NCBI RefSeq assembly: GCF_003350475.1
Contig: NZ_QQAV01000003.1
Span: forward strand, 336,063-400,062
DNA length: 64,000 nt
Direction of reading: 5' to 3'
DNA from: Pseudacidovorax intermedius
GTDB lineage: Bacteria; Pseudomonadota; Gammaproteobacteria; Burkholderiales; Burkholderiaceae_C
Below the pieces are notes generated by a model. That model saw only the letters and a list, made by a program, of their open reading frames with translations, had not been told where the DNA came from and did not search any database. How positions within the stretch are numbered: position 1 is the stretch's first letter; each line of letters starts with the position of its first letter. Positions 1 to 64,000 of this stretch are shown here, in pieces. The position numbers were made by a program, and so were the translations under genes.

Positions 1-287
1 CCCAGCACCTCACCGCCGGCCGCGTCGATGCGTTCCGAAGCGCCATCGAAGTCCGCCACCTCGAACACCATCACCGCGCCCGCGGTGGCCGGCGCTGCCT
101 CCTCGCGGCAGGCGAGCGAGACATTGCCGCCGCCCACGCCGTACTGGTACCAGCGCTCGCCATCGGCGAACTTGAGCGACAGGCCCAGGGCCTCGCTGTA
201 GAAGGCATGCAGCGCGGCAGGCTGCTCGGCCACCAGGTAGACGTTCTGCAGCCGCGTGGGCGCGAAGGCCTTGGCCGGGGCACTCAC
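1..287 (-). CDS. VOC (glyoxalase-fold) family protein, 3'-truncated by window edge
   Basis: About 95 N-terminal residues are visible and the gene runs off the left edge. The start is a GTG that overlaps the TGA of the upstream SDR gene (GTGA), the coupling used throughout this operon. The reading LQNVYLVAEQPAALHAFY, then LGLSLKF, GERWYQYGVGGGNVSL and a VMVFEVADFD strand, is the beta-alpha-beta-beta-beta unit of the vicinal oxygen chelate superfamily. Such proteins can be dioxygenases, isomerases or glyoxalases; the second metal-binding half is missing, so the reaction cannot be named. It is the last visible gene of the operon and may act on a product of the SDR or of the CoA-ester enzymes. 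Confidence 0.75.
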   Translation of the reverse strand, partial: MSAPAKAFAPTRLQNVYLVAEQPAALHAFYSEALGLSLKFADGERWYQYGVGGGNVSLACREEAAPATAGAVMVFEVADFDGASERIDAAGGEVL

Positions 288-1051
288 AGCGAGGTCTCCG
301 AAGCGCCGCCGTCCAGCCGCAGCACCTCCGCATTGAGGAAGCGCGCCTCGTCGCTGGCCAGAAAGACGATGGCGTCCGCGATGTCCTGCACCGTGCCCAG
401 CCGGCCCAGGGGCGTGCGCGCGATGCGCTTGGCGTCCAGCTCGGCATTGCGGTTGCGCACCGTGCCCTCGGTGGGCACGGCGCCCGGCGCCACCGCATTG
501 ACGCGGATGCGGCGTGCGCCCAGGTCGGCCGCGGCGGCACGGGTGATGCCCAGCACGCCGGCCTTGATGCCGCTGTAGACCACCGAGCGCATCGGCGACT
601 TGAAGGCCGCGATGGACGCCACGTTGACGATGGCCCCGCCCCGCTCGGCATCCATGGCCTCGGCCGCGGCCTGGATGCCCCAGATCACCGACTTGAAGCC
701 GATCTCCACCATGCGGTCCATGACCTCGGGCGTGATCTCGGGCAGCGACTGATAGCGGACCCAGGCGGCGTTGTTGACCATCACGTCGAGGCGACCGGCA
801 TCGGCCGCGAAGCGCTGCACCGCCTCGCGCATGCCGTCGCGGGTGGCGACGTTGCAGGGCAGGCCGATGGCCTGGCCGCCCGCGGCGCGCACCGCAGCCA
901 CGGCGTCTTCGACGAACTCGGGCTTGAGGTCGTTGATGCCGACGACGGCGCCACGCGCCGCCAGGGCCAGCGCCGTGGCGCGGCCGATGCCGTGGCCGGC
1001 GCCGCTGATGAAGGCCGTGCGGCCGGCGAGAGAGGAAAGGGTCGCGGTCAT
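284..1051 (-). CDS. Short-chain dehydrogenase/reductase (SDR) family oxidoreductase
   Basis: A 255-residue classical SDR, probably cytoplasmic and NAD(P)-dependent. The cofactor-binding glycine motif SGAGHGIG lies near residues 16-23, NNAA near 93-96, catalytic Ser near 146 (VNVASI) and the YSGIK pair Tyr159/Lys163, so it looks active. Length is typical of the FabG-like classical family. Its ATG overlaps the TGA of the upstream CoA-ligase gene (ATGA), and its own TGA overlaps the next gene's GTG, so translation is coupled. In this operon it most likely oxidises a hydroxyl group of a CoA-linked or free intermediate during beta-oxidation-type breakdown; the substrate is unknown. Confidence 0.9.
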   Translation of the reverse strand: MTATLSSLAGRTAFISGAGHGIGRATALALAARGAVVGINDLKPEFVEDAVAAVRAAGGQAIGLPCNVATRDGMREAVQRFAADAGRLDVMVNNAAWVRYQSLPEITPEVMDRMVEIGFKSVIWGIQAAAEAMDAERGGAIVNVASIAAFKSPMRSVVYSGIKAGVLGITRAAAADLGARRIRVNAVAPGAVPTEGTVRNRNAELDAKRIARTPLGRLGTVQDIADAIVFLASDEARFLNAEVLRLDGGASETSL

Positions 1052-3186
1052 GGATGAACGTCCTTCTTGTTCGTCGAGGTGGGCACCAGCAGCGCATCGA
1101 GCGCAAAGGCACCCTGGCCGGCGTCCAGCACCACCAGCGGGTTGATGTCGATCTCGGCCACGTCGTCGGCATGCCGCGCGGCAAAGCGCGACAGCGCGGC
1201 GATGGCCTGGGCCGCGGCCGCCACGTCGGCCTTGGGCCGGCCGCGCGCGCCGTCGAGCAGCGCGAAAGACTTCAGGGAGCGCAGCATGGCGTCGGCCGCC
1301 GCAGCATCCACCGGCGCGGGCCGCAGGGCCACGTCCTTCCAGATCTCGGCATGGATGCCACCCAGGCCCACCATGACCATGGGCCCGAAGACCGGGTCGG
1401 TCTTGGTGCCCAGGATCAGCTCGCAGCCGGCTGGCGCCATCTGCGCCACCAGCACGCCGTCGATGCGGGCCCCCGGCGCCTTCTCGGCCACGCGGGCGAG
1501 CATCGTGTCATGCGCATCGATGAGCTGGCCCTCGCTGCGCACACCCACCGCCACGCCGCCCACCTCGGTCTTGTGGGCGATGTCGGGCGACACGATCTTG
1601 AGCACCACCGGAAAGCCGATGGCGCTTGCGGCGGCCACCGCCTCGTCACGCGTGGTGGCGACCACCTCGCGCAGCACCGGCAGGCCGGCCGCAGCCAGGG
1701 CCGCCTTGGCGCTGGCCTCAGTGGCGAAGGCCTCGGCCGCCAGCGGCGTGCGGGGTGTTGCTTCGACGGTGGATGGTTGTGCGGACTGCATGCCCAGCGT
1801 GGCCAGGGCCGCCACGGTGGCACAGGCCGCGTCGATGCCCTCGATGGCCGGAATGCCCAGCGCATCCAGTTGCCGCCGTACGTCGGCCGGCGCCCGCGCG
1901 CACAGCACGATGAGCCGCTGCGGATGCCGCTCGCGCATCTGCGTGAGCGCGGCCAGGAAGACGTCGCGCAGCCGCGGCACATGGAAGGCATTGGCCGATT
2001 GCAGCAACAGCGTGTCGCAGGCCGGATCGGCGGCCACGGCGTCCAGCACCTGGGCCAGCAGCTCGGGCCGGCTGGAGACCTGGGCCGTCATGTCCACCGG
2101 ATTGGCCGGCGCCGCGAAGGCCACGGCCTGCAGAATGCGCTGCTGGGTGGCCTCGGCGAGGCGCGGCAGCGTCAGGCCATGGGCACTGGCCGCATCGGCC
2201 AGCAGCACGCCGAAGCCGCCCGAGGCCGTGAGCACCGCGATGCGCCGGCCCGCGGGCAGGCGGCCTTCGCCCAGCACGGCCAGCGCGTGGCCCACGTCCA
2301 GCAGTTGCTCGATGCTGGGCACGCGCAGGGCGCCGCCCTCGCGCAGCACGGCGTCGAACACCGCGTCGGAGCCGGCCAGCGCGCCGGTGTGCGAGGCCGC
2401 GGCGGCACTGCCCGCTTCGGAGACGCCCACCTTCAGGACCACCAGGGGCTTGCCCGCGGCGCGGGCCAGGGCCATGGCGCGGCGCAGCTTGGCGCCGTCG
2501 CGGCAGGTCTCCATGCAGCAGAGGATGACGCGCGTGCCCGGATCGGTCGCGGCCGAGGCGATGGCATCGGCGATGTCCACGTCGCATTCGTTGCCGGTGG
2601 TCAGCATGCGGCTGATGCCCAGGCCGCGTTCGGAGGCCAGGCGCAGCGTGTAGCTGCCCAGGTTGCCGCTTTGCGAGACGATGCCCACGGGCCCCGGCGC
2701 CGGAAAGGCGGATTCCAGCGCGACCGAGAAGGTGGCGATGCTCTTCGCGGGCACGCCGATGGCGCCCAGGCAGTTGGGGCCCACCACGCGCAGGCCGGTG
2801 TCGCGGGCGATGCGGCCGATCTCCGCCTGCAGCCGGGCCCCGGCCTCGCCCATCTCGGAGAAGCCTGCGGAGAGCACCACGGCCGCCTTCACGCCGCGCG
2901 CCGCGCAGTCGCGCACCGCCTGCGGCACGCCCTCGGGCGGCACGGCGATGACGGCCAGCTCGGGCGCCTCGGGCAGCGCGGCCACGTCGGGAAACGCGCG
3001 CAGCGACTGCACCTCGGCCGCCTTGCGGTTGACCGGATAGATCGCGCCGGCGAAGCCGTACTTGCGCAGAAACTGCAGCGGCCGGCCGCCGATCTTGGTC
3101 ACGTCGTCGGACGCGCCGACGATGGCGATGGAGCGCGGCGCAAACAGCGCCTCCAGTCCGTGACCGACGTCGATGTCGTCGCGCAT
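1048..3186 (-). CDS. Acetate--CoA ligase (ADP-forming)-family acyl-CoA synthetase, fused alpha+beta
   Basis: A 712-residue single-chain acyl-CoA synthetase of the NDP-forming type. It begins with a CoA-binding domain (PRSIAIVGASDD near residue 17), followed by the succinyl-CoA-synthetase-like domains with GPNCLG (about 137-142), SQSGNLG (about 171-177) and SHTGAL with the probable phosphohistidine near 266. The last 230 residues are an ATP-grasp domain (KAALAAAGLPV, then HKTEVGGV). The family activates carboxylates to CoA thioesters with ATP. The start ATG sits 2 bp after the enoyl-CoA hydratase stop. In this operon it probably activates the imported or ring-opened acid. A pimeloyl- or feruloyl-CoA-synthetase-like role is equally possible; the substrate cannot be read from sequence. 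Confidence 0.88.
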   Translation of the reverse strand: MRDDIDVGHGLEALFAPRSIAIVGASDDVTKIGGRPLQFLRKYGFAGAIYPVNRKAAEVQSLRAFPDVAALPEAPELAVIAVPPEGVPQAVRDCAARGVKAAVVLSAGFSEMGEAGARLQAEIGRIARDTGLRVVGPNCLGAIGVPAKSIATFSVALESAFPAPGPVGIVSQSGNLGSYTLRLASERGLGISRMLTTGNECDVDIADAIASAATDPGTRVILCCMETCRDGAKLRRAMALARAAGKPLVVLKVGVSEAGSAAAASHTGALAGSDAVFDAVLREGGALRVPSIEQLLDVGHALAVLGEGRLPAGRRIAVLTASGGFGVLLADAASAHGLTLPRLAEATQQRILQAVAFAAPANPVDMTAQVSSRPELLAQVLDAVAADPACDTLLLQSANAFHVPRLRDVFLAALTQMRERHPQRLIVLCARAPADVRRQLDALGIPAIEGIDAACATVAALATLGMQSAQPSTVEATPRTPLAAEAFATEASAKAALAAAGLPVLREVVATTRDEAVAAASAIGFPVVLKIVSPDIAHKTEVGGVAVGVRSEGQLIDAHDTMLARVAEKAPGARIDGVLVAQMAPAGCELILGTKTDPVFGPMVMVGLGGIHAEIWKDVALRPAPVDAAAADAMLRSLKSFALLDGARGRPKADVAAAAQAIAALSRFAARHADDVAEIDINPLVVLDAGQGAFALDALLVPTSTNKKDVHP

Positions 3187-3188
3187 GT

Positions 3189-3950
3189 TCAGCGGCCTTT
3201 GTAGACGGGCGGGCGCTTTTCGAGGAAGGCCTGGCGCGCCTCCTTGGCGTCCTCGGTGCGCGACAGCGCCATGGTGAAGTTCTGCTCCACGCGGTAGCCG
3301 TCGCGCTGGGGCATCAGGTCCATCATGTTGGCCGCCTGCTTGGCATAGGCCACGGCCAGCGGTGCCTTGGAGGCGATGTCCTGCGCGATCTCCATGGCCA
3401 GGGGCATCAGCTGCTCGGCCGGCACCACCTCGTCGAGCACACCGCGGCGGTACAGCTCGGCCGCCGAGACCTTCATGCCGGTGAAGAACATGCGCCGCGT
3501 GAAGGAGCGGCCCACCAGCGTGCGCAGCATCGAGACGCCGCCGGCCAGGCCGACGTTGATCTCGGGCATGGCGAAGGTGGCGTCCTCGCTGGCCAGGAAG
3601 ATGTCGCAGGCCGCCATCAGGCCGAAGCCCGCGCCCAGCGCCGGACCGTTGATGGCCGCGATCACCGGCTTGGCGCATTCGCGGATCGCATTGCCCGTCT
3701 CGCGCGTCCAGCGGTTGTGGTCGAGGAAGTCGCCGGCCTTGTCGGCGTTCGGCCGGTCCTTGAGGTCGGCACCGGCGCAGAAGGCCTTGCCGGTGCCGGT
3801 GAGGATGGCCACGCGCACGTCGCTGCGTTCGGAGATCTCGTCGAAGACGGCGATGAGGTCGCGGCGCGATGCGCGGTCGAGGGCATTGACGGGCGGCTTG
3901 TCCAGCCGCACGACGGCGATGTATTCGGAGACTTCGAGGTGGATGCTCAT
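3189..3950 (-). CDS. Enoyl-CoA hydratase/isomerase (crotonase) family protein
   Basis: A 253-residue crotonase-fold enzyme. It carries the oxyanion-hole segment INGPALGAGFGLMAACD and the FAMPEINVGLAGG stretch where the family's active-site glutamate lies. Only one acidic residue of the usual pair is obvious there, so hydratase versus isomerase or hydrolase activity is open. The chosen start gives an MSIHLEVSEYIAV opening typical of crotonases and overlaps the TGA of the preceding acyl-CoA dehydrogenase by 4 bp (ATGA). It probably acts after the dehydrogenase pair, hydrating the new double bond of the CoA ester. Confidence 0.88.
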   Translation of the reverse strand: MSIHLEVSEYIAVVRLDKPPVNALDRASRRDLIAVFDEISERSDVRVAILTGTGKAFCAGADLKDRPNADKAGDFLDHNRWTRETGNAIRECAKPVIAAINGPALGAGFGLMAACDIFLASEDATFAMPEINVGLAGGVSMLRTLVGRSFTRRMFFTGMKVSAAELYRRGVLDEVVPAEQLMPLAMEIAQDIASKAPLAVAYAKQAANMMDLMPQRDGYRVEQNFTMALSRTEDAKEARQAFLEKRPPVYKGR

Positions 3951-5074
3951 CGCGCGCTCCCGGAAGGGGTGTTGGAAGAAGAAGAGGAAGAGGGGTTGGC
4001 GGCGGATGCGCCGCCCGCATGCAGCAGTTGCGAGAGCTGGGTCAGGCGATCGCCATAGCGGAACTCCGACGCGATCAGCCGCTGGGCCAGGCGGGTGGCC
4101 AGCACCTCTTCGCTCAGTCCCATGCCGCCATGCATCTGGATGGCCGCCTCGGCCGCCGCCCGGGCCGTCTCGGCGATGGACAGCTTGGCCAGCTGCAGCG
4201 TGCGGCGCAGATCGGGCGCGGCCGAATCCAGCGTCTGGAAGGCATGCACCACCAGGCCCTGGGCGCATTGCGCCTTGACGTACATGTCCGCCACGCGATG
4301 GCGCAGCACCTGGAAGGTGGCCAGCGCCACGCCGAACTGCCGGCGCTCCTGCAGGTGCGTGAGGGTGTGGCGGATCAGCGCGGCCTGTGCGGCCACGGTG
4401 TCGACCAGCGTGAGCAGCAGGGCCGCATTGCCCGCGGCGGCCAGCGCGGCGCACAGGCGCTCGCCTTGCGCCAGCAGGGCCGTCGCGGGGACCGACACAC
4501 CGTCCAGCCGGAAGTCCGCGCCCTGCCGGCCTTCCATGGTGCGGTAGCGGGCGGCGGGTGCGCCGATGCGCTCAGCATCGACGAGGAAGAGCGCGGGCGC
4601 GCCGTCCAACTCGGCGACGGCCAGCCAGTGGCTGGCGGGCAGCGTGGCATCCACGCCGTCCACGCGGCCATCGAGCACGAAGCCGCTGTCGCTGCGCACC
4701 GCACGCAGGGTGCCGTCTCCGGGCAGGGCCGAAAGCGCGGCCAGCGGCGCGATCTGCACCTCGGACTCGGCCACGGCCTGCAGCCAGGGCCCGGCGACCT
4801 CGGCCGGCGCGGCGCGCAGCAGCAGCGGCACCACCGCGCAGGTCTCGATCACGGGCAGCTGCAGCCCCTGGGCGGCCAGGCCCTCGACCACGCTGGCCAG
4901 GTCGGCCAGCGTGCCGCCGACGCCGCCGTCGGCTTCGGGCACCAGCGTGGCAGTCCAGCCCAGTTCGCGCACCGGGTCGCCGGGCAGGATGGCGCTGTGC
5001 ACATGGTCCTGCGCAAAGCGGTCGGCCGCGTCGAAGAGCATGCCGGGGAAGAGCGGGGGGAAGTGGTTCGACAT
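3947..5074 (-). CDS. Acyl-CoA dehydrogenase family protein, probable beta-type subunit lacking the usual catalytic Glu
   Basis: A 375-residue FAD-dependent acyl-CoA dehydrogenase fold. The C-terminal FAD-contact motif QMHGGMGLSEE is present, as is ERRQFGVALATFQVLRH. Where short-chain members have YEGT, this protein reads RYGD, so the canonical catalytic glutamate is absent. The chain ends in a serine-rich low-complexity tail of about 16 residues (a run of six Ser). Only 4 bp separate it from the upstream acyl-CoA dehydrogenase. Such pairs of unlike subunits form alpha2beta2 dehydrogenases in sterol side-chain degradation (FadE-type), with one subunit binding FAD incompletely or lacking the base. 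A heteromer with its neighbour is inferred. Confidence 0.85.
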   Translation of the reverse strand: MSNHFPPLFPGMLFDAADRFAQDHVHSAILPGDPVRELGWTATLVPEADGGVGGTLADLASVVEGLAAQGLQLPVIETCAVVPLLLRAAPAEVAGPWLQAVAESEVQIAPLAALSALPGDGTLRAVRSDSGFVLDGRVDGVDATLPASHWLAVAELDGAPALFLVDAERIGAPAARYRTMEGRQGADFRLDGVSVPATALLAQGERLCAALAAAGNAALLLTLVDTVAAQAALIRHTLTHLQERRQFGVALATFQVLRHRVADMYVKAQCAQGLVVHAFQTLDSAAPDLRRTLQLAKLSIAETARAAAEAAIQMHGGMGLSEEVLATRLAQRLIASEFRYGDRLTQLSQLLHAGGASAANPSSSSSSNTPSGSAR

Positions 5075-5078
5075 GGGC

Positions 5079-6242
5079 TCAGGCTCCCAGCAGCGCGTTG
5101 GCGATCACGTTGCGCTGCACTTCGGAGGTGCCACCGGCGATGGTGCGGGCACGCGTGAACATGTAGTTCTGGATCCAGGTGGCGGCAGGCAGCTCCTCGC
5201 CGCCCTCCTCGGCCAGGAAGCGATGCGCGGCCTCGGGCCCGACGGCATCGAGGGCGATGGTGGTCAGGCGCTGCGCCACGTCGGCGCAGGTCATCTTGAT
5301 GGCGGAGGGCTGCACGCCCAGCGGCCGCTGGTGGATCAGGTCGTCGGTGGCCTGGGCCATCATCACGCGGGCGCCCTGCAGTTCGGCCTCGCAAAGAAGC
5401 AGCTTGTGCTGCAGCACGCCGAAGTCGCGCCTGGCGCCAGCAGCCTGCGCGGCCTTTTGCAGCAATGCCGAGACCTGGCGGTGCATCAGCGCCAGCCGGG
5501 CCACGTTGGCCGGGGGCAGGCGCTCGCGCTCCAGCAGGAACTTGGCGCAGGTCCAGCCCTTGCCTTCCTCGCCGATGAGGTTGTCGGCGCGCACGCGCAC
5601 CTCGTCGAAGAAGACCTCGTTGAGGTGGTGCCAGCCGTCGATGGTGCGGATGGGCCGCACGGTGATGCCGGGCGTGTCCATGGGCACCAGCAGCAGCGAG
5701 ATGCCTTCCTGCTTCTTCGCCTCCTTCGAGGTGCGCACCAGCATGTAGATCATGCTGGCCTCGTGCGCGTGGGAGGTCCAGATCTTCTGGCCGTTGACCA
5801 CCCAGTGCTCGCCGTCGCGGCGGGCGCTGGTCTGCAGCGAGGCCAGGTCGGAGCCCGAACCCGGCTCCGAATAGCCCTGGCACCACCAGTCCGAGCCATC
5901 GAGGATGCGCGGCAGGAAGCGCGCCTTCTGCTCGGGCGTGCCGAAGCGGATGATGACCGGGCCGATGTGGCCCAGGCCGTGGTGGTACAGCGGCGGGCAG
6001 TCGTTCTCGGCCATCACCTCTTCGAAGATCAGGCGCTGGCGGATGTCCCAGCCGGTGCCACCGACTTCCACCGGCCAGCTGGGTGCGCCCCAGCCGCGGT
6101 CGTTCAGGATCTGCTGCCAGGCCTGGTATTCGCGCTTGGTGATCTTCTGGCCGGCGGCCACCACGGCCCGGATCTCCGGCGGGCAGGCCTGGCGAGCGAA
6201 GGCCTCCAGTTCACGCCGGAACGCGGCGTAGTCGATGGACAT
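5079..6242 (-). CDS. Acyl-CoA dehydrogenase family protein, probable alpha-type partner subunit
   Basis: A 387-residue acyl-CoA dehydrogenase. The start chosen is the ATG preceded by a GAGGAG ribosome-binding site; an upstream TTG in frame would add eight residues and has no such site. Motifs include GYSEPGSGSDLASLQT in the FAD/substrate domain, WTSHAHEAS, and a C-terminal ARTIAGGTSEVQRN. The last segment is the form seen in multi-subunit FadE-like dehydrogenases, where the base is not the YEGT glutamate but may come from helix G (LLERERL region, inferred). With the next gene it likely forms a heteromer introducing the alpha-beta double bond into a bulky acyl-CoA. Confidence 0.88.
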   Translation of the reverse strand: MSIDYAAFRRELEAFARQACPPEIRAVVAAGQKITKREYQAWQQILNDRGWGAPSWPVEVGGTGWDIRQRLIFEEVMAENDCPPLYHHGLGHIGPVIIRFGTPEQKARFLPRILDGSDWWCQGYSEPGSGSDLASLQTSARRDGEHWVVNGQKIWTSHAHEASMIYMLVRTSKEAKKQEGISLLLVPMDTPGITVRPIRTIDGWHHLNEVFFDEVRVRADNLIGEEGKGWTCAKFLLERERLPPANVARLALMHRQVSALLQKAAQAAGARRDFGVLQHKLLLCEAELQGARVMMAQATDDLIHQRPLGVQPSAIKMTCADVAQRLTTIALDAVGPEAAHRFLAEEGGEELPAATWIQNYMFTRARTIAGGTSEVQRNVIANALLGA

Positions 6243-6314
6243 CGTGTCTCCTCGTCTCTCACTCAATCGGGAATGGCGCCGCGCACTCGGGCCGCGGCGC
6301 GTCGGTGTGGTCGC

Positions 6315-7256
6315 TCAGCCGCGACGCAGCTGGTCGATCAGCGCATCGAGGGCGGCGGCGGCGCCTTCGGCGTCGCGCTCGCGCAGGTGACGCACCACGG
6401 CGCGCCGCAGCGGGTACAGGTCGGGCCGCGCGCGCACCGACAGCACATGGGTCATGCGCTCGCGCAGCACGTTGGTCATGGTCTGGGCCATGAGCATCAG
6501 CGCGTCGTTGTGGCCGGCGGCGGCGATGGCGCCGAAGAAGGCGCTGGCCGACTCGATGCGGGCCTTGAGCGGCGCGTCCTCCGGGTGGTCCTCGATCAGC
6601 GCGGCGGCGGCCTCGATGGCGTCGATCTCGGCCTCGCTGGCGCGTTCGCAGGCCAGGCGCAGCAGCCGGCCGTAGAGCGTGCGGTAGGCCTCGTCCACGT
6701 CGGCGTCGCCCATGCCGCCCTGCACCACGCGGTGGCGCAGCGACTCGGCCAGGCGCATGTACGCGCCCTTGTAGAACACCAGCGCCTGCTCGCCCGTGCC
6801 GGCGCCCAGGTGGTGCACCTCGCCAATGAAGATGACATGGTCGCCCGCGTCATGGGCGGCGAACAGGCGGCACTCGAAGCTGGCCAGGCAATCGTCCAGC
6901 AGCGGCATGCCCAGCTCACCCTCGCGCCAGGCCACGCCCTCGAACTTGTGCTCGACCTTGCTGGAGGCGAAGCGGCCGGACAGCGCGTCCTGGTGCTCGC
7001 CCAGGATGTGGATCGCGAAGCCCTCGGCCTGCTGGAACGTGCCCAGCAGGCGACTGGCCTTGCGCAGGCTGAACAGCACCAGCGGCGGCTCCAGCGAGAC
7101 CGAGCTGAAGCTGTTGCAGGTCAGTCCCGCGGGCTGGCCGTCGGCCGTGCGCGTGGTGACGATGGCCACGCCCGTCGGAAAGCAGCCCAGGTGCTGGCGC
7201 AGCAGCGTGGGCTCGATGGCGGGCCGGGTGCGTTCGGCGGTGGCAAGCGCAGTCAT
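6315..7256 (-). CDS. Flavin reductase with C-terminal FCD-like (GntR/FadR effector-domain-like) extension
   Basis: A 313-residue fusion. Residues about 17-165 are a flavin-reductase-like FMN-binding domain (FPTGVAIVTTRTADG, AGLTCNSFSSVSLEPPLVLF, FAIHILGEHQ, VIFIGEVHHLG). Residues about 180-312 are all-helical and resemble the FCD ligand-binding domain of FadR/GntR regulators (FFGAIAAAGHNDALMLM, then a basic R-R-A-V helix and an AAAALDALIDQL end), without any helix-turn-helix. The usual FCD metal ligands (Asp, His) are not evident, so metal binding may be lost. It lies 20 bp downstream of the luciferase-like monooxygenase, and so probably supplies it with reduced FMN using NAD(P)H. The extension could let substrate control reductase activity, as the MarR-like tail does in HPA-hydroxylase reductase C1. 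Confidence 0.85.
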   Translation of the reverse strand: MTALATAERTRPAIEPTLLRQHLGCFPTGVAIVTTRTADGQPAGLTCNSFSSVSLEPPLVLFSLRKASRLLGTFQQAEGFAIHILGEHQDALSGRFASSKVEHKFEGVAWREGELGMPLLDDCLASFECRLFAAHDAGDHVIFIGEVHHLGAGTGEQALVFYKGAYMRLAESLRHRVVQGGMGDADVDEAYRTLYGRLLRLACERASEAEIDAIEAAAALIEDHPEDAPLKARIESASAFFGAIAAAGHNDALMLMAQTMTNVLRERMTHVLSVRARPDLYPLRRAVVRHLRERDAEGAAAALDALIDQLRRG

Positions 7257-7276
7257 GGCAGGCCTTGGCGTGCGGC

Positions 7277-8371
7277 TCAGGCCGCGGCCAGTTCGGGCTG
7301 GGCGGCGGCGGCGCGGTGCGGCGGGTCGTTGGCGATCTCCTGCTGCACGGTGGGGATGATGACCTCGGCCCAGGTGCGCAGCTGGCGCAGCATGGTCGGA
7401 TGGTCGAAGTCGCCCATCTGGGTCTGGAAGCAGTAGTGCACCGGCTTGAGCGTGCGGATCTCGTTGACCACGCGTTCGATCACCGTGTCGATGCTGCCCA
7501 CGGGCAGTAGGGCGCGCATCTCATCGAGCGTGGGCTCGCCCTCGACGATGCCCTCTTCCACCTGGTAGTCGTCGGCGATCTGCGCCGTGCGGCGCTTGAG
7601 GCTGACGGCGATACGGCGCTGGTAGCGGGCGCAGTCCAGGTACTTCTCGACCTCGTTCTTGTCGTTGCTCGCATAGGCGGCGCGCAGCAGGCCCACGGGC
7701 ACGGCCGCCGGGTCCTTGCCTTCGGCGAGCGCCACCTTGTCGATCAGCGCGCGGGTGCCGGCCAGCTTCTCCAGGCCGCCGTCGCCGCCGGAGACGAACA
7801 CATGGTGGTTGCCGCGCACCGCGCGGGCGACGAAGCTCGGGTCCACGCTGGTGATCCACATCGGCGGGCCGGGCTGCTGCACCGCGCGCTGGCTGATGGC
7901 GCTCATCGGCTGCTGGTAATACTGGCCGTCGTAGCTGAACTTGGGCTGCTTGAGGCCCAGCTCCAGCATGTCGAGCATCTCGAAGGTGCGGGCCTTGGCC
8001 GTCTCCAGCGCAACGCCGAAGCGTTCGAACTCGAAGTGCTGGTAGCCCGAGCCGATGCCCAGGTTGAGCCGCCCGTTGGAGAGCTGATCCACCATCGCCA
8101 CATCGGCGATCAGGCGGGCCGGCGTGTACAGCGGCGCCACCACGATGCCCGTGCCCAGACGGATGCGGTGCGTGGCGGCCGCGCAATGCGCGATCATCGT
8201 CAGCGGCGACGAGCACATGCCGTAGTTGCTGAAGTGGTGCTCGGCATACCATGCCGCGCCGAAGCCCAGTTCGTCCGCCAGACGCGTCTGTTCGACCGCG
8301 TCCCGCAGGATCTCGTGCGAGGTCTTATGTTTGTTCCGCTGCTGCATCAGAATGAAGATTCCGAAGTCCAT
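7277..8371 (-). CDS. LLM class (luciferase-like) flavin-dependent monooxygenase
   Basis: A 364-residue bacterial-luciferase-like TIM-barrel protein. It opens with MDFGIFILMQQRNKH and contains GFGAAWYAEHHFSNYG, RIRLGTGIVVAPLYTPAR and GRLNLGIGSGYQHFEFERFG, all typical of the FMN/F420-dependent LLM family. The start is preceded by AGGAG 9 bp upstream; longer in-frame starts would extend across the promoter region. It is the first gene of the eight-gene minus-strand operon and is followed by its likely reductase partner. Such two-component systems hydroxylate, desulfonate or perform Baeyer-Villiger-type oxidation; here a ring or chain oxygenation that yields the acid handled by the downstream CoA enzymes is a reasonable inference. 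Confidence 0.9.
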   Translation of the reverse strand: MDFGIFILMQQRNKHKTSHEILRDAVEQTRLADELGFGAAWYAEHHFSNYGMCSSPLTMIAHCAAATHRIRLGTGIVVAPLYTPARLIADVAMVDQLSNGRLNLGIGSGYQHFEFERFGVALETAKARTFEMLDMLELGLKQPKFSYDGQYYQQPMSAISQRAVQQPGPPMWITSVDPSFVARAVRGNHHVFVSGGDGGLEKLAGTRALIDKVALAEGKDPAAVPVGLLRAAYASNDKNEVEKYLDCARYQRRIAVSLKRRTAQIADDYQVEEGIVEGEPTLDEMRALLPVGSIDTVIERVVNEIRTLKPVHYCFQTQMGDFDHPTMLRQLRTWAEVIIPTVQQEIANDPPHRAAAAQPELAAA

Positions 8372-8434
8372 GGCCGTTGCTCCTGATCGTTGGTTCGTGA
8401 CGTGGATCAATGCTAGGAACGGCCCGGCCTGCCA

Positions 8435-8450
8435 GCGCATCGTCATGCGC
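8435..8450. promoter_or_regulatory. 16-bp palindrome between LLM operon and divergent lysR (candidate operator)
   Basis: GCGCAT-N4-ATGCGC is a perfect inverted repeat 23 bp before the lysR start and 63 bp before the start of the divergent monooxygenase operon. The position suits a LysR-type regulator controlling both directions. Function is inferred from position and symmetry only. Confidence 0.4.
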
Positions 8451-8473
8451 ACACCTTCTTTGCGTCTTTCGAA

Positions 8474-9391
8474 ATGAAGGCCCTCGACTCGCTGCGCATC
8501 TTCGTCACCACCCAGCGCAAGGGCAGCCTGTCGGCCGCGGCGCGCAGCCTGAGCCTGTCGCCGGCCACCATCTCGCGGCGCATCAGCGCGCTGGAGGAAG
8601 AGCTGGGCGTGCAGCTGGTGGACCGCACCAGCCGCAACCTCAAGATGACCGAGGCCGGCCAGGCCTTCCTCTCGCGCGCGGAGGGCGTGCTGGAAGCCAT
8701 GGCCGATGCCGAGCAGGCCGCACGCAGCGCCCGCCAGCGGCCCGAGGGCCGGCTGCGCGTGCATTCGCGCACCCACATCGGCCTGCGCGTGGTGGCGCCG
8801 CTGCTGCCGCGCTTCGCGCAGCGCTATCCCGACATCCAGGTGCAGATCGAGCTGTCGGAGCACCCGGTCAACCTGGTCGAGCACGATTTCGACGTGGACA
8901 TCCGCACCGGCGAATCCAACGACTCGGGCTTCGTCATCAAGCGGCTGCTCTCCAGCGACGAGGTGCTGGTGGCCAGCCCCGCGTATCTCAAGACCAACGC
9001 GCGCATCAAGCACCCGAGCGACCTGCCGCAGGCGCGGTGCCTCACCTACCGGCGCGAGCACGAGGCCACGACCTGGAAGTACGTGGACGAACAGGGCGTG
9101 CAGCAGGAGCTGGCGATCCAGGGCGTGCTGAGCGCCAACAACGGCGAGATGCTGCGCCTGGCTGCACTGGGCGGCATGGGCGTGGCGCTGCTGTCCGAGC
9201 CCACGGTGCGCAGCAACCTGCAGGACGGCACGCTGGTGCGCCTGCTGCCCGAGTACCGCTTCGCGGTGCGCGCCTTCTCCAACGGCATCTTCGCGGTGTT
9301 CCGCCAGAACCGCGCCCTGCCGCTGAAGGTGCGGGCCTTCGTGGACTTCGTGGCCGAGGCGCTGCAGGACGACGCGCCGGCCGATGTCTGA
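8474..9391 (+). CDS. LysR family transcriptional regulator (probable regulator of the divergent monooxygenase operon)
   Basis: A 305-residue LysR-type regulator. The N-terminal winged helix-turn-helix covers about residues 1-60 (SLSAAARSLSLSPATISRRI) and the remaining two-lobed effector-binding domain is complete (ASPAYLK, NNGEMLRLAALGGMGVALL). It is transcribed away from the monooxygenase operon across a 102-bp intergenic space. This divergent layout usually means control of the neighbouring operon by a pathway metabolite. It ends 9 bp before the convergent end of the next lysR gene. Confidence 0.92.
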   Translation: MKALDSLRIFVTTQRKGSLSAAARSLSLSPATISRRISALEEELGVQLVDRTSRNLKMTEAGQAFLSRAEGVLEAMADAEQAARSARQRPEGRLRVHSRTHIGLRVVAPLLPRFAQRYPDIQVQIELSEHPVNLVEHDFDVDIRTGESNDSGFVIKRLLSSDEVLVASPAYLKTNARIKHPSDLPQARCLTYRREHEATTWKYVDEQGVQQELAIQGVLSANNGEMLRLAALGGMGVALLSEPTVRSNLQDGTLVRLLPEYRFAVRAFSNGIFAVFRQNRALPLKVRAFVDFVAEALQDDAPADV

Positions 9392-9400
9392 GGCGGGTGC

Positions 9401-10321
9401 CTACGCGCTGGCGCTGCCGTTGAGCTGCAGCGCCAGGCTGTCGACGAAGGCGCGCACCCGTGCCGAGTGCTGGTGCCGTTGTGGATAGACGGCATAGATG
9501 TCGGCATCGGGCGTGTCGAACTGCGGCAGCACCTGCACCAGTCGGCCGCTGTCCAGATAGCGGCGGATGTCCCATTCGGCCCGCATCAGGATGCCATGGC
9601 CCGCCAGTGCCCAGGCCACGGCAATCTCGCCGTCGTTGGTTGTGAGGTTGCCGCGGATCTTGACGGACTCGGCGGCCTTGCCCCGCGTGCGATGGCTGGC
9701 GAGCCGCCAGACACCATAGGCTTCTTCGCCCTGCCGGATGCCGATGCAGTTGTGCCGCACCAGGTCGGCAGGGTTGCGCGGCGGGCCGTGACGCGCCAGG
9801 TAGGCCGGCGACGCGCACAACAACCGCCGGTTGGCCGCCACATGCCGGGCGATCACCCGGGCCTCGGGCGGCGCGCCGAAGCGCACGCAGACGTCGTAGG
9901 CGTCGTCGGTCAGCGGCGGTGGATTGACGGACAGCTGCAGCTGCACCTCCACGTCGGGGTACTGGCGGACGAAGCGGGAGATGACGGGCGCCACATGGCT
10001 GCGGCCGAAGCCCAGCGTCGCATTGACCCGCAGCAGCCCCTGTGGCTGGGCCTGCGTGCCCGACAGCAGCTCGTCCAGCGAGTCGATCTCGGCCAGCACC
10101 CGGCGGGCGCCGGCCAGCAGCGTCTCGCCTTCGGGCGTGAGGCTCATGCGGCGGGTGGTGCGGTTGACCAGCGCGACCTGCAGGCGCGCTTCCATCTGCG
10201 CCAGATGCTTGCTGACCGCGGGCGTGGTGATGCCGAGTTCCCGGGCCGCCGCGCTCAGGCTGCCCGCACGCGCCAGCGCGGAGAAGAAGCCGATGTCGCC
10301 CGGAAGAATCCTGCCGCTCAT
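9401..10321 (-). CDS. LysR family transcriptional regulator, TtuA-like by position
   Basis: A 306-residue LysR-type regulator with an N-terminal HTH (SLSAAARELGITTPAVSKHL) and a LysR substrate domain of the DsdC/CrgA-like class (CASPAYLARHG, NDGEIAVAWALAGHGILMRA). It is divergent from ttuC by 110 bp, the arrangement expected for the regulator of tartrate use (TtuA in Agrobacterium vitis). Assignment as the tartrate regulator rests on synteny, since LysR effectors cannot be read from sequence. Confidence 0.9.
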   Translation of the reverse strand: MSGRILPGDIGFFSALARAGSLSAAARELGITTPAVSKHLAQMEARLQVALVNRTTRRMSLTPEGETLLAGARRVLAEIDSLDELLSGTQAQPQGLLRVNATLGFGRSHVAPVISRFVRQYPDVEVQLQLSVNPPPLTDDAYDVCVRFGAPPEARVIARHVAANRRLLCASPAYLARHGPPRNPADLVRHNCIGIRQGEEAYGVWRLASHRTRGKAAESVKIRGNLTTNDGEIAVAWALAGHGILMRAEWDIRRYLDSGRLVQVLPQFDTPDADIYAVYPQRHQHSARVRAFVDSLALQLNGSASA

Positions 10322-10331
10322 GTCCCCATCC

Positions 10332-10346
10332 TTGACCTCAGGTTAA
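10332..10346. promoter_or_regulatory. LysR-type T-N11-A box upstream of the ttuA-like gene / ttuC
   Basis: TTGACCTCAGGTTAA contains TGACCT-c-AGGTTA, a T-N11-A dyad with one mismatch between arms. It lies 10 bp before the lysR start and 85 bp before ttuC, as expected for an autoregulatory recognition site. Inferred. Confidence 0.45.
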
Positions 10347-10356
10347 AAGCGGGTTG

Positions 10357-10395
10357 ACTGTAGCGGCGTTCGCCGGGCCGTGCAGTGCCTACAGT
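10357..10395. promoter_or_regulatory. Spaced inverted repeat ACTGTAG...CTACAGT upstream of ttuC
   Basis: Two 7-bp arms that are exact reverse complements have their centres 32 bp apart, about three helical turns. They lie between the T-N11-A box and the ttuC ribosome-binding site. The spacing suits a second regulator contact or an activator-binding pair; the role is inferred. Confidence 0.3.
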
Positions 10396-10431
10396 GGCCG
10401 CATCGCAATCCATCACTGCAGCGGAGACAGC

Positions 10432-11520
10432 ATGAAGGTCTACAAGATCGCAACCATTCCCGGCGACGGCATCGGCAAGGAGGTCGTGCCCGCGGGCCGG
10501 CAGGTGCTGGAGGCGCTGGCCGAGGGCAGCACGGCCTTCCGTTTCGAGTTCGAGGACTTCGGCTGGGGCGGCGACTACTTCCGCGAGCACGGCGTGATGA
10601 TGCCGGAGGATGGCCTCGCAGCCCTCAAGGACAAGGACGCCATCCTCTTCGGCTCGGCCGGCGATCCGCACATCCCCGACCATGTGACGCTCTGGGGCCT
10701 GCGCCTCAAGATCTGCCAGGGCTTCGACCAGTACGCCAACGTGCGTCCCACGCGCATCCTCCCGGGCATCGACGCGCCGCTCAAGCGCTGCGGACCACAA
10801 GATCTGAATTGGGTGATCGTGCGCGAAAACTCCGAGGGCGAATACTCGGGCGTGGGCGGCCGGGTGCACCAGGGGCATCCCATCGAGGCGGCCACCGACG
10901 TGTCCATCATGACCCGCGTGGGCGTGGAGCGGATCCTGCGCTTCGCCTTCCGCCTGGCCCAGTCGCGGCCGCGCAAGCTGCTGACGGTGGTCACCAAGAG
11001 CAACGCCCAGCGCCATGCCATGGTGATGTGGGACCAGATCGCCGCGGAAGTGGCCGCCGAGTTTCCCGACGTCACCTGGGACAAGGAACTGGTGGACGCC
11101 ATGACGGCGCGCATGGTCAACAAGCCGGCCACGCTCGACACCATCGTCGCCACCAACCTGCACGCCGACATCCTGAGCGACCTGGCCGCCGCGCTGGCCG
11201 GCAGCCTGGGCATCGCGCCCACCGGCAACATCGACCCGGAGCGCCGCTATCCCTCGATGTTCGAGCCCATCCACGGCTCGGCGTTCGACATCATGGGCAA
11301 AGGCCTGGCCAACCCGGTGGGCACTTTCTGGTCGGTGGTGATGCTGCTGGAGCACCTGGGCGAGCACGAGGCCGCCGCCCGCGTCATGCAGGCTGTCGAG
11401 CAGGTCACGGCGGACGTGCGTCTGCACACCCGCGACCTGGGCGGCAGCGCCACCACGGCACAGGTGACCGAGGCCATCTGCCGCCAGCTGGCCGGCTCGC
11501 CCGCGCGCAAGGCGGCCTGA
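10432..11520 (+). CDS. ttuC: Tartrate dehydrogenase / D-malate dehydrogenase (decarboxylating) family
   Basis: A 362-residue beta-decarboxylating dehydrogenase of the isopropylmalate/isocitrate dehydrogenase family. It has KIATIPGDGIGKEVVP at the N-terminus, VRENSEGEYSGVGGR, the lysine-bearing VTKSNAQRHAMVMW, and the metal-binding aspartates in NLHADILSDLAAAL followed by GSLGIAPTGNI. TtuC/YeaU-type enzymes oxidise tartrate, D-malate or related 2-hydroxyacids with NAD and a divalent metal. The next two genes match the remaining steps of tartrate breakdown via glycerate, which favours tartrate dehydrogenase. A GGAG-like site precedes the ATG. Cytoplasmic. Confidence 0.9.
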   Translation: MKVYKIATIPGDGIGKEVVPAGRQVLEALAEGSTAFRFEFEDFGWGGDYFREHGVMMPEDGLAALKDKDAILFGSAGDPHIPDHVTLWGLRLKICQGFDQYANVRPTRILPGIDAPLKRCGPQDLNWVIVRENSEGEYSGVGGRVHQGHPIEAATDVSIMTRVGVERILRFAFRLAQSRPRKLLTVVTKSNAQRHAMVMWDQIAAEVAAEFPDVTWDKELVDAMTARMVNKPATLDTIVATNLHADILSDLAAALAGSLGIAPTGNIDPERRYPSMFEPIHGSAFDIMGKGLANPVGTFWSVVMLLEHLGEHEAAARVMQAVEQVTADVRLHTRDLGGSATTAQVTEAICRQLAGSPARKAA

Positions 11521-11570
11521 GCACGCCGCCGTCCGCGGCACTGCGCACCGCGCGGCGCCGCGGCGCCTGA

Positions 11571-11610
11571 GGCCCGCCACTGCCGCCGCCACACGGCAGC
11601 GCGGCGGGCC
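11571..11610 (+). other. Long GC-rich hairpin in the ttuC-ttuD intergenic space
   Basis: GGCCCGCC-A-CTGCCG pairs with CGGCAG-CGC-GGCGGGCC (8 bp plus 6 bp, 8-nt loop). A pyrimidine run without a T-tract follows, then the ttuD ribosome-binding site AAGGAG. It may stabilise the ttuC message or act as a partial terminator within the operon; the role is inferred. Confidence 0.4.
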
Positions 11611-11639
11611 CTTCCCCTTCCCTTCGCCAAGGAGATGCC

Positions 11640-12959
11640 ATGCAGCCTGCGCTGCAGGATCCGCCGCGCCTGCTGCGCGGCATGTTCGACGCCGCCGTCG
11701 CCGCCGCCCAGCCTGCCCTGTGCCTGCCGGCGCTGCTGCCGTCGCCGCCCGCGGGCAGGACCGTGGTGATCGGCTTCGGCAAGGCCGCGGCAGCCATGGC
11801 ACAGGTGGTCGATGGCCACTGGGTCGGCGAACTCTCGGGCGTGGTCGTCACACGCTATGGCCATGGCGCACCCAGCGGCCGCATCCGCGTGATGGAGGCC
11901 GCCCATCCCGTGCCCGACGACGCCGGCCTGGCCGCCAGCGCGGCCCTGCTGGCGGCCGTGCAGGGCCTGGGGCCCGAGGACCTGGTGCTGTGCCTGGTCT
12001 CCGGCGGCGGCTCGGCGCTGCTGCCCTGGCCGCTGCCGGGGCTGACCCTCGCCGACGAACAGGCCATCGCCCGGCAGTTGCTGGCCAGCGGTGCCTCCAT
12101 CGCCGAGATGAACTGCGTGCGGCGGCACCTGTCCGGCATCAAGGGCGGCCGTCTGGCGCTCGCCTGCCGGCCTGCGCGGGTGGTCAACCTGCTGCTGTCC
12201 GACGTGCCGGGCGACGACCCGGCGGACATCGCCTCCGGCCCCACGGTGCCCGATCCGAGCGACTGCGCGCAGGCCCTGGAGATCCTCCACCGGCACCGCA
12301 TCGCCGTGCCCGAGGCCGCCCTGGCGCTGCTGCGCACCGGCGAGGCCGAGACGCCGAAGCCGCACGATCCCCGCCTGCCCTCCATCGAGAACCGCATGGC
12401 GGTCACGCCGCAGCGGGCGCTCGAAGCCGCGGCGCAGGTGGCCGAGCGGGCCGGCATCGCCGTGCACATCCTCGGCGATGCCATCGAGGGCGAGTCGCGC
12501 GACGTGGCCCAGGTCATGGCCGCCATGGCGCTGCAGGTGGCACGCCGCGACCAGCCCTTCGTGGCGCCCTGCGTGCTGCTCTCGGGCGGCGAGACCACGG
12601 TGAGCCTGCGCGGCCACGGGCGGGGCGGGCGCAACGTGGAGTTCCTGCTCGCGCTGGCCCTGGCGCTGCAGGGGCATCCGCGCGTCCATGCGCTGGCGGC
12701 CGACACCGACGGCGTGGATGGCATCGAGGAGATCGCCGGCGCCGTGATCGGTCCGCAGACGCTGGCCCGCGCCCATGCGGCCGGCCTGCGCCCGCGCGAG
12801 CGCCTCGACGACAACGACGCCCACACCTTCTTCGAGGCGCTGGGCGATGCCGTGGTCACGGGCCCGACCCGCACCAACGTGAATGACTTCCGGGCCGTGC
12901 TGGTGCTGCCGCCGCACGGCGAGTCCAACGACGCGGCCCGTCCGCACGCCCGCCCATGA
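11640..12959 (+). CDS. ttuD: Glycerate 2-kinase / hydroxypyruvate reductase (MOFRL family)
   Basis: A 439-residue class II glycerate kinase (GckA/TtuD). The N-terminal domain shows VVIGFGKAAAAMAQ and LVSGGGSALLPWP; the C-terminal MOFRL domain shows VLLSGGETTVSLRG and RGGRNVEFLLALAL, then DTDGVDG. Family members convert D-glycerate with ATP to 2-phosphoglycerate; the older name for TtuD is hydroxypyruvate reductase. AAGGAG lies 5 bp before the chosen ATG, and a second ATG five bases earlier is out of frame. Its TGA overlaps the ttuE start by 4 bp. It would receive glycerate produced from tartrate by TtuC. Confidence 0.9.
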   Translation: MQPALQDPPRLLRGMFDAAVAAAQPALCLPALLPSPPAGRTVVIGFGKAAAAMAQVVDGHWVGELSGVVVTRYGHGAPSGRIRVMEAAHPVPDDAGLAASAALLAAVQGLGPEDLVLCLVSGGGSALLPWPLPGLTLADEQAIARQLLASGASIAEMNCVRRHLSGIKGGRLALACRPARVVNLLLSDVPGDDPADIASGPTVPDPSDCAQALEILHRHRIAVPEAALALLRTGEAETPKPHDPRLPSIENRMAVTPQRALEAAAQVAERAGIAVHILGDAIEGESRDVAQVMAAMALQVARRDQPFVAPCVLLSGGETTVSLRGHGRGGRNVEFLLALALALQGHPRVHALAADTDGVDGIEEIAGAVIGPQTLARAHAAGLRPRERLDDNDAHTFFEALGDAVVTGPTRTNVNDFRAVLVLPPHGESNDAARPHARP

Positions 12960-14371
12960 GACGACACCGACAGGCCAAGATCGTGGCCACGCTGGGCCCC
13001 GCCAGCGACCATCCCGAGCGCATCCGCGCGCTCTTCGACGCGGGTGCGGACGTGTTCCGCCTGAACTTCAGCCATGGCACGGCGCAGGACCACCAGTGGC
13101 GCCTGGCGGCCATCCGCGAGATCGAGCGCCAGACCGGGCGCCCCATCGGCGTGCTGATGGACCTGCAGGGCCCCAAGCTGCGCATCGGTACCTTCGCCGC
13201 CGGCCCGGTGACGCTGGCCGATGGCGCGCGCTTCAGCCTGGTGCTGGACGCCGACACCGCCGGCGATGCCACGCAGGTCGCCCTGCCCCATCCGGAGATC
13301 TTCGAGGCGCTCAGTGCCGGCACCGAACTGCTGCTCGACGACGGGCGCATCCAGCTGCGCGTGGAAGCCTGCGGGCCTGGCTTCGCACACACGCGGGTCG
13401 TGACGGGCGGGCGCCTGTCCGACCGCAAGGGCGTGAACGTGCCCGGCGTGGTGCTGCCGCTGTCCGCGCTCACGGCCAAGGACCGCGCCGACCTGGCGGT
13501 CGGGCTGCAGCTTGGCGTGGACTGGATCGCCCTGTCCTTCGTGCAACGGCCCGAGGACATCGCGGAACTGCGCGCCCTGGTGGGCGAGCACGCTGGCATC
13601 GTGGCCAAGCTGGAGAAGCCCGCAGCCATCGCCAGCCTGGAGGCCATCGTGGCCGAGGCCGATGCCGTGATGGTGGCGCGCGGCGACCTCGGCGTGGAAC
13701 TGCCGGCCGAACAGGTGCCGGCCCTGCAGAAGCGCATCGTGCGGGCCTGCCGCGACGCCGGCAAGCCGGTGATCGTGGCCACGCAGATGCTCGAATCGAT
13801 GGTGGCCGCCCCCGTGCCCACGCGCGCCGAGGCGTCGGACGTGGCCACCGCCATCTACGAAGGCGCCGATGCGGTGATGCTGTCGGCCGAATCGGCCAGC
13901 GGCAACCATCCGGTGGAGGCCGTGCGGATGATGGATCGCATCGTCCACCACACCGAACGCGATGCCGCGTACCGCCCAGGCATCGACGCCTCGCGCGCCC
14001 CGCCCCAGGCCCGCGTGGCCGATGCGATCGGCGCGGCCCTGCGCAATGTGACCGAGCTGCTGCGGGCGGCAGCGGCCGTCGCCTACACCAGCTCCGGCCA
14101 CTCGGCACTGCGCATGGCACGGGAGCGGCCCGACGCGCCCATCATCGGCATGACGCCCCGCACCGCCACCGCGCGCCGGCTGGCCCTGGCCTGGGGCGTC
14201 CATGCCGTGCTTTGCCACGAAGTCCAGAGCGTGTCGGAGATGACCGAGGTGGCGGTGGACACCGCCCTGCGCGGCGGCTTCGGCACGTCGGGACAGTTTC
14301 TCGTGATCGCCGCCGGCATGCCCTTCGCCACGCCGGGCACCACCAACCTGCTACGGGTGGCACCGCTGTGA
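12956..14371 (+). CDS. ttuE: Pyruvate kinase
   Basis: A 471-residue pyruvate kinase of normal length. It has KIVATLGPASDHPERI, FRLNFSHG, LMDLQGPKLRIGTF, the MVARGDLGVELP segment and the ATQMLESM signature, and a complete C-terminal allosteric domain (PIIGMTPRTATARRLAL). It transfers phosphate from phosphoenolpyruvate to ADP. The start codon overlaps the ttuD stop (ATGA), so it is the dedicated kinase of the tartrate operon (TtuE) rather than the housekeeping enzyme, completing glycerate to pyruvate with enolase made elsewhere. Confidence 0.92.
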   Translation: MRRHRQAKIVATLGPASDHPERIRALFDAGADVFRLNFSHGTAQDHQWRLAAIREIERQTGRPIGVLMDLQGPKLRIGTFAAGPVTLADGARFSLVLDADTAGDATQVALPHPEIFEALSAGTELLLDDGRIQLRVEACGPGFAHTRVVTGGRLSDRKGVNVPGVVLPLSALTAKDRADLAVGLQLGVDWIALSFVQRPEDIAELRALVGEHAGIVAKLEKPAAIASLEAIVAEADAVMVARGDLGVELPAEQVPALQKRIVRACRDAGKPVIVATQMLESMVAAPVPTRAEASDVATAIYEGADAVMLSAESASGNHPVEAVRMMDRIVHHTERDAAYRPGIDASRAPPQARVADAIGAALRNVTELLRAAAAVAYTSSGHSALRMARERPDAPIIGMTPRTATARRLALAWGVHAVLCHEVQSVSEMTEVAVDTALRGGFGTSGQFLVIAAGMPFATPGTTNLLRVAPL

Positions 14372-14414
14372 GCACGCGACTGTTGAACAGCGGTTAAGAA
14401 AGCCTTCACTGCAC

Positions 14415-14442
14415 AGGCATGCCGTGATGGGACGGCCTGCCT
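14415..14442 (+). other. Hairpin between ttuE and the Bug receptor gene
   Basis: AGGCA-T-GCCG pairs with CGGC-C-TGCCT (9 bp, one internal mismatch, 8-nt loop). No T-tract follows. It could give differential expression between kinase and receptor within one transcript, or end the upstream message. Inferred. Confidence 0.35.
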
Positions 14443-14474
14443 ACCCTTGAGTCCACAACCGAAACGGAGACAAC

Positions 14475-15449
14475 ATGAGCAAGAGCCGCATCTTTCGACA
14501 GGCGGGAATCGCCACGGCGCTGACCCTGGCCACAACGCTGGCCGGTGCACAGAACTGGCCCTCGCGGCCCATCAGCCTGATCGTGCCCTTCCCGCCCGGT
14601 GGCAGTTCGGACGTGCTGGCACGTTCGCTCACCGACAAGCTGTCCCAGACCCTGGGACAGCCGGTGCTGGTGGAAAGTCGGCCCGGCGCAGGGGCCACGG
14701 TGGGCGCCGACTTCGTGGCCAAGGCCAAGCCCGACGGCTACACGCTGCTGATGGGGGCGGTCCACCACACCATCGCAACGAGCGTCTACAAGAAGCTGCC
14801 CTACGACTTCGAGAAGAGCTTCGAGCCCGTGACGACCATCGCGCTGGTGCCCAACGTGCTGGTCGTCAACGTCAAGAACAGCGCCACCGACGTCAAGAGC
14901 CTGGTGGCCCAGGCCAAGGCCGCGCCGGGGCGCCTGTCCTATGGCTCCAATGGCAACGGCACCGTGCAGCATCTGATCGGCACGCAGTTCGCGAGCCAGA
15001 CCGGCGTCGAGCTGCTCCATGTGCCGTACAAGGGCAGCGCGCCGCTCACCACCGACCTGCTGGGCGGCCAGGTCGACATGTCCTTCGACACCATCACCCC
15101 GGTCATCCAGCACATCCGTGCCGGCAAGCTGCGGCCCCTGGCCGTGACCACTGCCAAACGCTCCAGCACGTTGCCCGATGTGCCCACGCTGGCGGAGTCC
15201 GGCCTGAAGGACTTCGACCAGGGCACCTGGTTCGGCGTGCTGGCACCCAAGGGCACGCCACGCGACATCGTGGTCAGGCTCAATGCCGAGATGGTGAAGA
15301 TCATCCAGTCGCCCGACTTCCGCAAGCGCATGGAAGAGATCGGTGCCGAGCCCGTGGGCAACACGCCCGAGCAGATGGCCGCGCAGATCCGTGGCGACAC
15401 CGCCAAGTACGCCCAGCTCGTCAAGGACGCCAAGGTGTCCGTCGACTGA
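14475..15449 (+). CDS. Bug family (TctC-type) tripartite tricarboxylate transporter substrate-binding protein
   Basis: A 324-residue periplasmic receptor. It has a signal peptide (residues 1 to about 25, ending AGAQ), then SLIVPFPPGGSSDVLAR, SRPGAGATVGADFVAKAKPDGYTLL, VPYKGSAPLTTDLLGGQVDMSFD and ALAVTTAKRSSTLPDVPTLAESG, all Bug-family landmarks. GGAGAC precedes the ATG. It follows the tartrate genes on the same strand, so tartrate or a related hydroxy-dicarboxylate is the likely ligand. No TctA/TctB membrane subunits are present in the window, so it must use membrane components encoded elsewhere or serve as a sensor. Confidence 0.92.
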   Translation: MSKSRIFRQAGIATALTLATTLAGAQNWPSRPISLIVPFPPGGSSDVLARSLTDKLSQTLGQPVLVESRPGAGATVGADFVAKAKPDGYTLLMGAVHHTIATSVYKKLPYDFEKSFEPVTTIALVPNVLVVNVKNSATDVKSLVAQAKAAPGRLSYGSNGNGTVQHLIGTQFASQTGVELLHVPYKGSAPLTTDLLGGQVDMSFDTITPVIQHIRAGKLRPLAVTTAKRSSTLPDVPTLAESGLKDFDQGTWFGVLAPKGTPRDIVVRLNAEMVKIIQSPDFRKRMEEIGAEPVGNTPEQMAAQIRGDTAKYAQLVKDAKVSVD

Positions 15450-15457
15450 GTGCCAGA

Positions 15458-15496
15458 GGCCGGCAGCGCCGGCCACCCGCGGCACCTGCGTGCCGC
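15458..15496 (+). terminator. Two adjacent hairpins after the Bug gene of the tartrate module
   Basis: GGCCGGC-agc-GCCGGCC (15458-15474) is followed by GCGGCAC-ctgc-GTGCCGC (15479-15496), starting 8 bp after the stop codon. Both are perfect stems. No strong T-run follows, but the position suggests transcription termination or 3'-end protection. Confidence 0.5.
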
Positions 15497-15576
15497 CCTT
15501 CACCTTGCACCCGCCGTTCGCCGACCCACGCGGCGAGGACGGCCTGCGTGCGCCCCCAGCACCAAGAGGAGACATC

Positions 15577-17133
15577 ATGGACAAGAACAGCAAGAAGAGA
15601 GCCGTGCGCGGCGCGGCCGTCGCCGCACTCGTCGGCGGACTGGCCATCGCGGCCTGCGGCGGCGGCGGTGGCGGCAGCGGCTTCAACCCCGCACTGCTAG
15701 CGGTGGGAACCGCACCAGCGCCAGTCCCCGCGCCCGCACCGGCGGCGCCCCCCGCCGACCCCGGCCTTCCCGCCGTGCAGCAGACCGAGTTCGAACGGCA
15801 GATGGAGGCCTCGCGCCTGAACACCGGCGGCGATCCGCAGATGGCCTATCCCTGGCGCGCCTTCTACTGCAACCTGTCCGACGACAACAACGCCATCGTG
15901 CTCGCCGAACGTGCCAAGAACAGCATCCGGGTGCCGCTGACGCAGCTCTTCGACGACGTCTGGTACATCGGCACCGAGTACGTCGGCCAGTACATCCTGC
16001 GCGATGCCAACGGCTTCGTCATGATCGACGCCGGCAACAACGCCCAGGAGATGCGCGACTACGACCTGCCCGCCCTGCGCCAGCTCGGCCTGTCGTCCAC
16101 GCTGCCGCTGAACGGCGTGCTGGTCACCCACGGGCACTTCGACCACGACGGCGGCGCCCTGGAGCTGAAGGCCGCCACCGGCGCACCCATCTACTTGGGC
16201 TCAGCCGATGCGATCAACAAGGCCTACGACCCCGCCAAACTGGACTCGATGGTGCAGGACCCCTACGACATCGTGGTGGGCGGCCGCACGATCACCGTGC
16301 TTTCCACGCCGGGCCACACGGCGGGCACGACCGGCTACGTGGTGCGCGCCAAGGATGGCGGCAAGGACGTGAAGCTCTTCGTCTCGGGTGGTTCCTCCCT
16401 GGTCACGGACAACGTGGCGCTGATCCAGGCCTACCTGCACTCGATGGAGCGCACTTATGCGCTCATCAAGACGCTGAAGGTCGACACGGCCTCCAACCCC
16501 CACATCTACTGGGACGGCTCCCGCGCGCTGATCTACAAGATCCGCGAGCAGGGCCTGAAGTCCCCCAGCCAGTTCGTGATCGGCAACGAGAAGCTGCTGC
16601 GAGCCATGGCCATCGGCTATTCGTGCACCGCCGCCTGGCTCGCCAAGAAGTCCCCTGACACGGCAGTGCCGGTGTGGCGCGTGAGCGCGATCGACTTCGT
16701 CGCTGGCAGCCCGAGTCCCAACCGCATCGCGGCCCGCCTCGTCAACGGCTGGGGCCCGGTGGCCGGCAAGACGGTGAGCTTCTCCACGGCCAGTGGGGAG
16801 GCCGTGTGCCAGGCCACCACCGATGCCAAAGGCGTCGCAAGCTGCGCCACGCCCACACCCGCGCTGTCTGTCGGCGCCGAGCAACTGGTCGCGCGCTTCG
16901 AAGGCACGAGCACCGAGCAGACGGTCGATCTTGGCAGCGAGGCCACGGCACCTTTCGAGGATCTCAAGTCTTCGCTGTGCCGCGACCTGGCCCAGGCCCG
17001 GCAGGCGAGCGGATCGCGCGTGGGCGACAGCATCTACAAGGCCCGACTGGATGCCGACGGCGATGGCGTGATCGGCGTGAGCGACGTGCAGCAGATCGCG
17101 GCATTGCTGCCCCAGGGCAGCACATGCCCATGA
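15577..17133 (+). CDS. Exported lipoprotein: metallo-beta-lactamase fold with C-terminal Ig-like segment and dockerin/EF-hand-like repeat
   Basis: 518 residues. A lipoprotein signal (AALVGGLAIAAC) puts Cys at about 27, followed by a glycine run and an Ala/Pro linker to about residue 60. The MBL-fold domain carries HGHFDHDGG (about 185-193) and STPGHTAGTTG, two metal-ligand motifs of the family. After about residue 370 comes a beta-rich Ig-like stretch (LVNGWGPVAGKTVSFSTASG). The extreme C-terminus reads DADGDGVIGVSDVQQIAALLP, a calcium-binding loop like one half of a type I dockerin. AGGAG precedes the chosen ATG; longer frames run into the upstream gene. It is probably anchored in the outer membrane or periplasm as a hydrolase of unknown substrate. 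Confidence 0.82.
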   Translation: MDKNSKKRAVRGAAVAALVGGLAIAACGGGGGGSGFNPALLAVGTAPAPVPAPAPAAPPADPGLPAVQQTEFERQMEASRLNTGGDPQMAYPWRAFYCNLSDDNNAIVLAERAKNSIRVPLTQLFDDVWYIGTEYVGQYILRDANGFVMIDAGNNAQEMRDYDLPALRQLGLSSTLPLNGVLVTHGHFDHDGGALELKAATGAPIYLGSADAINKAYDPAKLDSMVQDPYDIVVGGRTITVLSTPGHTAGTTGYVVRAKDGGKDVKLFVSGGSSLVTDNVALIQAYLHSMERTYALIKTLKVDTASNPHIYWDGSRALIYKIREQGLKSPSQFVIGNEKLLRAMAIGYSCTAAWLAKKSPDTAVPVWRVSAIDFVAGSPSPNRIAARLVNGWGPVAGKTVSFSTASGEAVCQATTDAKGVASCATPTPALSVGAEQLVARFEGTSTEQTVDLGSEATAPFEDLKSSLCRDLAQARQASGSRVGDSIYKARLDADGDGVIGVSDVQQIAALLPQGSTCP

Positions 17134-17215
17134 CGGGAAAGACACGCCACCTTTCCGAAACGTGACTCCCGCAAGGGTTTCCACGCGATTCCGCACCTCC
17201 GCATCGCCTCTATAT

Positions 17216-17234
17216 TAGTTATTCAACTGAACTA
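17216..17234. promoter_or_regulatory. AT-rich inverted repeat in front of the first tannase-like gene
   Basis: TAGTT-N9-AACTA lies in an unusually AT-rich patch, immediately after a TATATT hexamer (17211-17216) that could be a -10 box and 18 bp before the coding start. The placement suggests a repressor operator. It is unlike the palindrome beside the marR gene. Inferred. Confidence 0.4.
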
Positions 17235-17252
17235 TTTGGAGGAGAAAGAGAC

Positions 17253-19043
17253 ATGTCCCTGGCAACCCTTGGAAGGCTGACCTTGCCGCTCGCTGCCGCT
17301 GCACTGGCAGCAGCTTGCGGTGGTGGCGGTTCGTCTTCGCTGGCCTTTGTGCCCAGCACCGCGGCCCCCGCGCCGGCACCTGCCACGCCCCCTGCGGCGG
17401 GACCGGCGACGCCATCCGATCCCGCCCTGCCGCAACTGACTGCTGCCGTAGGCGCCGCGTTGCAGGGCGACTGCACGTCGCTGTCGAGCTTCAGCTTCGC
17501 CAACACCACCATCACCAGCGTGACTACCGCCGCCGCCGGCACGCTCAAGGTGGCTGGCAAGGACATCCCTGCCCATTGCGTCGTCACCGGCAAGATGTTC
17601 GAGCGGGTGAGCCCCGTCGATGGACAGACCTATTCGGTCGGCTTCCAGATGCGCTTGCCCCTGGCCTGGAACGGCCGCTACCTGTACCAGGGCAACGGTG
17701 GTACGGACGGCGTGGTCTCCAACGCCACCGGTGCCGTCGGCAGCGGCGGTCCGCTGACCAACGCGCTCTACAACGGCTTCGCCGTGATCTCCTCGGACGC
17801 CGGGCACAGCAGTGCGCAAAACCCGCTCTTCGGCCTCGACCCAGAGGCGCGCATCGACTACGGCTACGGCGCGGTGCGCAAGCTCACGCCCATGGCCAAG
17901 GCGCTGATCAAGGCCGCCTACGGCAAGGGCCCGGACCGCTCCTACGTCGGCGGCTCGTCCAACGGTGGGCGCCATGCCATGGTCACGGCCTCCCGCCTGC
18001 CGGCCGAGTACGACGGCGTGCTCGCCAACTCGCCCGGCTTCAGCCTGCCCAAGGCCGCGGCCGCACAGCTCTACAGCGCCCAGCAGTTCCGCAAGGTGGC
18101 CACCGACGAGACCGACCTGTCGACAGGCTTCACGCTGACGGAACGCAAGCTGGTGGCGCAAAAGATCAACGACCGCTGCGATGCGCTGGACGGCGTCAAG
18201 GACGGCCTCGTGCAGGACGTGGAGGCGTGCCGCGCCGCCTTCAATCTGTTTCGCGATGTGCCGACCTGCGTCGGCGCGCGTGACGGCACCTGCCTGACCG
18301 GCGCGCAGAAAAGCGCCATCGACGCGATGTACTACGGCCCGGTCAACAGCCGCGGCGAGCAGCTCTACGCGACCCAGCCCTACGACCCGGGCCTGGTCGG
18401 CAGCAGCTGGGCCAGCTGGAAGTTCACCAGCTCGGTGGGTGCGGCGCGCGACCCGGTGGCCGTGGGCATCATCTTCCAGGTACCACCGGACGCGAGCATC
18501 GTCAACAACTCCCGGGCCTTCGCGTTCAACTACAACTTCGACCTGGACTTTCCCAAGCTCTTCGCCACCAGCACGCTGTACACGGAGAACGCCTGGTCGT
18601 TCATGACGCCACCCAACCCGACCAAGCTCGATACGCTGCGCGACCGGGGCGCCAAGATGATCGTGGTGCAGGGCGTGTCGGATGGCGTGTTCTCGATCGA
18701 CGACACCAAGCGCTGGTATGACGAGCTCAACGCCGAGAACAAGGGCAAGGCGGCGCGCTTCGTCCGCTTCTTCCGCGTGCCAGGCATGAACCACAGCAGC
18801 GGAGGCGTCTCCACCGACCAATACGACGCGCTGGACGCCCTCGTCAAGTGGGTCGAGCAAGGCGTGGTGCCGGACCGCATCGTGGCCACCGCGCGCGGCA
18901 CGGGCAACGCCGGTGGCGTGAACAGCGAGCTACCCAGCGACTGGGCTGCCGACCGTACGCGTCCGCTGTGCCCTTATCCGCTGGTGGCCCGCTACAACGG
19001 CAGCGGCGACAGCGAGAAGGCAGAGAACTTCAGCTGCAAGTGA
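17253..19043 (+). CDS. Tannase/feruloyl esterase family exported lipoprotein
   Basis: 596 residues. A lipoprotein signal ends at ALAAAC (Cys about 22), then a Gly/Ser and Ala/Pro linker to about residue 60. The alpha/beta-hydrolase body has the nucleophile motif GGSSNGGRH (Ser about 234), the calcium-loop-like segment CDALDGVKDGLV, the acid in VSDGVFS and the histidine in MNHSSGG, so the triad looks complete. The C-terminus RTRPLCPYPLVARYNGSGD with paired cysteines is typical of the family. It hydrolyses ester bonds of gallate- or hydroxycinnamate-type substrates at the cell surface; the real substrate is unknown. GGAGGAG precedes the ATG. It converges with a paralogue. Confidence 0.9.
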   Translation: MSLATLGRLTLPLAAAALAAACGGGGSSSLAFVPSTAAPAPAPATPPAAGPATPSDPALPQLTAAVGAALQGDCTSLSSFSFANTTITSVTTAAAGTLKVAGKDIPAHCVVTGKMFERVSPVDGQTYSVGFQMRLPLAWNGRYLYQGNGGTDGVVSNATGAVGSGGPLTNALYNGFAVISSDAGHSSAQNPLFGLDPEARIDYGYGAVRKLTPMAKALIKAAYGKGPDRSYVGGSSNGGRHAMVTASRLPAEYDGVLANSPGFSLPKAAAAQLYSAQQFRKVATDETDLSTGFTLTERKLVAQKINDRCDALDGVKDGLVQDVEACRAAFNLFRDVPTCVGARDGTCLTGAQKSAIDAMYYGPVNSRGEQLYATQPYDPGLVGSSWASWKFTSSVGAARDPVAVGIIFQVPPDASIVNNSRAFAFNYNFDLDFPKLFATSTLYTENAWSFMTPPNPTKLDTLRDRGAKMIVVQGVSDGVFSIDDTKRWYDELNAENKGKAARFVRFFRVPGMNHSSGGVSTDQYDALDALVKWVEQGVVPDRIVATARGTGNAGGVNSELPSDWAADRTRPLCPYPLVARYNGSGDSEKAENFSCK

Positions 19044-19071
19044 GCGGGGCGGGCGGGCCAGGACCCACCAC

Positions 19072-19094
19072 GCCGGGGCCCTACCGGTCCCGGC
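19072..19094. terminator. Hairpin between convergent tannase-like genes
   Basis: GCCGGGGCC-ctacc-GGTCCCGGC forms a 9-bp stem with one G-T pair and a 5-nt loop in the 58-bp gap between the two convergent stops. Symmetry lets it serve both directions. There is no T-tract. Confidence 0.45.
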
Positions 19095-19101
19095 AGGCCC
19101 G

Positions 19102-20835
19102 TCAGCGGCAGCTGAAGCTGCTGGCCGACTCGATGCTGCCCGAGCCGTTGTAGACCGCCTCCTTCGGGTAGGGGCACAGCGGGCGGGTGCGGCCCGGCCA
19201 GGCCACGCCGGCGGCGGCGCGTGCGGTGGCGACCATCACATCGGGCGCCTGGCCCTTCTCCACCCAGTTGACCACCGCACCGAAGGCATCGAACTGGTCG
19301 GTGCCGTACTTGCCGCCGCTGCAGTGGTCCATGCCGGGCACCGCGAAGGCACGGGCGAACTTGTCGGCCTCGGTGCGGCCGTAGCGTGCGATCACGCGGT
19401 CCTGGTACCGGGACAGATCGGTGAAGGAGAAGGCCCAGTCGGCCGTGCCGTTGAACGAGAGGATCTTGCCCCCACGCGCGCGGAAGGCGTCCATGTCGGC
19501 CGAGTCCGCGTCCGTGAACTCGTGGCCGGAGCGCGTGTAGATGCCGGCCACGTCGAAGATCTTGGCGTACTCGGCATCCAGGTCGGCCGTGCGGGCGTAG
19601 CCGAGCAGGTCGGTGGTGACCGTAGGCGGCGTGGTGTACACGTGCGAGGCCTCGCCCGCGAAGATGGCGTAGTACAGCTGGGCGGGCGTGCCGACCGTGT
19701 CGATCATGCCGGGGTCATAGGGCCAGGGTCCGTAGATCTGGCGGCCGGTGGACGTCTTCGCACCCTCGAAGAACTTCTTCACATAGGCGGCCTTGTCGGC
19801 GCTGAGGCAGTTGCTGGTGGCGCCGCCGGTGCAGACCCACTGGGACGGATCGGGGTTGCAGGCGCTGGGCTTGCTGACCATGCCGTCGATGACGCCGTCG
19901 GCCGCGTCGCAGCTGGCGAGGATGCGGCTGCGCACCGTGTCCTTCTCTGCACTCGTGAGCGCATTGAAGATGTCGGGCTTGCCATCGGTGCCCAGCGGCG
20001 CGACGCTGGCCGCGGCCTGGGCACGGAAGATCGAGCCTTCGAGCGCTGCCGCCGTCAGCCGAAAGCCGGGCGCACCCGCCACGATGCCGTCGAACAGCTG
20101 CGGGTAGCGCTGGGCCGCGACCATGGCCTGCCGCCCACCGTTGGAGCAGCCGACGAAATAGGAGCGGCTGGGCTGCACGCCATAGAGCTGCTTCATCACC
20201 GCCTGCGACGAACCGGCCACCAGCGGCAGCTGCTTGTCGCCGTATTCGTCACGCGCCTGCGGATCCACCGCGAACAGGAAGGTGACGTTCGAGCTCATGT
20301 CGAAGGGCGCCTCGTGCCCCGAATCAGTGGTCACGACCGCATAGCCGTCCAGCAGCGCGTTGCGCGTCGCGCCGCCCCCTGGATAGGCGCCGAGCGCGGC
20401 CGGCACGCTGCCGTCCACGCCGCTGCCGCCCTGGTAGAAGAAGCGCTGGTTCCAGTCCTTGGGCAGCCGCAGTTCGAAAAGGATGGCGTAGGGTTGGCCG
20501 TCGACGCCGGTGCGCTTGTTGAGCTCACCGCGCACCAGACAGTGGTCGGGCGTGGAGGATGCGGGGCTCGCCGTGTTGGTCACGCCCGCCGTGTAGACCG
20601 CGCTGACCAGCTTGCCGTTGGCCAGCGGCAGCCCGGCCAGCGCACTGCACTGGGCCTGGAAGCTGGCCGCAGGCGCCGGGGCCGGCGCGCTCGTCGGGGT
20701 GCCGCCTGGCGCGGGCGCAGGCGCTGCGGCCGTGGGCGCAAAGCTGGTGCTCCCACCACTTCCTCCGCATGCGGTCAACAGCAGCGCGGCGGCCGCAGCC
20801 ACGCCGGTCACACACCATCCTTGTAACTTCATCAT
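19102..20835 (-). CDS. Tannase/feruloyl esterase family exported lipoprotein (paralogue)
   Basis: 577 residues. The lipoprotein signal ends AALLLTAC (Cys about 23), followed by GGSGGSTSFAPTAAA and an Ala/Pro linker. Catalytic elements are GCSNGGRQ (Ser about 230), GTADWAFS (Asp) and MDHCSGG (His); the calcium-loop-like CDAADGVIDGMV is also present. The C-terminus GRTRPLCPYPKEAVYNGSG matches its convergent neighbour, so the two are divergent paralogues. The start ATG has GAGG about 8 bp upstream; a second ATG follows directly. A perfect palindrome and a divergent marR gene lie upstream, so this copy is probably repressed by that MarR protein until an aromatic acid ligand appears. Confidence 0.9.
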   Translation of the reverse strand: MMKLQGWCVTGVAAAAALLLTACGGSGGSTSFAPTAAAPAPAPGGTPTSAPAPAPAASFQAQCSALAGLPLANGKLVSAVYTAGVTNTASPASSTPDHCLVRGELNKRTGVDGQPYAILFELRLPKDWNQRFFYQGGSGVDGSVPAALGAYPGGGATRNALLDGYAVVTTDSGHEAPFDMSSNVTFLFAVDPQARDEYGDKQLPLVAGSSQAVMKQLYGVQPSRSYFVGCSNGGRQAMVAAQRYPQLFDGIVAGAPGFRLTAAALEGSIFRAQAAASVAPLGTDGKPDIFNALTSAEKDTVRSRILASCDAADGVIDGMVSKPSACNPDPSQWVCTGGATSNCLSADKAAYVKKFFEGAKTSTGRQIYGPWPYDPGMIDTVGTPAQLYYAIFAGEASHVYTTPPTVTTDLLGYARTADLDAEYAKIFDVAGIYTRSGHEFTDADSADMDAFRARGGKILSFNGTADWAFSFTDLSRYQDRVIARYGRTEADKFARAFAVPGMDHCSGGKYGTDQFDAFGAVVNWVEKGQAPDVMVATARAAAGVAWPGRTRPLCPYPKEAVYNGSGSIESASSFSCR

Positions 20836-20912
20836 GGAATCCCTCGCGATGATTGAGTTGGAATCAGATTGCACAGGCGCGAGCACCGTCCGCAGCCTCG
20901 CCACGCCGCTTT

Positions 20913-20934
20913 GATTGTTTGCATGCAAACAATC
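20913..20934. promoter_or_regulatory. Perfect 22-bp palindrome, probable MarR operator
   Basis: The arms GATTGTTTGCA and TGCAAACAATC are exact reverse complements. The site is 78 bp before the esterase start and 72 bp before marR, in the 171-bp divergent intergenic region. A wholly symmetric, AT-containing site in GC-rich DNA next to a MarR gene is strong evidence for an operator controlling both genes. Confidence 0.7.
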
Positions 20935-21006
20935 GGACGGTGGCACTTAGCAGAATCCGAGCCAGGGCCGACGCACCGGCTCGGCGCAGAAAAGCACAAT
21001 CGCTTC

Positions 21007-21417
21007 ATGAGCTATCGACTGGATGAACAGGTCGGCTTCCTGCTGCGGGTTCTCTATCAGCGCAATGCGGAACTGCTGACCCAGGCCCTGGACGGACTGA
21101 CACCCACCCAATGGGCGGTGATCTCGATGCTGGCCCAGGTGCAGGAGTGCTCGCAGAACCTGTTGGGGCGCATGACCGCCATGGATGCAGCCACGATCAA
21201 GGGCGTGGCGGACCGCTTGGCGGCACGCGGCCTGGTGCAGTTCCAGGACGACCCGGCGCACCGGCGGCGGGTCCTGGTCTCGCTGACGCCGGAGGGCCTG
21301 GCGCTTTACGACCGGCTCGCCGATGCCGCTGCCGGCGTCAGCGACGCCACGTTGTCGCGCCTGAGCCCGGCGCAGGCGGCCAAGCTGGTGCAGTTGCTGA
21401 AGCTCGCGGCCGGCTAA
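21007..21417 (+). CDS. MarR family transcriptional regulator
   Basis: A 136-residue winged-helix MarR protein. It has an N-terminal dimerisation helix (LDEQVGFLLRVLYQRNAELL), a recognition region (LTPTQWAVISMLAQV, MDAATIKGVADRLAARGLV) and the wing (DDPAHRRRVLVSLTPEG). MarR proteins typically repress adjacent genes and release DNA on binding aromatic acids. It is divergent from the tannase-like lipoprotein gene, with the 22-bp palindrome between them, which makes hydroxybenzoate- or cinnamate-responsive control of the esterase plausible. It ends 29 bp before the convergent SMP-30 gene. Confidence 0.92.
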   Translation: MSYRLDEQVGFLLRVLYQRNAELLTQALDGLTPTQWAVISMLAQVQECSQNLLGRMTAMDAATIKGVADRLAARGLVQFQDDPAHRRRVLVSLTPEGLALYDRLADAAAGVSDATLSRLSPAQAAKLVQLLKLAAG

Positions 21418-21446
21418 GCCGCTGCGGCCGAGGGCGGTGCTCGCCG

Positions 21447-22328
21447 CTATCCGCCAAAGCGCTGCGTGGGCAAGCCCACCACCGGCAGCCCGTCGACGAC
21501 GAACAGGCCGCCGTCCTGCGGCAGCCGGCCTTCCAGTCGGGCGCTGCGCGAGATGCTGGTCACATACAGCTGCGTCAAGCCCGGCCCGCCGAAGCACAGG
21601 CTGGTCGGGTACGTGAGCGGCAGCGGCACGCAGCGCTCCAGATCGCCGTCGGGCGAGAAGCGGGCCAGTTGCGCCGCGCGCACCAGCACGCTCCAGACGA
21701 AACCCTCGGCATCGACCGTGGCGCCATCGGGGCCGGATTCGAAGGCGTGCGTCTCCACGAAGCGGCGCTTGTGGGCCAGCGGACCCTGCGGGTCATAGTC
21801 GTAGGCCCAGATCACGCGCGCCAGGCTGTCGGCCAGGTAGAGCGTGCGGCCGTCGGGGCTGAAACAGGGGCCGTTGGCAAAGCCGATGTCGTCGGCCAGC
21901 CGCTCCACGCTGCCATCCGGCCGCAGGCGGTAGAGCCCGCCGCGCACCGGCGCCCCCTCCGCCCGGTTCATGTGCATGGTGCCGGCGACGAAGTTGCCGG
22001 CCGCGTCGCACTTGCCGTCGTTGAGCCGCACGTCTTCGTCCGCGAGGCCGATGTCGCCCAGCATCGTCAGCTGGCGGGTGCCGAAGTCGTAGCGGCCGAA
22101 GCCATGGCGCAGCGCCACCACCACCGCATCGCCCTGCGCCGGCGCGATGGCGCCCAGTGGCGCAGGCAGTGCATGCGATGCCAGTGCGCCGGTGGCCGGC
22201 AGCAGGCGGTGGACCGTGCCGGCCAGCGCGTCGATCCAGCACAGGGCCTGCGCCTCGGCGTCCCAGCAGGGGCTTTCGCCCAGCTGGTCGCGCGTGATGC
22301 CCAGGCGGTGGATGTCGAGGTGCGGCAT
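21447..22328 (-). CDS. SMP-30/gluconolactonase/LRE family protein
   Basis: A 293-residue six-bladed beta-propeller lactonase, normal length for the family. Metal-site motifs are visible: GESPCWD near the N-terminus (Glu), NDGKCDAAGNFVAGT, FANGPCFSPDG (Asn) and SGPDGATVDAEG (Asp). Members hydrolyse sugar lactones such as glucono- or arabinonolactone. The chosen ATG gives MPHLDIHRLG and excludes a longer extension across the divergent promoter. It is transcribed away from the Bug-CaiB pair and converges with marR, so its pathway partner is not obvious from context. Confidence 0.88.
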   Translation of the reverse strand: MPHLDIHRLGITRDQLGESPCWDAEAQALCWIDALAGTVHRLLPATGALASHALPAPLGAIAPAQGDAVVVALRHGFGRYDFGTRQLTMLGDIGLADEDVRLNDGKCDAAGNFVAGTMHMNRAEGAPVRGGLYRLRPDGSVERLADDIGFANGPCFSPDGRTLYLADSLARVIWAYDYDPQGPLAHKRRFVETHAFESGPDGATVDAEGFVWSVLVRAAQLARFSPDGDLERCVPLPLTYPTSLCFGGPGLTQLYVTSISRSARLEGRLPQDGGLFVVDGLPVVGLPTQRFGG

Positions 22329-22390
22329 GCCGCGCAGTGTCCGCAGCCGATCCGCGCCCCGATGTGCAGGAGTCGGAAAGCATCTTTTCA

Positions 22391-22404
22391 TTGATCGAGA
22401 TCAA
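22391..22404. promoter_or_regulatory. Perfect FNR/Anr-type box (TTGAT-N4-ATCAA)
   Basis: TTGAT-CGAG-ATCAA matches the FNR-family consensus exactly. A candidate -10 hexamer TAGACT lies at 22423-22428, so the box centre would sit about 38-40 bp before the start of transcription, near the class II activator position. It would put the Bug-CaiB pair under oxygen control. Inferred from sequence match only. Confidence 0.5.
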
Positions 22405-22471
22405 GGTCCGTGGACGCCCCCCTAGACTGGCCGCCACGCCCGAGACAGGGCCCAAGACCCGGAGACACACC

Positions 22472-23434
22472 ATGAGCCATCGCCGCCAATTCCTGGCTGG
22501 CCTGCTGCTCGGCGCCTGCGCGCTGAGCCCGGCCCTCGCCCAGCAGAACGTCACCCGCATCGTGGTGCCCTTCGCCGCCGGAGGCGGCACCGACCAGTAC
22601 TGCCGCATCCTGGCCCAGGAGCTGAACAAGCACGGCATGAACGTCATCATCGAGAACAAGCCGGGCGCCAGCGGCATCCTGGCGGCCGACTACGTGGCCC
22701 GCTCCAAGCCGGACGGCCAGACGGTGCTGGTCTCGTCGCTGGGCACGCTGGCCAACAACATCGCGCTCTACGACAAGCTGCCCTACGACCCGGCCAAGGA
22801 CTTCGCCTCGGTCACGCAGATCGCCTACCAGCCCTCGGTGATCGTGGGCCGCACCGACCTGCCCTACAAGAACATCAAGGAGATGGTGGCCTATGCCAAG
22901 GCCAACCCCGGCAAGATCAACCGCGGCTCACCGGGCGCCTCCATCCTGACCAACCTGGCGCCCATCGCCTTCGAGCGTGCCCAGGGCTTCAGCACCACGC
23001 ACATTCCCTTCAACGGCGACGCGCCGGCGCTGCAGGCGCTGCTGGGTGGGCAGATCGACATCCACGGCACCTCCATCACCGGCTCGCTGCCCTACATCAA
23101 GGCCGGCAAGCTGCGCGTGCTGGGCGTGATGGACGACCAGCGCCTGCCGCAGGTGCCCGACGCCCCCACCTTCAAGGAGATGGGCTACGACATGGTGGCC
23201 ACGCTCTGGTATTCGTTCTCGGTGCCGTCCGGCACGCCGCGCGCGGCCATCGACAAGCTCAACAAGGCCGTCAACCAGGTGATCGCCGACCCCGAGTTCG
23301 TGACCCGCGCCCGCGCCATCGGCATGGAGCCGCGTGGCAGTACGCCGGAAGAGCTGGACCGTTTCGTCAAGACGGAGTCGGACCGCTGGCTGCCGCTTCT
23401 GCAGAGCCTGAACATCCCCAAGCAAGGCACTTGA
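22472..23434 (+). CDS. Bug family (TctC-type) periplasmic solute receptor
   Basis: 320 residues. It has a twin-arginine-like start (SHRRQFLAG) and a cleavable signal ending ALAQ near residue 24, then IVVPFAAGGGTDQYCR, NKPGASGILAADYVARSKPDGQT, IPFNGDAPALQALLGGQIDIHG and VMDDQRLPQVPDAPTFKEMG. These are the Bug landmarks with a slightly atypical ligand loop. GGAGAC precedes the ATG. It is followed after 13 bp by a CaiB-type CoA-transferase, so the ligand is probably a carboxylate that the transferase converts to a CoA ester. No membrane partner is encoded nearby. Confidence 0.92.
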   Translation: MSHRRQFLAGLLLGACALSPALAQQNVTRIVVPFAAGGGTDQYCRILAQELNKHGMNVIIENKPGASGILAADYVARSKPDGQTVLVSSLGTLANNIALYDKLPYDPAKDFASVTQIAYQPSVIVGRTDLPYKNIKEMVAYAKANPGKINRGSPGASILTNLAPIAFERAQGFSTTHIPFNGDAPALQALLGGQIDIHGTSITGSLPYIKAGKLRVLGVMDDQRLPQVPDAPTFKEMGYDMVATLWYSFSVPSGTPRAAIDKLNKAVNQVIADPEFVTRARAIGMEPRGSTPEELDRFVKTESDRWLPLLQSLNIPKQGT

Positions 23435-23447
23435 GGCCCCACCGGTC

Positions 23448-24656
23448 ATGACGTCCTTCTCTCCCGCCCCGCTCGCCGGCCTGCGCGTGCTGGACCTGTC
23501 CCGCGTGATGGCGGGCCCGCTGTGCGCCCAGGCGCTGGCGGACCTGGGCGCGGAGGTGATCAAGGTCGAGCATCCGGACCGCGGCGACGACACGCGCGAC
23601 TGGGGGCTGCGCATCGGCCGGCACAACACCACCTACTTCAACAGCTGCAACCGCAACAAGCGATCGGTGGCCATCGACCTGCAGACGCCCGAGGGCCGCG
23701 ACATGGCGCGGCAGCTGGCGGCGAAGAGCGACGTGCTGATCCAGAACTTCAAGCACGGCGGCGCCGAGAAGATGGGCCTGGGCTACGAGGACCTGAAGGC
23801 GCTGAACCCCGGGCTCATCTACTGCTCCATCGCCGGCTACTCGGCGCTGGGCCCCGAGCGTGCGCGTCCGGGCTACGACCTGGTGATCCAGGGCGAGACG
23901 GGCCTGATGGCGATGAACGGCGAGGAGGGGCAGGGCCCGCTCAAGTTCGGCATCGCGGCGGTCGACATGTTCACGGGCATGTATGCGGGGCAGGCCATCC
24001 TGGCCGTGCTGCACGAGCGCCACCGCACGGGCCGTGGGCGGCACATCCAGATGTCGCTGTACGACGGCGGGATGATGATCACCTCGTACTACGGCCTCAC
24101 GGCCTGGATGCAGCAGGCCGATCCGCCCAAGTTCGGCAACTCGCATCCGTCGATCGTGCCGTACGGTGTGTTCGACGCGGCCGACGGGCCGGTGGTGATC
24201 GCGGTGGGCAACAACGGCCAGTTCCGCAAGTTCTGCGAGGCCGTGATCGAACGGCCCGACCTGCCGCAGGACGCACGCTTCGCGCAGAACACCGAGCGCT
24301 CGAAGCACCGCGCCGTGCTGCTGCCCATCCTGCTGGCCGAGATCGCGAAGCATCCGCGGGCGCTGCTGATCGAGCGCATGGATGCCGCGGGCATCCCCTG
24401 CGGCGAGGTATTGGGGCTGTACGAGGCGCTCGGTTCGGCCCGCACCCGCGAGGTGGGCCTGTGGCACAGCTTCGAGGACAGCGAAGCCGGCACGCAAGGC
24501 GTGCATGCGCCACCCTATGTGTTCGACGGCCAGCGCGCGCCCGTCCACCAGTCGCCGCCGCATTTGGGCGAGCACACGGTCGAGGTGCTGGGCGAGCTGC
24601 TGGGGTTGCAGGGCAGCGACCTGGAAGGTCTGCGGGCGCGGCAGGTGATCCGGTAG
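23448..24656 (+). CDS. CaiB/BaiF family CoA-transferase (class III)
   Basis: 402 residues of the class III CoA-transferase family. It begins LAGLRVLDLSRVMAGPLCAQ, then LGAEVIKVEHPDRGDDTR, NRNKRSVAIDLQTPEGR and the catalytic-aspartate region RPGYDLVIQGETGLM. The interlocked-dimer family moves CoA from a donor thioester to a free acid. Thirteen base pairs separate it from the Bug receptor upstream, indicating one transcript. It is the last gene before the 841-bp repeat island. The acid substrate is unknown. Confidence 0.9.
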   Translation: MTSFSPAPLAGLRVLDLSRVMAGPLCAQALADLGAEVIKVEHPDRGDDTRDWGLRIGRHNTTYFNSCNRNKRSVAIDLQTPEGRDMARQLAAKSDVLIQNFKHGGAEKMGLGYEDLKALNPGLIYCSIAGYSALGPERARPGYDLVIQGETGLMAMNGEEGQGPLKFGIAAVDMFTGMYAGQAILAVLHERHRTGRGRHIQMSLYDGGMMITSYYGLTAWMQQADPPKFGNSHPSIVPYGVFDAADGPVVIAVGNNGQFRKFCEAVIERPDLPQDARFAQNTERSKHRAVLLPILLAEIAKHPRALLIERMDAAGIPCGEVLGLYEALGSARTREVGLWHSFEDSEAGTQGVHAPPYVFDGQRAPVHQSPPHLGEHTVEVLGELLGLQGSDLEGLRARQVIR

Positions 24657-24711
24657 CGCGGGATCGCTCATCGGTTCCGGTCTTCGGCGCACCGGCGGCG
24701 GGGCCACTGAC

Positions 24712-24878
24712 CCGGCAGAGGACGCCGGCATGCGCGCTCCCGGTGCACGCTCGCGCTGACCGGCTTGCCTCACCAGATGGGTGCTCGCTCTCCACCGACG
24801 CGCCTTGCGCACTGCACGGCGCCGCGAATGGCACCTCCGCACGCACACCGTCATCCTCCGCCTCGACGTTGCGCGCGA
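24712..24878 (+). repeat. Inverted repeat, copy 1 (about 167 bp)
   Basis: Begins CCGGCAGAGG and runs to GCGCGCGAG. Its reverse complement appears at 25237-25402 with scattered substitutions (for example CACCAGATGGG versus CGCCGGACGGG). The copies share GCATGCGCGCTCCCGGTGC and the ACTGCACGGCGCCGCGAATG core. Probably a dispersed non-coding element. Confidence 0.8.
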
Positions 24879-24925
24879 GCCCTCCGCTTTTCAGGTCGCG
24901 GAGCCTTGAGACCATCAGGGTCGTG

Positions 24926-24955
24926 GAGTCCTTGAGTCCTTGAGTCCTTGAGTCC
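24926..24955. repeat. 8-bp tandem repeat GAGTCCTT (3.75 copies)
   Basis: Consecutive GAGTCCTT units directly precede the hexanucleotide tract. Short-unit repeats of this kind are prone to slippage; no coding or promoter role is visible. Confidence 0.85.
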
Positions 24956-24960
24956 GGGGT

Positions 24961-25038
24961 CCCCGGCCCCGGCCCCGGCCCCGGCCCCGGCCCCGGTCCT
25001 GGTCCTGGTCCTGGTCCTGGTCCTGGTCCTGGTCCTGG
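24961..25038. repeat. Two abutting hexanucleotide tracts: (CCCCGG)x6 then (TCCTGG)x7
   Basis: Positions 24961-24996 hold six CCCCGG units and 24997-25038 seven TCCTGG units, without interruption. The second unit differs from the first at two positions, as if one tract arose from the other. The tract is not in a gene; read on the minus strand it would encode alternating Pro-Gly. Confidence 0.9.
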
Positions 25039-25087
25039 TTCATAGGGTCCTGGCGTTTCGAGACAAGGCCGCCCAGTCAACCCCAGA

Positions 25088-25109
25088 CCGTTCGGGCTGA
25101 GCCTGTGGA
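25088..25109 (-). repeat. REP-like dispersed unit (CCGTTCGGGCTGAGCCTG type), copy 1
   Basis: CCGTTCGGGCTGAGCCTGTGGA is the reverse orientation of the unit at 26742-26765. Such CTTCGACA-GCTCAG units are commonly scattered between genes in high-GC Proteobacteria. Confidence 0.6.
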
Positions 25110-25180
25110 GCCCCGTCCCTATGGGCAGCAAGCAAGCGGCTCAAGCAGCGCTGGGCATTTGCGCCGCGCGCCGATCTGCC

Positions 25181-25204
25181 CTTCGACAAGCTCAGGGCGA
25201 ACGG
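25181..25204 (+). repeat. REP-like dispersed unit (CTTCGACAAGCTCAGGG type), copy 2
   Basis: Matches the unit at 26742-26765 with substitutions (AAGCTCAGGG for AGGCTCAGCC) and ends GCGAACGG. It lies within the repeat island. Confidence 0.6.
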
Positions 25205-25236
25205 AGTGAGGACCCGGGCGGCCGAACCCAGCCGTT

Positions 25237-25402
25237 CGCGCGCAGCGTCCAGGCGGAGGGTGCCGGTGTGCGTGCGGAGGTGCCATTCGCGGCGCCGTGC
25301 AGTGCCCCGAGCACGTCGGTGGAAAGCGAGCACCCGTCCGGCGAGGCAAGCCGGTCAGCGCGAGCGTGCACCGGGAGCGCGCATGCCGGTGCCCTCTGCC
25401 GG
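25237..25402 (-). repeat. Inverted repeat, copy 2 (about 166 bp)
   Basis: Reverse-complement copy of 24712-24878, here running from CGCGCGCAGCGTCC to CCCTCTGCCGG. The spacer between copies is 358 bp and contains the tandem repeats. Single-stranded DNA or RNA across this region could fold into a very long stem. Confidence 0.8.
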
Positions 25403-25497
25403 CTTAGCCTCGCGGCACTTGCACCTCGACCCTCCGTGCGCCCCACAGACGCCGCCGAGCACTGAGCACCGAGCAATCGACGACCAGACCGACCCCC

Positions 25498-26664
25498 TCA
25501 GTCCCCCAGTCGATACCCCGCCGCCGCAATCGTCCGCTTGGCGATGTTCAGCTGGTGGATCTGACTCGTGCCCTCGTACAGCCGGAACAGCCGCACATCA
25601 CGGTAGAAGCGCTCGATCGGGTGACCCTGGATGAAGCCCGTGCCGCCCAGCATCTGCACGCACCGGTCGGCTACGCGGCCACACATCTCGGAGGCGAAGT
25701 ACTTGCAGATCGACGCCTGCAGCGTCACGTCCTGCCCCGCATCGCGCTCGCGCGCCGTCTGCAGGATCAGCGCGCGCGCCGCCTGGATCTCGGTCTGGCA
25801 GTCGGCGATCAACGCCTGCACCAGCTGGAAGGCAGCCACCGGCTGCCCGAACTGCCGGCGCTGCGCCGTCCAGGCAATGGCCTCTTCCAGCATGCGGATC
25901 GCGGGGCCCGTGCACAGCGCCGCCAGATGGATGCGCTGCTTGTTCAGCACCTTCATCGCCGTCTTGAAACCCGTGCCCTCCGTCCCGCCGATGAGATGGC
26001 TGGCCGGCACGCGGCAATCCTGCAGGTGCACCTCGGACACCGGCGAGCCGGCCTGGCCCATCTTGCGGTAGGCCGCGGCCGTGGACAGCCCTGGCATGTC
26101 CCGCTCCACCAGAAAGGCGCTGATGCCCCGCGCGCTCGCGTCCTGCGGATCGGTGCGCGCCATCACCGTGAACAGGCCGGCGATGGGCGCGTTGGTGATG
26201 AAGCACTTGGTGCCATTGAGCACATAGTGATCGCCTTCGCGCACCGCCGTCGTCTTGAGCGCCGTAGCGTCGGAACCGGCCTCGGGCTCGGTCAGCGCGA
26301 AGGCGCCCGTCAACTGACCGCTGGCGAGCAGTGGCAGATAGCGGTCCTTCTGTGCGGGCGTGCCATCGGCCACCAGCGCCTCGGAGCCGATGCCGGTGTT
26401 GGTGCCCACACGCGCACGGAAGGCCACCGAGGCCTGAGACAGTTCCATCGCCGCCAGCACCAGCTCTTCGGTCGTCATGCCCATGCCGCCCCAGGTCTCG
26501 GGGATGGACCAGCCGAAGAAGCCAAGGCGCGCCATGTCCTCCACCAGGTCGCTGGGCACCTCGTCGCGGGCCTCGACCTCGGCCTCGCGCGGGATCAGGC
26601 GCTCGCGCACATAGCGGCGCAGGGATTGCAGGGTTTCGTCGAAGGCGGCGGGGTCGCGGATCAT
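25498..26664 (-). CDS. Acyl-CoA dehydrogenase family protein
   Basis: 388 residues, canonical acyl-CoA dehydrogenase. It has FALTEPEAGSDATALKT, KCFITNAPIAGLFTVMART, RRQFGQPVAAFQLVQ, QMLGGTGFIQGHPIERFYRD and LYEGTSQIHQLNIAKR with the catalytic glutamate in YEGT. The FAD-containing enzyme introduces an alpha-beta double bond into acyl-CoA and passes electrons to ETF. It lies downstream of a CaiB-type CoA-transferase and a Bug receptor on the same strand, separated from the transferase by 173 bp containing a REP-like unit, so it may have its own promoter. No clear ribosome-binding site precedes the ATG. Confidence 0.92.
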   Translation of the reverse strand: MIRDPAAFDETLQSLRRYVRERLIPREAEVEARDEVPSDLVEDMARLGFFGWSIPETWGGMGMTTEELVLAAMELSQASVAFRARVGTNTGIGSEALVADGTPAQKDRYLPLLASGQLTGAFALTEPEAGSDATALKTTAVREGDHYVLNGTKCFITNAPIAGLFTVMARTDPQDASARGISAFLVERDMPGLSTAAAYRKMGQAGSPVSEVHLQDCRVPASHLIGGTEGTGFKTAMKVLNKQRIHLAALCTGPAIRMLEEAIAWTAQRRQFGQPVAAFQLVQALIADCQTEIQAARALILQTARERDAGQDVTLQASICKYFASEMCGRVADRCVQMLGGTGFIQGHPIERFYRDVRLFRLYEGTSQIHQLNIAKRTIAAAGYRLGD

Positions 26665-26741
26665 GGGGGATGAGGGATGAAGTGAGGAAAGACGGACGGT
26701 GGACCAAGGTCACTCAGTGATGCCCTGAGCGGGTGCCCAGG

Positions 26742-26765
26742 CTTCGACAGGCTCAGCCCGAACGG
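26742..26765 (+). repeat. REP-like dispersed unit (CTTCGACAGGCTCAGCC type), copy 3
   Basis: CTTCGACAGGCTCAGCC followed by CGAACGG, in the 173-bp gap between the CaiB-type and acyl-CoA dehydrogenase genes. It is the third member of the set and in the opposite orientation to the unit at 25088. Confidence 0.6.
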
Positions 26766-26837
26766 CGTTGGGCCGACTGGCCCGCATTGGGCCGTGAGGC
26801 AGGATGGGCAGAGCGGCTTCGCGGCGTGGCGGGCACC

Positions 26838-28052
26838 TCACAGCGCACCGGCCGCCCGCAGCCCGCGCAGGTCTTCGGCCGTGAGGCCCAGCGCGCCGAA
26901 CACTTCGGCGTTGTGCTCGCCCACCGCCGGGCCGGTGCGCGGGGGCTGCGGCGCATGGCCGCCGAAGCGCGGCACCGCGGCGGGTGCGGGCACCGAGCCC
27001 AGCTCGGCATCGGGCAGCCGCACGATGGCGCCGCGCGCGGCGAAGTGCGGATCGGCCAGCACGTCGTCGATGTCGTAGACCTTGCAGAAAGGCACCGAGT
27101 GCGCATCGAGCGCGGCCCGCAGCTCGTCATGGCTGTGCGCGGCGCACCAGGCGGCCACGCAGCCGTCCAGCGCGTCCAGATGGCGCACCCGTAGCGGGTT
27201 GGTGGCGAAGCGCGGATCGGCGGCCATGTCGGGCGCCTGCATGGCGGCGCAGAGACGCCGGAAGATGGCGTCGGACGAGCCCACCAGCGTGATCCAGTCG
27301 CCGTCCTTCGTGCGGTAGATGTTGGACGGCGCGGTGTAGGTGGCGCGGGCGCCGCTGCGCTGGCGCGCATGGCCGGTGCGCTCGCGCTCCACGGCCAGCG
27401 GCTCCAGCACGCGCAGCAGCGCCTCGGTGGCCGACAGGTCGATCTCGCGGCCGGGCGCATCGGGGCAACGCGCCCGCTCGGCGGCCGCTGCGGCGATGGC
27501 GAAGGCGCCGAACAGACCGGCCATCGAATCGCCCAGCGGAAAGTTCACATGCTGCGGCGGGCCGGCCGCCTCGCCGGTCAGATGGGCCAGGCCACCCATG
27601 GCCTCGAAGATGCGCGCAAAGCCGGGCCGGCCGGCGTAGGGCCCGGTCTGGCCGAAGCCGGTGAGCCGCAGCACGATGAGGCGCGGATTGGCCCGGTGCA
27701 GCGTCGCCAGGTCCAGGCCCCAGCGGTCGAGCGTGCCGGGGCGGAAGTTCTCCACCAGCACGTCCATGCCGGCCAGCAGGCGCAGGAACAGGGCGCGGCC
27801 GGCGTCGGTGCGCACGTCGAGCGTGATGCCGCGCTTGCCGCGGTTGAGCACCTTCCAGTACAGCGCATGGCCAGGCTCGACCGGCGCCAGCGAGCGCAGG
27901 GCGTCGCTGCCATCGGGCAGCTCCAGCTTGGTCACCTGCGCGCCCAGGTCGGCGCACAGCGTGGCCGCGAAGGGCGCGGCCACGACAGTGGCCATGTCCA
28001 GGATGCGCAGACCGTGCAGCGGCCCTTGCGCGGGATCGAAAGCGTCGGCCAT
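26838..28052 (-). CDS. CaiB/BaiF family CoA-transferase, catalytic Asp not evident
   Basis: 404 residues with class III CoA-transferase landmarks: LHGLRILDMATVVAAPFAA, LGAQVTKLELPDGSD, NRGKRGITLDVRTDAGR and NFRPGTLDRWGLD. At the position where active members have Gly-Tyr/Phe-Asp, it reads RPGFARIFEAMGGLAHLTG, so the covalent-intermediate aspartate is replaced. It may belong to a subfamily with another nucleophile or with a lyase or racemase role. Its start is 3 bp after the Bug receptor stop, so the two are co-transcribed, mirroring the Bug-CaiB pair on the other strand. Confidence 0.87.
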   Translation of the reverse strand: MADAFDPAQGPLHGLRILDMATVVAAPFAATLCADLGAQVTKLELPDGSDALRSLAPVEPGHALYWKVLNRGKRGITLDVRTDAGRALFLRLLAGMDVLVENFRPGTLDRWGLDLATLHRANPRLIVLRLTGFGQTGPYAGRPGFARIFEAMGGLAHLTGEAAGPPQHVNFPLGDSMAGLFGAFAIAAAAAERARCPDAPGREIDLSATEALLRVLEPLAVERERTGHARQRSGARATYTAPSNIYRTKDGDWITLVGSSDAIFRRLCAAMQAPDMAADPRFATNPLRVRHLDALDGCVAAWCAAHSHDELRAALDAHSVPFCKVYDIDDVLADPHFAARGAIVRLPDAELGSVPAPAAVPRFGGHAPQPPRTGPAVGEHNAEVFGALGLTAEDLRGLRAAGAL

Positions 28053-28055
28053 GCC

Positions 28056-29030
28056 TCAGTCCACCCGCGCGCCGGTGGACTTGACCAGCGCCGCCCAGCT
28101 GCGGCTGTCCTTGGCGATGAGGGCGCCGAAGTCCTCGGGGCTGCCGCCGCCGGGCTCGGCGCCCAGGTCCACCAGGCGCTTGCGGATCTCCGGCTTGGCC
28201 ACGGCCGCCACCGCCACTTCGTTCAGCTTCGCGACGATGGGTCTGGGCGTGCCGGCCGGCGCCATCAGGCCCTTCCAGGCCGTGACGTTGAAGCCGGGCA
28301 GGCCGGACTCGGCCACGGTGGGAATGTCCGGTGCACCGCTGGCACGCGACGGGCTGGCCACGCCCAGGGCCCGCAGGCGGCCGGACTGCACCTGGGGCAG
28401 CAGCGCCGGCATGTTGTCGATCATCACCGTGATCTGGCCCGAGATCAGGTCGTTCATGGCCGGCGCGCTGCCCTTGTAGGGCACATGGACCATCTGCGTG
28501 CCCGCCATCTGGTTGAACAACTCGCCGCCCAGGTGCGCCGGCGTGCCGTTGCCCGGCGAGCCGAAGGAGACCTTGCCCGGATTGACCTTGGCATAGGCGA
28601 TGAACTCGCGCACATCGCGCGCCGGCACCGAGGGCGTGACGGCCATGAGCTGATGGTCGCGCGCCAGCAGGGCCACCGGCGCCAGGTCGGTGGCCGGGTT
28701 GTAGGGCATGCGGCCATACAGGCTGGGGTTGATGGCGATGGGGCCGGCCGCCGCCAGCAGCAGGGTGTAGCCGTCGGCCGGCGACTTGGCCACCATGTCG
28801 CCTGCGATGTTGCCGCCGGCGCCGGGTCGGTTGTCCACCACCACGGGCTGGCCGAGCCCGGCGCGCAGTTCCTCGGCGATGAGCCGGCCCACCACGTCGG
28901 CGGAGCCGCCGGGCGCAAAGGGCACGACCAGGCGGATCGGCTTGGTGGGATAGGCGGCCTGCGCCGAGGCGAGCGGCGCGGCCAGTGCGAGGCCGGCCGC
29001 CAGCGTGGCGGCCATCAGTTGCTTGAACAT
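28056..29030 (-). CDS. Bug family (TctC-type) periplasmic solute receptor
   Basis: 324 residues. The signal peptide ends ASAQA near residue 25, followed by RLVVPFAPGGSADVVGR, NRPGAGGNIAGDMVAKSPADGYTLL, VPYKGSAPAMNDLISGQITVMID and ALGVASPSRASGAPDIPTVAESG. GGAGAC lies 4 bp before the ATG. The longer in-frame start would cross the divergent iclR promoter and is unlikely. It is the first gene of a Bug-CaiB(-acyl-CoA dehydrogenase) set, and the divergent tandem IclR gene is its likely regulator. Confidence 0.92.
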   Translation of the reverse strand: MFKQLMAATLAAGLALAAPLASAQAAYPTKPIRLVVPFAPGGSADVVGRLIAEELRAGLGQPVVVDNRPGAGGNIAGDMVAKSPADGYTLLLAAAGPIAINPSLYGRMPYNPATDLAPVALLARDHQLMAVTPSVPARDVREFIAYAKVNPGKVSFGSPGNGTPAHLGGELFNQMAGTQMVHVPYKGSAPAMNDLISGQITVMIDNMPALLPQVQSGRLRALGVASPSRASGAPDIPTVAESGLPGFNVTAWKGLMAPAGTPRPIVAKLNEVAVAAVAKPEIRKRLVDLGAEPGGGSPEDFGALIAKDSRSWAALVKSTGARVD

Positions 29031-29172
29031 GGTTGTCTCCGAGGAAGCATGCGCTCGTTGGCGCGATGTGGCCCGAAGACTAGGCAGACGCAATCCTGCC
29101 GCCAACCGCTGTTTCGCTATATTGGACAAGCCTCGCCTGTCGTATTGCACCTCTCACCTGCCCCTTTGCTTC

Positions 29173-30795
29173 ATGCCGACCGCCGACCCACGCTTCGCCG
29201 CCACGCTGGCCCATGGCCTGGACGTGCTGGAAGCCTTTGCCGGCGCGCCCGCCGTGCTGACCAATGCGGCGCTCGCGCAGCGCACCGGCCTCGCCCGCGC
29301 CACCATCACACGCCTCACCACCACGCTGGCCAGCCGCGGCCTCGTCGTCCCCGCCGGCGAAGGGCGTGGCCACCGGCTGGGCAGCGGCGCGCTGACGCTG
29401 GGCTATCCGCTGCTCGCGCAGCTGGGCCTGCGACGCATCGCCCGGCTGCCGATGAAGCAGCTGGCCGATGCGCTGGGCGCCTCGGTGTCGCTGGGCATGC
29501 GCGACCGGCACCGCATGGTCTATGTGGAGACCTGGCGCAACAACGACCCGCTCACCTTCCAGCCCGACCTCGGGGCGCCGCTGCCCCTGCTGGACACGGC
29601 CATGGGTCGCGCGTGGCTGGCCACCGCCACGCCGGCCGAGCGCGAGGCCGCACGCGCAGCCCTGAGCGACGTGGAAGGCGCGCAGGCGCACCGTTTCGAC
29701 GGCGTGCTGCGCGAAGCCCAGCGGCAGTGGGCCGCGCAAGGCTTCTGCCATTCCGAAGGCGACTGGCTGCCCGACGTGCACGCGGTGGCCGTGCCGCTGC
29801 GCATCACGCTGCAGGGCGGGCACCTGCTGCTCAACGCCGGCCTGCCCGCGCGGCGGCTGGCACCGCGCGCGTTGCAGCGGGAGATCGGCCCATGTCTCGT
29901 GCAGCTGGCACGCACCATCGAGGCCGACTGGCGGCGCGCCCTGCTGCGCGACGGCGCGGGCCAGCCACCGGCCGTGCCACCCGCGCCCGCCTGGCTGGTG
30001 GGCCATGGCCCGGCCACAGCAAGGGATATGGACCCGCGCGACGGCGGCTTCGCACGCACGCTCGCGCACGGCATCGACCTGCTGCGCAGCTTCGCGCCGG
30101 GCGAGCCGGTGCTGGGCATCCGCGCACTGGCGCGCCGGCTGGCCCTGGCACCCAACACCGTGCAGCGGCTGGTGCACACGCTGGTGGCGCGCGGCTATCT
30201 GCGGCGCGACGACGCCACGGCCGGCTACCGCCTGGCGCCCGCGGTGCTGGCCGCGGCCTATCCCATGCTGTCGGGGCTGCCGCTGCGGCGGCGTGCGCGG
30301 CCGGCCATGCTGGCCCTGGCGGCCCGCACCGGTGGCGCGGTGTCACTGGGCCTGCCGCACGAGACCAGCATGATCTATGTCGAAACCGCCTGGCAGACCG
30401 ACGCGCGCCTGCTGCCGCCCGACACTGGCGCCCCGATGCCGATGCTGCAGACCGCCATGGGCCGGGCCTGGCTGGCGAGCGTGGACCACGCGATGCGCGA
30501 GGCCCTGCTGCACCGCCTGCGCCTGGTCCAGCCCGAGGCCTTCGCGCGGCTATGGCCGGCGGCCAGTTCGGCCATGGCGGACTGCCGGCGCCAGGGGTGG
30601 TGCAGCTCGGCGGACTTCCGCCCCGAGATCGTTGCGGTGGCCGTGCCCTTCAGCCGACCTGTCGAGGGGCTGCGCTACGTGATGAACTGCGGCGTGCTGC
30701 GCGACCAGGCGGCCGATGCGCGCCGGCTGGCGCAGATCGGCGGCTGGCTGCGCGAGACGGTGGCCGCGCTGGAAAGCGCCGAAGCGCAGAACTGA
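29173..30795 (+). CDS. Tandem-duplicated IclR family regulator (two complete IclR units in one chain)
   Basis: 540 residues, about twice the usual IclR length. Unit 1 (about 8-265) has FAATLAHGLDVLEAFAG, an HTH (LAQRTGLARATITRLTTTL) and an effector domain with ASVSLGMRDRHRMVYVET and LLDTAMGRAWLA. Unit 2 (from about 292) repeats the order: FARTLAHGIDLLRSFAPG, LARRLALAPNTVQRLVHTL, GAVSLGLPHETSMIYVET and MLQTAMGRAWLA. The frame is continuous through a short Pro-rich linker (QPPAVPPAPAW). It is divergent from the Bug-CaiB operon by 142 bp. A chain carrying two DNA-binding and two effector domains may act as a pseudo-dimer. Confidence 0.92.
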   Translation: MPTADPRFAATLAHGLDVLEAFAGAPAVLTNAALAQRTGLARATITRLTTTLASRGLVVPAGEGRGHRLGSGALTLGYPLLAQLGLRRIARLPMKQLADALGASVSLGMRDRHRMVYVETWRNNDPLTFQPDLGAPLPLLDTAMGRAWLATATPAEREAARAALSDVEGAQAHRFDGVLREAQRQWAAQGFCHSEGDWLPDVHAVAVPLRITLQGGHLLLNAGLPARRLAPRALQREIGPCLVQLARTIEADWRRALLRDGAGQPPAVPPAPAWLVGHGPATARDMDPRDGGFARTLAHGIDLLRSFAPGEPVLGIRALARRLALAPNTVQRLVHTLVARGYLRRDDATAGYRLAPAVLAAAYPMLSGLPLRRRARPAMLALAARTGGAVSLGLPHETSMIYVETAWQTDARLLPPDTGAPMPMLQTAMGRAWLASVDHAMREALLHRLRLVQPEAFARLWPAASSAMADCRRQGWCSSADFRPEIVAVAVPFSRPVEGLRYVMNCGVLRDQAADARRLAQIGGWLRETVAALESAEAQN

Positions 30796-30807
30796 GGTTT
30801 GCCGCAC

Positions 30808-30826
30808 GCGCCGAATCCGACGGCGC
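30808..30826. terminator. Short hairpin between convergent iclR and heme-binding-like genes
   Basis: GCGCCG-aatccga-CGGCGC sits 13 bp after the iclR stop in the 79-bp convergent gap. Six-bp stem, no T-tract; weak candidate. Confidence 0.3.
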
Positions 30827-30874
30827 TATCGGGCCAGCGTCGCGGCCGAGGGCGGCCGGCACCCAGGGCCTCGC

Positions 30875-31309
30875 TCAGCCCCACTGCAGCCCGACGGCCT
30901 CCACGCCCGCGATGCAGATCAGCTCGTCCTCGTCGCCGGTGCCACCGCTGGCGCCCACGGCGCCGATCACCGTGCCAGACGCGTCCTTGATGACCACGGC
31001 CCCGGTCTGCGGCAGGAAGCGGCCCTGCGCCGTCGCCGACAGCGAGACGAAGAAGTTGGGGTTGTCGCGGGCCCGCTCGGCCAGCGCGCGGCTGGCCACG
31101 CCCATGCCCACCGCGCCCCAGGCCTTGGCCCGTGCGACGTCGAAGCGGAACATGCTGGCGCCGTCCTCGCTGGCAAAGGCCTTGAGGTGGCCGGCGCCGT
31201 CGAGCACGGCCACCGCCATGGGTTTGAAGCCGCGTTCACGCGATCGCGCCAGGGCGGCGGCCAGCAGGCGCTGGGCCTGGTCGAGGGTGAGGGTGAGGGT
31301 GGCAGTCAT
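30875..31309 (-). CDS. GlcG/HbpS family protein (heme-degrading-domain-like)
   Basis: 144 residues from the chosen ATG (MTATLTLTLDQAQ); an ATG six codons upstream is also possible. It shows LAAALARSRERGFKPMAVAVLDGAGHLKAF split by short turns, RAKAWGAVGMG, and GRFLPQTGAVVIKD followed by GAVGASGGTGDEDE, the landmarks of the GlcG/HbpS fold. Some members bind heme, while others are found beside catabolic genes with unknown role. It is the last gene of the meta-cleavage-type operon, 46 bp after the Bug receptor gene. Confidence 0.85.
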   Translation of the reverse strand: MTATLTLTLDQAQRLLAAALARSRERGFKPMAVAVLDGAGHLKAFASEDGASMFRFDVARAKAWGAVGMGVASRALAERARDNPNFFVSLSATAQGRFLPQTGAVVIKDASGTVIGAVGASGGTGDEDELICIAGVEAVGLQWG

Positions 31310-31355
31310 GGTGAAAGAGGTCTCCATCTCGACACAGCCTGTCCGTGCACGGCGC

Positions 31356-32330
31356 TCATTCGGGCTGCAGGCCGATGGTCTTGACCGCCACCGCCCAGCG
31401 CTCGCGCTCGGCCTTCATGAAGCTGCCGAATTCGGCCGGGCTCATGGGGCCTTCGGCCATCGTGCCCAGCGCGGCCAGCCGCTGCGCGGTCTCGGGCTGG
31501 GCCATGACCTTGTCCAGGTCGGCATTGATGCGGGCCACCACCGCAGCGGGCGTGCCGGCCGGCGCGAAGATGCCGTTCCAGCCGGTGAACTCGAAGCCCG
31601 GCAGGGTCTCGGCGACGGTGGCCACCTGCGGCCACTGCGGCAGCCGCTTGCCGGTGCTCACGGCCAGCGCACGCACCTGACCCCCCTGGATGTAGGCGGT
31701 GAGGGCCGCCTCGGGCAGGCACACCAGCTGCAGCCGGCCGCCCAGCAGGTCCTGCAGCGCCTCGGGCGCCTTGGTGTAGGGCACCTGGTTGAGCTTGATG
31801 CCGGCGGTGGCGGCCATGCTGTCGAGCACCATGCCCGAGAAGGTCTTGGGCCCCTCGGTACCGGCGGCCAGCATCCCGGGCTGGGCCTTGGCACGCGCGA
31901 TGAGGTCGGGCAGGTCCTTGGCCGGGAAGCTGGCCGCGGCAGCCAGCACGAAGGGGCTGCGCCCGACCAGCCGCACCGGCACGAAGTCGCGCGCCGGGTC
32001 GTAGGGCAGCGACTTGAAGGTGAACACGTTGGTCACCATGGCCGCGGTGGTGGCGTAGTAGAGCGTGTAGCCGTCGGGTGCGGCACGGGCCGCCACCTGG
32101 GCGCCGATCACGTTCTGGCCGCCGGGGCGGTTGTCGATGATCACGGCCTGCTGCCACAGGCGCGAAAGCTGGTCGCCGATCTGGCGGGCCAGGATGTCCG
32201 GCCCCGAGCCCGCGGGCTGCGAGAGCACGAAGCGAACGGGCTTGTCGGGCCAGGACTGGGCGCGCGCCGCGGGGGCGGCAAGGGGCAGGGCCAGGGCGGC
32301 CAGGGCCTGCTGGAATTGGCGTCGGTTCAT
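31356..32330 (-). CDS. Bug family (TctC-type) periplasmic solute receptor
   Basis: 324 residues. The start NRRQFQQALAALALPLAAP is Tat-like, with a cleavage site near ARAQ (25). The binding-loop motif is altered to FVLSQPAGSGPDILAR; NRPGGQNVIGAQVAARAAPDGYTL, VPYTKAPEALQDLLGGRLQLV and ALAVSTGKRLPQWPQVATVAE follow. GGAGAC precedes the ATG. It lies in an operon with an extradiol-type dioxygenase, a flavoprotein hydroxylase and a fumarylacetoacetase-family hydrolase, so an aromatic acid is a likely ligand. The altered first loop suggests a ligand unlike that of the other four receptors. Confidence 0.9.
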   Translation of the reverse strand: MNRRQFQQALAALALPLAAPAARAQSWPDKPVRFVLSQPAGSGPDILARQIGDQLSRLWQQAVIIDNRPGGQNVIGAQVAARAAPDGYTLYYATTAAMVTNVFTFKSLPYDPARDFVPVRLVGRSPFVLAAAASFPAKDLPDLIARAKAQPGMLAAGTEGPKTFSGMVLDSMAATAGIKLNQVPYTKAPEALQDLLGGRLQLVCLPEAALTAYIQGGQVRALAVSTGKRLPQWPQVATVAETLPGFEFTGWNGIFAPAGTPAAVVARINADLDKVMAQPETAQRLAALGTMAEGPMSPAEFGSFMKAERERWAVAVKTIGLQPE

Positions 32331-32410
32331 GGTGCGTTGTCTCCGTCTGTGGTTGTTGTCGTCGTCGAAAGCGTGGTCTGCCTCGCCGCCGGGGTGGCGG
32401 CGGGCGCCGT

Positions 32411-33958
32411 TCAGGCGGCGCAGGCCGTGGCCAGGCCGAGGCGCGTCGCGGCCTCGTCCAGCAGGGCGCCAATGTCCCCGGCCCGCGCCGCGGTGCCGAA
32501 CACATAGTGGTCGGGCCGCACCAGCGCGGCCACCGCGGCATGCCGGGCGAACCAGTCGCGCACCACGCCCTCGGTCTCGGGCTGCTCGCCCAGGCTGAGG
32601 ATGCGCAGACCGTCGAAGCCCCCTTCGGGCAGAGGCACCCCGGCGGCCATCACCAGGCGCCAGCCAGGGTCCAGCAGCGCGTCCATGCGGCGCGGCCCCT
32701 GTACCGTGCGCAGCCAGGGTTGGGGAAACAGGCTGCCCCGGCCGCCGGCGGATCGCCCGGCCAACAGGCCGGTCTCAAGCCCGGGCAGGATGTCCTGCCT
32801 GGGCGTATCGCGCACCTCGCCGCCGGCCTCGGCCAGCAGGCGACGGTCGCGCTCGCGGGCACGATCGGTGTCGCGCTCGCAGATCACGGCGCCCACCTGC
32901 TTGATGCGGCTGGTGAGTTCGCGCACATGGGCGCGGCGCTCGTGGCCGTAGCTGTCCAGCAGCGCGTCGGCCGCCTCGCCCTGCACCTCGCGGGCCAGCA
33001 CGGCGCCCAGCTTCCAGGCCAGGTTGGCCGCGTCGCGGATGCCCTGGCACATGCCCTGGCCCAGGAAGGGTGGCTGCATGTGGGCCGCATCGCCCGCCAG
33101 GAAGACGCGGCCGCGCCGCCAGTCGGCCGCCACCAGCGCATGGAAGCGGTAGCTGGCCTGCCGCCACAGCTCGCCGTGCTCGGGGCCGATCCAGCGCGAC
33201 AGCAGCCGCCAGGTGGCCTCGGGCGTCGCCATCTCGCGCGGGTCCTCACCGGCCTTGAGCGAGATCTCCCATCGGCGGTGGTTGCCAGGGCCCAGCACCA
33301 GCGTGCATGGCCGCTCGGGCTCGCAGTACTGCACGCTCACGGCGGGCAGGCGGGCCATGCCGGCGGCGTTGAGCAGCACGTCCACCACCAGCCAAGGCTC
33401 GTCGAAGTCCAGGTCCTCCAGCGGCAGGCCCAGCTGCGTGCGCACGCCGCTGCTGCCGCCGTCGCAGGCGATGGCATAGCGGGCCTGCACGGTGTGGGTG
33501 CCGCCCTGGCGCTGCAGGGTGAGCTGCACGCCCTCGGCGTCCTGCGCGAGGCCGGTCATCTCCACGCCCAGTTCCGCCGTCACGTTGGGCAGGCGCGCCA
33601 CGCGCTCGCGCAGCGCCTGCTCCACCGGCGGCTGGGTGAACACCAGCGAGGGCGTGTAGCCCTGTGGATAGGGCGGCGGCAGCATGGTCATGCGCCGGAT
33701 CAGCTGCCCATCCACGCCGAAGTACTCCGAGTTGGAGAAGGGCTCGGTGAAGGGTGCGATGGCATCCACCACGCCCAGCTGCTGGAAGACGCGCATGATC
33801 TCGTGGTCCAGCGCGATGGCGCGGGGGATCTGGTAGACCTCCGTCAGCCGGTCGCACACATGGACCTTGAAGCCCCGCTGGCCCAGCAGCCCGGCGGCCA
33901 CCTGGCCCACCGGCCCGTAGCCCACGATGGCAACGTCGTAGACAGGCGCGGCCGTCAT
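32411..33958 (-). CDS. FAD-dependent aromatic-ring hydroxylase (MhpA/PheA-type monooxygenase)
   Basis: 515 residues. The FAD-binding GXGXXG is YDVAIVGYGPVGQVAAGLL at the N-terminus; the second FAD motif is RVFLAGDAAHMQPPFLGQGMCQG and the DG motif region is YAIACDGGSSGVR. A thioredoxin-like C-terminal domain is suggested by the last 120 residues (WRLVMAAGVPLPEGG). Closest architecture: 3-(3-hydroxyphenyl)propionate or resorcinol hydroxylase. It uses NAD(P)H and O2 to add a hydroxyl, giving a catechol-type substrate for the dioxygenase of the same operon. Its ATG overlaps the TGA of the upstream hydrolase gene. Confidence 0.9.
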   Translation of the reverse strand: MTAAPVYDVAIVGYGPVGQVAAGLLGQRGFKVHVCDRLTEVYQIPRAIALDHEIMRVFQQLGVVDAIAPFTEPFSNSEYFGVDGQLIRRMTMLPPPYPQGYTPSLVFTQPPVEQALRERVARLPNVTAELGVEMTGLAQDAEGVQLTLQRQGGTHTVQARYAIACDGGSSGVRTQLGLPLEDLDFDEPWLVVDVLLNAAGMARLPAVSVQYCEPERPCTLVLGPGNHRRWEISLKAGEDPREMATPEATWRLLSRWIGPEHGELWRQASYRFHALVAADWRRGRVFLAGDAAHMQPPFLGQGMCQGIRDAANLAWKLGAVLAREVQGEAADALLDSYGHERRAHVRELTSRIKQVGAVICERDTDRARERDRRLLAEAGGEVRDTPRQDILPGLETGLLAGRSAGGRGSLFPQPWLRTVQGPRRMDALLDPGWRLVMAAGVPLPEGGFDGLRILSLGEQPETEGVVRDWFARHAAVAALVRPDHYVFGTAARAGDIGALLDEAATRLGLATACAA

Positions 33959-34824
33959 GCCTGCGCTTCCGCGACGATGGGGTTGGAAAGCAGACCGACG
34001 CGCTCGATCTCCACCTCGTAGGTGTCGCCGGCCTTCATCCACACCGGCGGCGTGCGCGCCTGGCCCACGCCGGCGGGCGTGCCCATCACGATCACGTCGC
34101 CCGGCTCCAGCGTGAGCACCTCGGCCAGCAGCGCGATGGTCTCGGCGACGCCGAAGATCATGTCGGTCGTGTTGGCGTCCTGCATGACCTCGCCGTTGAG
34201 GCGGCCCTGGATGCGCAGGCCGGTGGCGCCGGGCGGCAGTTCGTCGGCCGTGACCAGCACCGGGCCGAAGCCGCCGGTGGCGTCGAAGTTCTTGCCGATG
34301 GTCCACTGCGGCGTGCGCTTCTGGTAGTCGCGCACGCTCATGTCGTTGAAGCAGCTGTAGCCGAAGACGTACTGCAGCGCATCCGCCTCCTTCACATGCC
34401 GCGGCACGCGCTGGCCGATGACGACGGCCAGCTCGGCTTCATAGTCGAAGCGGGGCGACACGCGCGGTACCACGCCGGCATCGCCATGGGCGATCAGCGA
34501 GCTGGCGCCGCGGAAGAAGAACCAGGGGTAGTCGGGCTTCTCGCGCCCGCCTTCCTTGGCATGGTCGAAGTAGTTGAGGCCCAGGCAGACCGTCTTTCCC
34601 GGCTCGGGCACCAGCGGCGCGAGGCGAGCGCCGGCCATCGGGACGCGGGCGGCGTCGGCCTCGGCGCAGGCGGCGGCCAGGGCCCGCAGGTCGATGCCGG
34701 CGGCCAGGGCGGCGCGCAGATCGGCCGGAATGTGGCCGTCGGCATCGTTCAGGTCGATGAGCATGTCGCCCTCGACAAGGGCCAGGCGGGGTGCGCCATC
34801 GCGCAGGTAGGTGGTGAACTTCAT
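33955..34824 (-). CDS. Fumarylacetoacetate hydrolase family protein
   Basis: 289 residues. The C-terminal FAH domain has VCLGLNYFDHAKEGG, FDYEAELAVVIGQR with metal-binding Glu residues, CFNDMSVRDYQKRTPQW and GDVIVMGTPAGVG. The family includes hydratases, decarboxylases and C-C bond hydrolases of meta-cleavage pathways (HpcE/MhpD-like) and acylpyruvate hydrolases. It is preceded by an extradiol-type dioxygenase 56 bp upstream and overlaps the hydroxylase gene by 4 bp, so hydrolysis or isomerisation of a ring-cleavage product is the likely step. Confidence 0.9.
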   Translation of the reverse strand: MKFTTYLRDGAPRLALVEGDMLIDLNDADGHIPADLRAALAAGIDLRALAAACAEADAARVPMAGARLAPLVPEPGKTVCLGLNYFDHAKEGGREKPDYPWFFFRGASSLIAHGDAGVVPRVSPRFDYEAELAVVIGQRVPRHVKEADALQYVFGYSCFNDMSVRDYQKRTPQWTIGKNFDATGGFGPVLVTADELPPGATGLRIQGRLNGEVMQDANTTDMIFGVAETIALLAEVLTLEPGDVIVMGTPAGVGQARTPPVWMKAGDTYEVEIERVGLLSNPIVAEAQA

Positions 34825-34880
34825 GGAACGCCGTGCAGAAGGAAGAGGGATAGGGAAAGAGAAGAAGGCGCGGGTGCCGC

Positions 34881-35783
34881 TCAGGCCGGCGCGAACAGCA
34901 CCTGCCGCTGCGCCGCCTTGAGCTCGGGGCCGGGCATGGGTGCGATGCCCCATTGGTCGATGCGGCCCGGCGGCCACTTCCAGTGCTCGGGGCCGCGCGA
35001 GACATAGCTGTCGTCCACCTGCTCCACTTCGGCCGTGTATTCGATGACCACGCCGAAGGGGTCGATGAAGTAGTTGAAGAGGTTGTTGCCCGGGCCATGC
35101 CGGCCAGGGCCCCACTGGATGGGATGGCCCGCGTCCTTCATGCGGCCACCGCCGCGCATGACCGACTCGAAGTCCGGCATCAGGAAGGCGATGTGGTTGA
35201 GCGCATCGTTGTCGGTGATGCCGATGGCCAGGGTGTGGTGGTCCCGGTTGCAATTCATGAAGGCCATGATCCCGGTGCGGTCCGCCAGCCGGAAGCCCAT
35301 GGCCCGTTCGAAGAAGGCCTTGGTGTCGTCCACCGCATGGCTGTTGAGCACGGCGTGCGTGAGGCGGATGGGCATGTCGGCCATGGGCGCATCGGCCTCA
35401 CGGCGCGCATCGCCATGCACCACCTGGAAGACACGGCCATGCGGGTCCTTGAACTTCATGCCGATGCCGCCGGCCGGATCGCGGGTCAGCGCATGCGGCG
35501 CGGCCAGCAGCGTGCCGCCGGCGGCCACCGCGCTCTCGCACAGGGCGTCCAGCGCCTCGCGGCTGCGGGCGCGCAGCGTCACCTGTCGCACCTGGGGCGC
35601 GTCGCCGCCCTGGTGCAGGGCCAGCAGGTAGTCGTCGTCGCCGGTGCCGCGCAGGTAGAGCACGTCGTCGCCGCGGTGGGCCACGGCCAGATGCCAGGTC
35701 TGGGTATAGAAGGCCTCGGCACGGGCGAGGTCGGGCACGAACAGGGCCACGCTGCGCAGGCCCTCGATCCAGGGGGAACTCAT
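34881..35783 (-). CDS. VOC family extradiol ring-cleavage dioxygenase
   Basis: 300 residues with two VOC modules. The C-terminal module carries the likely iron ligands: His in RLTHAVLNSH, His in LNHIAFLMPDFE and Glu in GVVIEYTAEVEQ. The N-terminal module (RSVALFVPDLARAEAFY) is the degenerate one, as in type I extradiol dioxygenases. AAGGAG precedes the ATG. It is the first gene of the five-gene operon opposite a LysR gene. It probably opens a catechol-like ring next to the diol with Fe(II) and O2; the substrate is unknown and weaker glyoxalase activity cannot be excluded. Confidence 0.87.
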   Translation of the reverse strand: MSSPWIEGLRSVALFVPDLARAEAFYTQTWHLAVAHRGDDVLYLRGTGDDDYLLALHQGGDAPQVRQVTLRARSREALDALCESAVAAGGTLLAAPHALTRDPAGGIGMKFKDPHGRVFQVVHGDARREADAPMADMPIRLTHAVLNSHAVDDTKAFFERAMGFRLADRTGIMAFMNCNRDHHTLAIGITDNDALNHIAFLMPDFESVMRGGGRMKDAGHPIQWGPGRHGPGNNLFNYFIDPFGVVIEYTAEVEQVDDSYVSRGPEHWKWPPGRIDQWGIAPMPGPELKAAQRQVLFAPA

Positions 35784-35872
35784 CGTCTTGTCTCCTTCGC
35801 GCGGCCGCCCCGGGTGCGGGAGCCGGTCGGCGTCGTTGCTGTTGCGGCGGATCGTAGGAAGCCGCCCCCATC

Positions 35873-35909
35873 CTGTACAGACGATCTGGCCGATTCCTAA
35901 AATCGATTT
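35873..35909. promoter_or_regulatory. Palindromes in the dioxygenase/lysR divergent promoter
   Basis: CTGTACAG (35873-35880) and AAATCGATTT (35900-35909) are perfect short palindromes in the 127-bp divergent region. The second abuts the lysR start codon where a ribosome-binding site would be, which would suit autoregulation. Inferred. Confidence 0.35.
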
Positions 35910-35910
35910 C

Positions 35911-36837
35911 ATGGATATCCGTTCGGTCGACCTCAACCTGCTCGTGCTGTTCGACACCCTCATGCAGACGCGCAGCGTCAACCGCGCGGCCGAGGCCATG
36001 GGGCTGAGCCAGTCCGCCACCAGTGGTGCGCTGGCACGGCTGCGCGGCGTGTTCGACGACGCGCTGTTCGTGCGCACCGCGGCGCAGATGGAGCCCACGC
36101 CGCGCGCCCAGCAGCTGGCCCCGGTGGTGCGGCGGGTGGTGCAGACCATCCAGCAGGAGATCCTTCAGTCGCCCCACTTCGAGCCCGCGCAAGCGCAGCG
36201 CAGCTTCACCGTCCTCACGCCCGACATCGGCGAGGTGGCCTTCCTGCCAGGCGTGCTGCGGCGGCTGCAGCACGAGGCGCCGGGCGTGCGGCTGCATGCG
36301 GTCTCGCGTGCGCGGGCCGCGGCGGCCGATGCGCTGGAAAAAGGCGAGGCCGACCTGGCGATCGGCTTCTTTCCGGACCTGCAGAAGGCGGGCTACTTCC
36401 AGCAGTCGCTGTTCACCACCACCTACGAATGCATCACCAGCGCCGCCAACACGGCGCTGGGCGAACGGCTCACGCTCAAGCAGTACCTGGCAGTCCGGCA
36501 TGTGGTGGTGCGGCCCGACGGCCGCGAGCACCTGCTGGAGCGCTTCCTCGACGCCAAGGGCTGGCAGCGGCAGGTGACGCTGGAGCTGTCGCACTTCATG
36601 AGCCTGCTGGCCCTTCTGCCCGGCACCGAGCTGGTGGCCACCGTGCCGCAGGACATCGCCACCGCCGTGGGCCGGCACATCCCGCTGCGCACCCTGGCCC
36701 TGCCCTTCAAGCCGCCGCCGCTGCAGGTGCAGCAGTTCTGGCACCGGCGCATGCAGAACGACCCGGCCAACCGCTGGCTGCGCGGGCTGTTCCATGAGGT
36801 CAACCGGCGCGAGGCCGGCGCGCGGCTGCCGGTGTGA
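35911..36837 (+). CDS. LysR family transcriptional regulator (NodD/PcpR-like class)
   Basis: 308 residues. N-terminal HTH: VDLNLLVLFDTLMQTRSVNRAA opening and LSQSATSGALARLR recognition helix. The effector domain is of the NodD/LinR/PcpR class (FTVLTPDIGEVAFLPGVL, ADLAIGFFPDL, HVVVRPDG). This class often responds to aromatic compounds. It is divergent from the extradiol dioxygenase operon and is its likely activator. There is no obvious ribosome-binding site before the ATG; the palindrome AAATCGATTT occupies that place. Confidence 0.92.
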   Translation: MDIRSVDLNLLVLFDTLMQTRSVNRAAEAMGLSQSATSGALARLRGVFDDALFVRTAAQMEPTPRAQQLAPVVRRVVQTIQQEILQSPHFEPAQAQRSFTVLTPDIGEVAFLPGVLRRLQHEAPGVRLHAVSRARAAAADALEKGEADLAIGFFPDLQKAGYFQQSLFTTTYECITSAANTALGERLTLKQYLAVRHVVVRPDGREHLLERFLDAKGWQRQVTLELSHFMSLLALLPGTELVATVPQDIATAVGRHIPLRTLALPFKPPPLQVQQFWHRRMQNDPANRWLRGLFHEVNRREAGARLPV

Positions 36838-36867
36838 GCGCCACCGGCGCCATGGGCGACGTCGACC

Positions 36868-36915
36868 CCCCGACGCCCCGACGCCCCGACGCCCCGACGC
36901 CCCGACGCCCCGACG
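36868..36915. repeat. 8-bp tandem repeat CCCCGACG (6 copies)
   Basis: Six perfect CCCCGACG units occur in the 212-bp gap between lysR and an exported-protein gene, followed by degenerate GCGCCGGTGCGCCGG. No gene covers it. Perfect copies suggest recent slippage expansion. Confidence 0.9.
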
Positions 36916-37049
36916 CGCCGGTGCGCCGGTGCGCGCTTGCGCAACCGCATCCACCGGACCCGCGCCACAGGGCCATTCAGCTTCGGTCAGGGACGCGCGC
37001 CTATGCTCGGCGCCCTTGCCACACGGCGTGACCGCCCCTCGCCTTCTCC

Positions 37050-37586
37050 ATGACCCACCGATCCGCTTCGTCCTTCCTCGCCCTGTCCCCCTCCACTGCA
37101 CGGCGCCAGGCCCTGCGCGCAGGCGCCGCGTTGCTGGCCGTTGCGCTGCTGCCGGCGGCCGGCGCCGCAGAATCCGAACTCGCCGTGGGCAGCGCCCTGC
37201 CGCCCCTGTCCGTCAACGACCAGTTCGACCGGCCGGTGGTGGTGGACGTCGGCACCCGGCTGGTGCTGTTCGCGGCCGACAAGGCGGCCGGAGACGTTGC
37301 CACGGAGGCGCTGAAGGCGCATCCGGACGTGCTGGCCCAGCAACGGCTGGTGTACGTGGCCGACATCAGCGGCATGCCGGCCGTCATCACCCGCATGTTC
37401 GCGCTGCCCAAGATGCGCGACCTGCCCTTTCCCGTCGGCCTGGTGCGCGACGCGCAGCTCACCGCCGCGCTGCCGCGCAAGGCGGGCATGCTGACGCTGA
37501 TGGTGCTGGAGGGCGGCACGGTGCGCGGCATCGAGTATTTGCCCGACGCCGCGGCCGTGCGCAGCCGGCTGGGCATCGCCAGCTGA
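37050..37586 (+). CDS. Putative exported protein, thioredoxin-like fold suspected
   Basis: 178 residues. A long basic N-terminus (TARRQALRAGAALLAVALLPAAGAAE) is a secretion signal with cleavage near residue 40. The mature part has LAVGSALPPLSVNDQFDRPVVVD, RLVLFAADKAAGD and RLVYVADISGMPAVITRMFALP, an arrangement like AhpC/TlpA/YtfJ-type thioredoxin-like domains. There is no CXXC, so redox chemistry is unlikely. I do not recognise the family with certainty. Gene neighbours give no hint: a LysR gene upstream and a sensor kinase downstream. Confidence 0.7.
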   Translation: MTHRSASSFLALSPSTARRQALRAGAALLAVALLPAAGAAESELAVGSALPPLSVNDQFDRPVVVDVGTRLVLFAADKAAGDVATEALKAHPDVLAQQRLVYVADISGMPAVITRMFALPKMRDLPFPVGLVRDAQLTAALPRKAGMLTLMVLEGGTVRGIEYLPDAAAVRSRLGIAS

Positions 37587-37668
37587 TGCCGCGGCCGAGA
37601 GCGGCGCTCAGAGAGGGCGCAAGCGCCCGAATCGCCATCGCCGGACTCGGCCGCGACCTCGCGCCCCC

Positions 37669-37711
37669 GTAGGACACGGGCGCCAGACGGCGCCTCTGAC
37701 TGCCGTCCTAC
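37669..37711. terminator. Large hairpin upstream of the LOV kinase gene
   Basis: Outer arms GTAGGAC and GTCCTAC (7 bp) enclose inner arms GGCGCC-agac-GGCGCC. The structure is 83 bp after the exported-protein stop and 62 bp before the kinase start. It may end the upstream transcript or be a dispersed palindromic element. Confidence 0.4.
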
Positions 37712-37773
37712 ACGAATCTCGCCGCCATCCGCGGGACGATCCCGGCCCAACGCACTCTGCGAAGGCCTCCGCC

Positions 37774-39420
37774 GTGACACGTACCCCCGAAAAGCCGCCC
37801 TTCAACAACGTCCGCAAGCCGGTGCGGGCCGAAGGCTCGCCGCGCGAGGTGCAAGACCACAAGGACGACATCTTCTTCGCCGCCATCGAGATGACCCGCA
37901 TGCCCATGCTGGTCACCGATCCGCGGCAGCCCGACAACCCCATCGTCTTCGCCAACCGGGCCTTCCTGTCGATGACCGGCTACTCGCCGGAAGAGATCAT
38001 GGGGACCAACTGCCGCTTCCTGCAGGGCCCCGGCACGGACCGCGCGTCGGTGGCCGTGATCCGCGACGCCATCGAGAGCCGCACCGAGGTGCAGATCGAG
38101 CTGCTCAACTACCGCAAGGACGGCAGCACCTTCTGGAATGCGCTGTTCATCTCGCCGGTCTACAACCCGGCGGGCGAGCTGGTGTACTTCTTCGCCTCGC
38201 AGCTGGACGTGAGCCGCCGCCGCGACGCCGAGGACGGCCTGGCCCAGGCGCAGAAGATGGAGGCCCTGGGCCAGCTCACCGGCGGCATCTCGCACGACTT
38301 CAACAACCTGCTGCAGGTGATGTCGGGGCACCTCGACCTGCTGGAGCTGCGCGGCCGCATGAACAAGCTCGACCCCGAGCATGTGCGTCGCGGCGTCGAC
38401 AACATCCGCGAGGCGGTGAGCAAGGCCTCCAGACTCACCAGCCAGCTGCTGGCCTTCTCGCGCAAGCAGAGCCTGCGCGGGCGGGTGATCAACCTCAATG
38501 CGGTGACCAAGGACATGACCGACCTGGCGGTGCGCACGCTGGGCGAGCAGATCCGGGTGGAGTTCAAGCTCGAAGAGAACATCGGCAACTGCCAGCTCGA
38601 CCCGACCCAGCTCGAGGTGGCGCTGCTCAACGTGCTGGTCAATGCGCGCGACGCCATGCCCGAGGGCGGCACGCTGACGCTGCAGACGGCCAGCGTGGAC
38701 GTGGGCGAAGACGATGCCAACGCCTTCGCCGGCCTGCCGCCGGGCCGCTATGCCACGCTGTCCGTCACCGACACCGGCCACGGCATCGACAAGGCGCTGC
38801 TGGCCCGGGTGATGGACCCCTTCTTCACCACCAAGGAGGAAGGCAAGGGCACCGGCCTCGGCCTGTCGATGGTGTATGGCTTCGTCAAGCAGTCGGGCGG
38901 CACCGTCACGCTGTACTCCGAGGTGGGCATGGGCACGACCGTGCGCATGTACTTCCCGACCGTCGAGGCACGTCCGACGGCGGTCGTGCGCGGTGCGCAG
39001 GCGCACTACCGCGGCGGCGACGAACGCATCCTGCTGGTGGAAGACCGTGAGGAGGTCGGCATGCTCGCGCGCGACATGCTCGAGGGCCTGGGCTACAGCG
39101 TGCGCCTGGCCACCTCGGCCCAGGAGGCACTCACGCTGTTCCGCAGCCTTGGTCCCTTCGAGCAACCCGACCTGCTGTTCTCGGACGTGGTGATGCCGGG
39201 CGGCATGAACGGCTACACGCTGGCCCGCGAGATCCAGAAGCTGCGCCCCTCCACGCGGGTGCTGCTGACCACCGGCTTCGACCGCGACCTGGGCAGCCTG
39301 GACCATGTGGCGCCCGCGGAGTTCGAGATCATCAAGAAGCCCTACCGCCTCGCCGACCTGGCGCGCAAGGTGCGCGACGTGCTGGACGGGCCCACCGGCT
39401 CGCACACGGTGGGGGGCTGA
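37774..39420 (+). CDS. Blue-light-sensing LOV hybrid histidine kinase with C-terminal receiver domain
   Basis: 548 residues from a GTG start. A LOV domain (about 35-145) has the photoactive-cysteine motif GTNCRFLQG (Cys80), the flavin-contact asparagines in NYRKDGSTFWN and the glutamine in FFASQLDVS. The kinase core follows: phospho-acceptor SHDFNN (His174), N box NVLVNARDAM, G1 DTGHGID and G2 GTGLGL. Residues about 418-535 form a receiver with acidic ILLVEDRE and phospho-Asp471 in FSDVVMP. Light should form a flavin-cysteine adduct and change autophosphorylation. No separate response regulator is adjacent. No transmembrane segment; cytoplasmic. Confidence 0.93.
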   Translation: MTRTPEKPPFNNVRKPVRAEGSPREVQDHKDDIFFAAIEMTRMPMLVTDPRQPDNPIVFANRAFLSMTGYSPEEIMGTNCRFLQGPGTDRASVAVIRDAIESRTEVQIELLNYRKDGSTFWNALFISPVYNPAGELVYFFASQLDVSRRRDAEDGLAQAQKMEALGQLTGGISHDFNNLLQVMSGHLDLLELRGRMNKLDPEHVRRGVDNIREAVSKASRLTSQLLAFSRKQSLRGRVINLNAVTKDMTDLAVRTLGEQIRVEFKLEENIGNCQLDPTQLEVALLNVLVNARDAMPEGGTLTLQTASVDVGEDDANAFAGLPPGRYATLSVTDTGHGIDKALLARVMDPFFTTKEEGKGTGLGLSMVYGFVKQSGGTVTLYSEVGMGTTVRMYFPTVEARPTAVVRGAQAHYRGGDERILLVEDREEVGMLARDMLEGLGYSVRLATSAQEALTLFRSLGPFEQPDLLFSDVVMPGGMNGYTLAREIQKLRPSTRVLLTTGFDRDLGSLDHVAPAEFEIIKKPYRLADLARKVRDVLDGPTGSHTVGG

Positions 39421-39452
39421 GCACCGGGCAGGACGCGTCTGCGCGCGAGTGG

Positions 39453-40013
39453 TCAGCGCAGGGCGGATGCGGACGGCGTGCCGGCGTAGCGCTCCACGCG
39501 CTGGCCTGCCAGCTTCCAGCCGCTGACGGCTTCGTTGGTTTCCGTGCGCGCCACCTGCAGCCGGCCGCTGATCCAGACCGTGTCCATGGTGCCCACCGAA
39601 CGGGCCGGCGTTTCCAGCCGCACATGAACGATCTGGTTGGCGGGTGGCGGCGGCGTGTGGATGCAGGCACCGTAGTGCGGCACCAGCAGAAGCTCCCGCA
39701 GGCCCTGCGCCGTTTGCTCCAGCGGTACCACATAGCCGGGCAGGCGCACCAGGGTGCCGTCCAGCGCGGCGTTGGTGGGTGCCTGGTCCCACACTCGGCG
39801 CAGTCGCGCCAGAGCGGCCTTGGCGCGCGGGTCGTCGTCCGACAGCTGGCGCAGGTCGACGCCGCCGGCGCTGAACTCCGCCCACGGGTCCCAGCCCGCG
39901 GGCAGCAGGGCGTCCCAGCCGATGGTGCGGTAGGCGGGCTCCCGGGCCCAGGCTGCCGCAGCGAGGCCAGGCAGCAGCAGACCCGCGATGAGGGTTCTTC
40001 GCGACAGCGTCAT
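39453..40013 (-). CDS. DUF3299-like exported protein
   Basis: 186 residues. The N-terminus SRRTLIAGLLLPGLAAAAWA resembles a twin-arginine signal, cleaved near residue 23. The mature protein has a WDALLPAGWDP opening and the conserved block VRLPGYVVPLE followed by LLLVPHYGACIHTPPPPANQIVHV (read in two parts), typical of DUF3299 proteins of unknown function, often encoded with membrane transport or c-type cytochrome genes. It overlaps the Sel1 gene by 4 bp and ends the operon 32 bp before the convergent kinase gene. Confidence 0.82.
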   Translation of the reverse strand: MTLSRRTLIAGLLLPGLAAAAWAREPAYRTIGWDALLPAGWDPWAEFSAGGVDLRQLSDDDPRAKAALARLRRVWDQAPTNAALDGTLVRLPGYVVPLEQTAQGLRELLLVPHYGACIHTPPPPANQIVHVRLETPARSVGTMDTVWISGRLQVARTETNEAVSGWKLAGQRVERYAGTPSASALR

Positions 40014-40789
40014 GGGCGATTGCCGCCATCCGGCGGGCGGTTGGGCTGAAAGGGCGCGAGCTTCTGGAACAGCAGCGGACCGGCAAAGCTGGGCAGGTCG
40101 TGCTCGTGATCGTCATGGGGGGCCACGCCTTCGCGCGACTTGCGCAGCCAGTGGCGGGCCAGGCCTGCATCGCGCGGCACGCCTTCGCCGCGCTCATAGG
40201 CGCGGCCCAGGGCCCGCTGCGCGCGCACGTCGCCCGACTCGGCGGCCTTCTCCAGCCAGGCCATGGCACGCGCGCCGTTGCGCGGCACGCCCTCGCCTTT
40301 CAGATAGGCGCGATACAGCGCAAATTGCGAATGCGCGGCGCATCCATCGGCACTGCCCGCCGTGCGCTGCCACCAGCCCACGGCCAGCGTCGCACTCTGC
40401 TTGGCACCGCCCCAGCCCTGCTGGTGGAAGTCGCCCAGTTGGCAGGCCGCCGCCACGGAGCCGCGACGGGCGGCCACCAAGAACCAGCGGTAGGCCGCAT
40501 CCAGATCCCGTTGCACCGGCGGCATGCCGTTGAGATAGAGGAAGGCCAGTTCCACCTGCGCCCGCAGATGCTGACGCTGGGCCGCTCGTTCCAGCTCCTC
40601 ACGGGCGCGTTGCGGATCGTTGGCCAGGCCGGTCAGGCCGCGGTAGTGCCGCGACAGCGCATAGGCCGCCTCGGCATCGCTGCGCGCCGTGGCGCCCGCC
40701 GGGGCCGCCACCAGCGCGGCCACCATCAAGACGAGGGTGGCGCCCTGCCGGCAGGCCCTGCGCATGGCGACGACGGGCCGCACGCTCAC
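40010..40789 (-). CDS. Exported Sel1-repeat (TPR-like) protein
   Basis: 259 residues from a GTG overlapping the TGA of the MBL lipoprotein gene (GTGA); an ATG eight codons inside is an alternative. A signal peptide (GATLVLMVAALVAAPAGATA) precedes Sel1-like repeats: LAFLYLNGMPPVQRDLDAA, LGDFHQQGWGG, YRAYLKGEGVPRNGARA and LGRAYERGEGVPRDAGLA. Sel1 repeats usually bind other proteins in the periplasm. Coupling to the lipoprotein gene suggests it assists that protein. The tail is Pro/His-rich and unstructured. Confidence 0.85.
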   Translation of the reverse strand: MSVRPVVAMRRACRQGATLVLMVAALVAAPAGATARSDAEAAYALSRHYRGLTGLANDPQRAREELERAAQRQHLRAQVELAFLYLNGMPPVQRDLDAAYRWFLVAARRGSVAAACQLGDFHQQGWGGAKQSATLAVGWWQRTAGSADGCAAHSQFALYRAYLKGEGVPRNGARAMAWLEKAAESGDVRAQRALGRAYERGEGVPRDAGLARHWLRKSREGVAPHDDHEHDLPSFAGPLLFQKLAPFQPNRPPDGGNRP

Positions 40790-43206
40790 TGGAAGGTCTT
40801 GGTCGGATCGGCCGGCACCACGATCTCGCTGGCCGGCGTGAGCGACAGCGTCACCGTCGCGCCCTTCTGCAGCGTGCCCAGGATGCGCACCGCGTCGGCC
40901 AGCGAGCCCAGGCGCTGGGTGCGAAGGACTTCGGGCGGCCGGATCGTGCCCTTGGCCGCATGCACCGACTCCACCGGCCCGCCCTTGTAGACGATGCTGC
41001 GGTTCAGGCCCGGGCTGAACTGGGTGTAGCCCTCGGGAATGAACCCGCGGTACGGGCCGTTGTCCAGCACCTCCAGCGACACCTGCACGTAGTAGCCGCC
41101 CGGATCGTTCACGTACTGGTCGGTGGCGGTCACGATACCGTTGGCCAGCAGCGGGATGGCCGGGTTCTTGTTCTGCGGACCGACGAAGCCCTGCACGATG
41201 CGCGCATCGTCGAGGATGCGCGCCGGCACCGACGTGAGCCCGTTCTCGCGGCCCGGCTTGAAGGGCCCCGAGGTCTCGATGCTCTTGTAGCTGCTGTTGG
41301 CGGCGTCGCTGGCCTTGTACGAGGCCACCGAGCGGCGCTTCTCCAGCTGGTTGGCGAATTCGCTGGTGATCTTCGTGCCGTTGATGGACGGCGAGTCATA
41401 CACCTTCGACTGCATGGCCTCCATCATGGTCAGCTGCCGGCCGGCATTGGCCGGGTCGCGGTTGTAGGCCTTGAGTGCCTGGTAGACCTCCACGATGGGG
41501 AACTGGTTGGTGTGCTGCGGGCTGACGAAGTCGGCCGTGATGCTGTTCTGCAGGTAGCTGAAGCCGTGCTGGTACGACAGGCGCAACCAGCCGTTGGCCT
41601 CCGTCGGTGAGGTCAGGCCATTGAAGCCGTAGCCGCCGTGGTAGCCGAAGGTGTAGAACTGGCCGTCGACCGGGTTCTTCACCTTGAACAGCATGTTGGT
41701 GGTGCCCGGCGTGTGGCCCGGGGCCCAGATCACCATGATCTTCACGTTGCCGTAGTCGTACCACTTGTCGTATTCGTAGAAGTTGGTGGTGCGGGCGCGG
41801 ATCACCGTCTCGGTCGCCGGCAGCGCGCCGGTGATGTCGAAGGTGTTGCCCTGCAGGTCGGCCTTGACGCCCTGCACGTCTTCCTTGGAGGCCCACAGCG
41901 CCACCGGCTTGCCGGCGTTGTCCATCATGCGCAGCTGCTCGACCACGGTGCCGTAGTGGTCCGAATGGCCGTGGGTGAGCCAGATGTCGGTGACCGAGCG
42001 CGGGTCCAGGCCCAGCAGCTCGATGTTCTTCCAGTACTGGTAGCCGCTGTTGGGCCAGCCGGCGTCGACCTTGATGACCTTGTCGTCGGACTTGTCGTCG
42101 GGCGTGCCCATGTCGGCCACGAGCAGGTACGAGGCCACCTCGTTGTCGCCCACGTAGTACATGGTGTTCTTCACCATCTCGAAGGGCTCGGTGCTGCGCG
42201 CGTACGGTGCCGTGGTGGGCGTGGTGGCGTTGATGTTGACGTAGGCCTGGCCCGAGACCGGGTCGGTGCCCTTGTCCGCCAGCATGGGGCTGTTGGACGG
42301 CACGTCCCACACGGGCTTGCCATCGCTCGTCGAAGTCGGCGTGAAGTACCAGATGGCGACCACGCGGGCCTTGTCGGCGTTCTTGTAGTTCTGGTCGAAG
42401 AGCAGGTACGCCGCCTGGCGGCTGGTGGTGGCGTAGTCGTAATTGGCCGTGACGGGCAGCGCATCGAGCGTGGAGGCCGCACTCTGGCTGTAGTCGGCGG
42501 TGTTGACGTTGTAGACCTTCACGTCCGGCGCCAGCGTGTAGCTTTCCTCGTAACGCTTGATCGGCGGGTTGTAGGCGCGGCCAGCCTGGTCGGCGGTCAC
42601 CACGCGGCCATCGCCCACCGTCACGCTCGTGCCGGTCTTGCCGTAGACCCAGCCCGCGGCCACCATGGGCCCGGGCTCGTCGCCCCGGCGCGAGACGGCC
42701 GCGCCATAGCGGGCCAGGTTGAACTGCGCCGCAGCCGAGCTGCCCTTGCGCAGGATCACGTTGAAGGTGTCGGCCGCCTCGTCGGCCGTGACGACGCTGT
42801 CCGCCGTGCTGCCCGCCACCCAGTCCACCAGGTTGCCGGGCACCAGCTTGGCCACCAGCGCCTGCGCCGCATCGGTCGCCAGCGGTGCGGTGGTCAGCGT
42901 GACCGGGCCCGAGGCGGCCAGCACGGCCACCTTGACGACCGAGCCGCCGTTGCCACCTTCGGTGACCGGGGCCTGGTAGACCAGGCCCGCCTGGCGCGGC
43001 GGCGTCGTCTGGGTGACCGGATCGGTCTGTCCCGGCGTCGAGGGGCTGGTGGTGCCGCTGCCCCCTGTGCCGCCGGAGGCCGCCAGCAGCAGCGCCGCGG
43101 CCCCGCTGTTGTTGCCCCCGCCACCGCCACAGGCGGCAAGCATCGCGGCGGCGGCCGCGACGGTCAGGGCGAGCGACGACGTGCCGCTTCTGAGGATGGA
43201 TTGCAT
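40786..43206 (-). CDS. Large metallo-beta-lactamase-fold lipoprotein
   Basis: 806 residues. The lipoprotein signal ends AMLAAC (Cys about 26), followed by a Gly/Asn run and a Ser/Thr/Pro linker to about residue 75. A roughly 300-residue N-terminal region has no family I recognise. The MBL motif LTHGHSDHYG lies near residue 410, with IWAPGHTPGTTN and TFGYHGGYGFNG after it. The C-terminal 200 residues are of the extended MBL type seen in exported hydrolases. GGAG precedes the ATG. It lies 95 bp downstream of glucarate dehydratase, beyond a hairpin. The substrate is unknown; a lactone or ester is possible. Confidence 0.83.
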   Translation of the reverse strand: MQSILRSGTSSLALTVAAAAAMLAACGGGGGNNSGAAALLLAASGGTGGSGTTSPSTPGQTDPVTQTTPPRQAGLVYQAPVTEGGNGGSVVKVAVLAASGPVTLTTAPLATDAAQALVAKLVPGNLVDWVAGSTADSVVTADEAADTFNVILRKGSSAAAQFNLARYGAAVSRRGDEPGPMVAAGWVYGKTGTSVTVGDGRVVTADQAGRAYNPPIKRYEESYTLAPDVKVYNVNTADYSQSAASTLDALPVTANYDYATTSRQAAYLLFDQNYKNADKARVVAIWYFTPTSTSDGKPVWDVPSNSPMLADKGTDPVSGQAYVNINATTPTTAPYARSTEPFEMVKNTMYYVGDNEVASYLLVADMGTPDDKSDDKVIKVDAGWPNSGYQYWKNIELLGLDPRSVTDIWLTHGHSDHYGTVVEQLRMMDNAGKPVALWASKEDVQGVKADLQGNTFDITGALPATETVIRARTTNFYEYDKWYDYGNVKIMVIWAPGHTPGTTNMLFKVKNPVDGQFYTFGYHGGYGFNGLTSPTEANGWLRLSYQHGFSYLQNSITADFVSPQHTNQFPIVEVYQALKAYNRDPANAGRQLTMMEAMQSKVYDSPSINGTKITSEFANQLEKRRSVASYKASDAANSSYKSIETSGPFKPGRENGLTSVPARILDDARIVQGFVGPQNKNPAIPLLANGIVTATDQYVNDPGGYYVQVSLEVLDNGPYRGFIPEGYTQFSPGLNRSIVYKGGPVESVHAAKGTIRPPEVLRTQRLGSLADAVRILGTLQKGATVTLSLTPASEIVVPADPTKTFQ

Positions 43207-43276
43207 TGTCTTCTCCGACTCGTTGTGGGTGGCTCGTTGCGGCCGTTCTTGGGCGACGGCTTCGCGGATTCGGCAA

Positions 43277-43296
43277 GGGCGGGCGTTGGCCCGCCC
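43277..43296 (-). terminator. Hairpin after gudD
   Basis: GGGCGGGC-gttg-GCCCGCCC, a perfect 8-bp stem 5 bp past the gudD stop on the minus strand, before the MBL lipoprotein gene. No T-run follows. It likely reduces read-through into the lipoprotein gene. Confidence 0.5.
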
Positions 43297-43301
43297 ACGG
43301 C

Positions 43302-44657
43302 TCATCGCACCATCGCGGGCCGCTTGGGATCGAAGCGCCAGCCGGGCACCAGATGCCCCATGGCGATGGCGTCGTCGCGCGCGCCCAGGCCGTGCGCGCG
43401 GTAGAGCGCATGCGCCTTGTGCACTTCGTCCATGTCCAGCTCGATGCCCAGGCCCGGGCGTGCCGGCACGGCGATCCGGCCGCCGGCGATGGTCAGCGGC
43501 TCGCGCGTCAGGCGCTGGCCGTCCTGCCAGATCCAGTGGGTGTCGATGGCCGTGATGCGCCCCGGTGCCGCGGCGGCCACATGGGTGAACATGGCCAGCG
43601 ACACATCGAAGTGATTGTTGGAATGCGAGCCCCAGGTCAGGCCCCAGTCGCGGCAGGTCTGGGCCACGCGCACGCTGCCGGCCATGGTCCAGAAATGCGG
43701 ATCGGCCAGCGGGATGTCCACCGACTGCAGCGCCAGCGCATGCACCATCTGGCGCCAGTCGGTGGCGACCATGTTGGTGGCGGTGGGCAGGCCGGTCTCG
43801 CGGCGGAACTCGGCCATCACCTCGCGCCCGCTGAAGCCGCCTTCGGCGCCGCAGGGATCTTCGGCATAGGCGACCACGCCCTTCATGCGGTGGCCCAGGC
43901 GCACGGCGTCCTTGAGCAGCCAGGCGCCATTGGGGTCGAGCGTGATGCGCGCCTGCGGAAAGCGCTCGTGCAATGCGGTCACCGCATCGACCTCGGCACC
44001 GCCGGCGAGCACGCCGCCCTTGAGCTTGAAGTCCTCGAAGCCGTAGCGCGCATGCGCTGCCTCGGCGAGGCGCACGACCGCCTCGGGCGTGAGGGCCTCC
44101 TCGTGGCGCAGCCGCAGCCAGTCGTCCTGCGCGTCGGGTTCGCCGGCATAGGGCAGGCTGCTCCGGCGGCGGTCGCCCACGTAGAACAGGTAGCCCAGCA
44201 CGGGCACGTGGTCGCGCTGCTGGCCTTCGCCGAGCAGGGCCGCCACGGGCACGCCCAGATGCTGGCCCAGCAGATCGAGCAGGGCCGACTCGATGGCGGT
44301 GACCGCATGCACCGTGGTGCGCAGGTCGAAGGTCTGCAGGCCACGGCCGCCGGCGTCGCGGTCGCTGAAGGCCGCCTCGACCTTTTGCAGCAGCTGGCGC
44401 AGCGCACCGACGGGCTGGCCCACCAGCAGCGGCGCGGACTCCTCCAGCACCTGGCGGATGGATTCGCCGCCGGGCACCTCGCCCACGCCGGTGCGGCCGG
44501 CGGTGTCGGTCACGAGCAGCAGGTTGCGGGTGAAGAAGGGCGCATGCGCGCCGCTCAGGTTGAGCAGCATGCTGTCGCGTCCGGCCACGGGGATGGCCTG
44601 CACCGACGCGATGCGCGGCGTGTCGACGGCCATCGCCGTCGTGACTCGGTCCAGCAC
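43302..44657 (-). CDS. gudD: Glucarate dehydratase
   Basis: 451 residues from a GTG; an ATG at codon 9 is an alternative. It matches E. coli GudD along its length: [24 protein letters not shown], the KLKGG pair (Lys211, Lys213), DPNGAW (Asp241, Asn243), AEDPCGAE (Glu266), ATNMVATDW (Asn295) and SHSNNHFD (His345). The enolase-superfamily enzyme dehydrates D-glucarate or L-idarate to 5-keto-4-deoxy-D-glucarate with Mg2+. It starts 6 bp after the Bug receptor stop. The downstream aldolase and dehydrogenase steps are not in this window. Confidence 0.95.
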
Positions 44658-44663
44658 GGTGGC

Positions 44664-45626
44664 TTACTCCGCGCTGATCTTGCCGGTCTCGATGACCTTC
44701 TGCCAGCGCGCGAATTCCTTCTGCTGGAAGGCCGCGAACTGCTCGGGCGTGTTGGCCACGATCTCGAAGCCCAGGGCGGTGAAGGGCTCCTTGACCGAGG
44801 CGTCGTTCAGTGCGGCGACGACGGCATCGTGGAACTTCTTGCGCACGTCGACCGGCAGGCCCTTGGGTCCGACGACGGCCTGCCACGAGTAGACGTCCAC
44901 GCCCTTGATGCCCGACTCCGCCAGCGTGGGCACGTCGGGCAGCAGCGTGGAGCGCTTGTCGGAGGTGATGGCCAGCGCCTTGAGCTTGCCGCCGCGGATG
45001 TACTGGATGACGGCATTGATGTTCTGGAACGAGGCGTCCACCTGCCCGCCCAGCAGGTCGGTGATCACCGGAGCGCCGCCCTTGTAGGGCACATGCAGGC
45101 CCGAGGTGCCGGTCTGCTGCCAGAACAGCGCGGCCGTCAGGTGGTCGCTGGAGCCGGTGCCCGAGGAGCCGAAGCTCATCTTGCCGGGATTGGCCTTCTC
45201 GAAGGCCACGACATCGGCCACGGTCTTGTAGGGCGAGTTGGCGGGCACCACGAGCACGTTCGGCGCCTGCACGGCGACGGTGATGGTGTCGAAGTCCTTC
45301 AGCGCGTCGTACTGCACGCCCTTGATCAGGTGCGGCGCGATCACCAGCGGGCCGAGCGAGGTGACGAGAAAGGTGTAGCCGTCGGGCGCGGCGCGCTTGA
45401 CGAAGGTGGCGCCGATGGTGCCAGTGGCCCCGGCCTTGTTGTCGACCACGACGGGCTGGCCAAGCGCGGCCGTGACCTTGGGGCCGATGGCGCGGGCGAC
45501 CATGTCGGTGGAGCCGCCGGCCGGGAAGGGAACGATCAGGTTGATCGTTTTGTTGGGCCAGCCCTGGGCCAGGGCGGGCGCCGCGGCCGTGGCGGCCAGG
45601 GCAAGGCAGGCGATCAACTTTTTCAT
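44664..45626 (-). CDS. Bug family (TctC-type) periplasmic receptor, probable aldarate (glucarate) ligand
   Basis: 320 residues. The signal peptide ends APALAQ (about 21), then INLIVPFPAGGSTDMVAR, NKAGATGTIGATFVKRAAPDGYTFL, VPYKGGAPVITDLLGGQVDASFQ and ALAITSDKRSTLLPDVPTLAESG. GGAG precedes the ATG. It is the first gene of the glucarate operon and has two LacI-type operators about 110-145 bp upstream, so glucarate or another aldarate is the likely ligand. No TctAB partners are nearby. Confidence 0.92.
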   Translation of the reverse strand: MKKLIACLALAATAAAPALAQGWPNKTINLIVPFPAGGSTDMVARAIGPKVTAALGQPVVVDNKAGATGTIGATFVKRAAPDGYTFLVTSLGPLVIAPHLIKGVQYDALKDFDTITVAVQAPNVLVVPANSPYKTVADVVAFEKANPGKMSFGSSGTGSSDHLTAALFWQQTGTSGLHVPYKGGAPVITDLLGGQVDASFQNINAVIQYIRGGKLKALAITSDKRSTLLPDVPTLAESGIKGVDVYSWQAVVGPKGLPVDVRKKFHDAVVAALNDASVKEPFTALGFEIVANTPEQFAAFQQKEFARWQKVIETGKISAE

Positions 45627-45733
45627 GCGAGGTCTCCGGAAGAAAGGAATGGGGGAAGGTCGAGGCGCACCGCGGACAGCCTGAGATGCTGCAGGTCCTG
45701 GGGCACCAGGCACGCAAGCGCGCAAGCCCAACC

Positions 45734-45745
45734 GGTAGCGCTACC
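45734..45745. promoter_or_regulatory. LacI-type operator O1 (GGTAGCGCTACC)
   Basis: A perfect 12-bp palindrome with a central GCGC, the form typical of LacI/GalR-family sites. It is 107 bp before the Bug receptor start and 86 bp past the lacI stop. It is one of two identical copies. Confidence 0.75.
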
Positions 45746-45759
45746 AAGTATGACGAAAT

Positions 45760-45771
45760 GGTAGCGCTACC
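45760..45771. promoter_or_regulatory. LacI-type operator O2 (GGTAGCGCTACC)
   Basis: A second identical palindrome whose centre is 26 bp from O1 (about 2.5 helical turns), immediately followed by an AT-rich stretch likely to hold promoter elements of the minus-strand glucarate operon. Two identical sites suggest cooperative repression. Confidence 0.75.
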
Positions 45772-45831
45772 GAATTGATTTGCTGCTCGGGTTTGTCCTA
45801 GTGCGGCAGCGCCTTGACCTGCCGCCAGCCC

Positions 45832-46857
45832 TCAGGTCGTCTCGCGCTCGATGATGGAAAAGCCGATGTCGATCACCGGCTGCTCGACGCGGCGGCCTTC
45901 GGCCCGGTCGAGGATGAAGCGCGCCGCCTGCTCGCCGATGGCGGCACCCTTGATGTGGACCGAGGTCAGCGCGGGATGCGAGTCCGCCGCGAATTCCTGG
46001 TCGCCGAAGCCCACCAGCGCCAGCGCCTCGGGCACCGCGATGCCCTGGCTGTGCGCCTCGGCCAGCACGCCCAGCGCCAGCAGGTCGGAGCTGCAGAAGA
46101 TGCCGTCCACCGCCTCGCCCGACTGCAGCAGCTCGCGCAGCGCCAGGCGGCCGCTGCGCATGGTGGTGGGCGCCGGCACGCGGATGTGCCGCGCCTCGGG
46201 CAGTCCCAGACTGCGCACCGCCTCTGCGAAGGCCGAGGTGCGGCGACTGGCGCGCTCGTCGTCGCCCGCAATGATGGCCAGCCGGCGCCGCCCCTTGGCA
46301 TGCAGCAGCAACGCCACCTGCCGCCCCGCCTCGGCATGCGAGAAGCCGACCAGCATGTCGATGGGCGTGGGTGTCAGGTCCCAGGTCTCCACCACCGGGA
46401 TGCCCGCCGCGGCCAGGCGCTTGCGCCCCTGGGCCGAATGCATGATGCCGGTGAGCACGATGCCGTCGGGCCGCCGGCTGATGATGGCCTCCAGCAGCGC
46501 ATCCTCGCGGCTGTGGCCGTAGCCCGACTGCCCCAGCATCAGCTGGTAGTCGTGGTCGGCCAGGGTCTGGATCAGCGCCTGGATCGCGTTCTGGAACACC
46601 GGCCCCGAGATGGTGGGCACCAGCGCCGCCACCAGGCGGCTGCGCGACGAGGCGAGGCCGCCCGCGATGCGGTTGGGCACGTAGCCGGTGCTGGCCACCG
46701 CCTCCTGCACGCGCCGCAGCACGTCGGCCGAGACCTGGGAGGGCGTGTTGACCGCCCGCGAGGCAGTGATGGGCGCCACGCCGGCCAGGCGGGCCACATC
46801 ATGCAGGGTCACGGCCCCGCTGCTGCGGCGGCTTCGGCGGGGCGCGTCGTCGGTCAT
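45832..46857 (-). CDS. LacI family transcriptional regulator of the glucarate operon
   Basis: 341 residues. The LacI HTH (VTLHDVARLAGVAPITASRAVN) is followed by the hinge (YVPNRIAGGLASSRS) and a periplasmic-binding-protein-like core of the GntR/gluconate type (LVAALVPTISGPVFQNAI, DGIVLTGIMHS, DGIFCSSDLLALGVLAEA, LVGFGDQEFAADSHPALTSVH). It lies directly upstream of the Bug-gudD operon on the same strand, with two GGTAGCGCTACC operators between. It probably represses the operon until an aldarate or breakdown product binds. Confidence 0.93.
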   Translation of the reverse strand: MTDDAPRRSRRSSGAVTLHDVARLAGVAPITASRAVNTPSQVSADVLRRVQEAVASTGYVPNRIAGGLASSRSRLVAALVPTISGPVFQNAIQALIQTLADHDYQLMLGQSGYGHSREDALLEAIISRRPDGIVLTGIMHSAQGRKRLAAAGIPVVETWDLTPTPIDMLVGFSHAEAGRQVALLLHAKGRRRLAIIAGDDERASRRTSAFAEAVRSLGLPEARHIRVPAPTTMRSGRLALRELLQSGEAVDGIFCSSDLLALGVLAEAHSQGIAVPEALALVGFGDQEFAADSHPALTSVHIKGAAIGEQAARFILDRAEGRRVEQPVIDIGFSIIERETT

Positions 46858-46939
46858 CGCGGCATTCTAGGAAGAGGGGGCTGGGCGTCCGACTGCCGGC
46901 CGCGCGCCGGACAACGTGATGTGGGCGACGCCGCAGCGG

Positions 46940-46967
46940 GCGGGCATGCGCGACGTCGTGCGCCCGC
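46940..46967 (-). terminator. Hairpin after the ECF sigma factor gene
   Basis: GCGGGC pairs with GCCCGC, enclosing a second stem GCGCGA-cg-TCGTGC (one G-T pair). It starts 9 bp after the sigma factor stop on the minus strand, before the co-oriented lacI gene. No T-run. Confidence 0.4.
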
Positions 46968-46976
46968 GGGTCTCGG

Positions 46977-48242
46977 TCAGTGGGCGAGCGCCTGCATGCG
47001 CGACAGCAGCAGCGCGCGCTGGGCCTGGTTCTGCGTCAAGTCCGCCGCCTGGCGATAGGCCTCGCGCGCCTCGGCGATGCGGCCCAGGCGCTCCAGCACG
47101 TCGGCGCGCGCACCGTGCAGGTAGGGATAGCGCTGGAGCTGCGGTTCCCCGGCCAGGGCGTCCAGCACGGGCAGCGCCGCAGCGGGGCCTTCGGCAAAGC
47201 TCAGGGCCACGGCCCGGTTGAGTGCCACCACCGGCGATGGATGGCGCGCCAGCAGCCGGTCGTAGCCGGCCACGATGGCGTGCCAGTCGGTGTCCTCGGC
47301 GCGGGCTGCGCGCGCATGGCAAGTGGCAATGGCGGCCTGCAATGTGTAGGGGCCATCGGGATCGAGCCGCTGGGCCCGCGCCAGCGCGCCGAGCCCCCGC
47401 TGGATCAGCAGGCGGTCCCAGCGCCGGCGGTCCTGGTCCGGCAGCAGCACGGGACGGCCCTGCGCATCGAGCCGGGCCGGCAGGCGGCTGGCCTGGATCT
47501 CCAGCAATGCCGCCAGACCATGCACCTCGGCCTCGTTCGGCAGCAGATGCTGCAACTGTCGCGCCAGGCGCAGCGCCTCGTCGCACAGCGCCGGGCGCAG
47601 CAGGCTCGCGCCACTGCCCGCGCTGTGGCCTTCGTTGAAGATGAGATAGACCACCGCCAGCACGGCCCCCAGTCGCTGCGTCCGCTCGCCCGCATCGGGC
47701 AGCTCGTAGGGCTGGCCCTTAAGCGCCTTCTTGGCACGCACGATGCGCTGGGCCACCGTGGCCTCGGGCAGCAGGAAGGCGCGCGCGATCTCGTGCGTCT
47801 CCAGTCCGCCCAGCAGGCGCAGCGTGAGCGCCACCTGCGACTCGCGCGGCAGTACCGGATGGCAGGCGATGAAGATCAGCCGCAGTTGCTCGTCGCCGAT
47901 CGCGGCCTGGTCGCGCGCGGCATCGAGCTGATCGGCGAAGTCCGGCACCACCTGCGCGCCCAGGGCCTCGTCGTCGGCGGCAAGCTGCGCATGCTCGCGC
48001 TCCAGCATGGCGCGGCGGCGCAGGCGGTCCAGCGCCTTGTTGCGTGTGGCGGTCATCAGCCAGGCTGCCGGGTTGGCGGGTGGGCCATCGCGCGGCCAGG
48101 CATCGAGGGCGGCCAGCAGGGCGTCCTGCGCGCAGTCCTCGGCCTCGTCCAGGTCGCGCAGCAGCCTGGCCGCCGCGCCCACCAGGCGGCCGCGCTCGAT
48201 GCGCCAGACGGCGGCAGCGGTGTCGGCATGGTGCGGCGGCAT
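46977..48242 (-). CDS. ECF42-type RNA polymerase sigma factor with C-terminal TPR-like extension
   Basis: 421 residues. Sigma region 2 (GRLVGAAARLLRDLDEAEDCAQDALLAAL read in parts, WLMTATRNKALDRLRR) and sigma region 4 (LRLLGGLETHEIARAFLLPEATVAQRI) occupy the first 180 residues. About 230 further residues have helical repeats ending EPQLQRYPYLHGARADVL and a TPR-like EAREAYRQAADL. This extension and the neighbouring DGPF-motif (YciI) proteins define the ECF42 group, in which the C-terminal domain substitutes for an anti-sigma factor. It is the last gene of a minus-strand cluster, 22 bp after a VOC gene. The stimulus is unknown. Confidence 0.92.
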   Translation of the reverse strand: MPPHHADTAAAVWRIERGRLVGAAARLLRDLDEAEDCAQDALLAALDAWPRDGPPANPAAWLMTATRNKALDRLRRRAMLEREHAQLAADDEALGAQVVPDFADQLDAARDQAAIGDEQLRLIFIACHPVLPRESQVALTLRLLGGLETHEIARAFLLPEATVAQRIVRAKKALKGQPYELPDAGERTQRLGAVLAVVYLIFNEGHSAGSGASLLRPALCDEALRLARQLQHLLPNEAEVHGLAALLEIQASRLPARLDAQGRPVLLPDQDRRRWDRLLIQRGLGALARAQRLDPDGPYTLQAAIATCHARAARAEDTDWHAIVAGYDRLLARHPSPVVALNRAVALSFAEGPAAALPVLDALAGEPQLQRYPYLHGARADVLERLGRIAEAREAYRQAADLTQNQAQRALLLSRMQALAH

Positions 48243-48264
48243 CGGCGGCGTGTCGGGCGACCTG

Positions 48265-48756
48265 TCAGGCGCCGTCGTAGGCCCGCTGCAGCGCTGCGAG
48301 GTCGATCTTCTGCATGCCCCAGACCGCCTGGAACACGCGCTGCACGCGCGCCGCGTCGGGGTCGTTGACCATGCGGAACCACGCCTGGGGAATGATCTGC
48401 CACGACAGGCCCCAGGCATCGCGCACCCAGCCACAGGCGAGCGCAGTGCCACCGCCCGCGGGCAGCTGCTCCCAGAGGTGGTCGATCTCGGCCTGGTCCT
48501 CGCAGGCCACGGTGAGCGAGAAGGCCTCGTTCAGCTTGAAGTGCGGCCCGCCGTTGAAGGCCGTCATCTGCAGGCCCAGCAGCTCGACGTGCTGCAGCAT
48601 GACGGTGCCGGCCGGCCCCGGCGCGTTCTCGCCCCAGTGCTGCGTGTGCAACACGCGGCCACTGCCGGGACCGAAGACCCGCAGGTAGTGGGCCACCGCG
48701 TCTTCAGCGCCTTTCTGGTACCAGATGAAGGGCGTGAGCTTGTTCAGCATCTCCAT
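48265..48756 (-). CDS. PhnB-like VOC family protein
   Basis: 163 residues. It opens NKLTPFIWYQKGAEDAVAHYL and has VMLQHVELLGLQMTAFNGGP, FSLTVACEDQAEIDHLW, and LACGWVRDAWGLSWQIIP, typical of the PhnB/3-demethylubiquinone-methyltransferase-like VOC family. The function is unknown, though such proteins are often co-encoded with ECF42 sigma factors. AAGGAG precedes the ATG. Confidence 0.87.
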   Translation of the reverse strand: MEMLNKLTPFIWYQKGAEDAVAHYLRVFGPGSGRVLHTQHWGENAPGPAGTVMLQHVELLGLQMTAFNGGPHFKLNEAFSLTVACEDQAEIDHLWEQLPAGGGTALACGWVRDAWGLSWQIIPQAWFRMVNDPDAARVQRVFQAVWGMQKIDLAALQRAYDGA

Positions 48757-48770
48757 GGCGATCTCCTTGC

Positions 48771-49175
48771 TCAGGCGTTGGGCGGCATGCCGCTCATGAA
48801 GGCCAGCTCCCAGATGTGGCCATCCAGGTCCTCGAAGCCATGGCCGTACATGAAGCCATGGTCCTGCGGCGGCCGTGGCACGGCGGCGCCGGCGGCGCGG
48901 GCCTTGGCCACGAGTTCGTCCACCTCTTCGCGACTCTCGCACGAGAGGCACACCAGCACCTCGGTGGCGGTCTTCGCATCCACCAACGGCTTGGCGGTGA
49001 AGCCACGGGCGAAGTCCTCGGTCAGCAGCATGGCGAAGAGGTTCTCGCCCAGCACCAGGCAGGCGCCGTGTTCGTTGGTGAACTGCGGGTTGAAGCGGTA
49101 GCCCAGCGCCTCGAAGAAGGCCTTGCTGGCCGGCAGGCTCTTGCAGGGCAGGTTGATGAAGATCTGCTTGTGCAT
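48771..49175 (-). CDS. VOC family protein (glyoxalase/bleomycin-resistance-like)
   Basis: 134 residues, a single VOC module repeated twice internally: FINLPCKSLPASKAFFEALGYRF and, at the end, HGFMYGHGFEDLDGHIWELAFM, with the usual C-terminal Glu ligand in GHIWEL. AAGGA lies before the ATG. It is part of the ECF42-linked cluster; a thiol- or quinone-modifying stress role is possible but not shown. Confidence 0.87.
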   Translation of the reverse strand: MHKQIFINLPCKSLPASKAFFEALGYRFNPQFTNEHGACLVLGENLFAMLLTEDFARGFTAKPLVDAKTATEVLVCLSCESREEVDELVAKARAAGAAVPRPPQDHGFMYGHGFEDLDGHIWELAFMSGMPPNA

Positions 49176-49186
49176 GCGGATTCCTT

Positions 49187-49636
49187 TCAGGGGGTGGAAG
49201 ACGATTCGGCCAGCGCCTTGAGCCGGTGCAGGGCCTTCGGCCACATGCCGTCGAGCATCGCTGCATGTTCCTCGCTCCAGCCTTCCAGCCGCAGCTGCAG
49301 GCGGGTGCCGCCCTCGGAAAGTGGGGCGAGGGTGTAGCGCTCATGCATCGGTGCTGAATCGGGCAGGGGCGGCGTCATCGGCTGGCCTTCGCGCAGCTCG
49401 CCCAGGATGCGCAGGCTCAGATGCGTGGGCGGCCGGCGCTGCTCGACGACGGCCTCCATGCCGTTGCAGTCGGGGTCGAGGAAGCGCATGCGGCTGCCTT
49501 CCGACCAGTCGCCCTCGCAGTACGCCCCTTCGCAGAAGGCACTGGCCCAGTCGCGGAAGGCGACGGGATCGAACAGGCAGGCCCAGACCCGCTCGGGCGT
49601 GGCGTCGATGTCGATGGTGTGTTGCTGGTCGCTCAT
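49187..49636 (-). CDS. SRPBCC (AHSA1/START-like) family protein
   Basis: 149 residues. It shows HTIDIDATPERVWACLFDPVAF, GDWSEGSRMRFLDPD, MEAVVEQRRPPTHLSLRILG and the C-terminal long helix EEHAAMLDGMWPKALHRLKAL of the SRPBCC ligand-binding fold. The ligand is unknown. Its ATG overlaps the stop of the preceding SRPBCC gene by 4 bp, so the two are translationally coupled. Confidence 0.87.
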   Translation of the reverse strand: MSDQQHTIDIDATPERVWACLFDPVAFRDWASAFCEGAYCEGDWSEGSRMRFLDPDCNGMEAVVEQRRPPTHLSLRILGELREGQPMTPPLPDSAPMHERYTLAPLSEGGTRLQLRLEGWSEEHAAMLDGMWPKALHRLKALAESSSTP

Positions 49637-50172
49637 GCCCGGGCCTCCGCGATCTGTTTCAGGTTCTGCAGGCCGTCCTCGAAGTCGCGGCCCACCATGC
49701 GGTCCATGTCGATGAAGAGGCCCATGACGCGGCCAATCAGGTTGGCCGGGCCGTGCATGCGCCAGTGCACGGTCGAGCCGCCGCCTGGCGCCGGCTCGAG
49801 CAGGAACTCGGCCTGGTTGTGGCCTTCGAAGGGCTTCAGAAAGTCCAGCTGCAGCTGGACCGCCCGACCGGGCTGCTGGCCGGTGAGCGTCATGCTGCCG
49901 GTGCCGACCTTGCTGCTTTCCCAGTCGTAGCGCGAGCCGACGCCCGTCGGCGGGCCGCTGTAGTGGCTGCGCATCTGCGGGTCCTTGCGGGCGTAGGGAT
50001 TCCAGCGGTTGAAGCCCTGCAGCTCGCTCACCAGCGGCCACAGCTGCTCGGGGCTGGCCTGGATGCGCAGCTGGCGCTCGACCGAGAAGGTGGCGGGCCG
50101 GGTGGCGGCATAGGCCAACAGGGCCAGCACCAGAACGGCCAGGCCGATCAACACGAAGACGACGATTCTCAT
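49633..50172 (-). CDS. Membrane-anchored SRPBCC family protein
   Basis: 179 residues. An N-terminal hydrophobic segment (IVVFVLIGLAVLVLALLAYAA) anchors it in the membrane or serves as an uncleaved signal. The rest is an SRPBCC domain (FSVERQLRIQASPEQLWPLVS, FNRWNPYARKDPQM, GGGSTVHWRMHGP, RDFEDGLQNLKQIAE). The family binds hydrophobic ligands. It lies between the DGPF gene and the soluble SRPBCC gene in the ECF42 cluster. Confidence 0.87.
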   Translation of the reverse strand: MRIVVFVLIGLAVLVLALLAYAATRPATFSVERQLRIQASPEQLWPLVSELQGFNRWNPYARKDPQMRSHYSGPPTGVGSRYDWESSKVGTGSMTLTGQQPGRAVQLQLDFLKPFEGHNQAEFLLEPAPGGGSTVHWRMHGPANLIGRVMGLFIDMDRMVGRDFEDGLQNLKQIAEARA

Positions 50173-50199
50173 GGCGGGTGACTCCTCGGCACGGCCGCC

Positions 50200-50601
50200 T
50201 CAGCGGCCGATCTCCATGTCGCCGCCGGGTCCAAAGTCGGCCTCCTCGTACAGGCGCCGGACCTCGATCTCGCAGGTGATGCCGATGAAGGGGGCCGGGA
50301 AGCGGCTGGCCCAGGCGCGGGCCTCCTCTTCGGAGCGCACCTGGATCAGCGTGTAGCCGGCGATCAGCTCCTTGGTCTCGGCGAAGGGCCCGTCGACGAC
50401 CTCGCGCCGGCCATCGGCGTGGTAGCGCTGGCGCCACCCCTGGCGGCTGGGGCGCAGGCCGGCGCCGTCGAGCAGCACGCCGGCGCGGGCCATCTCCTCG
50501 TGGAAGGCGCCCATGTCTTCGAACAGTTGGGCGAACTCGGGGCCGGGCTTGTCGCCGCGCTCGCTGGTGTCCGTCGCGCGGACCTGGATCATGAATCGCA
50601 T
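50200..50601 (-). CDS. YciI family (DGPF-domain) protein
   Basis: 133 residues. It begins RFMIQVRATDTSERGDKPG and contains the family-defining VVDGPFAETKELIAGYTLIQV. These small ferredoxin-like-fold proteins are the characteristic neighbours of ECF42 sigma factors and depend on them for expression in studied cases. It is the first gene of the cluster and probably sits just after the sigma-factor-dependent promoter. Biochemical role unknown. Confidence 0.9.
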   Translation of the reverse strand: MRFMIQVRATDTSERGDKPGPEFAQLFEDMGAFHEEMARAGVLLDGAGLRPSRQGWRQRYHADGRREVVDGPFAETKELIAGYTLIQVRSEEEARAWASRFPAPFIGITCEIEVRRLYEEADFGPGGDMEIGR

Positions 50602-50710
50602 GGCAGGCTTTCTCCTGGTGGGGCGGCAGCGCCTTTCGCTGCCTTCATGCCTACGACGATCCGGCCGGCCCGGAATCGACAGACACCGGGAAACTACCTA
50701 GCAAGCCGCC

Positions 50711-50736
50711 CCTGAGCCGCCGGACGGCGGCTCAGG
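50711..50736 (-). terminator. Strong hairpin overlapping the end of the second DGPF gene
   Basis: CCTGAGCCGCC-ggac-GGCGGCTCAGG is a perfect 11-bp stem with a 4-nt loop. It spans the stop codon of the YciI gene that ends at 50732. No long T-run follows. It separates this gene from the ECF42 cluster. Confidence 0.6.
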
Positions 50737-51079
50737 CGTAGCAGGGCCCTACGCCACGGATCTCGACCGTGGCCCATTCCGCGGCCGGGCAGCGCCCGGC
50801 CCAGTGCAGCGCCACGGCCTCGTCCTCGGTGTCGAGCAGGAAGAAGCCGCCCACCATCTCCTTGGCCTCGGCAAAGGGTCCGTCCAGCACCTGCACGTCC
50901 TGGGCCCGGCGGGTGAGCCGCCGCGCGGCGGTGCCCAGCGACTCGCGGGCGATCAGCAGGCCGGCCTCCTGCAGTTCGGCGCCGAAGTCCAGCATGCGCT
51001 TGTACGCGGCCTCCCCTTCGGGACGGCTGCGCCCGGCGCGCTGGCCCAGCGGTTCGACGATCAGGAGCATGTGCGGCAT
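50732..51079 (-). CDS. YciI family (DGPF-domain) protein, second copy
   Basis: 115 residues from the ATG of MPHMLLIVEPLGQRAG, which has GAGG upstream; a longer start adds eleven residues without a good site. The family motif VLDGPFAEAKEMVGGFFLL is present, with CPAAEWATVEIRGV at the end. It is transcribed in the same direction as the ECF42 cluster but separated from it by 130 bp with a strong hairpin. Probably a further member of the same regulon; function unknown. Confidence 0.87.
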   Translation of the reverse strand: MPHMLLIVEPLGQRAGRSRPEGEAAYKRMLDFGAELQEAGLLIARESLGTAARRLTRRAQDVQVLDGPFAEAKEMVGGFFLLDTEDEAVALHWAGRCPAAEWATVEIRGVGPCYA

Positions 51080-51158
51080 GGCGGCCTCGCAGGAATGGAC
51101 GATGGCCGACATTCTGGCGCGGCACCGCGTGGCCCTGAGCCAGCGCCATGGCCGGGCT

Positions 51159-52076
51159 CTACCCTTCGTACCGCCGCCCCCGGGCGAGCAACTCGGGCGT
51201 GCCGATCACGGCATTGAGCCCATCGAAGTTCAGCATCGACGAACGCCAGGGCTCGGTGGTCTGGTGCGCCCGCAGGCTGGCGAAGTAGCCCTGCATGGCA
51301 TGCGCCAGCGCGCGCACCGTGCCCCCGGGAAAGATGACGATGCGAAAGCCCAGGCGGCCGAGCTCGTCCGCCGGTGTGATCGGCGTCTTGCCGCCTTCCA
51401 CCATGTTGGCCAGCAGCGGCACGCGGCCGGCAAATTGCTGCGCCGCCTTGGCCAGTTGCTCCGGCGTGCGCAGGGCCTCGATGAAGAGCGCATCGACACC
51501 GCAGGCCAGGTAGGCCTCGGCCCGGTCCATGGCGGCGTCCCAGCCTTCCACGGCCAGCGCGTCGGTGCGGGCGAGGACGAGCGTGTCGGCGCTGCGGCGC
51601 GCGTCCAGTGCGGCGCGCAGCTTGCCCTGCATCTCGGCGATGGGCACCACGGTCTTGCCGTCCAGGTGGCCGCAGCGCTTGGGAAAGCCCTGGTCCTCCA
51701 GCTGGATCATGGCGGCGCCGGCGCGCTCCAGGCCGGCCACGGTGCGCTGCGTGTTCAGCGCATTGCCGAAGCCGGTGTCGGCATCGACGATCACCGGCGT
51801 GCCCACCCGCTCGGTGATGTGGGCCAGCGTGTCGCAGACCTCGGTGAAGGTGGTGAGCCCGATGTCGGAGCGGCCCAGCTTCGTGTAGGCGATGGAGGCA
51901 CCCGACAGGTACAGCGCCTCGAAGCCGGCCTGCTCTGCGAGCAGCGCGCTGAAGGCGTCGTAGACGCCCGGGCACAGCAGGGGCTCGGGCCGTGCCAGGC
52001 GCGCGGCAAGCCCGGCGCCTGCAGGAACGGAAGCGCCGCGCCCAGGGCGCGCCGATGAATAAGTTGTCTCGTTCAT
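51159..52076 (-). CDS. Isocitrate lyase/PEP mutase family lyase (methylisocitrate/dimethylmalate-lyase-like)
   Basis: 305 residues. The family core is clear: YDAFSALLAEQAGFEALYLSG (in parts), metal-binding VDADTGFGNALNTQ, EDQGFPKRCGHLDGK with catalytic Cys135 in KRCGH, LVLARTDALAVEGWD, and NMVEGGKTPI. The cysteine marks the lyase branch (methylisocitrate, dimethylmalate or oxaloacetate C-C cleavage) rather than PEP mutase. It is the last gene of the 12-gene operon, overlapping the flavoprotein gene by 4 bp. The likely role is retro-aldol cleavage of a 2-alkylmalate made by the LeuCD-type hydratase. Confidence 0.92.
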   Translation of the reverse strand: MNETTYSSARPGRGASVPAGAGLAARLARPEPLLCPGVYDAFSALLAEQAGFEALYLSGASIAYTKLGRSDIGLTTFTEVCDTLAHITERVGTPVIVDADTGFGNALNTQRTVAGLERAGAAMIQLEDQGFPKRCGHLDGKTVVPIAEMQGKLRAALDARRSADTLVLARTDALAVEGWDAAMDRAEAYLACGVDALFIEALRTPEQLAKAAQQFAGRVPLLANMVEGGKTPITPADELGRLGFRIVIFPGGTVRALAHAMQGYFASLRAHQTTEPWRSSMLNFDGLNAVIGTPELLARGRRYEG

Positions 52077-53506
52077 GTGGTCGTGGATGTGCGCAGGAAG
52101 GCTGCCATGTCGTGGGCCGCGATGTAGCCGCCCGCCACCGCGCTGAGCAGGCCGTTGCCGGAGAGGTAGCCGCTGACATGGTTGCCGGAGACGCCCCGCG
52201 CCGCGCCGCCCGCCGCCCAGAGGTTGGGCAGCGGCTGGCCCTGGCTATCGAGCACGCGGGTGCGTGCATCGATGTCGAGCCCGCCCTGCGTATGGAACAG
52301 GGCGCCGGTCACCTTCACGGCGTAGAAGGGTGCGTCGAGGCGGCGCGGCAGCCGGCGGCCGAAGGCATCGGGCTCGCCCGGCGTCCAGGCAGACAGCGTC
52401 TCGCCGAGCGTGCCCGGATCGCAGGCGATGAGCGCCGCCAGCGCTTCGAGCGAATCGGCCCGCCGGACGGCACCGGCGCGCTCGGCCTCGACGAAGTCGG
52501 GAAAGCCCTGCGCCAGCGTATGCACCGGCGTGTCGAACACGTTCCAGGCGATGCCGCCGGGCTGGGCGACCACGTGCAGCGCGGCTTCGGAGTAGCCCTG
52601 CGACTCGTCGTGGAAGCGGCGGCCTTCGCGGTTGATCTGCACGCCACCCTCGACCATCAGGGCCCAGGTCATCAGCACGCCGTGCGGCACCGCCCAGGAG
52701 CCGTGGCCCTGGTAGGCCTGCATGTCCGCGAGGTGTGCGCCCAGCGCCTCGCCCCAGTGCAGCGCGGTGCCGTCGTTGCCGGTGTGGCCGCCGAAGGTGG
52801 CCTCGGCCATCTCGGGGATGTAGCGGCGCACCAGCGCGGGCGCCCCACCGTAGCCATTGCAGGCCAGCAGCAGCGCACGGCAGCCGATGGCCTCCACGCT
52901 GCCGTCGGGCCGACGGGCGCGCACACCGAGCACGCGGCGCGCCGCGTCGACCACCAGCTCGGTCGCCCGCGCCTCGCAGAGGATGGGCACCGCCGCCGCC
53001 TCGACCGCGGCCTCCAGCGCCTGCTCCAGCGCGACGCCGGTGCGGGCGGCCAGCGTGTGCATGCGATGGCGGCTGTGGCCCGGATAGAGAAAGCCCGTCA
53101 GCACTTCCCACTGCAGGCCATGGCGCGATTCGAGATGGTCCAGCGCCGGGGCGATGGCCTGCGTGTAGGCCGCCACCAGGGCCGGGGCTGCCGTGCCATG
53201 GGCCTTGCCCTGGATGTCCTCGGCGAAGCGCTCCGCACTGTCCTGGACGCCCAGTGCCTGCTGCGCGCGCGTGCCGGCCGCCGGGATGAAGCCGGAGGAC
53301 AGGCTGGTGGAGCCGCTGGGCTGCGCATCGCGCTCCAGCACCACGGCGTCCACGCCCAGGTCGGCCAGCAGCAGCCCAGCCGTGAGGCCGCAGGCACCGG
53401 CACCGACGATGAGCACGTCGGTCTGTACCGGGGCCTCGAAGCCGGGTTCGACCACCACGCGGGCCATGCTGTCCGGCGCCGCTACGCCCGCGGCACCGAC
53501 GCTCAT
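52073..53506 (-). CDS. FAD-dependent oxidoreductase of the fumarate reductase/3-ketosteroid dehydrogenase type
   Basis: 477 residues. The dinucleotide fold VLIVGAGACGLTAGLLLADLG is followed by SGSTSLSSGFIPAAG, a LACNGYGGAPALVRRYIP segment and a C-terminal NLWAAGGAARGVSGN, then YLSGNGLLSAVAGG, as in soluble fumarate reductase, tricarballylate dehydrogenase and urocanate reductase. It probably introduces or removes a C=C next to a carboxylate. ATGA overlaps at both ends couple it to the amidase upstream and the lyase downstream. No signal peptide; cytoplasmic. Confidence 0.88.
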   Translation of the reverse strand: MSVGAAGVAAPDSMARVVVEPGFEAPVQTDVLIVGAGACGLTAGLLLADLGVDAVVLERDAQPSGSTSLSSGFIPAAGTRAQQALGVQDSAERFAEDIQGKAHGTAAPALVAAYTQAIAPALDHLESRHGLQWEVLTGFLYPGHSRHRMHTLAARTGVALEQALEAAVEAAAVPILCEARATELVVDAARRVLGVRARRPDGSVEAIGCRALLLACNGYGGAPALVRRYIPEMAEATFGGHTGNDGTALHWGEALGAHLADMQAYQGHGSWAVPHGVLMTWALMVEGGVQINREGRRFHDESQGYSEAALHVVAQPGGIAWNVFDTPVHTLAQGFPDFVEAERAGAVRRADSLEALAALIACDPGTLGETLSAWTPGEPDAFGRRLPRRLDAPFYAVKVTGALFHTQGGLDIDARTRVLDSQGQPLPNLWAAGGAARGVSGNHVSGYLSGNGLLSAVAGGYIAAHDMAAFLRTSTTT

Positions 53507-54093
53507 GCCAGCACCCGGGCGCCGAAGTCGGCGCAGTCCACCACATGGGCGACGGTGGCCATGTCGGCCAGTGCGGTCGCATGGGTCTCGGGCTTGAAGG
53601 CGGCGCAGCCGTCGGCCACCACCCAGGTGTCGTAGTCGCGCATGTGCGCATCGCGCACGGTGCTGGCCACCCCGCCGTTGGTGACGATGCCGCACACCGC
53701 CACGCGCTCGATGCCGTTCTTGCGCAGCAGCCAGTCGAGCTGGGTGTTGAAGAAGGCGGAGTACGCCACCTTGTGCACCGTGGCGTCGATGACCGGCTGC
53801 AGCAGCTCCACATTGGCCTGGCCCCAGCTGCCGGGCGCGAAGTCGCCCTGGCGCAGAAAGGGCCGCAGCGCCAGCAGGTGCGGCGAGATCATGGGCGCAC
53901 CGCCCACGCCGGGCCACAGCGTGAACTGGCTGGCCACCACCAGGCCGCCCGCCGCGCGCACGGCCTGCGCCAGCGGCAGCACGCGCTCGGGCAGGGCCTG
54001 CGCGGCCGGGTTGGCACAGCCGCCGCGCGCATAGGCGCCGCGGGCGTCGAGGAAGTCGTTCTGCAGGTCGATGATGACCAGGGCGGTTTTCAT
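53503..54093 (-). CDS. Isochorismatase-family cysteine hydrolase (amidase)
   Basis: 196 residues. Catalytic triad motifs are visible: Asp9 in IIDLQNDF, Lys108 in VHKVAYSAF and Cys134 in VAVCGIVTNGGV with its cis-peptide loop. Members include nicotinamidase, N-carbamoylsarcosine amidase and maleamate amidohydrolase (NicF). Placed between HyuA and a flavoprotein in the operon, it likely releases ammonia from a monoamide or carbamoyl intermediate produced by HyuAB. Its ATG overlaps the hyuA stop by 4 bp. Confidence 0.92.
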   Translation of the reverse strand: MKTALVIIDLQNDFLDARGAYARGGCANPAAQALPERVLPLAQAVRAAGGLVVASQFTLWPGVGGAPMISPHLLALRPFLRQGDFAPGSWGQANVELLQPVIDATVHKVAYSAFFNTQLDWLLRKNGIERVAVCGIVTNGGVASTVRDAHMRDYDTWVVADGCAAFKPETHATALADMATVAHVVDCADFGARVLA

Positions 54094-56135
54094 GGTTGGC
54101 GAAGGATGAGGTTGCCCAGGGCATCGACCACGGCCTCGAAGCCGGGTTCGAGCCAGACGGTGGTGTCGGCCTGTTCGAGGATGGCCGGGCCGGCGATGCG
54201 CGCGCCCACCGGCAGGTCCAGCCGCGCATAGCGCCGCGCCTGCACCCAGTCGCCGCCGAAGTAGACCGGCTGCTCGCCCAGCGGCTCGGTGCGGCCCTCG
54301 CCGCGCGGCGCCAGCACCGACAGGTCGAACTTGGGCCGCACGCCGATGAGGGCATAGCGCAGGTTCATGACCCGCAGGCCGATGCCGTCGAGCACGCGGC
54401 CGAACTCGGCGCGGTAGGCGGCCTCGAAGGCGGCGCGGGCGGCGTCGGCATCGAGCGCATCGGCACGCACCGGCACGGCCACGGTATGGGTCTGGCCCTG
54501 GTAGAGCATGTCCAGCACCAGCTCCTCGCGCACCGACTCGAAGGCCACGCCGGCGCTGTCCAGCCGGGCGCGGCAGTGCGACTCGAAGCCGGCGCGCAGT
54601 TCGCGCAGCGCGGCGAAGTCGATGGCGGCCAGGTCCTGGTTGAGGGTCTGCACCGCGTCGTGGCGCATGTCGGCCATCACGCAGCCCAGGGCCGAGGTGA
54701 CGCCCGGGTAGCGCGGCACGATGCCGGTGACCACGCCCACCTCGCGCATCATGGCGCACACATGCAGGCCGCCACCGCCGCCGAAGGGCATGTAGGCGAA
54801 GCGCCGTGGGTCGTGGCCGCGCTCGATGGACACCAGCCGCATCGCGCCGGCCATCTTGGCATTGGCCACCGTGAGGATGGCCTCGGCCGCGGCCAGCACG
54901 TCCAGGCCCAGCGGCTCGGCCACATGGCGGCGGATGGCCTCGCGGGCCTTTTCGACATCCAGCGCGCCCAGCAGCCCGCCGCCGAGCGGGCGCTGCGCCG
55001 CGATGCGGCCCAGCAGCACATTCGCATCGGTGACGGTGGGCCGCTCGTTGCCGCGGCCATAGCAGGCCGGGCCGGGCACGCTGCCGGCGGACTCGGGGCC
55101 GACCTGCAGCATGCCGCCCGCGTCCACGCTGGCGATGGAGCCGCCGCCAGCGCCGATGGTCTCGATCTGGATCATGGGCGAGCGCACCACCAGGCCGAAG
55201 TCGATGCTGGTCTGCGAGGCCAGGGCAGCCTGCCCGCCGGCGATGAGCGACACGTCGAAGGAGGTGCCGCCGATGTCGCCAGTGATTACGTCCGGATGTC
55301 CCGCCGCCGTGGCGATGGCCGCGCAGGCGATGACGCCCGCGGCCGGGCCGGAGAGCGCCGTGCGCACCGGCAGTTCGCCCGCCGTGCGGCGCGACATCAC
55401 GCCGCCGTTGCTCTGCACGATCAGCAGCTCGCCGCCGAAGCCGCGCGCGCGCAGGTCGCCGTCCAGCCGCTCCAGGTAGCGGCCGACCACGGGCTGCAGT
55501 GCCGCGTTGAGGCTGGCGGTGGAGGCGCGCTCGAACTCGCGGATCTCGGGCAGCACCTCGGCCGCGGCGGTCACATGGTCGTTGGGCCAGAGCGCGCGCA
55601 CCGCCGCCACCGCGGCCTGCTCGTTGCTGGGGTTGGCATAGGTGTTGATGAAGAACACGCACACGGCCTCGCAGCCCTGCTCCAGCAGCTGGCGGGCGGC
55701 GCTGCGCACCTGGTCCAGGTCCACCGGCGTGTGCACGCTGCCGTCGGCCAGCACGCGCTCGTCCACCTCCAGGCGCAGGGCGCGCTCGATCACCGGCTCG
55801 AAGCCGCCGCGCAGGCCCCAGGTCTGGGGCCGGTCGCGCCGGCGCATCTCCAGCACGTCGCGAAAGCCGCGGGTGGTGATCAGGCCGGTGCGGGCCACCT
55901 TGCGCTCCAGCAGCGCGTTGGTGCCCACGGTGGTGCCGTGGATGATGGTGGCCAGGCTCTGCGCGCCGCGGTCGTCCACGCGCGCGATGCCGTTCATGAA
56001 GCCCACCGATTCTTCGCCGCGGGTGGAGGGCACCTTGACGATCTCGGCGGTGCCGGCCGCCTCGTCGAGCACGAAGAGGTCGGTGAAGGTGCCGCCGACG
56101 TCCACGCCGACGACACGGGTGCGCGCGTCGCTCAT
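54090..56135 (-). CDS. hyuA: Hydantoinase/oxoprolinase family protein, subunit A
   Basis: 681 residues. The N-terminal phosphate loop VVGVDVGGTFTDLFVLD, the HGTTVGTNALLERKV segment, SGPAAGVIACAAIA, DIGGTSFDVSLI and ETIGAGGGSIA are HyuA/OplA ATPase-fold motifs; FAYMPFGGGGGLHVCAM follows. With HyuB these enzymes use ATP to open 5-oxoproline, hydantoins or related cyclic amides, or to activate ketones (acetone carboxylase). Only A and B subunits are present and there is no gamma subunit, which favours ring-opening. ATGA overlaps with both neighbours. Confidence 0.93.
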   Translation of the reverse strand: MSDARTRVVGVDVGGTFTDLFVLDEAAGTAEIVKVPSTRGEESVGFMNGIARVDDRGAQSLATIIHGTTVGTNALLERKVARTGLITTRGFRDVLEMRRRDRPQTWGLRGGFEPVIERALRLEVDERVLADGSVHTPVDLDQVRSAARQLLEQGCEAVCVFFINTYANPSNEQAAVAAVRALWPNDHVTAAAEVLPEIREFERASTASLNAALQPVVGRYLERLDGDLRARGFGGELLIVQSNGGVMSRRTAGELPVRTALSGPAAGVIACAAIATAAGHPDVITGDIGGTSFDVSLIAGGQAALASQTSIDFGLVVRSPMIQIETIGAGGGSIASVDAGGMLQVGPESAGSVPGPACYGRGNERPTVTDANVLLGRIAAQRPLGGGLLGALDVEKAREAIRRHVAEPLGLDVLAAAEAILTVANAKMAGAMRLVSIERGHDPRRFAYMPFGGGGGLHVCAMMREVGVVTGIVPRYPGVTSALGCVMADMRHDAVQTLNQDLAAIDFAALRELRAGFESHCRARLDSAGVAFESVREELVLDMLYQGQTHTVAVPVRADALDADAARAAFEAAYRAEFGRVLDGIGLRVMNLRYALIGVRPKFDLSVLAPRGEGRTEPLGEQPVYFGGDWVQARRYARLDLPVGARIAGPAILEQADTTVWLEPGFEAVVDALGNLILRQP

Positions 56136-57826
56136 GGCTGTTCTCCTGGGTGGGCCGCGTCGGCTGCGTCGGCCAGGTAGCCGCGGCGGGCATCCACCGC
56201 GCGTTCGTCGGCGCTGCGCTCCGCGGGCGGACCCCAGCCACCGCCGCCGGGGGTTTCGAGCCGCACGCGGTCGCCGCGCTCGAGCGTGATGCCCAGCATC
56301 TTCGACACCATGGGCGGCGTGTGCCACGCGCCCTGCGAATGCCAGCTGAAGCGGTTGGCCTGCGCATCGCCGCCACCGGCGATGCCCTTGGGCGCCGACT
56401 TGCCGCGCTCGCCGAAGACGAAGGCCTGGGCCTGGCGCTCCAGCAGTTCGATCTCGTAGACGGCACCCAGGCCGCCGCGGTGCGTGCCGTCGCCGCCCGA
56501 GCCCGGGCGCAGCGCCCATTCGGTGAAGCGCACCGGATAGGCGGCCTCCAGGATCTCCAGCGGCGGGATGGTGGCGGTGGAGATCGGCGCATTGCCGTGG
56601 TTGAGGCCGTCGCCGCCCGCATGGGCACCGTGGCCGCCACCGAAGAAGCTGAACATCACCCAGCGCTGGCCGCTGCGCGCGCCTTCGCTGCGGTGGCCGG
56701 CGATGGACAGCGCGTTGATGGTGCCGTAGGCCTGGGCCACGGCGCGCCGTGGATCGGCCTGGGCCGCGGCGCTGAAGATCACGTCGATCATGCGCAGGAT
56801 GGTCTCGGTGTAGCCGCCCACCGGCCGCGGGCGCTGCGCCGTGATGACCAGGCCTTCGGGCATGACGAACTCCACCGCATCGAGCACGCCGGCATTGGCC
56901 GGCACCTCGGGAAACAGGTGCTTGAGCGCCACGTAGCAGGCCGCCACGGCCGTGGCGCGCGAGATGTTGACGGGACCCTGGCATTGGGGCGAGCTGCGCG
57001 AGAAGTCCAGCACCAGCCGCTCGCCCTGCACCGTCATGTCCAGCGCGATGGTGAGGGCCTCGTCCGTCACTCCGTCGTTGTCGAGCACGTCCGAGAAACT
57101 GTAGACACCGTCGGGCAGCGAGGCGATCTGCGCGCGCATCAGCCGGCGGGCGCGCTCGCGCAGCGCCTGCAGGGCCTGCAGCACCACGGCGTCGCCGTAG
57201 GCATCGAGCAGTTCGGCCAGGCGGCGCGCGCCCAGCTCCAGCGCAGCCAGCTGGCCGTTGAGGTCGCCCCACAGGCTGTCGGGCAGACGGGTGTTGGCCC
57301 GCAGGATGGCCAGCACGTCGGGATTGATCTGCCCGCCCTGCACGATGCGCACCGGCGGGATCTGCACCGCCTCCTGCCAACATTCGGTGGCGGCGGGGTT
57401 GTAGTTGCCCGGCACCGCGCCGCCCACGTCGTGCCAGTGCGCGGCCGAGGCCAGGAAGCACAGCAGCCGGCCGTCGCGGAACACCGGGCGCACCAGCTTG
57501 AAGTCGTTGGCATGGGTGCCGCCCTCGTAGGGGTCGTTGAACAGCCAGACCTCGCCGTCGCGCATGCCGCCCAGGGACTCGGCCGCGCGCTTGGCGGCGC
57601 GCACCGCGAAGGCCATGGCGCCCACGAACACGGGCAGGCCCGACTTGCCCTGCACCAGCGTGTCGCCGCTCGCGGCGTCGTACAGGCCGTGGCAGGCATC
57701 GTGCGCCTCGGCAATGATGGGATTGAACGCGCTGCGGTAGAGCGTCGCGTCCATCTCGTCGGCGATCTGCTCGAGTCGCCCCTTGAGCACCGCCAGCGTG
57801 ACGGGGTCGAGTGTGGCTTCAGACAT
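56132..57826 (-). CDS. hyuB: Hydantoinase B/oxoprolinase family protein
   Basis: 564 residues. It starts LDPVTLAVLKGRLEQIADEMD and includes LYRSAFNPIIAEAHDACHGLYD (in parts), VWLFNDPYEGGTHANDF, HWHDVGGAVPGNYNPAATE, SSPQCQGPVNISRATAVAACY and the C-terminal GGGGWGPP, all HyuB family landmarks. It forms the second subunit with HyuA. It overlaps LeuD by 8 bp and HyuA by 4 bp. A His/Asp-rich metal site is expected in the NDPYEGG region by family analogy. Confidence 0.93.
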   Translation of the reverse strand: MSEATLDPVTLAVLKGRLEQIADEMDATLYRSAFNPIIAEAHDACHGLYDAASGDTLVQGKSGLPVFVGAMAFAVRAAKRAAESLGGMRDGEVWLFNDPYEGGTHANDFKLVRPVFRDGRLLCFLASAAHWHDVGGAVPGNYNPAATECWQEAVQIPPVRIVQGGQINPDVLAILRANTRLPDSLWGDLNGQLAALELGARRLAELLDAYGDAVVLQALQALRERARRLMRAQIASLPDGVYSFSDVLDNDGVTDEALTIALDMTVQGERLVLDFSRSSPQCQGPVNISRATAVAACYVALKHLFPEVPANAGVLDAVEFVMPEGLVITAQRPRPVGGYTETILRMIDVIFSAAAQADPRRAVAQAYGTINALSIAGHRSEGARSGQRWVMFSFFGGGHGAHAGGDGLNHGNAPISTATIPPLEILEAAYPVRFTEWALRPGSGGDGTHRGGLGAVYEIELLERQAQAFVFGERGKSAPKGIAGGGDAQANRFSWHSQGAWHTPPMVSKMLGITLERGDRVRLETPGGGGWGPPAERSADERAVDARRGYLADAADAAHPGEQP

Positions 57827-58358
57827 GGGATTCCTTGGAGAAGCGTTGCTTGAGTTCGTTGAGCAGGCCGCCGGCGCGCACCCGCGCCATCAGAAAGGCG
57901 GGCACGGGGTCGCAGGCGAGCATGCGGCCGTCGGCGGCCCGCACCTGGGGCTGGTCGGGGTCGTCCACGGCCAGGCCGATGCGCTCGCCTTCCTGCAGCG
58001 CGGCCACGGCGGGGCAGGTCAGCAGCAGCAGGCCGACGTTGAAGGCGTTGCGGAAGTACAGGCCGCTGTAGCTGGGCGCGATGACGGCGCGCACGCCCAG
58101 GGCCACGAGCACGGACGCGGCCTGCTCGCGCGAGGAGCCGATGCCGAAGCCCGGCCCGGCCACCACCACGTCGCCGGGGCGCACCTGGGCGGCGAACTCG
58201 GGCCGCATCGATTCGAGGCAATGGCGGGCGATGACGTCCATGCCGAACTTCATGGCATGGCCGGGGGCCAGCGCATCGGTGTCGACGTTGGCGCCCAGGC
58301 GCCACACGCGGTGGCCGGCTGCGGCGCTGTCGTCGCCGGGGAGAGAAGACGGGCTCAT
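57819..58358 (-). CDS. Aconitase-family small subunit (LeuD-like; hydro-lyase swivel domain)
   Basis: 179 residues from the ATG overlapping the large-subunit stop. It has a VWRLGANVDTDALAPGH start (NVDTD is typical), GPGFGIGSSREQAASVLVALGVRAV and YFRNAFNVGLLLL, the swivelling-domain motifs of LeuD. Together with the upstream large subunit it would form a [4Fe-4S] hydro-lyase such as isopropylmalate isomerase, maleate/citraconate hydratase or dimethylmaleate hydratase. The setting beside HyuAB and a C-C lyase argues for a catabolic hydratase rather than leucine biosynthesis. Confidence 0.9.
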   Translation of the reverse strand: MSPSSLPGDDSAAAGHRVWRLGANVDTDALAPGHAMKFGMDVIARHCLESMRPEFAAQVRPGDVVVAGPGFGIGSSREQAASVLVALGVRAVIAPSYSGLYFRNAFNVGLLLLTCPAVAALQEGERIGLAVDDPDQPQVRAADGRMLACDPVPAFLMARVRAGGLLNELKQRFSKESHV

Positions 58359-59674
58359 GACGGGGTGCTCGGCGACGAAGGAGCGACGACGGAAGAACGC
58401 GACTCCGCGAGCAGCTCGCGCGGATCGGTGATGCACCCCCGCAGCGCCGAGGCCGCCACGGTGTAGGGCGAAGCGAGGAACACCTCGGCCTGCGCCGAGC
58501 CCATGCGGCCCTTGAAGTTGCGCGCCGTGCTGGAGATGACCCGCGTCGCGCCCTGGATGGCCTGGCCGTAGCCGGCGCAGGCACCGCAGGCGCTGGGCAG
58601 CAGCTCGGCGCCTGCATCGCGCAGCACCTGGGCCACGCCGGCCGCCTCGGCCCGCTGCCAGTCGTGCACGCTGGCCGGCGCCACCAGCAGCCGCATGCCG
58701 GCGGCGATGCGGCGGCCCGCCAGCACGCGGGCGGCGGCCTGCAGGTCCTCCAGCTTGGCGCCGGTGCAGGCGCCGATGTAGGCCAGCTGCACCGGCTCGT
58801 CCGCCACGGCATCCACCGTGCGGCCGTTCTGCGGGCTGTGGGGCAAGGCCACCATGGGCACGAGTTGCGTCGCATCGAAGTCGTGGTCAATGCACGCGGC
58901 GTCTTCATCGGTCTGCCAGCGGGCGAGTTCCTCGTCGCTCACCGTCACACCCACCTCGCGCAACCAGGCGGCGGTCGTGGCATCGGGCGCCACCAGGCCG
59001 GCCTGGGCGCCCAGCTCGGCGCTCAGGTTGGACAGTGTCATGCGCTCGGCCATCGAGAGGCCGCGCACCGTGTCGCCCGCGAACTCCACCGCCTGGTAGT
59101 CGCCGCCGTTCATGCCCAGGCGGCCGATCATGTGCAGCATCATGTCCTTGGCGCACACGCCGTCGGCCAGCCGGCCCTGCCAGCGCATGCGCAGGGTGCG
59201 CGGCACCTTCACCCAGATCTCGCCGGTGACCACCACGCCCAGCATCTCGGTGCTGCCGATGCCGAACATGTAGCTGCCGAAGGCGCCGCCGGTGGGCGAG
59301 TGCGAATCGCCGCCGACGCAGAACAGGCCCGGGCGCAGGTGCCCCTTCTGCGGCAGCACCACATGGCAGATGCCCTGGCTGTCGTGCACATGGGGCAGGC
59401 CCTGCTCGGCCGCCCAGTCGCGCGCGATGCGCACGATGCGCCGCGCGTCGTCGTCGGCCTCGGGCACGAAGTGGTCCATCACCAGCACCACGCGGGACGG
59501 ATCCCAGATGCGCGCGCCCAGCTCCTCCAGCATGGGCTTGAGCCGCCGCGGGCCGGAGGAGTCGTGGAACATGGCCAGGTCCACACGGCAGTTGACGATC
59601 TCGCCTTCGCGCACCGCGGGTATGCCCGCGGCTTGCGCGATGAGCTTCTGCGCCAGGGTCTGGGGGGTGCTCAT
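58355..59674 (-). CDS. Aconitase-family large subunit (LeuC-like; [4Fe-4S] hydro-lyase)
   Basis: 439 residues. Iron-sulfur ligands are Cys303 in YIGACTGAKLED and Cys363/Cys366 in LPSACGACAGYG. Other landmarks: VMDHFVPEADDDARRI, GDSHSPTGGAFGSYMFGIGSTE, and RNFKGRMGSAQAEVFLASP. It is shorter than LeuC of leucine biosynthesis and closer in size to the archaeal/DmdA-type two-subunit hydratases (about 420 residues). It lies 1 bp after the ABC ATPase gene and overlaps the small subunit gene, so it belongs to the imported substrate's pathway. Confidence 0.92.
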   Translation of the reverse strand: MSTPQTLAQKLIAQAAGIPAVREGEIVNCRVDLAMFHDSSGPRRLKPMLEELGARIWDPSRVVLVMDHFVPEADDDARRIVRIARDWAAEQGLPHVHDSQGICHVVLPQKGHLRPGLFCVGGDSHSPTGGAFGSYMFGIGSTEMLGVVVTGEIWVKVPRTLRMRWQGRLADGVCAKDMMLHMIGRLGMNGGDYQAVEFAGDTVRGLSMAERMTLSNLSAELGAQAGLVAPDATTAAWLREVGVTVSDEELARWQTDEDAACIDHDFDATQLVPMVALPHSPQNGRTVDAVADEPVQLAYIGACTGAKLEDLQAAARVLAGRRIAAGMRLLVAPASVHDWQRAEAAGVAQVLRDAGAELLPSACGACAGYGQAIQGATRVISSTARNFKGRMGSAQAEVFLASPYTVAASALRGCITDPRELLAESRSSVVAPSSPSTPS

Positions 59675-59675
59675 G

Positions 59676-60440
59676 TCATACCCCCAGGTAGGCGCGGCGC
59701 AGGGCGTCGGAGTTCAGGAGTTCCTCCGGACGACCCGAGAAGCGCATGCTGCCGTTCTCGATCACGTAGGCGCGGTCGGCCATCTCCAGCGCCTGGCCCA
59801 CGTTCTGCTCCACCAGCAGGATGGCCAGGCCCTCGCCGCGCAGGCGGCCGATGAGGGCGAACATCTCCTCCACCAGCAGCGGCGACAGGCCGAGCGAGGG
59901 CTCATCCAGGATCAGCAGCTCGGGCTCGGCCATCAGGCCGCGGCCGATGGCCAGCATCTGCTGCTCGCCACCGCTCATGGTGCCGGCCAACTGGGCGGTG
60001 CGCTCCTTGAGCCGCGGGAAGATGCCGAACACCTTCTCCAGGTTCTGCGCGCGGCGCGCCCGGGCGCGGGTGAAGGAGCCCAGCTCCAGGTTCTCCATCA
60101 CGCTCAGGTTGGGGAAGATCTTGCGGCCCTCGGGCACCTGGATCAGACCCGCCCGCACCACCTCGCGGTAGTGCGCGCCGCCCAGCTCCACGCCGTTGAA
60201 GCGCACCGAGCCCGCCCAGGGCTTCATCAGGCCGCACAGCGTGTGGTTGAAGGTGGTCTTGCCGGCGCCGTTGCTGCCCAGCAGGGCCACCATCTCGCCG
60301 CGCGCGACCTGCAGGTCCACGCCGCGCAGCACCTCGATGCGGCCGTAGCCGCCGCGCAGGCCGCGCACGTCGAGCAGGGTCTCTGCGGCGGGCGTGCTCG
60401 CGTCGCGCACGGTCTGCGTCTCGATTGCCTGTGCACTCAT
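59676..60440 (-). CDS. livF: Branched-chain-type ABC transporter ATP-binding protein LivF
   Basis: 254 residues. Walker A GSNGAGKTT, signature MSGGEQQM, Walker B LLILDEPSLGL and the H-loop region LLVEQNVGQAL are all present. LivF-type ending with RRAYLGV. It energises uptake with LivG. Its start overlaps the livG stop by 4 bp. The LivFGHMK importers take branched amino acids, urea, aromatic acids or other substrates; here the substrate is probably what the downstream enzymes break down. Confidence 0.95.
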   Translation of the reverse strand: MSAQAIETQTVRDASTPAAETLLDVRGLRGGYGRIEVLRGVDLQVARGEMVALLGSNGAGKTTFNHTLCGLMKPWAGSVRFNGVELGGAHYREVVRAGLIQVPEGRKIFPNLSVMENLELGSFTRARARRAQNLEKVFGIFPRLKERTAQLAGTMSGGEQQMLAIGRGLMAEPELLILDEPSLGLSPLLVEEMFALIGRLRGEGLAILLVEQNVGQALEMADRAYVIENGSMRFSGRPEELLNSDALRRAYLGV

Positions 60441-61207
60441 GCCTGCACCTCCGCCTGCGCCGTCATGCCGCGCTGCAGCCGGGCGGCCGTGCCATGGCCC
60501 AGGTAGGCCTCGACCACCTTGGGGTCGCGGGTGACGACCTGCGGCGGCCCTTCGGCGATCAGCTCGCCCTGGGCCAGCACCCACACATGCTCGGCCAGGT
60601 TCATCACGGCCTGCATCACATGCTCGATCATGAGGACGGTGACGCCCTCCTCGCGGATGGCGCGCACCACGGGCAGCATCTCGGCGATCTCCTGCGGATT
60701 GAGGCCGGCCAGCACCTCGTCGAGCAGCAGCAGCCGCGGCCGGGTGGCCAGCGCGCGCGCCAGCTCCAGCCGCTTGCGGCCGGCCACGGTGAGGTCGGAG
60801 GCCGGCTTGTCCAGCTGCGGCCCCAGGCCCACGCGCTCGGCAACGGCCGTGGCGCTGGCCAGGGCCTCGCGCCGGTTGGCATGGTGCAGGTGGGCGCCCA
60901 CCGCGATGTTCTCGCGCACGGTCTGCGCCGCGAAGGGCTGCACGATCTGGAAGGTGCGGCCCATGCCCATGCGGGCATTGAGGTGCGGCGCCTGGCCGGT
61001 GATGTCGCGCCCGCCCAGGCGCACCCGGCCGGTGTCGGGGCGCTGGAAGCCCGACATCAGCGAAAACAGCGTGGTCTTGCCGGCGCCATTGGGGCCGATC
61101 AGCGCGGTGAGCGAGCCCGCCGGCACCGCCAGCGAGACCTCGCGCACAGCGCGCAGGCCGCCGAAGGTCTTGGAGACGCCTTCGACTTCGAGCAGGTACT
61201 CAGCCAC
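60437..61207 (-). CDS. livG: Branched-chain-type ABC transporter ATP-binding protein LivG
   Basis: 256 residues. Walker A GPNGAGKTTLFSLMSG, signature LTVAGRKRLELARAL, Walker B LLLLDEVLAGLNPQE and MIEHVMQAV, typical of LivG with its long N-terminal subdomain (GRTFQIVQPFAAQTVREN). It forms a heterodimeric ATPase with LivF. It overlaps livM by 8 bp. Confidence 0.95.
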   Translation of the reverse strand: MAEYLLEVEGVSKTFGGLRAVREVSLAVPAGSLTALIGPNGAGKTTLFSLMSGFQRPDTGRVRLGGRDITGQAPHLNARMGMGRTFQIVQPFAAQTVRENIAVGAHLHHANRREALASATAVAERVGLGPQLDKPASDLTVAGRKRLELARALATRPRLLLLDEVLAGLNPQEIAEMLPVVRAIREEGVTVLMIEHVMQAVMNLAEHVWVLAQGELIAEGPPQVVTRDPKVVEAYLGHGTAARLQRGMTAQAEVQA

Positions 61208-62162
61208 CGCGGCCTCCCTTCCAGAGCCGGCGCACGTTCTGCCCCACGCCGGCGATGCCGCGCGGCAGGAACATCACGATCAGCACCAGCACGCAGCCAT
61301 AGATGACCATGTTGATGCCCGGCAGCTCGCCGAACAGGTTGCGCGTCAGGTCGGCCAGCACATGCAGCGCAAAGGCACCCAGCAGCGGACCCCACACGGT
61401 GCCCATGCCGCCCACGATGGCCGCCACCAGCGCCTCCACCGACGCAGTGGAGCCGAAGGCGATGCCCGGGTCGATGTACTGGAACACCTGCACATAGAAG
61501 GCGCCGGCCAGGCCCATGAAGCCGCCCGAGAGCACGATGGCGCCGAGCTTGACGCGCAGCGGGTCGACGCCGGCCGCGCGGGCCGCGTCCTCGTTGTCGC
61601 GCACCGCCTGCAGGTAGGCGCCGAAGCGCGAGTGCCGCAGCCAGGCACTGACCAGCAGTGCGGCCACCACCATGGCGAGGATCACGTACAGGTAGCCCAC
61701 CCGCGAGCCGAACTGCAGGTTGGCCACCGATTCGCGCAGCGGCACCATCAGGCCGACCCCGGCCCCGGTGAAGGGCAGCGACAGCGCGAGGATGCGACAG
61801 ACCTCGGCAAAGGCCAGCGTGACCAGCGCGAAGTACGAACCCTTGAGGCCGTAGCGGAAGCTCAGCGCCCCCACGATCAGGCCGACCAGCGCCGCGACGC
61901 CCGCCGCCGCCACCAGCGCCACCCAGGGGTTGAGGCCCCACTGCAGCTGCGCGATGGCCTGCACATAGGCGCCGAAGCCGAAGAACAGCGCATGCCCGAA
62001 GGAGAACTGCCCGCCGAAGCCACCCAGGATGTTCCAGGCCTGCGCCAGCAGCCCCGCATACAGCGCCATCATGACGAAGTTGAGCCAGACGCCCGAGGTC
62101 GTCACGAGCGGGATGGCGCCCACCACGAGGGCGAACACCACGATGAAGAGAACCGATTTCAT
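61200..62162 (-). CDS. livM: Branched-chain-type ABC transporter permease LivM
   Basis: 320 residues with about eight to ten hydrophobic segments. Characteristic LivM stretches: AQAWNILGGFGGQFSFGHALFFG (in parts), GSYFALVTLAFAEVCRILAL, RDNEDAARAAGVDPLRVKLGAI and VEALVAAIVGGMGTVWGPLLGA. Forms the inner-membrane channel with LivH. ATGA overlap with livH upstream. Confidence 0.94.
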   Translation of the reverse strand: MKSVLFIVVFALVVGAIPLVTTSGVWLNFVMMALYAGLLAQAWNILGGFGGQFSFGHALFFGFGAYVQAIAQLQWGLNPWVALVAAAGVAALVGLIVGALSFRYGLKGSYFALVTLAFAEVCRILALSLPFTGAGVGLMVPLRESVANLQFGSRVGYLYVILAMVVAALLVSAWLRHSRFGAYLQAVRDNEDAARAAGVDPLRVKLGAIVLSGGFMGLAGAFYVQVFQYIDPGIAFGSTASVEALVAAIVGGMGTVWGPLLGAFALHVLADLTRNLFGELPGINMVIYGCVLVLIVMFLPRGIAGVGQNVRRLWKGGRGG

Positions 62163-63031
62163 GCCTTGCTTCCGAAGAGGCCCTGGGGACGGAACAGCAG
62201 CACCGCGATGAAGATGAGGAAGATGCCGATCTGTCCCAGCGACTCGCCCAGGAAGAGGCCGCCCAGCGACTCGACCACGCCGATCAGCAGCCCGCCCACC
62301 AGTGCCCCGGTGAAGCTGCCCATGCCGCCCAGCACCACGATGGTGAAGGCCACCAGCACGAAGCCGCCGCCCACCTGCGGGTTGACGTAGTAGGCCGGCA
62401 GCAGGAAGCAGGCGGCCGCGCCCAGGCAGGCCAGGCCGATGCCGAAGCTCATCGCGTAGACATGGTCGACGTCGATGCCCATGAGCCGCGCGCCCTGCTT
62501 CTCCTTGGCCACGGCGCGGATCGCGCGGCCCAGGTCGGTGGCCTTGACGATCCACAGCAGCACGGCCGCCCCGGCCAACGCACCGCCGAAGGCGATGAGC
62601 TTGGGCAGCGCGATGAAGGCCGGGCCGATCTGCAGCGTCGTCAGCGTGTAGGGCGTGTCGATGGTGCGCGTGTCGGAGCGGAAGAACAGCAGCGCCAGGT
62701 TCTCCATCACGATCGACAGGCCCAGCGTGACCAGCAGGATGTTCTCGTCCTTGCCGTGGCTGGCGCGGTTGATGATGCCGCGCTGCAGTGCGTAGCCCAG
62801 CGCGAACATGCCCGCCACCACCAGCGGCAGCGCCAGGTAGGGGTCGATGCCGAACTGCGCACGCAGCCAGTAGACGGCATAGAGCGCCAGCATCAGCGAT
62901 GCGCCGTGCGCGAAGTTGATGATGTGCAGCACGCCGTAGATCAGCGTGAGCCCCAGGGCGATGAGGGCGTAGACCGCCCCGGTGGTGAGTCCGTTCAGCA
63001 CGGACGGCACCACGATCGACAGATCGAACAT
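62159..63031 (-). CDS. livH: Branched-chain-type ABC transporter permease LivH
   Basis: 290 residues, polytopic. LivH motifs: LNGLTTGAVYALIALGLTLIYGVLHIINFAHG (seen in parts near the N-terminus), ENILLVTLGLSIVMENLAL, AVAKEKQGARLMGIDVDHVYAM and FTIVVLGGMGSFTGALVGGLLIG. It pairs with LivM. It follows the receptor gene by 24 bp. Confidence 0.94.
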   Translation of the reverse strand: MFDLSIVVPSVLNGLTTGAVYALIALGLTLIYGVLHIINFAHGASLMLALYAVYWLRAQFGIDPYLALPLVVAGMFALGYALQRGIINRASHGKDENILLVTLGLSIVMENLALLFFRSDTRTIDTPYTLTTLQIGPAFIALPKLIAFGGALAGAAVLLWIVKATDLGRAIRAVAKEKQGARLMGIDVDHVYAMSFGIGLACLGAAACFLLPAYYVNPQVGGGFVLVAFTIVVLGGMGSFTGALVGGLLIGVVESLGGLFLGESLGQIGIFLIFIAVLLFRPQGLFGSKA

Positions 63032-63055
63032 GGAAAAGGAGCCTGGTGGTGCCGT

Positions 63056-64000
63056 TCAGGCCTTGAGCGGGAACAGGGGCTCGGCCTCGCGGTATTCGCG
63101 CGGGATGATGACCTTGATGTCCTTGTCGATGACCTGCGTCATCAGCGGACGGCCGCCCTGGTTCTGGCCATTGACGAACTTGGTCGGGCCATAGGGCATG
63201 AAGTGGTCGGAGAAGGTGCTCTTCTCCAGCGCGTCGATCAGCGCCGCGCGCTCGCTGGACTTGGCCCGCTCCAGCGCATCGGCCAGCAGCATCATGCTGG
63301 TGTAGGTCATGAACAGCTCATAGCTGAAGTACAGCTTCTGGGCCTCGGCCCGCTTCTTCAGCGCCTGGGCGCGCGCGTCCTTGGGGTTGAACCAGTGGTT
63401 GCAGTCGATGATGCCGTGCGAGGCATCGGGGAACTCCTGCACGAACTTGTAGCTCGACGCCGCGCCGCCCAGCACCGAGTAGATGGCCTTGGGCACCACG
63501 CGCTGCTGCTGCATGGTGCGCACCAGCAGTGCGTATTCGTTGTAGTAGTTGGCCGGGATCACGATGTCCGGGTTGACGGACTTGATGCGCAGCACGATGT
63601 TGTTGAAGTCGCGCGTGGGGTTGGCGTGCTTGATGACTTCCTTCACCTCGAAGCCATAGCCCGGCAGTTCGCGCGACAGCAGGTTGGCCGTGCCGGTGCC
63701 GAAGAGCGACTCCTCGTGGATGATCATCACGGTCTTGGCCGGCTTGCCCGCCACGCTGTTGAGCACGTGCAGGTTGGCCATCGCCAGATCCGTCACGGCC
63801 TTGTAGCCGGGGCCGAAGCGGAAGGTGTTCTTCAGACCGCGCTCGACGATCTGGTCGGCCACGCCCACGTCCACGATGTGCGGCAGGTTGTACTTGGCGG
63901 CGGCCTGCGTGGTGGCCAGGCAGATGGCCGAGGCGAAGGCGCCGACCACGGCCGACACACCGGCCTCGTTCATCTTCTCGACCTCGGCCGCGCCGGCCTG
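63056..64000 (-). CDS. ABC transporter substrate-binding protein (LivK-type), 5'-truncated by window edge
   Basis: About 315 C-terminal residues of a type I periplasmic binding protein; the frame stays open to the right edge, so the start and signal peptide are outside. Recognisable stretches: AVVGAFASAICLATTQAAAKYN, TVMIIHEESLFGTGTANLL, VNPDIVIPANYYNEYALLVR and a long helix DALERAKSSERAALIDALEKS (each shown in part). It delivers substrate to LivHM. It is the first visible gene of the 12-gene operon, and its ligand would reveal the pathway's substrate. Confidence 0.92.
   Translation of the reverse strand, partial: QAGAAEVEKMNEAGVSAVVGAFASAICLATTQAAAKYNLPHIVDVGVADQIVERGLKNTFRFGPGYKAVTDLAMANLHVLNSVAGKPAKTVMIIHEESLFGTGTANLLSRELPGYGFEVKEVIKHANPTRDFNNIVLRIKSVNPDIVIPANYYNEYALLVRTMQQQRVVPKAIYSVLGGAASSYKFVQEFPDASHGIIDCNHWFNPKDARAQALKKRAEAQKLYFSYELFMTYTSMMLLADALERAKSSERAALIDALEKSTFSDHFMPYGPTKFVNGQNQGGRPLMTQVIDKDIKVIIPREYREAEPLFPLKA

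Follow-up and report, generated by a model that had tools for sequence, protein, structure and literature searches.

We have analyzed a conserved and apparently undescribed 13-gene operon of a bacterium related to Acidovorax, located at the end of the window, the whole stretch of 64,000 nucleotides under study. In counts over 97 loci, the importer and ring opener are conserved as a unit with the DmdAB/homoaconitase-type hydratase and the KRCGH lyase. We put the chances at about even that the operon imports a substituted five-ring cyclic imide (maleimide or succinimide type) and breaks it down through hydration and lyase cleavage. Neither such a gene set nor a catabolic route for hematinic acid was found in the titles and abstract beginnings of the open-licence literature, with the hits partly covered; within that scope this recurrent importer-to-cleavage pathway of the Burkholderiales is apparently without a described substrate.

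The original prediction of twelve closely spaced, co-directional genes was borne out: 12 ORFs occupy positions 51159-64000 on the minus strand, with gaps of 1-24 bp and overlaps of 4-8 bp. In transcription order, LivK and LivH are separated by 24 bp, followed by overlaps of 4 bp (LivH/LivM), 8 bp (LivM/LivG) and 4 bp (LivG/LivF), a gap of 1 bp (LivF/LeuC), and overlaps of 4 bp (LeuC/LeuD), 8 bp (LeuD/HyuB) and 4 bp at each of the junctions HyuB/HyuA, HyuA/ICH, ICH/FAD (if FAD starts at 53506) and FAD/lyase. LivK is cut at the window edge; on the contig the full gene, an ORF of 404 aa, reaches window-equivalent position 64270. Beyond the window, a GntR-family regulator (64295-65074) lies on the same strand 24 bp upstream of LivK, and the unit is thus counted as 13 genes. 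A Pfam and NCBIfam scan covered 9 of the 12 proteins and confirmed the families of all 9; the family names of LivG, LivM and LivH come from ORF reading and tblastn synteny. The genes in the window are:

63056..64000, minus strand: LivK, periplasmic binding protein of a branched-chain-amino-acid-type ABC importer (Pfam Peripla_BP_6, 97 bits for the part in the window)
62159..63031, minus strand: LivH permease (ORF of 290 aa; synteny in relatives; named by reading)
61200..62162, minus strand: LivM permease (ORF of 320 aa; synteny in relatives; named by reading)
60437..61207, minus strand: LivG ATPase (ORF of 256 aa; synteny in relatives; named by reading)
59676..60440, minus strand: LivF ATPase (Pfam ABC_tran, 102 bits; best NCBIfam model LivF, 246 bits, under its cutoff of 441)
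58355..59674, minus strand: LeuC/HacA/DmdA-type hydratase large subunit (NF001614, 510 bits; hacA_fam, 410 bits)
57819..58358, minus strand: LeuD/DmdB-type hydratase small subunit (TIGR02087, 139 bits; cutoff 109)
56132..57826, minus strand: HyuB, hydantoinase B/oxoprolinase subunit (Pfam Hydantoinase_B, 565 bits)
54090..56135, minus strand: HyuA, hydantoinase A/oxoprolinase subunit (Pfam Hydantoinase_A, 282 bits)
53503..54093, minus strand: ICH, isochorismatase-fold protein with Gly141 at the amidase Cys site (Asp9 and Lys108 kept)
52073..53506 (alternative start 53467), minus strand: FAD, flavocytochrome-c/TcuA-like flavoprotein (Pfam FAD_binding_2, 172 bits)
51159..52076, minus strand: lyase of the isocitrate-lyase/PEP-mutase superfamily, PrpB-like, with KRCGH (prpB, 277 bits; fold)

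We infer a route in which LivKHMGF would import the cyclic imide and ATP-dependent HyuAB would open its ring to a half-amide of the maleamate type. Loss of the second C-N bond, perhaps with the help of ICH, would give a substituted maleate; for a saturated ring, FAD may convert the succinate derivative to a maleate by desaturation. The hydratase LeuCD would then add water to form a substituted malate, which the PrpB-like lyase would split into a 2-oxo acid, likely pyruvate, and a carboxylate; in some lineages at least, the latter is probably glutarate.

Conservation of the block was assessed from LeuC neighbourhoods. The best 80 of 570 confirmed loci, mostly from Burkholderiales, were mapped and combined with 56 loci from further genomes, 6 plasmid loci and the window, giving 143. 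The 56 come from a survey of genomes of the order and the family that found 57 distinct places outside the window, a partial one in G575 being left out. Dropping a Peribacillus locus (L096) and five loci whose LeuC is identical to or contained in another left 137, and requiring a flank of 7.5 kb or more on the downstream side of LeuC left 97 non-redundant loci, the window included. Because the gene finder had been trained on genes of the window and overlooks genes in loci of low GC, counts rest on tblastn. The names of TctC-type genes, and of the Liv genes and regulator of a second operon, are by ORF reading only.

Many of the 80 mapped loci share the neighbours of the window and their order. 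The lyase accompanies LeuCD in 88 of the 97 loci (at least 60% identity), the flavoprotein is present in 69 (at least 45%) and missing at that threshold in 28, ICH is found in 48 (at least 50%) and HyuA in 45 (at least 60%). The operon is unevenly spread: LeuC matches reaching E<=1e-150 occur in 18 of 399 genomes of the order and in 43 of 399 of the family, the genome itself being counted in both. Fifteen of the 97 loci consist of LeuCD and the lyase and no other tested module, and four have no module at all, which counts against the imide reading. Recurrence in relatives contradicts a chance juxtaposition of these genes, which would have refuted the original prediction, and a misreading of leucine biosynthesis genes is as hard to credit, since the genome has its own biosynthetic leuC at about 87 kb on contig C3 (773 bits, cutoff 560), followed by LeuD- and LeuB-like ORFs identified by reading. 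Nothing was found in favour of either explanation, and we regard both as having almost no chance of being right.

By family-model scores LeuCD is a hydratase of the DmdAB/homoaconitase type and not a biosynthetic leucine isomerase, the assignment that would have overturned the original prediction. The window LeuC exceeds the curated cutoffs of NF001614 (385) and of hacA_fam, TIGR01343 (385.7), and scores 231 bits with the biosynthetic leuC model TIGR00170, under its cutoff of 560; LeuD exceeds that of the LeuD/DmdB family. The LeuC motifs GACTGAK and CGxC are kept at 95% or more over 142 loci. In homoaconitase, a charged residue in a loop of the small subunit recognises the third carboxylate. 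The role of this loop in substrate recognition of the homoaconitase type is treated in PMC7308503. At this loop Lys37 is found in 133 of 139 loci, but it does not discriminate the homoaconitase type, because the genome's own biosynthetic-type LeuD reads FLKS at the same place.

Among the closest known systems is anaerobic nicotinate fermentation, with its dimethylmaleate hydratase (DmdAB) and 2,3-dimethylmalate lyase. Both systems pair a LeuCD-type hydratase with an ICL-superfamily lyase acting on a substituted maleate and malate, but in the Burkholderiales the pair is accompanied by genes for an ABC importer, a cyclic-amide hydrolase and a flavoprotein, and the window operon showed no further recognisable genes of nicotinate fermentation. 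The 2-methylcitrate cycle likewise uses an aconitase-family hydratase and then a KRCGH lyase to give pyruvate and a dicarboxylate. The window lyase, in contrast, falls under the cutoff of the PrpB model TIGR02317 (354.4), and contig C8 of this genome carries further aconitase-family and PrpB-like matches close together (109 and 283 bits, likewise under cutoffs).

The lyase itself belongs to the ICL/PEP-mutase superfamily by its KRCGH loop, its Mg/acid residues and its fold; Lys133, Arg134, Cys135, Gly136 and His137, together with Asp98, Asp100, Glu127 and Arg170, are invariant in all 38 rows. PMC11982470 names KRCGH as the motif of PrpB. The best PDB match is methylisocitrate lyase (191 bits), with dimethylmalate lyase at 162 bits. 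The fold fits several activities equally well, which counts against the imide reading. The flavoprotein best matches fumarate reductase in the PDB (156 bits) and falls short of the flavo_cyto_c model (217 bits, cutoff 285) and of the TcuA models (124 and 70 bits, cutoffs 369 or 372.55); we infer its role in the pathway.

Evidence on the substrate comes from the ring-opening genes. Window HyuAB exceeds the cutoffs of PF01968, PF05378 and PF02538; its best NCBIfam models are caprolactamase alpha for HyuA (506 bits) and beta for HyuB (283 bits). The nearest curated family is thus caprolactamase CapAB, and HyuAB might be a lactamase whose opened amino acid is processed by the remaining genes. Both scores are far under the cutoffs of 1000, the window operon lacks an aminotransferase, and the families found in place of HyuAB elsewhere, PuuE and DHPase, are not known as lactamases of this kind; a lactam pathway seems very unlikely to us.

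The ring opener is HyuAB in 45 of the 97 loci, an allantoinase/dihydropyrimidinase-like protein (CycAH) in 13 and a PuuE-like pair (PDA1 and PDA2) in 5, and no two families occur together in any of the 97, or indeed of the 143, loci. The lack of overlap between HyuAB and CycAH has a chance probability of 1.4e-4 over the 97 loci, a figure that takes related loci as independent. The ring-opening gene is thus swapped between unrelated families around a core that is retained, often along with the importer. LivK of the CycAH loci is 70-85% identical to that of the window (median 82, 17 loci), near the median of 84 for HyuAB loci (45 loci), as compared with 52-56% in the AtuA group (19 loci); the HyuAB and CycAH types of operon thus probably take up one and the same ligand. 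Each of the three families consists of hydrolases of cyclic amides, imides or ureides, so the exchange supports a substrate of one of these classes, as the original prediction of ring opening and ammonia release supposed.

The second part of that prediction, an isochorismatase-type protein acting as an ordinary ammonia-releasing amidase, did not hold. ICH has Gly141 at the catalytic Cys site in 51 of 51 loci, aligned with Cys162 of triuret hydrolase; this lack of a nucleophile also counts against the imide reading. Asp9 and Lys108 are invariant in 34 aligned rows, so that the Asp-Lys-Cys triad is incomplete at Gly141 and an ordinary amidase is not supported. Loss of the C-N bond may instead use the substrate's own neighbouring carboxylate, and ICH, with no such cysteine, may exemplify another mode of catalysis within a large family of hydrolases. 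Maleamate amidase of aerobic nicotinate degradation (NicF/Ami) shares the isochorismatase fold but, unlike ICH, has the catalytic Cys. A second such protein, ICH2, takes the half-amidase position in the PDA loci; it keeps the Cys in 7 of 7, and its closest PDB match is Ami (4l07, 118 bits). A comparable succession of imide opening and nitrogen release is described in PMC9304392 for Aspergillus nidulans, where HxnM is a cyclic imidase structurally like PgdA/PuuE and HxnN an amide hydrolase; the same text links PuuE-like proteins to imidases. HxnM and HxnN resemble PDA1/PDA2 and ICH2 of some relatives, but there the imide is six-ringed and neither hydratase nor lyase follows, and the window operon has HyuAB.

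Hydantoins and ureides are further substrates of these ring-opener families, which weighs against an imide. HyuAB, CycAH or the PuuE-like enzyme might convert a 5-substituted hydantoin by ring opening into an N-carbamoyl acid, from which the isochorismatase-fold enzyme would remove the carbamoyl group, later genes handling the carbon skeleton. Consistent with this, the best models for CycAH are allantoinase and others including hydantoin-5-propionate amidohydrolase (all under cutoff), and the relatives of ICH (RutB, biuret hydrolase and triuret hydrolase) and of ICH2 (N-carbamoylsarcosine amidohydrolase) have ureides as substrates. Such a pathway would yield an amino acid, yet the window operon has no deaminase or aminotransferase; LeuCD and the lyase can work only from an unsaturated diacid, and ICH lacks the catalytic Cys. 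Taken as a whole, this scheme seems unlikely to us. The imide reading has its own difficulty in the CycAH loci, where neither ICH nor ICH2 was found at the thresholds used in the 97-locus set and no half-amidase is thus seen.

A pyridine ring could be an alternative source of the maleamate. A monooxygenase route would yield an alkylated maleamate, which the core would convert to maleate, malate and cleavage products. A monooxygenase is present in 6 of the 143 loci (L029, L051, L056, L071, L079 and L105, at 40% identity or more), that of L079 being closest to PnpA and to the 6-hydroxy-3-succinoylpyridine monooxygenase HspB (202 and 200 bits), and a distant relative of maleate isomerase occurs in 9 of 143 (44 bits for the L079 copy). 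Nicotinate degradation uses both maleamate amidase and maleate isomerase. Against this, no such oxygenase occurs in the window operon or, at that identity, in 137 of the 143 loci, and ring-opening hydrolases are the commoner neighbours; we assign the pyridine route a low probability.

For the cyclic imide, a hint that glutarate is a product comes from glutaryl-CoA dehydrogenase (GCDH), which adjoins the core in 7 of 143 loci from 6 genomes (L020, L091, L080 and L122 in one genome, L112, L113 and L125), with all three types of ring opener. The L020 copy scores 750 bits to 3gnc; the others were recognised by at least 60% identity to it. In 4 of 55 further genomes the adjacent GCDH is the sole copy at E<=1e-130, where about 0.23-0.25 would be expected. 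For three lineages P is about 0.002, calculated post hoc, or about 0.02 without the previously noticed genome G460 (that of L080). These loci are a minority, and L112 and L113, which combine PuuE-like genes, ICH2 and GCDH, come from genomes in which no match to the lyase reaches E<=1e-60; both observations weigh against the imide reading.

Interchangeable ring openers and glutarate genes together narrow the substrate to a small set of compounds. The boldest candidate is hematinic acid, 3-(2-carboxyethyl)-4-methylmaleimide, in which case the operon family would supply the lower half, so far missing, of the breakdown of tetrapyrroles (heme, bilin, chlorophyll), a suggestion that we consider decidedly improbable. 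HyuAB, CycAH or a PuuE-like imidase would open the ring, and the disubstituted maleamate would shed ammonia when its own adjacent carboxylate attacks; ICH, lacking the cysteine, would act here as a half-amidase assisted by the substrate or as an anhydride hydrolase. LeuCD would form methylhomoisocitrate, and the lyase, as a new methylhomoisocitrate lyase, would release pyruvate and glutarate; the latter could enter the glutarate CoA-transferase/glutaryl-CoA dehydrogenase route encoded beside the core in some lineages. If tetrapyrrole cyclic imides do serve as food, this would close a gap in how the carbon and nitrogen of pigments are cycled. Hematinic acid is mentioned in, for example, PMC6018153, PMC11442138 and PMC8131568.

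Twelve co-directional genes lie on the minus strand between 51159 and 64000, joined through gaps of 1-24 bp or overlaps of 4-8 bp. Pfam and NCBIfam confirmed the families of all nine operon proteins scanned, and the operon of the original prediction is real. On the contig, the LivK ORF extends past the window edge and is complete at 64270, followed beyond the window by a GntR-type regulator (64295-65074); the unit is thus GntR-LivKHMGF-LeuCD-HyuBA-ICH-FAD-lyase (LivKHMGF, ABC importer; HyuBA, hydantoinase; ICH, isochorismatase-fold protein; FAD, flavoprotein). Downstream of the lyase, after a 46 bp gap, a sigma-factor-like gene and small YCII-, SRPBCC- and VOC/PhnB-like genes (named by ORF reading) occupy 46977-51112 on the minus strand.

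We confirmed 570 relatives of LeuC; the best 80 of these were fetched, mostly named Burkholderiales, and among them the Pseudacidovorax-named records have a LeuC 95-96% identical to that of the window. LeuC matches at E<=1e-150 occur in 18/399 genomes of the order and 43/399 of the family (own genome counted in both), and at the same threshold are absent from five genomes listed as the same genus. A Burkholderia plantarii plasmid (L091) carries one version of the operon. This patchy distribution suggests gain and loss of the operon. The block is conserved in relatives: among 97 non-redundant loci with at least 7.5 kb downstream of LeuC, LeuCD is accompanied by the lyase in 88, the regulator in 80, the flavoprotein in 69 and LivK in 61.

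LeuC and LeuD score above the HacA/LeuC-type and LeuD/DmdB-type model cutoffs and fail the biosynthetic model, which sets them apart from the biosynthetic leucine isomerases, as predicted; the same genome has a separate biosynthetic leuC at another place. With 277 bits the lyase stays below the PrpB cutoff of 354. Its KRCGH loop and acid residues are kept in 38/38 aligned rows, and its structure model resembles methylisocitrate lyase about as closely as it does dimethylmalate lyase and further members of the superfamily.

The ring-opening step is a modular part of the operon. HyuAB is found in 45/97 loci and is replaced in 13/97 by CycAH, an amidohydrolase of ~490 residues that scores best on the model for allantoinase AllB (228 bits, below the cutoff of 358). 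Two polysaccharide-deacetylase-family proteins occur in 5/97; both score highest on PuuE allantoinase (128 and 142 bits, below the cutoff of 425), and one of the pair was also compared with the PDB. No locus has two of these three types, among either the 97 or all 143 loci. In a further group, AtuA-like, DUF4387 and SDR genes accompany a weakly deacetylase-like gene. What HyuAB, allantoinase/dihydropyrimidinase and PuuE-type enzymes have in common is that they hydrolyse cyclic amides, imides or ureides. An excerpt of PMC9304392 ties the PuuE/PgdA group to a cyclic imidase.

ICH had been taken for an ammonia-releasing amidase; as an ordinary cysteine amidase it is not supported: in the HyuAB group its motif is GIVTNGGVAST, with Gly141 replacing the catalytic Cys in 51/51 loci. 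Asp9 and Lys108 are kept (34-row alignment), and the AlphaFold model from this alignment (pLDDT 93.7) has the fold of biuret/triuret hydrolases, RutB and NicF. Since ICH is present in 44/45 HyuAB loci, and among the 97 loci also in four that lack HyuAB, it is probably under selection. ICH2, its counterpart in the PuuE-like group, keeps the Cys (7/7), and its closest PDB match is the maleamate amidase Ami (4l07, 118 bits). Two alkyl groups strongly affect carboxylate attack in maleamates. Speculatively, the ICH step would be substrate-assisted, the maleamate's own carboxylate attacking its amide (Kirby chemistry; PMC3913492). Such chemistry would also explain why neither ICH nor ICH2 was seen as a half-amidase in CycAH loci at the thresholds used (97 loci).

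LivK of CycAH operons is 70-85% identical to that of the window (17 loci) and LivK of HyuAB operons 72-100% (45 loci), compared with 52-56% in the AtuA group (19 loci); by these identities, CycAH and HyuAB operons probably import the same ligand. We propose that an imported cyclic imide would be converted to a substituted maleate, then a substituted malate, and finally a 2-oxo acid and a carboxylate. The original interpretation is supported in part: importer, ring opener, hydratase and lyase form one conserved unit, the amidase step is corrected, and the substrate class is narrower than first read.

The carboxylate may be glutarate. ETF genes, glutaryl-CoA dehydrogenase (GCDH) and a CoA-transferase come after the core in Caballeronia hypogeia (L020) and on the B. 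plantarii plasmid. The L020 GCDH scores 750 bits to a solved GCDH and 574 to the human enzyme, and the L091 copy is 94% identical to it; the CoA-transferase best matches succinate-glutarate CoA-transferase (544 bits, under the cutoff of 750; next best 321). GCDH lies next to the core in L080/L122 (a single contig, of the CycAH type) and L125 (HyuAB type) as well. In L112/L113 it shares its direction with ICH2 and PuuE-like genes and runs divergently to LeuCD; no match to the lyase was found there at E<=1e-60. These two loci belong to another family of the order, and in L112 one aldehyde dehydrogenase gene and one formamidase-like gene lie close by. As 55/56 genomes searched encode GCDH, its presence is uninformative and the signal is adjacency, a minority feature (7/143 loci) found in 4/55 genomes against about 0.23-0.25 expected. 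A rough, post hoc Poisson estimate over three lineages gives P about 0.002, or about 0.02 without the L080 genome, whose lineage was seen before the test. Glutarate as the carboxylate, together with pyruvate from the PrpB-like lyase, would point to 3-(2-carboxyethyl)-4-methylmaleimide (hematinic acid), the classic tetrapyrrole oxidation product, as the starting imide; this stays a bold guess, because a search near the core found no heme oxygenase genes. The components are of known families and the assembled pathway appears undescribed; no description of this gene set was found among the matches listed from open-licence full texts.

Fifteen of the 143 loci (L019, L095, L099-L103, L106, L142-L145, L148-L150) combine LeuCD and lyase with a TctC-like gene (by reading) and have no match to HyuB, CycAH, ICH, the flavoprotein or LivK, which suggests that they take up a carboxylic acid whose ring is already open. 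Four loci named Pigmentiphaga (L051, L062, L071, L079) and one named Burkholderiales (L056) have LeuCD-ICH-lyase without HyuAB or flavoprotein, adjoined by TctC-like (by reading) and maleate-isomerase-like genes; an HspB/PnpA-like monooxygenase is present in all but L062, and an HpaE-like dehydrogenase in L056, L071 and L079. Here a route of pyridine type may feed into the shared core.

The importer-hydratase-lyase theme recurs in the same genome:

L168:7509-15158 (own genome, contig C1, about 1473.5-1481.2 kb): second operon, with a divergent regulator-like gene beside it

Its LeuC and LeuD relatives fall just under the same cutoffs (367 of 385 and 104 of 109; HacA/DmdB-type). It also encodes a PrpB-like protein (160 bits) and, from reading the ORFs, a Liv-like importer, and is perhaps another 2-alkylmalate-type catabolic unit.
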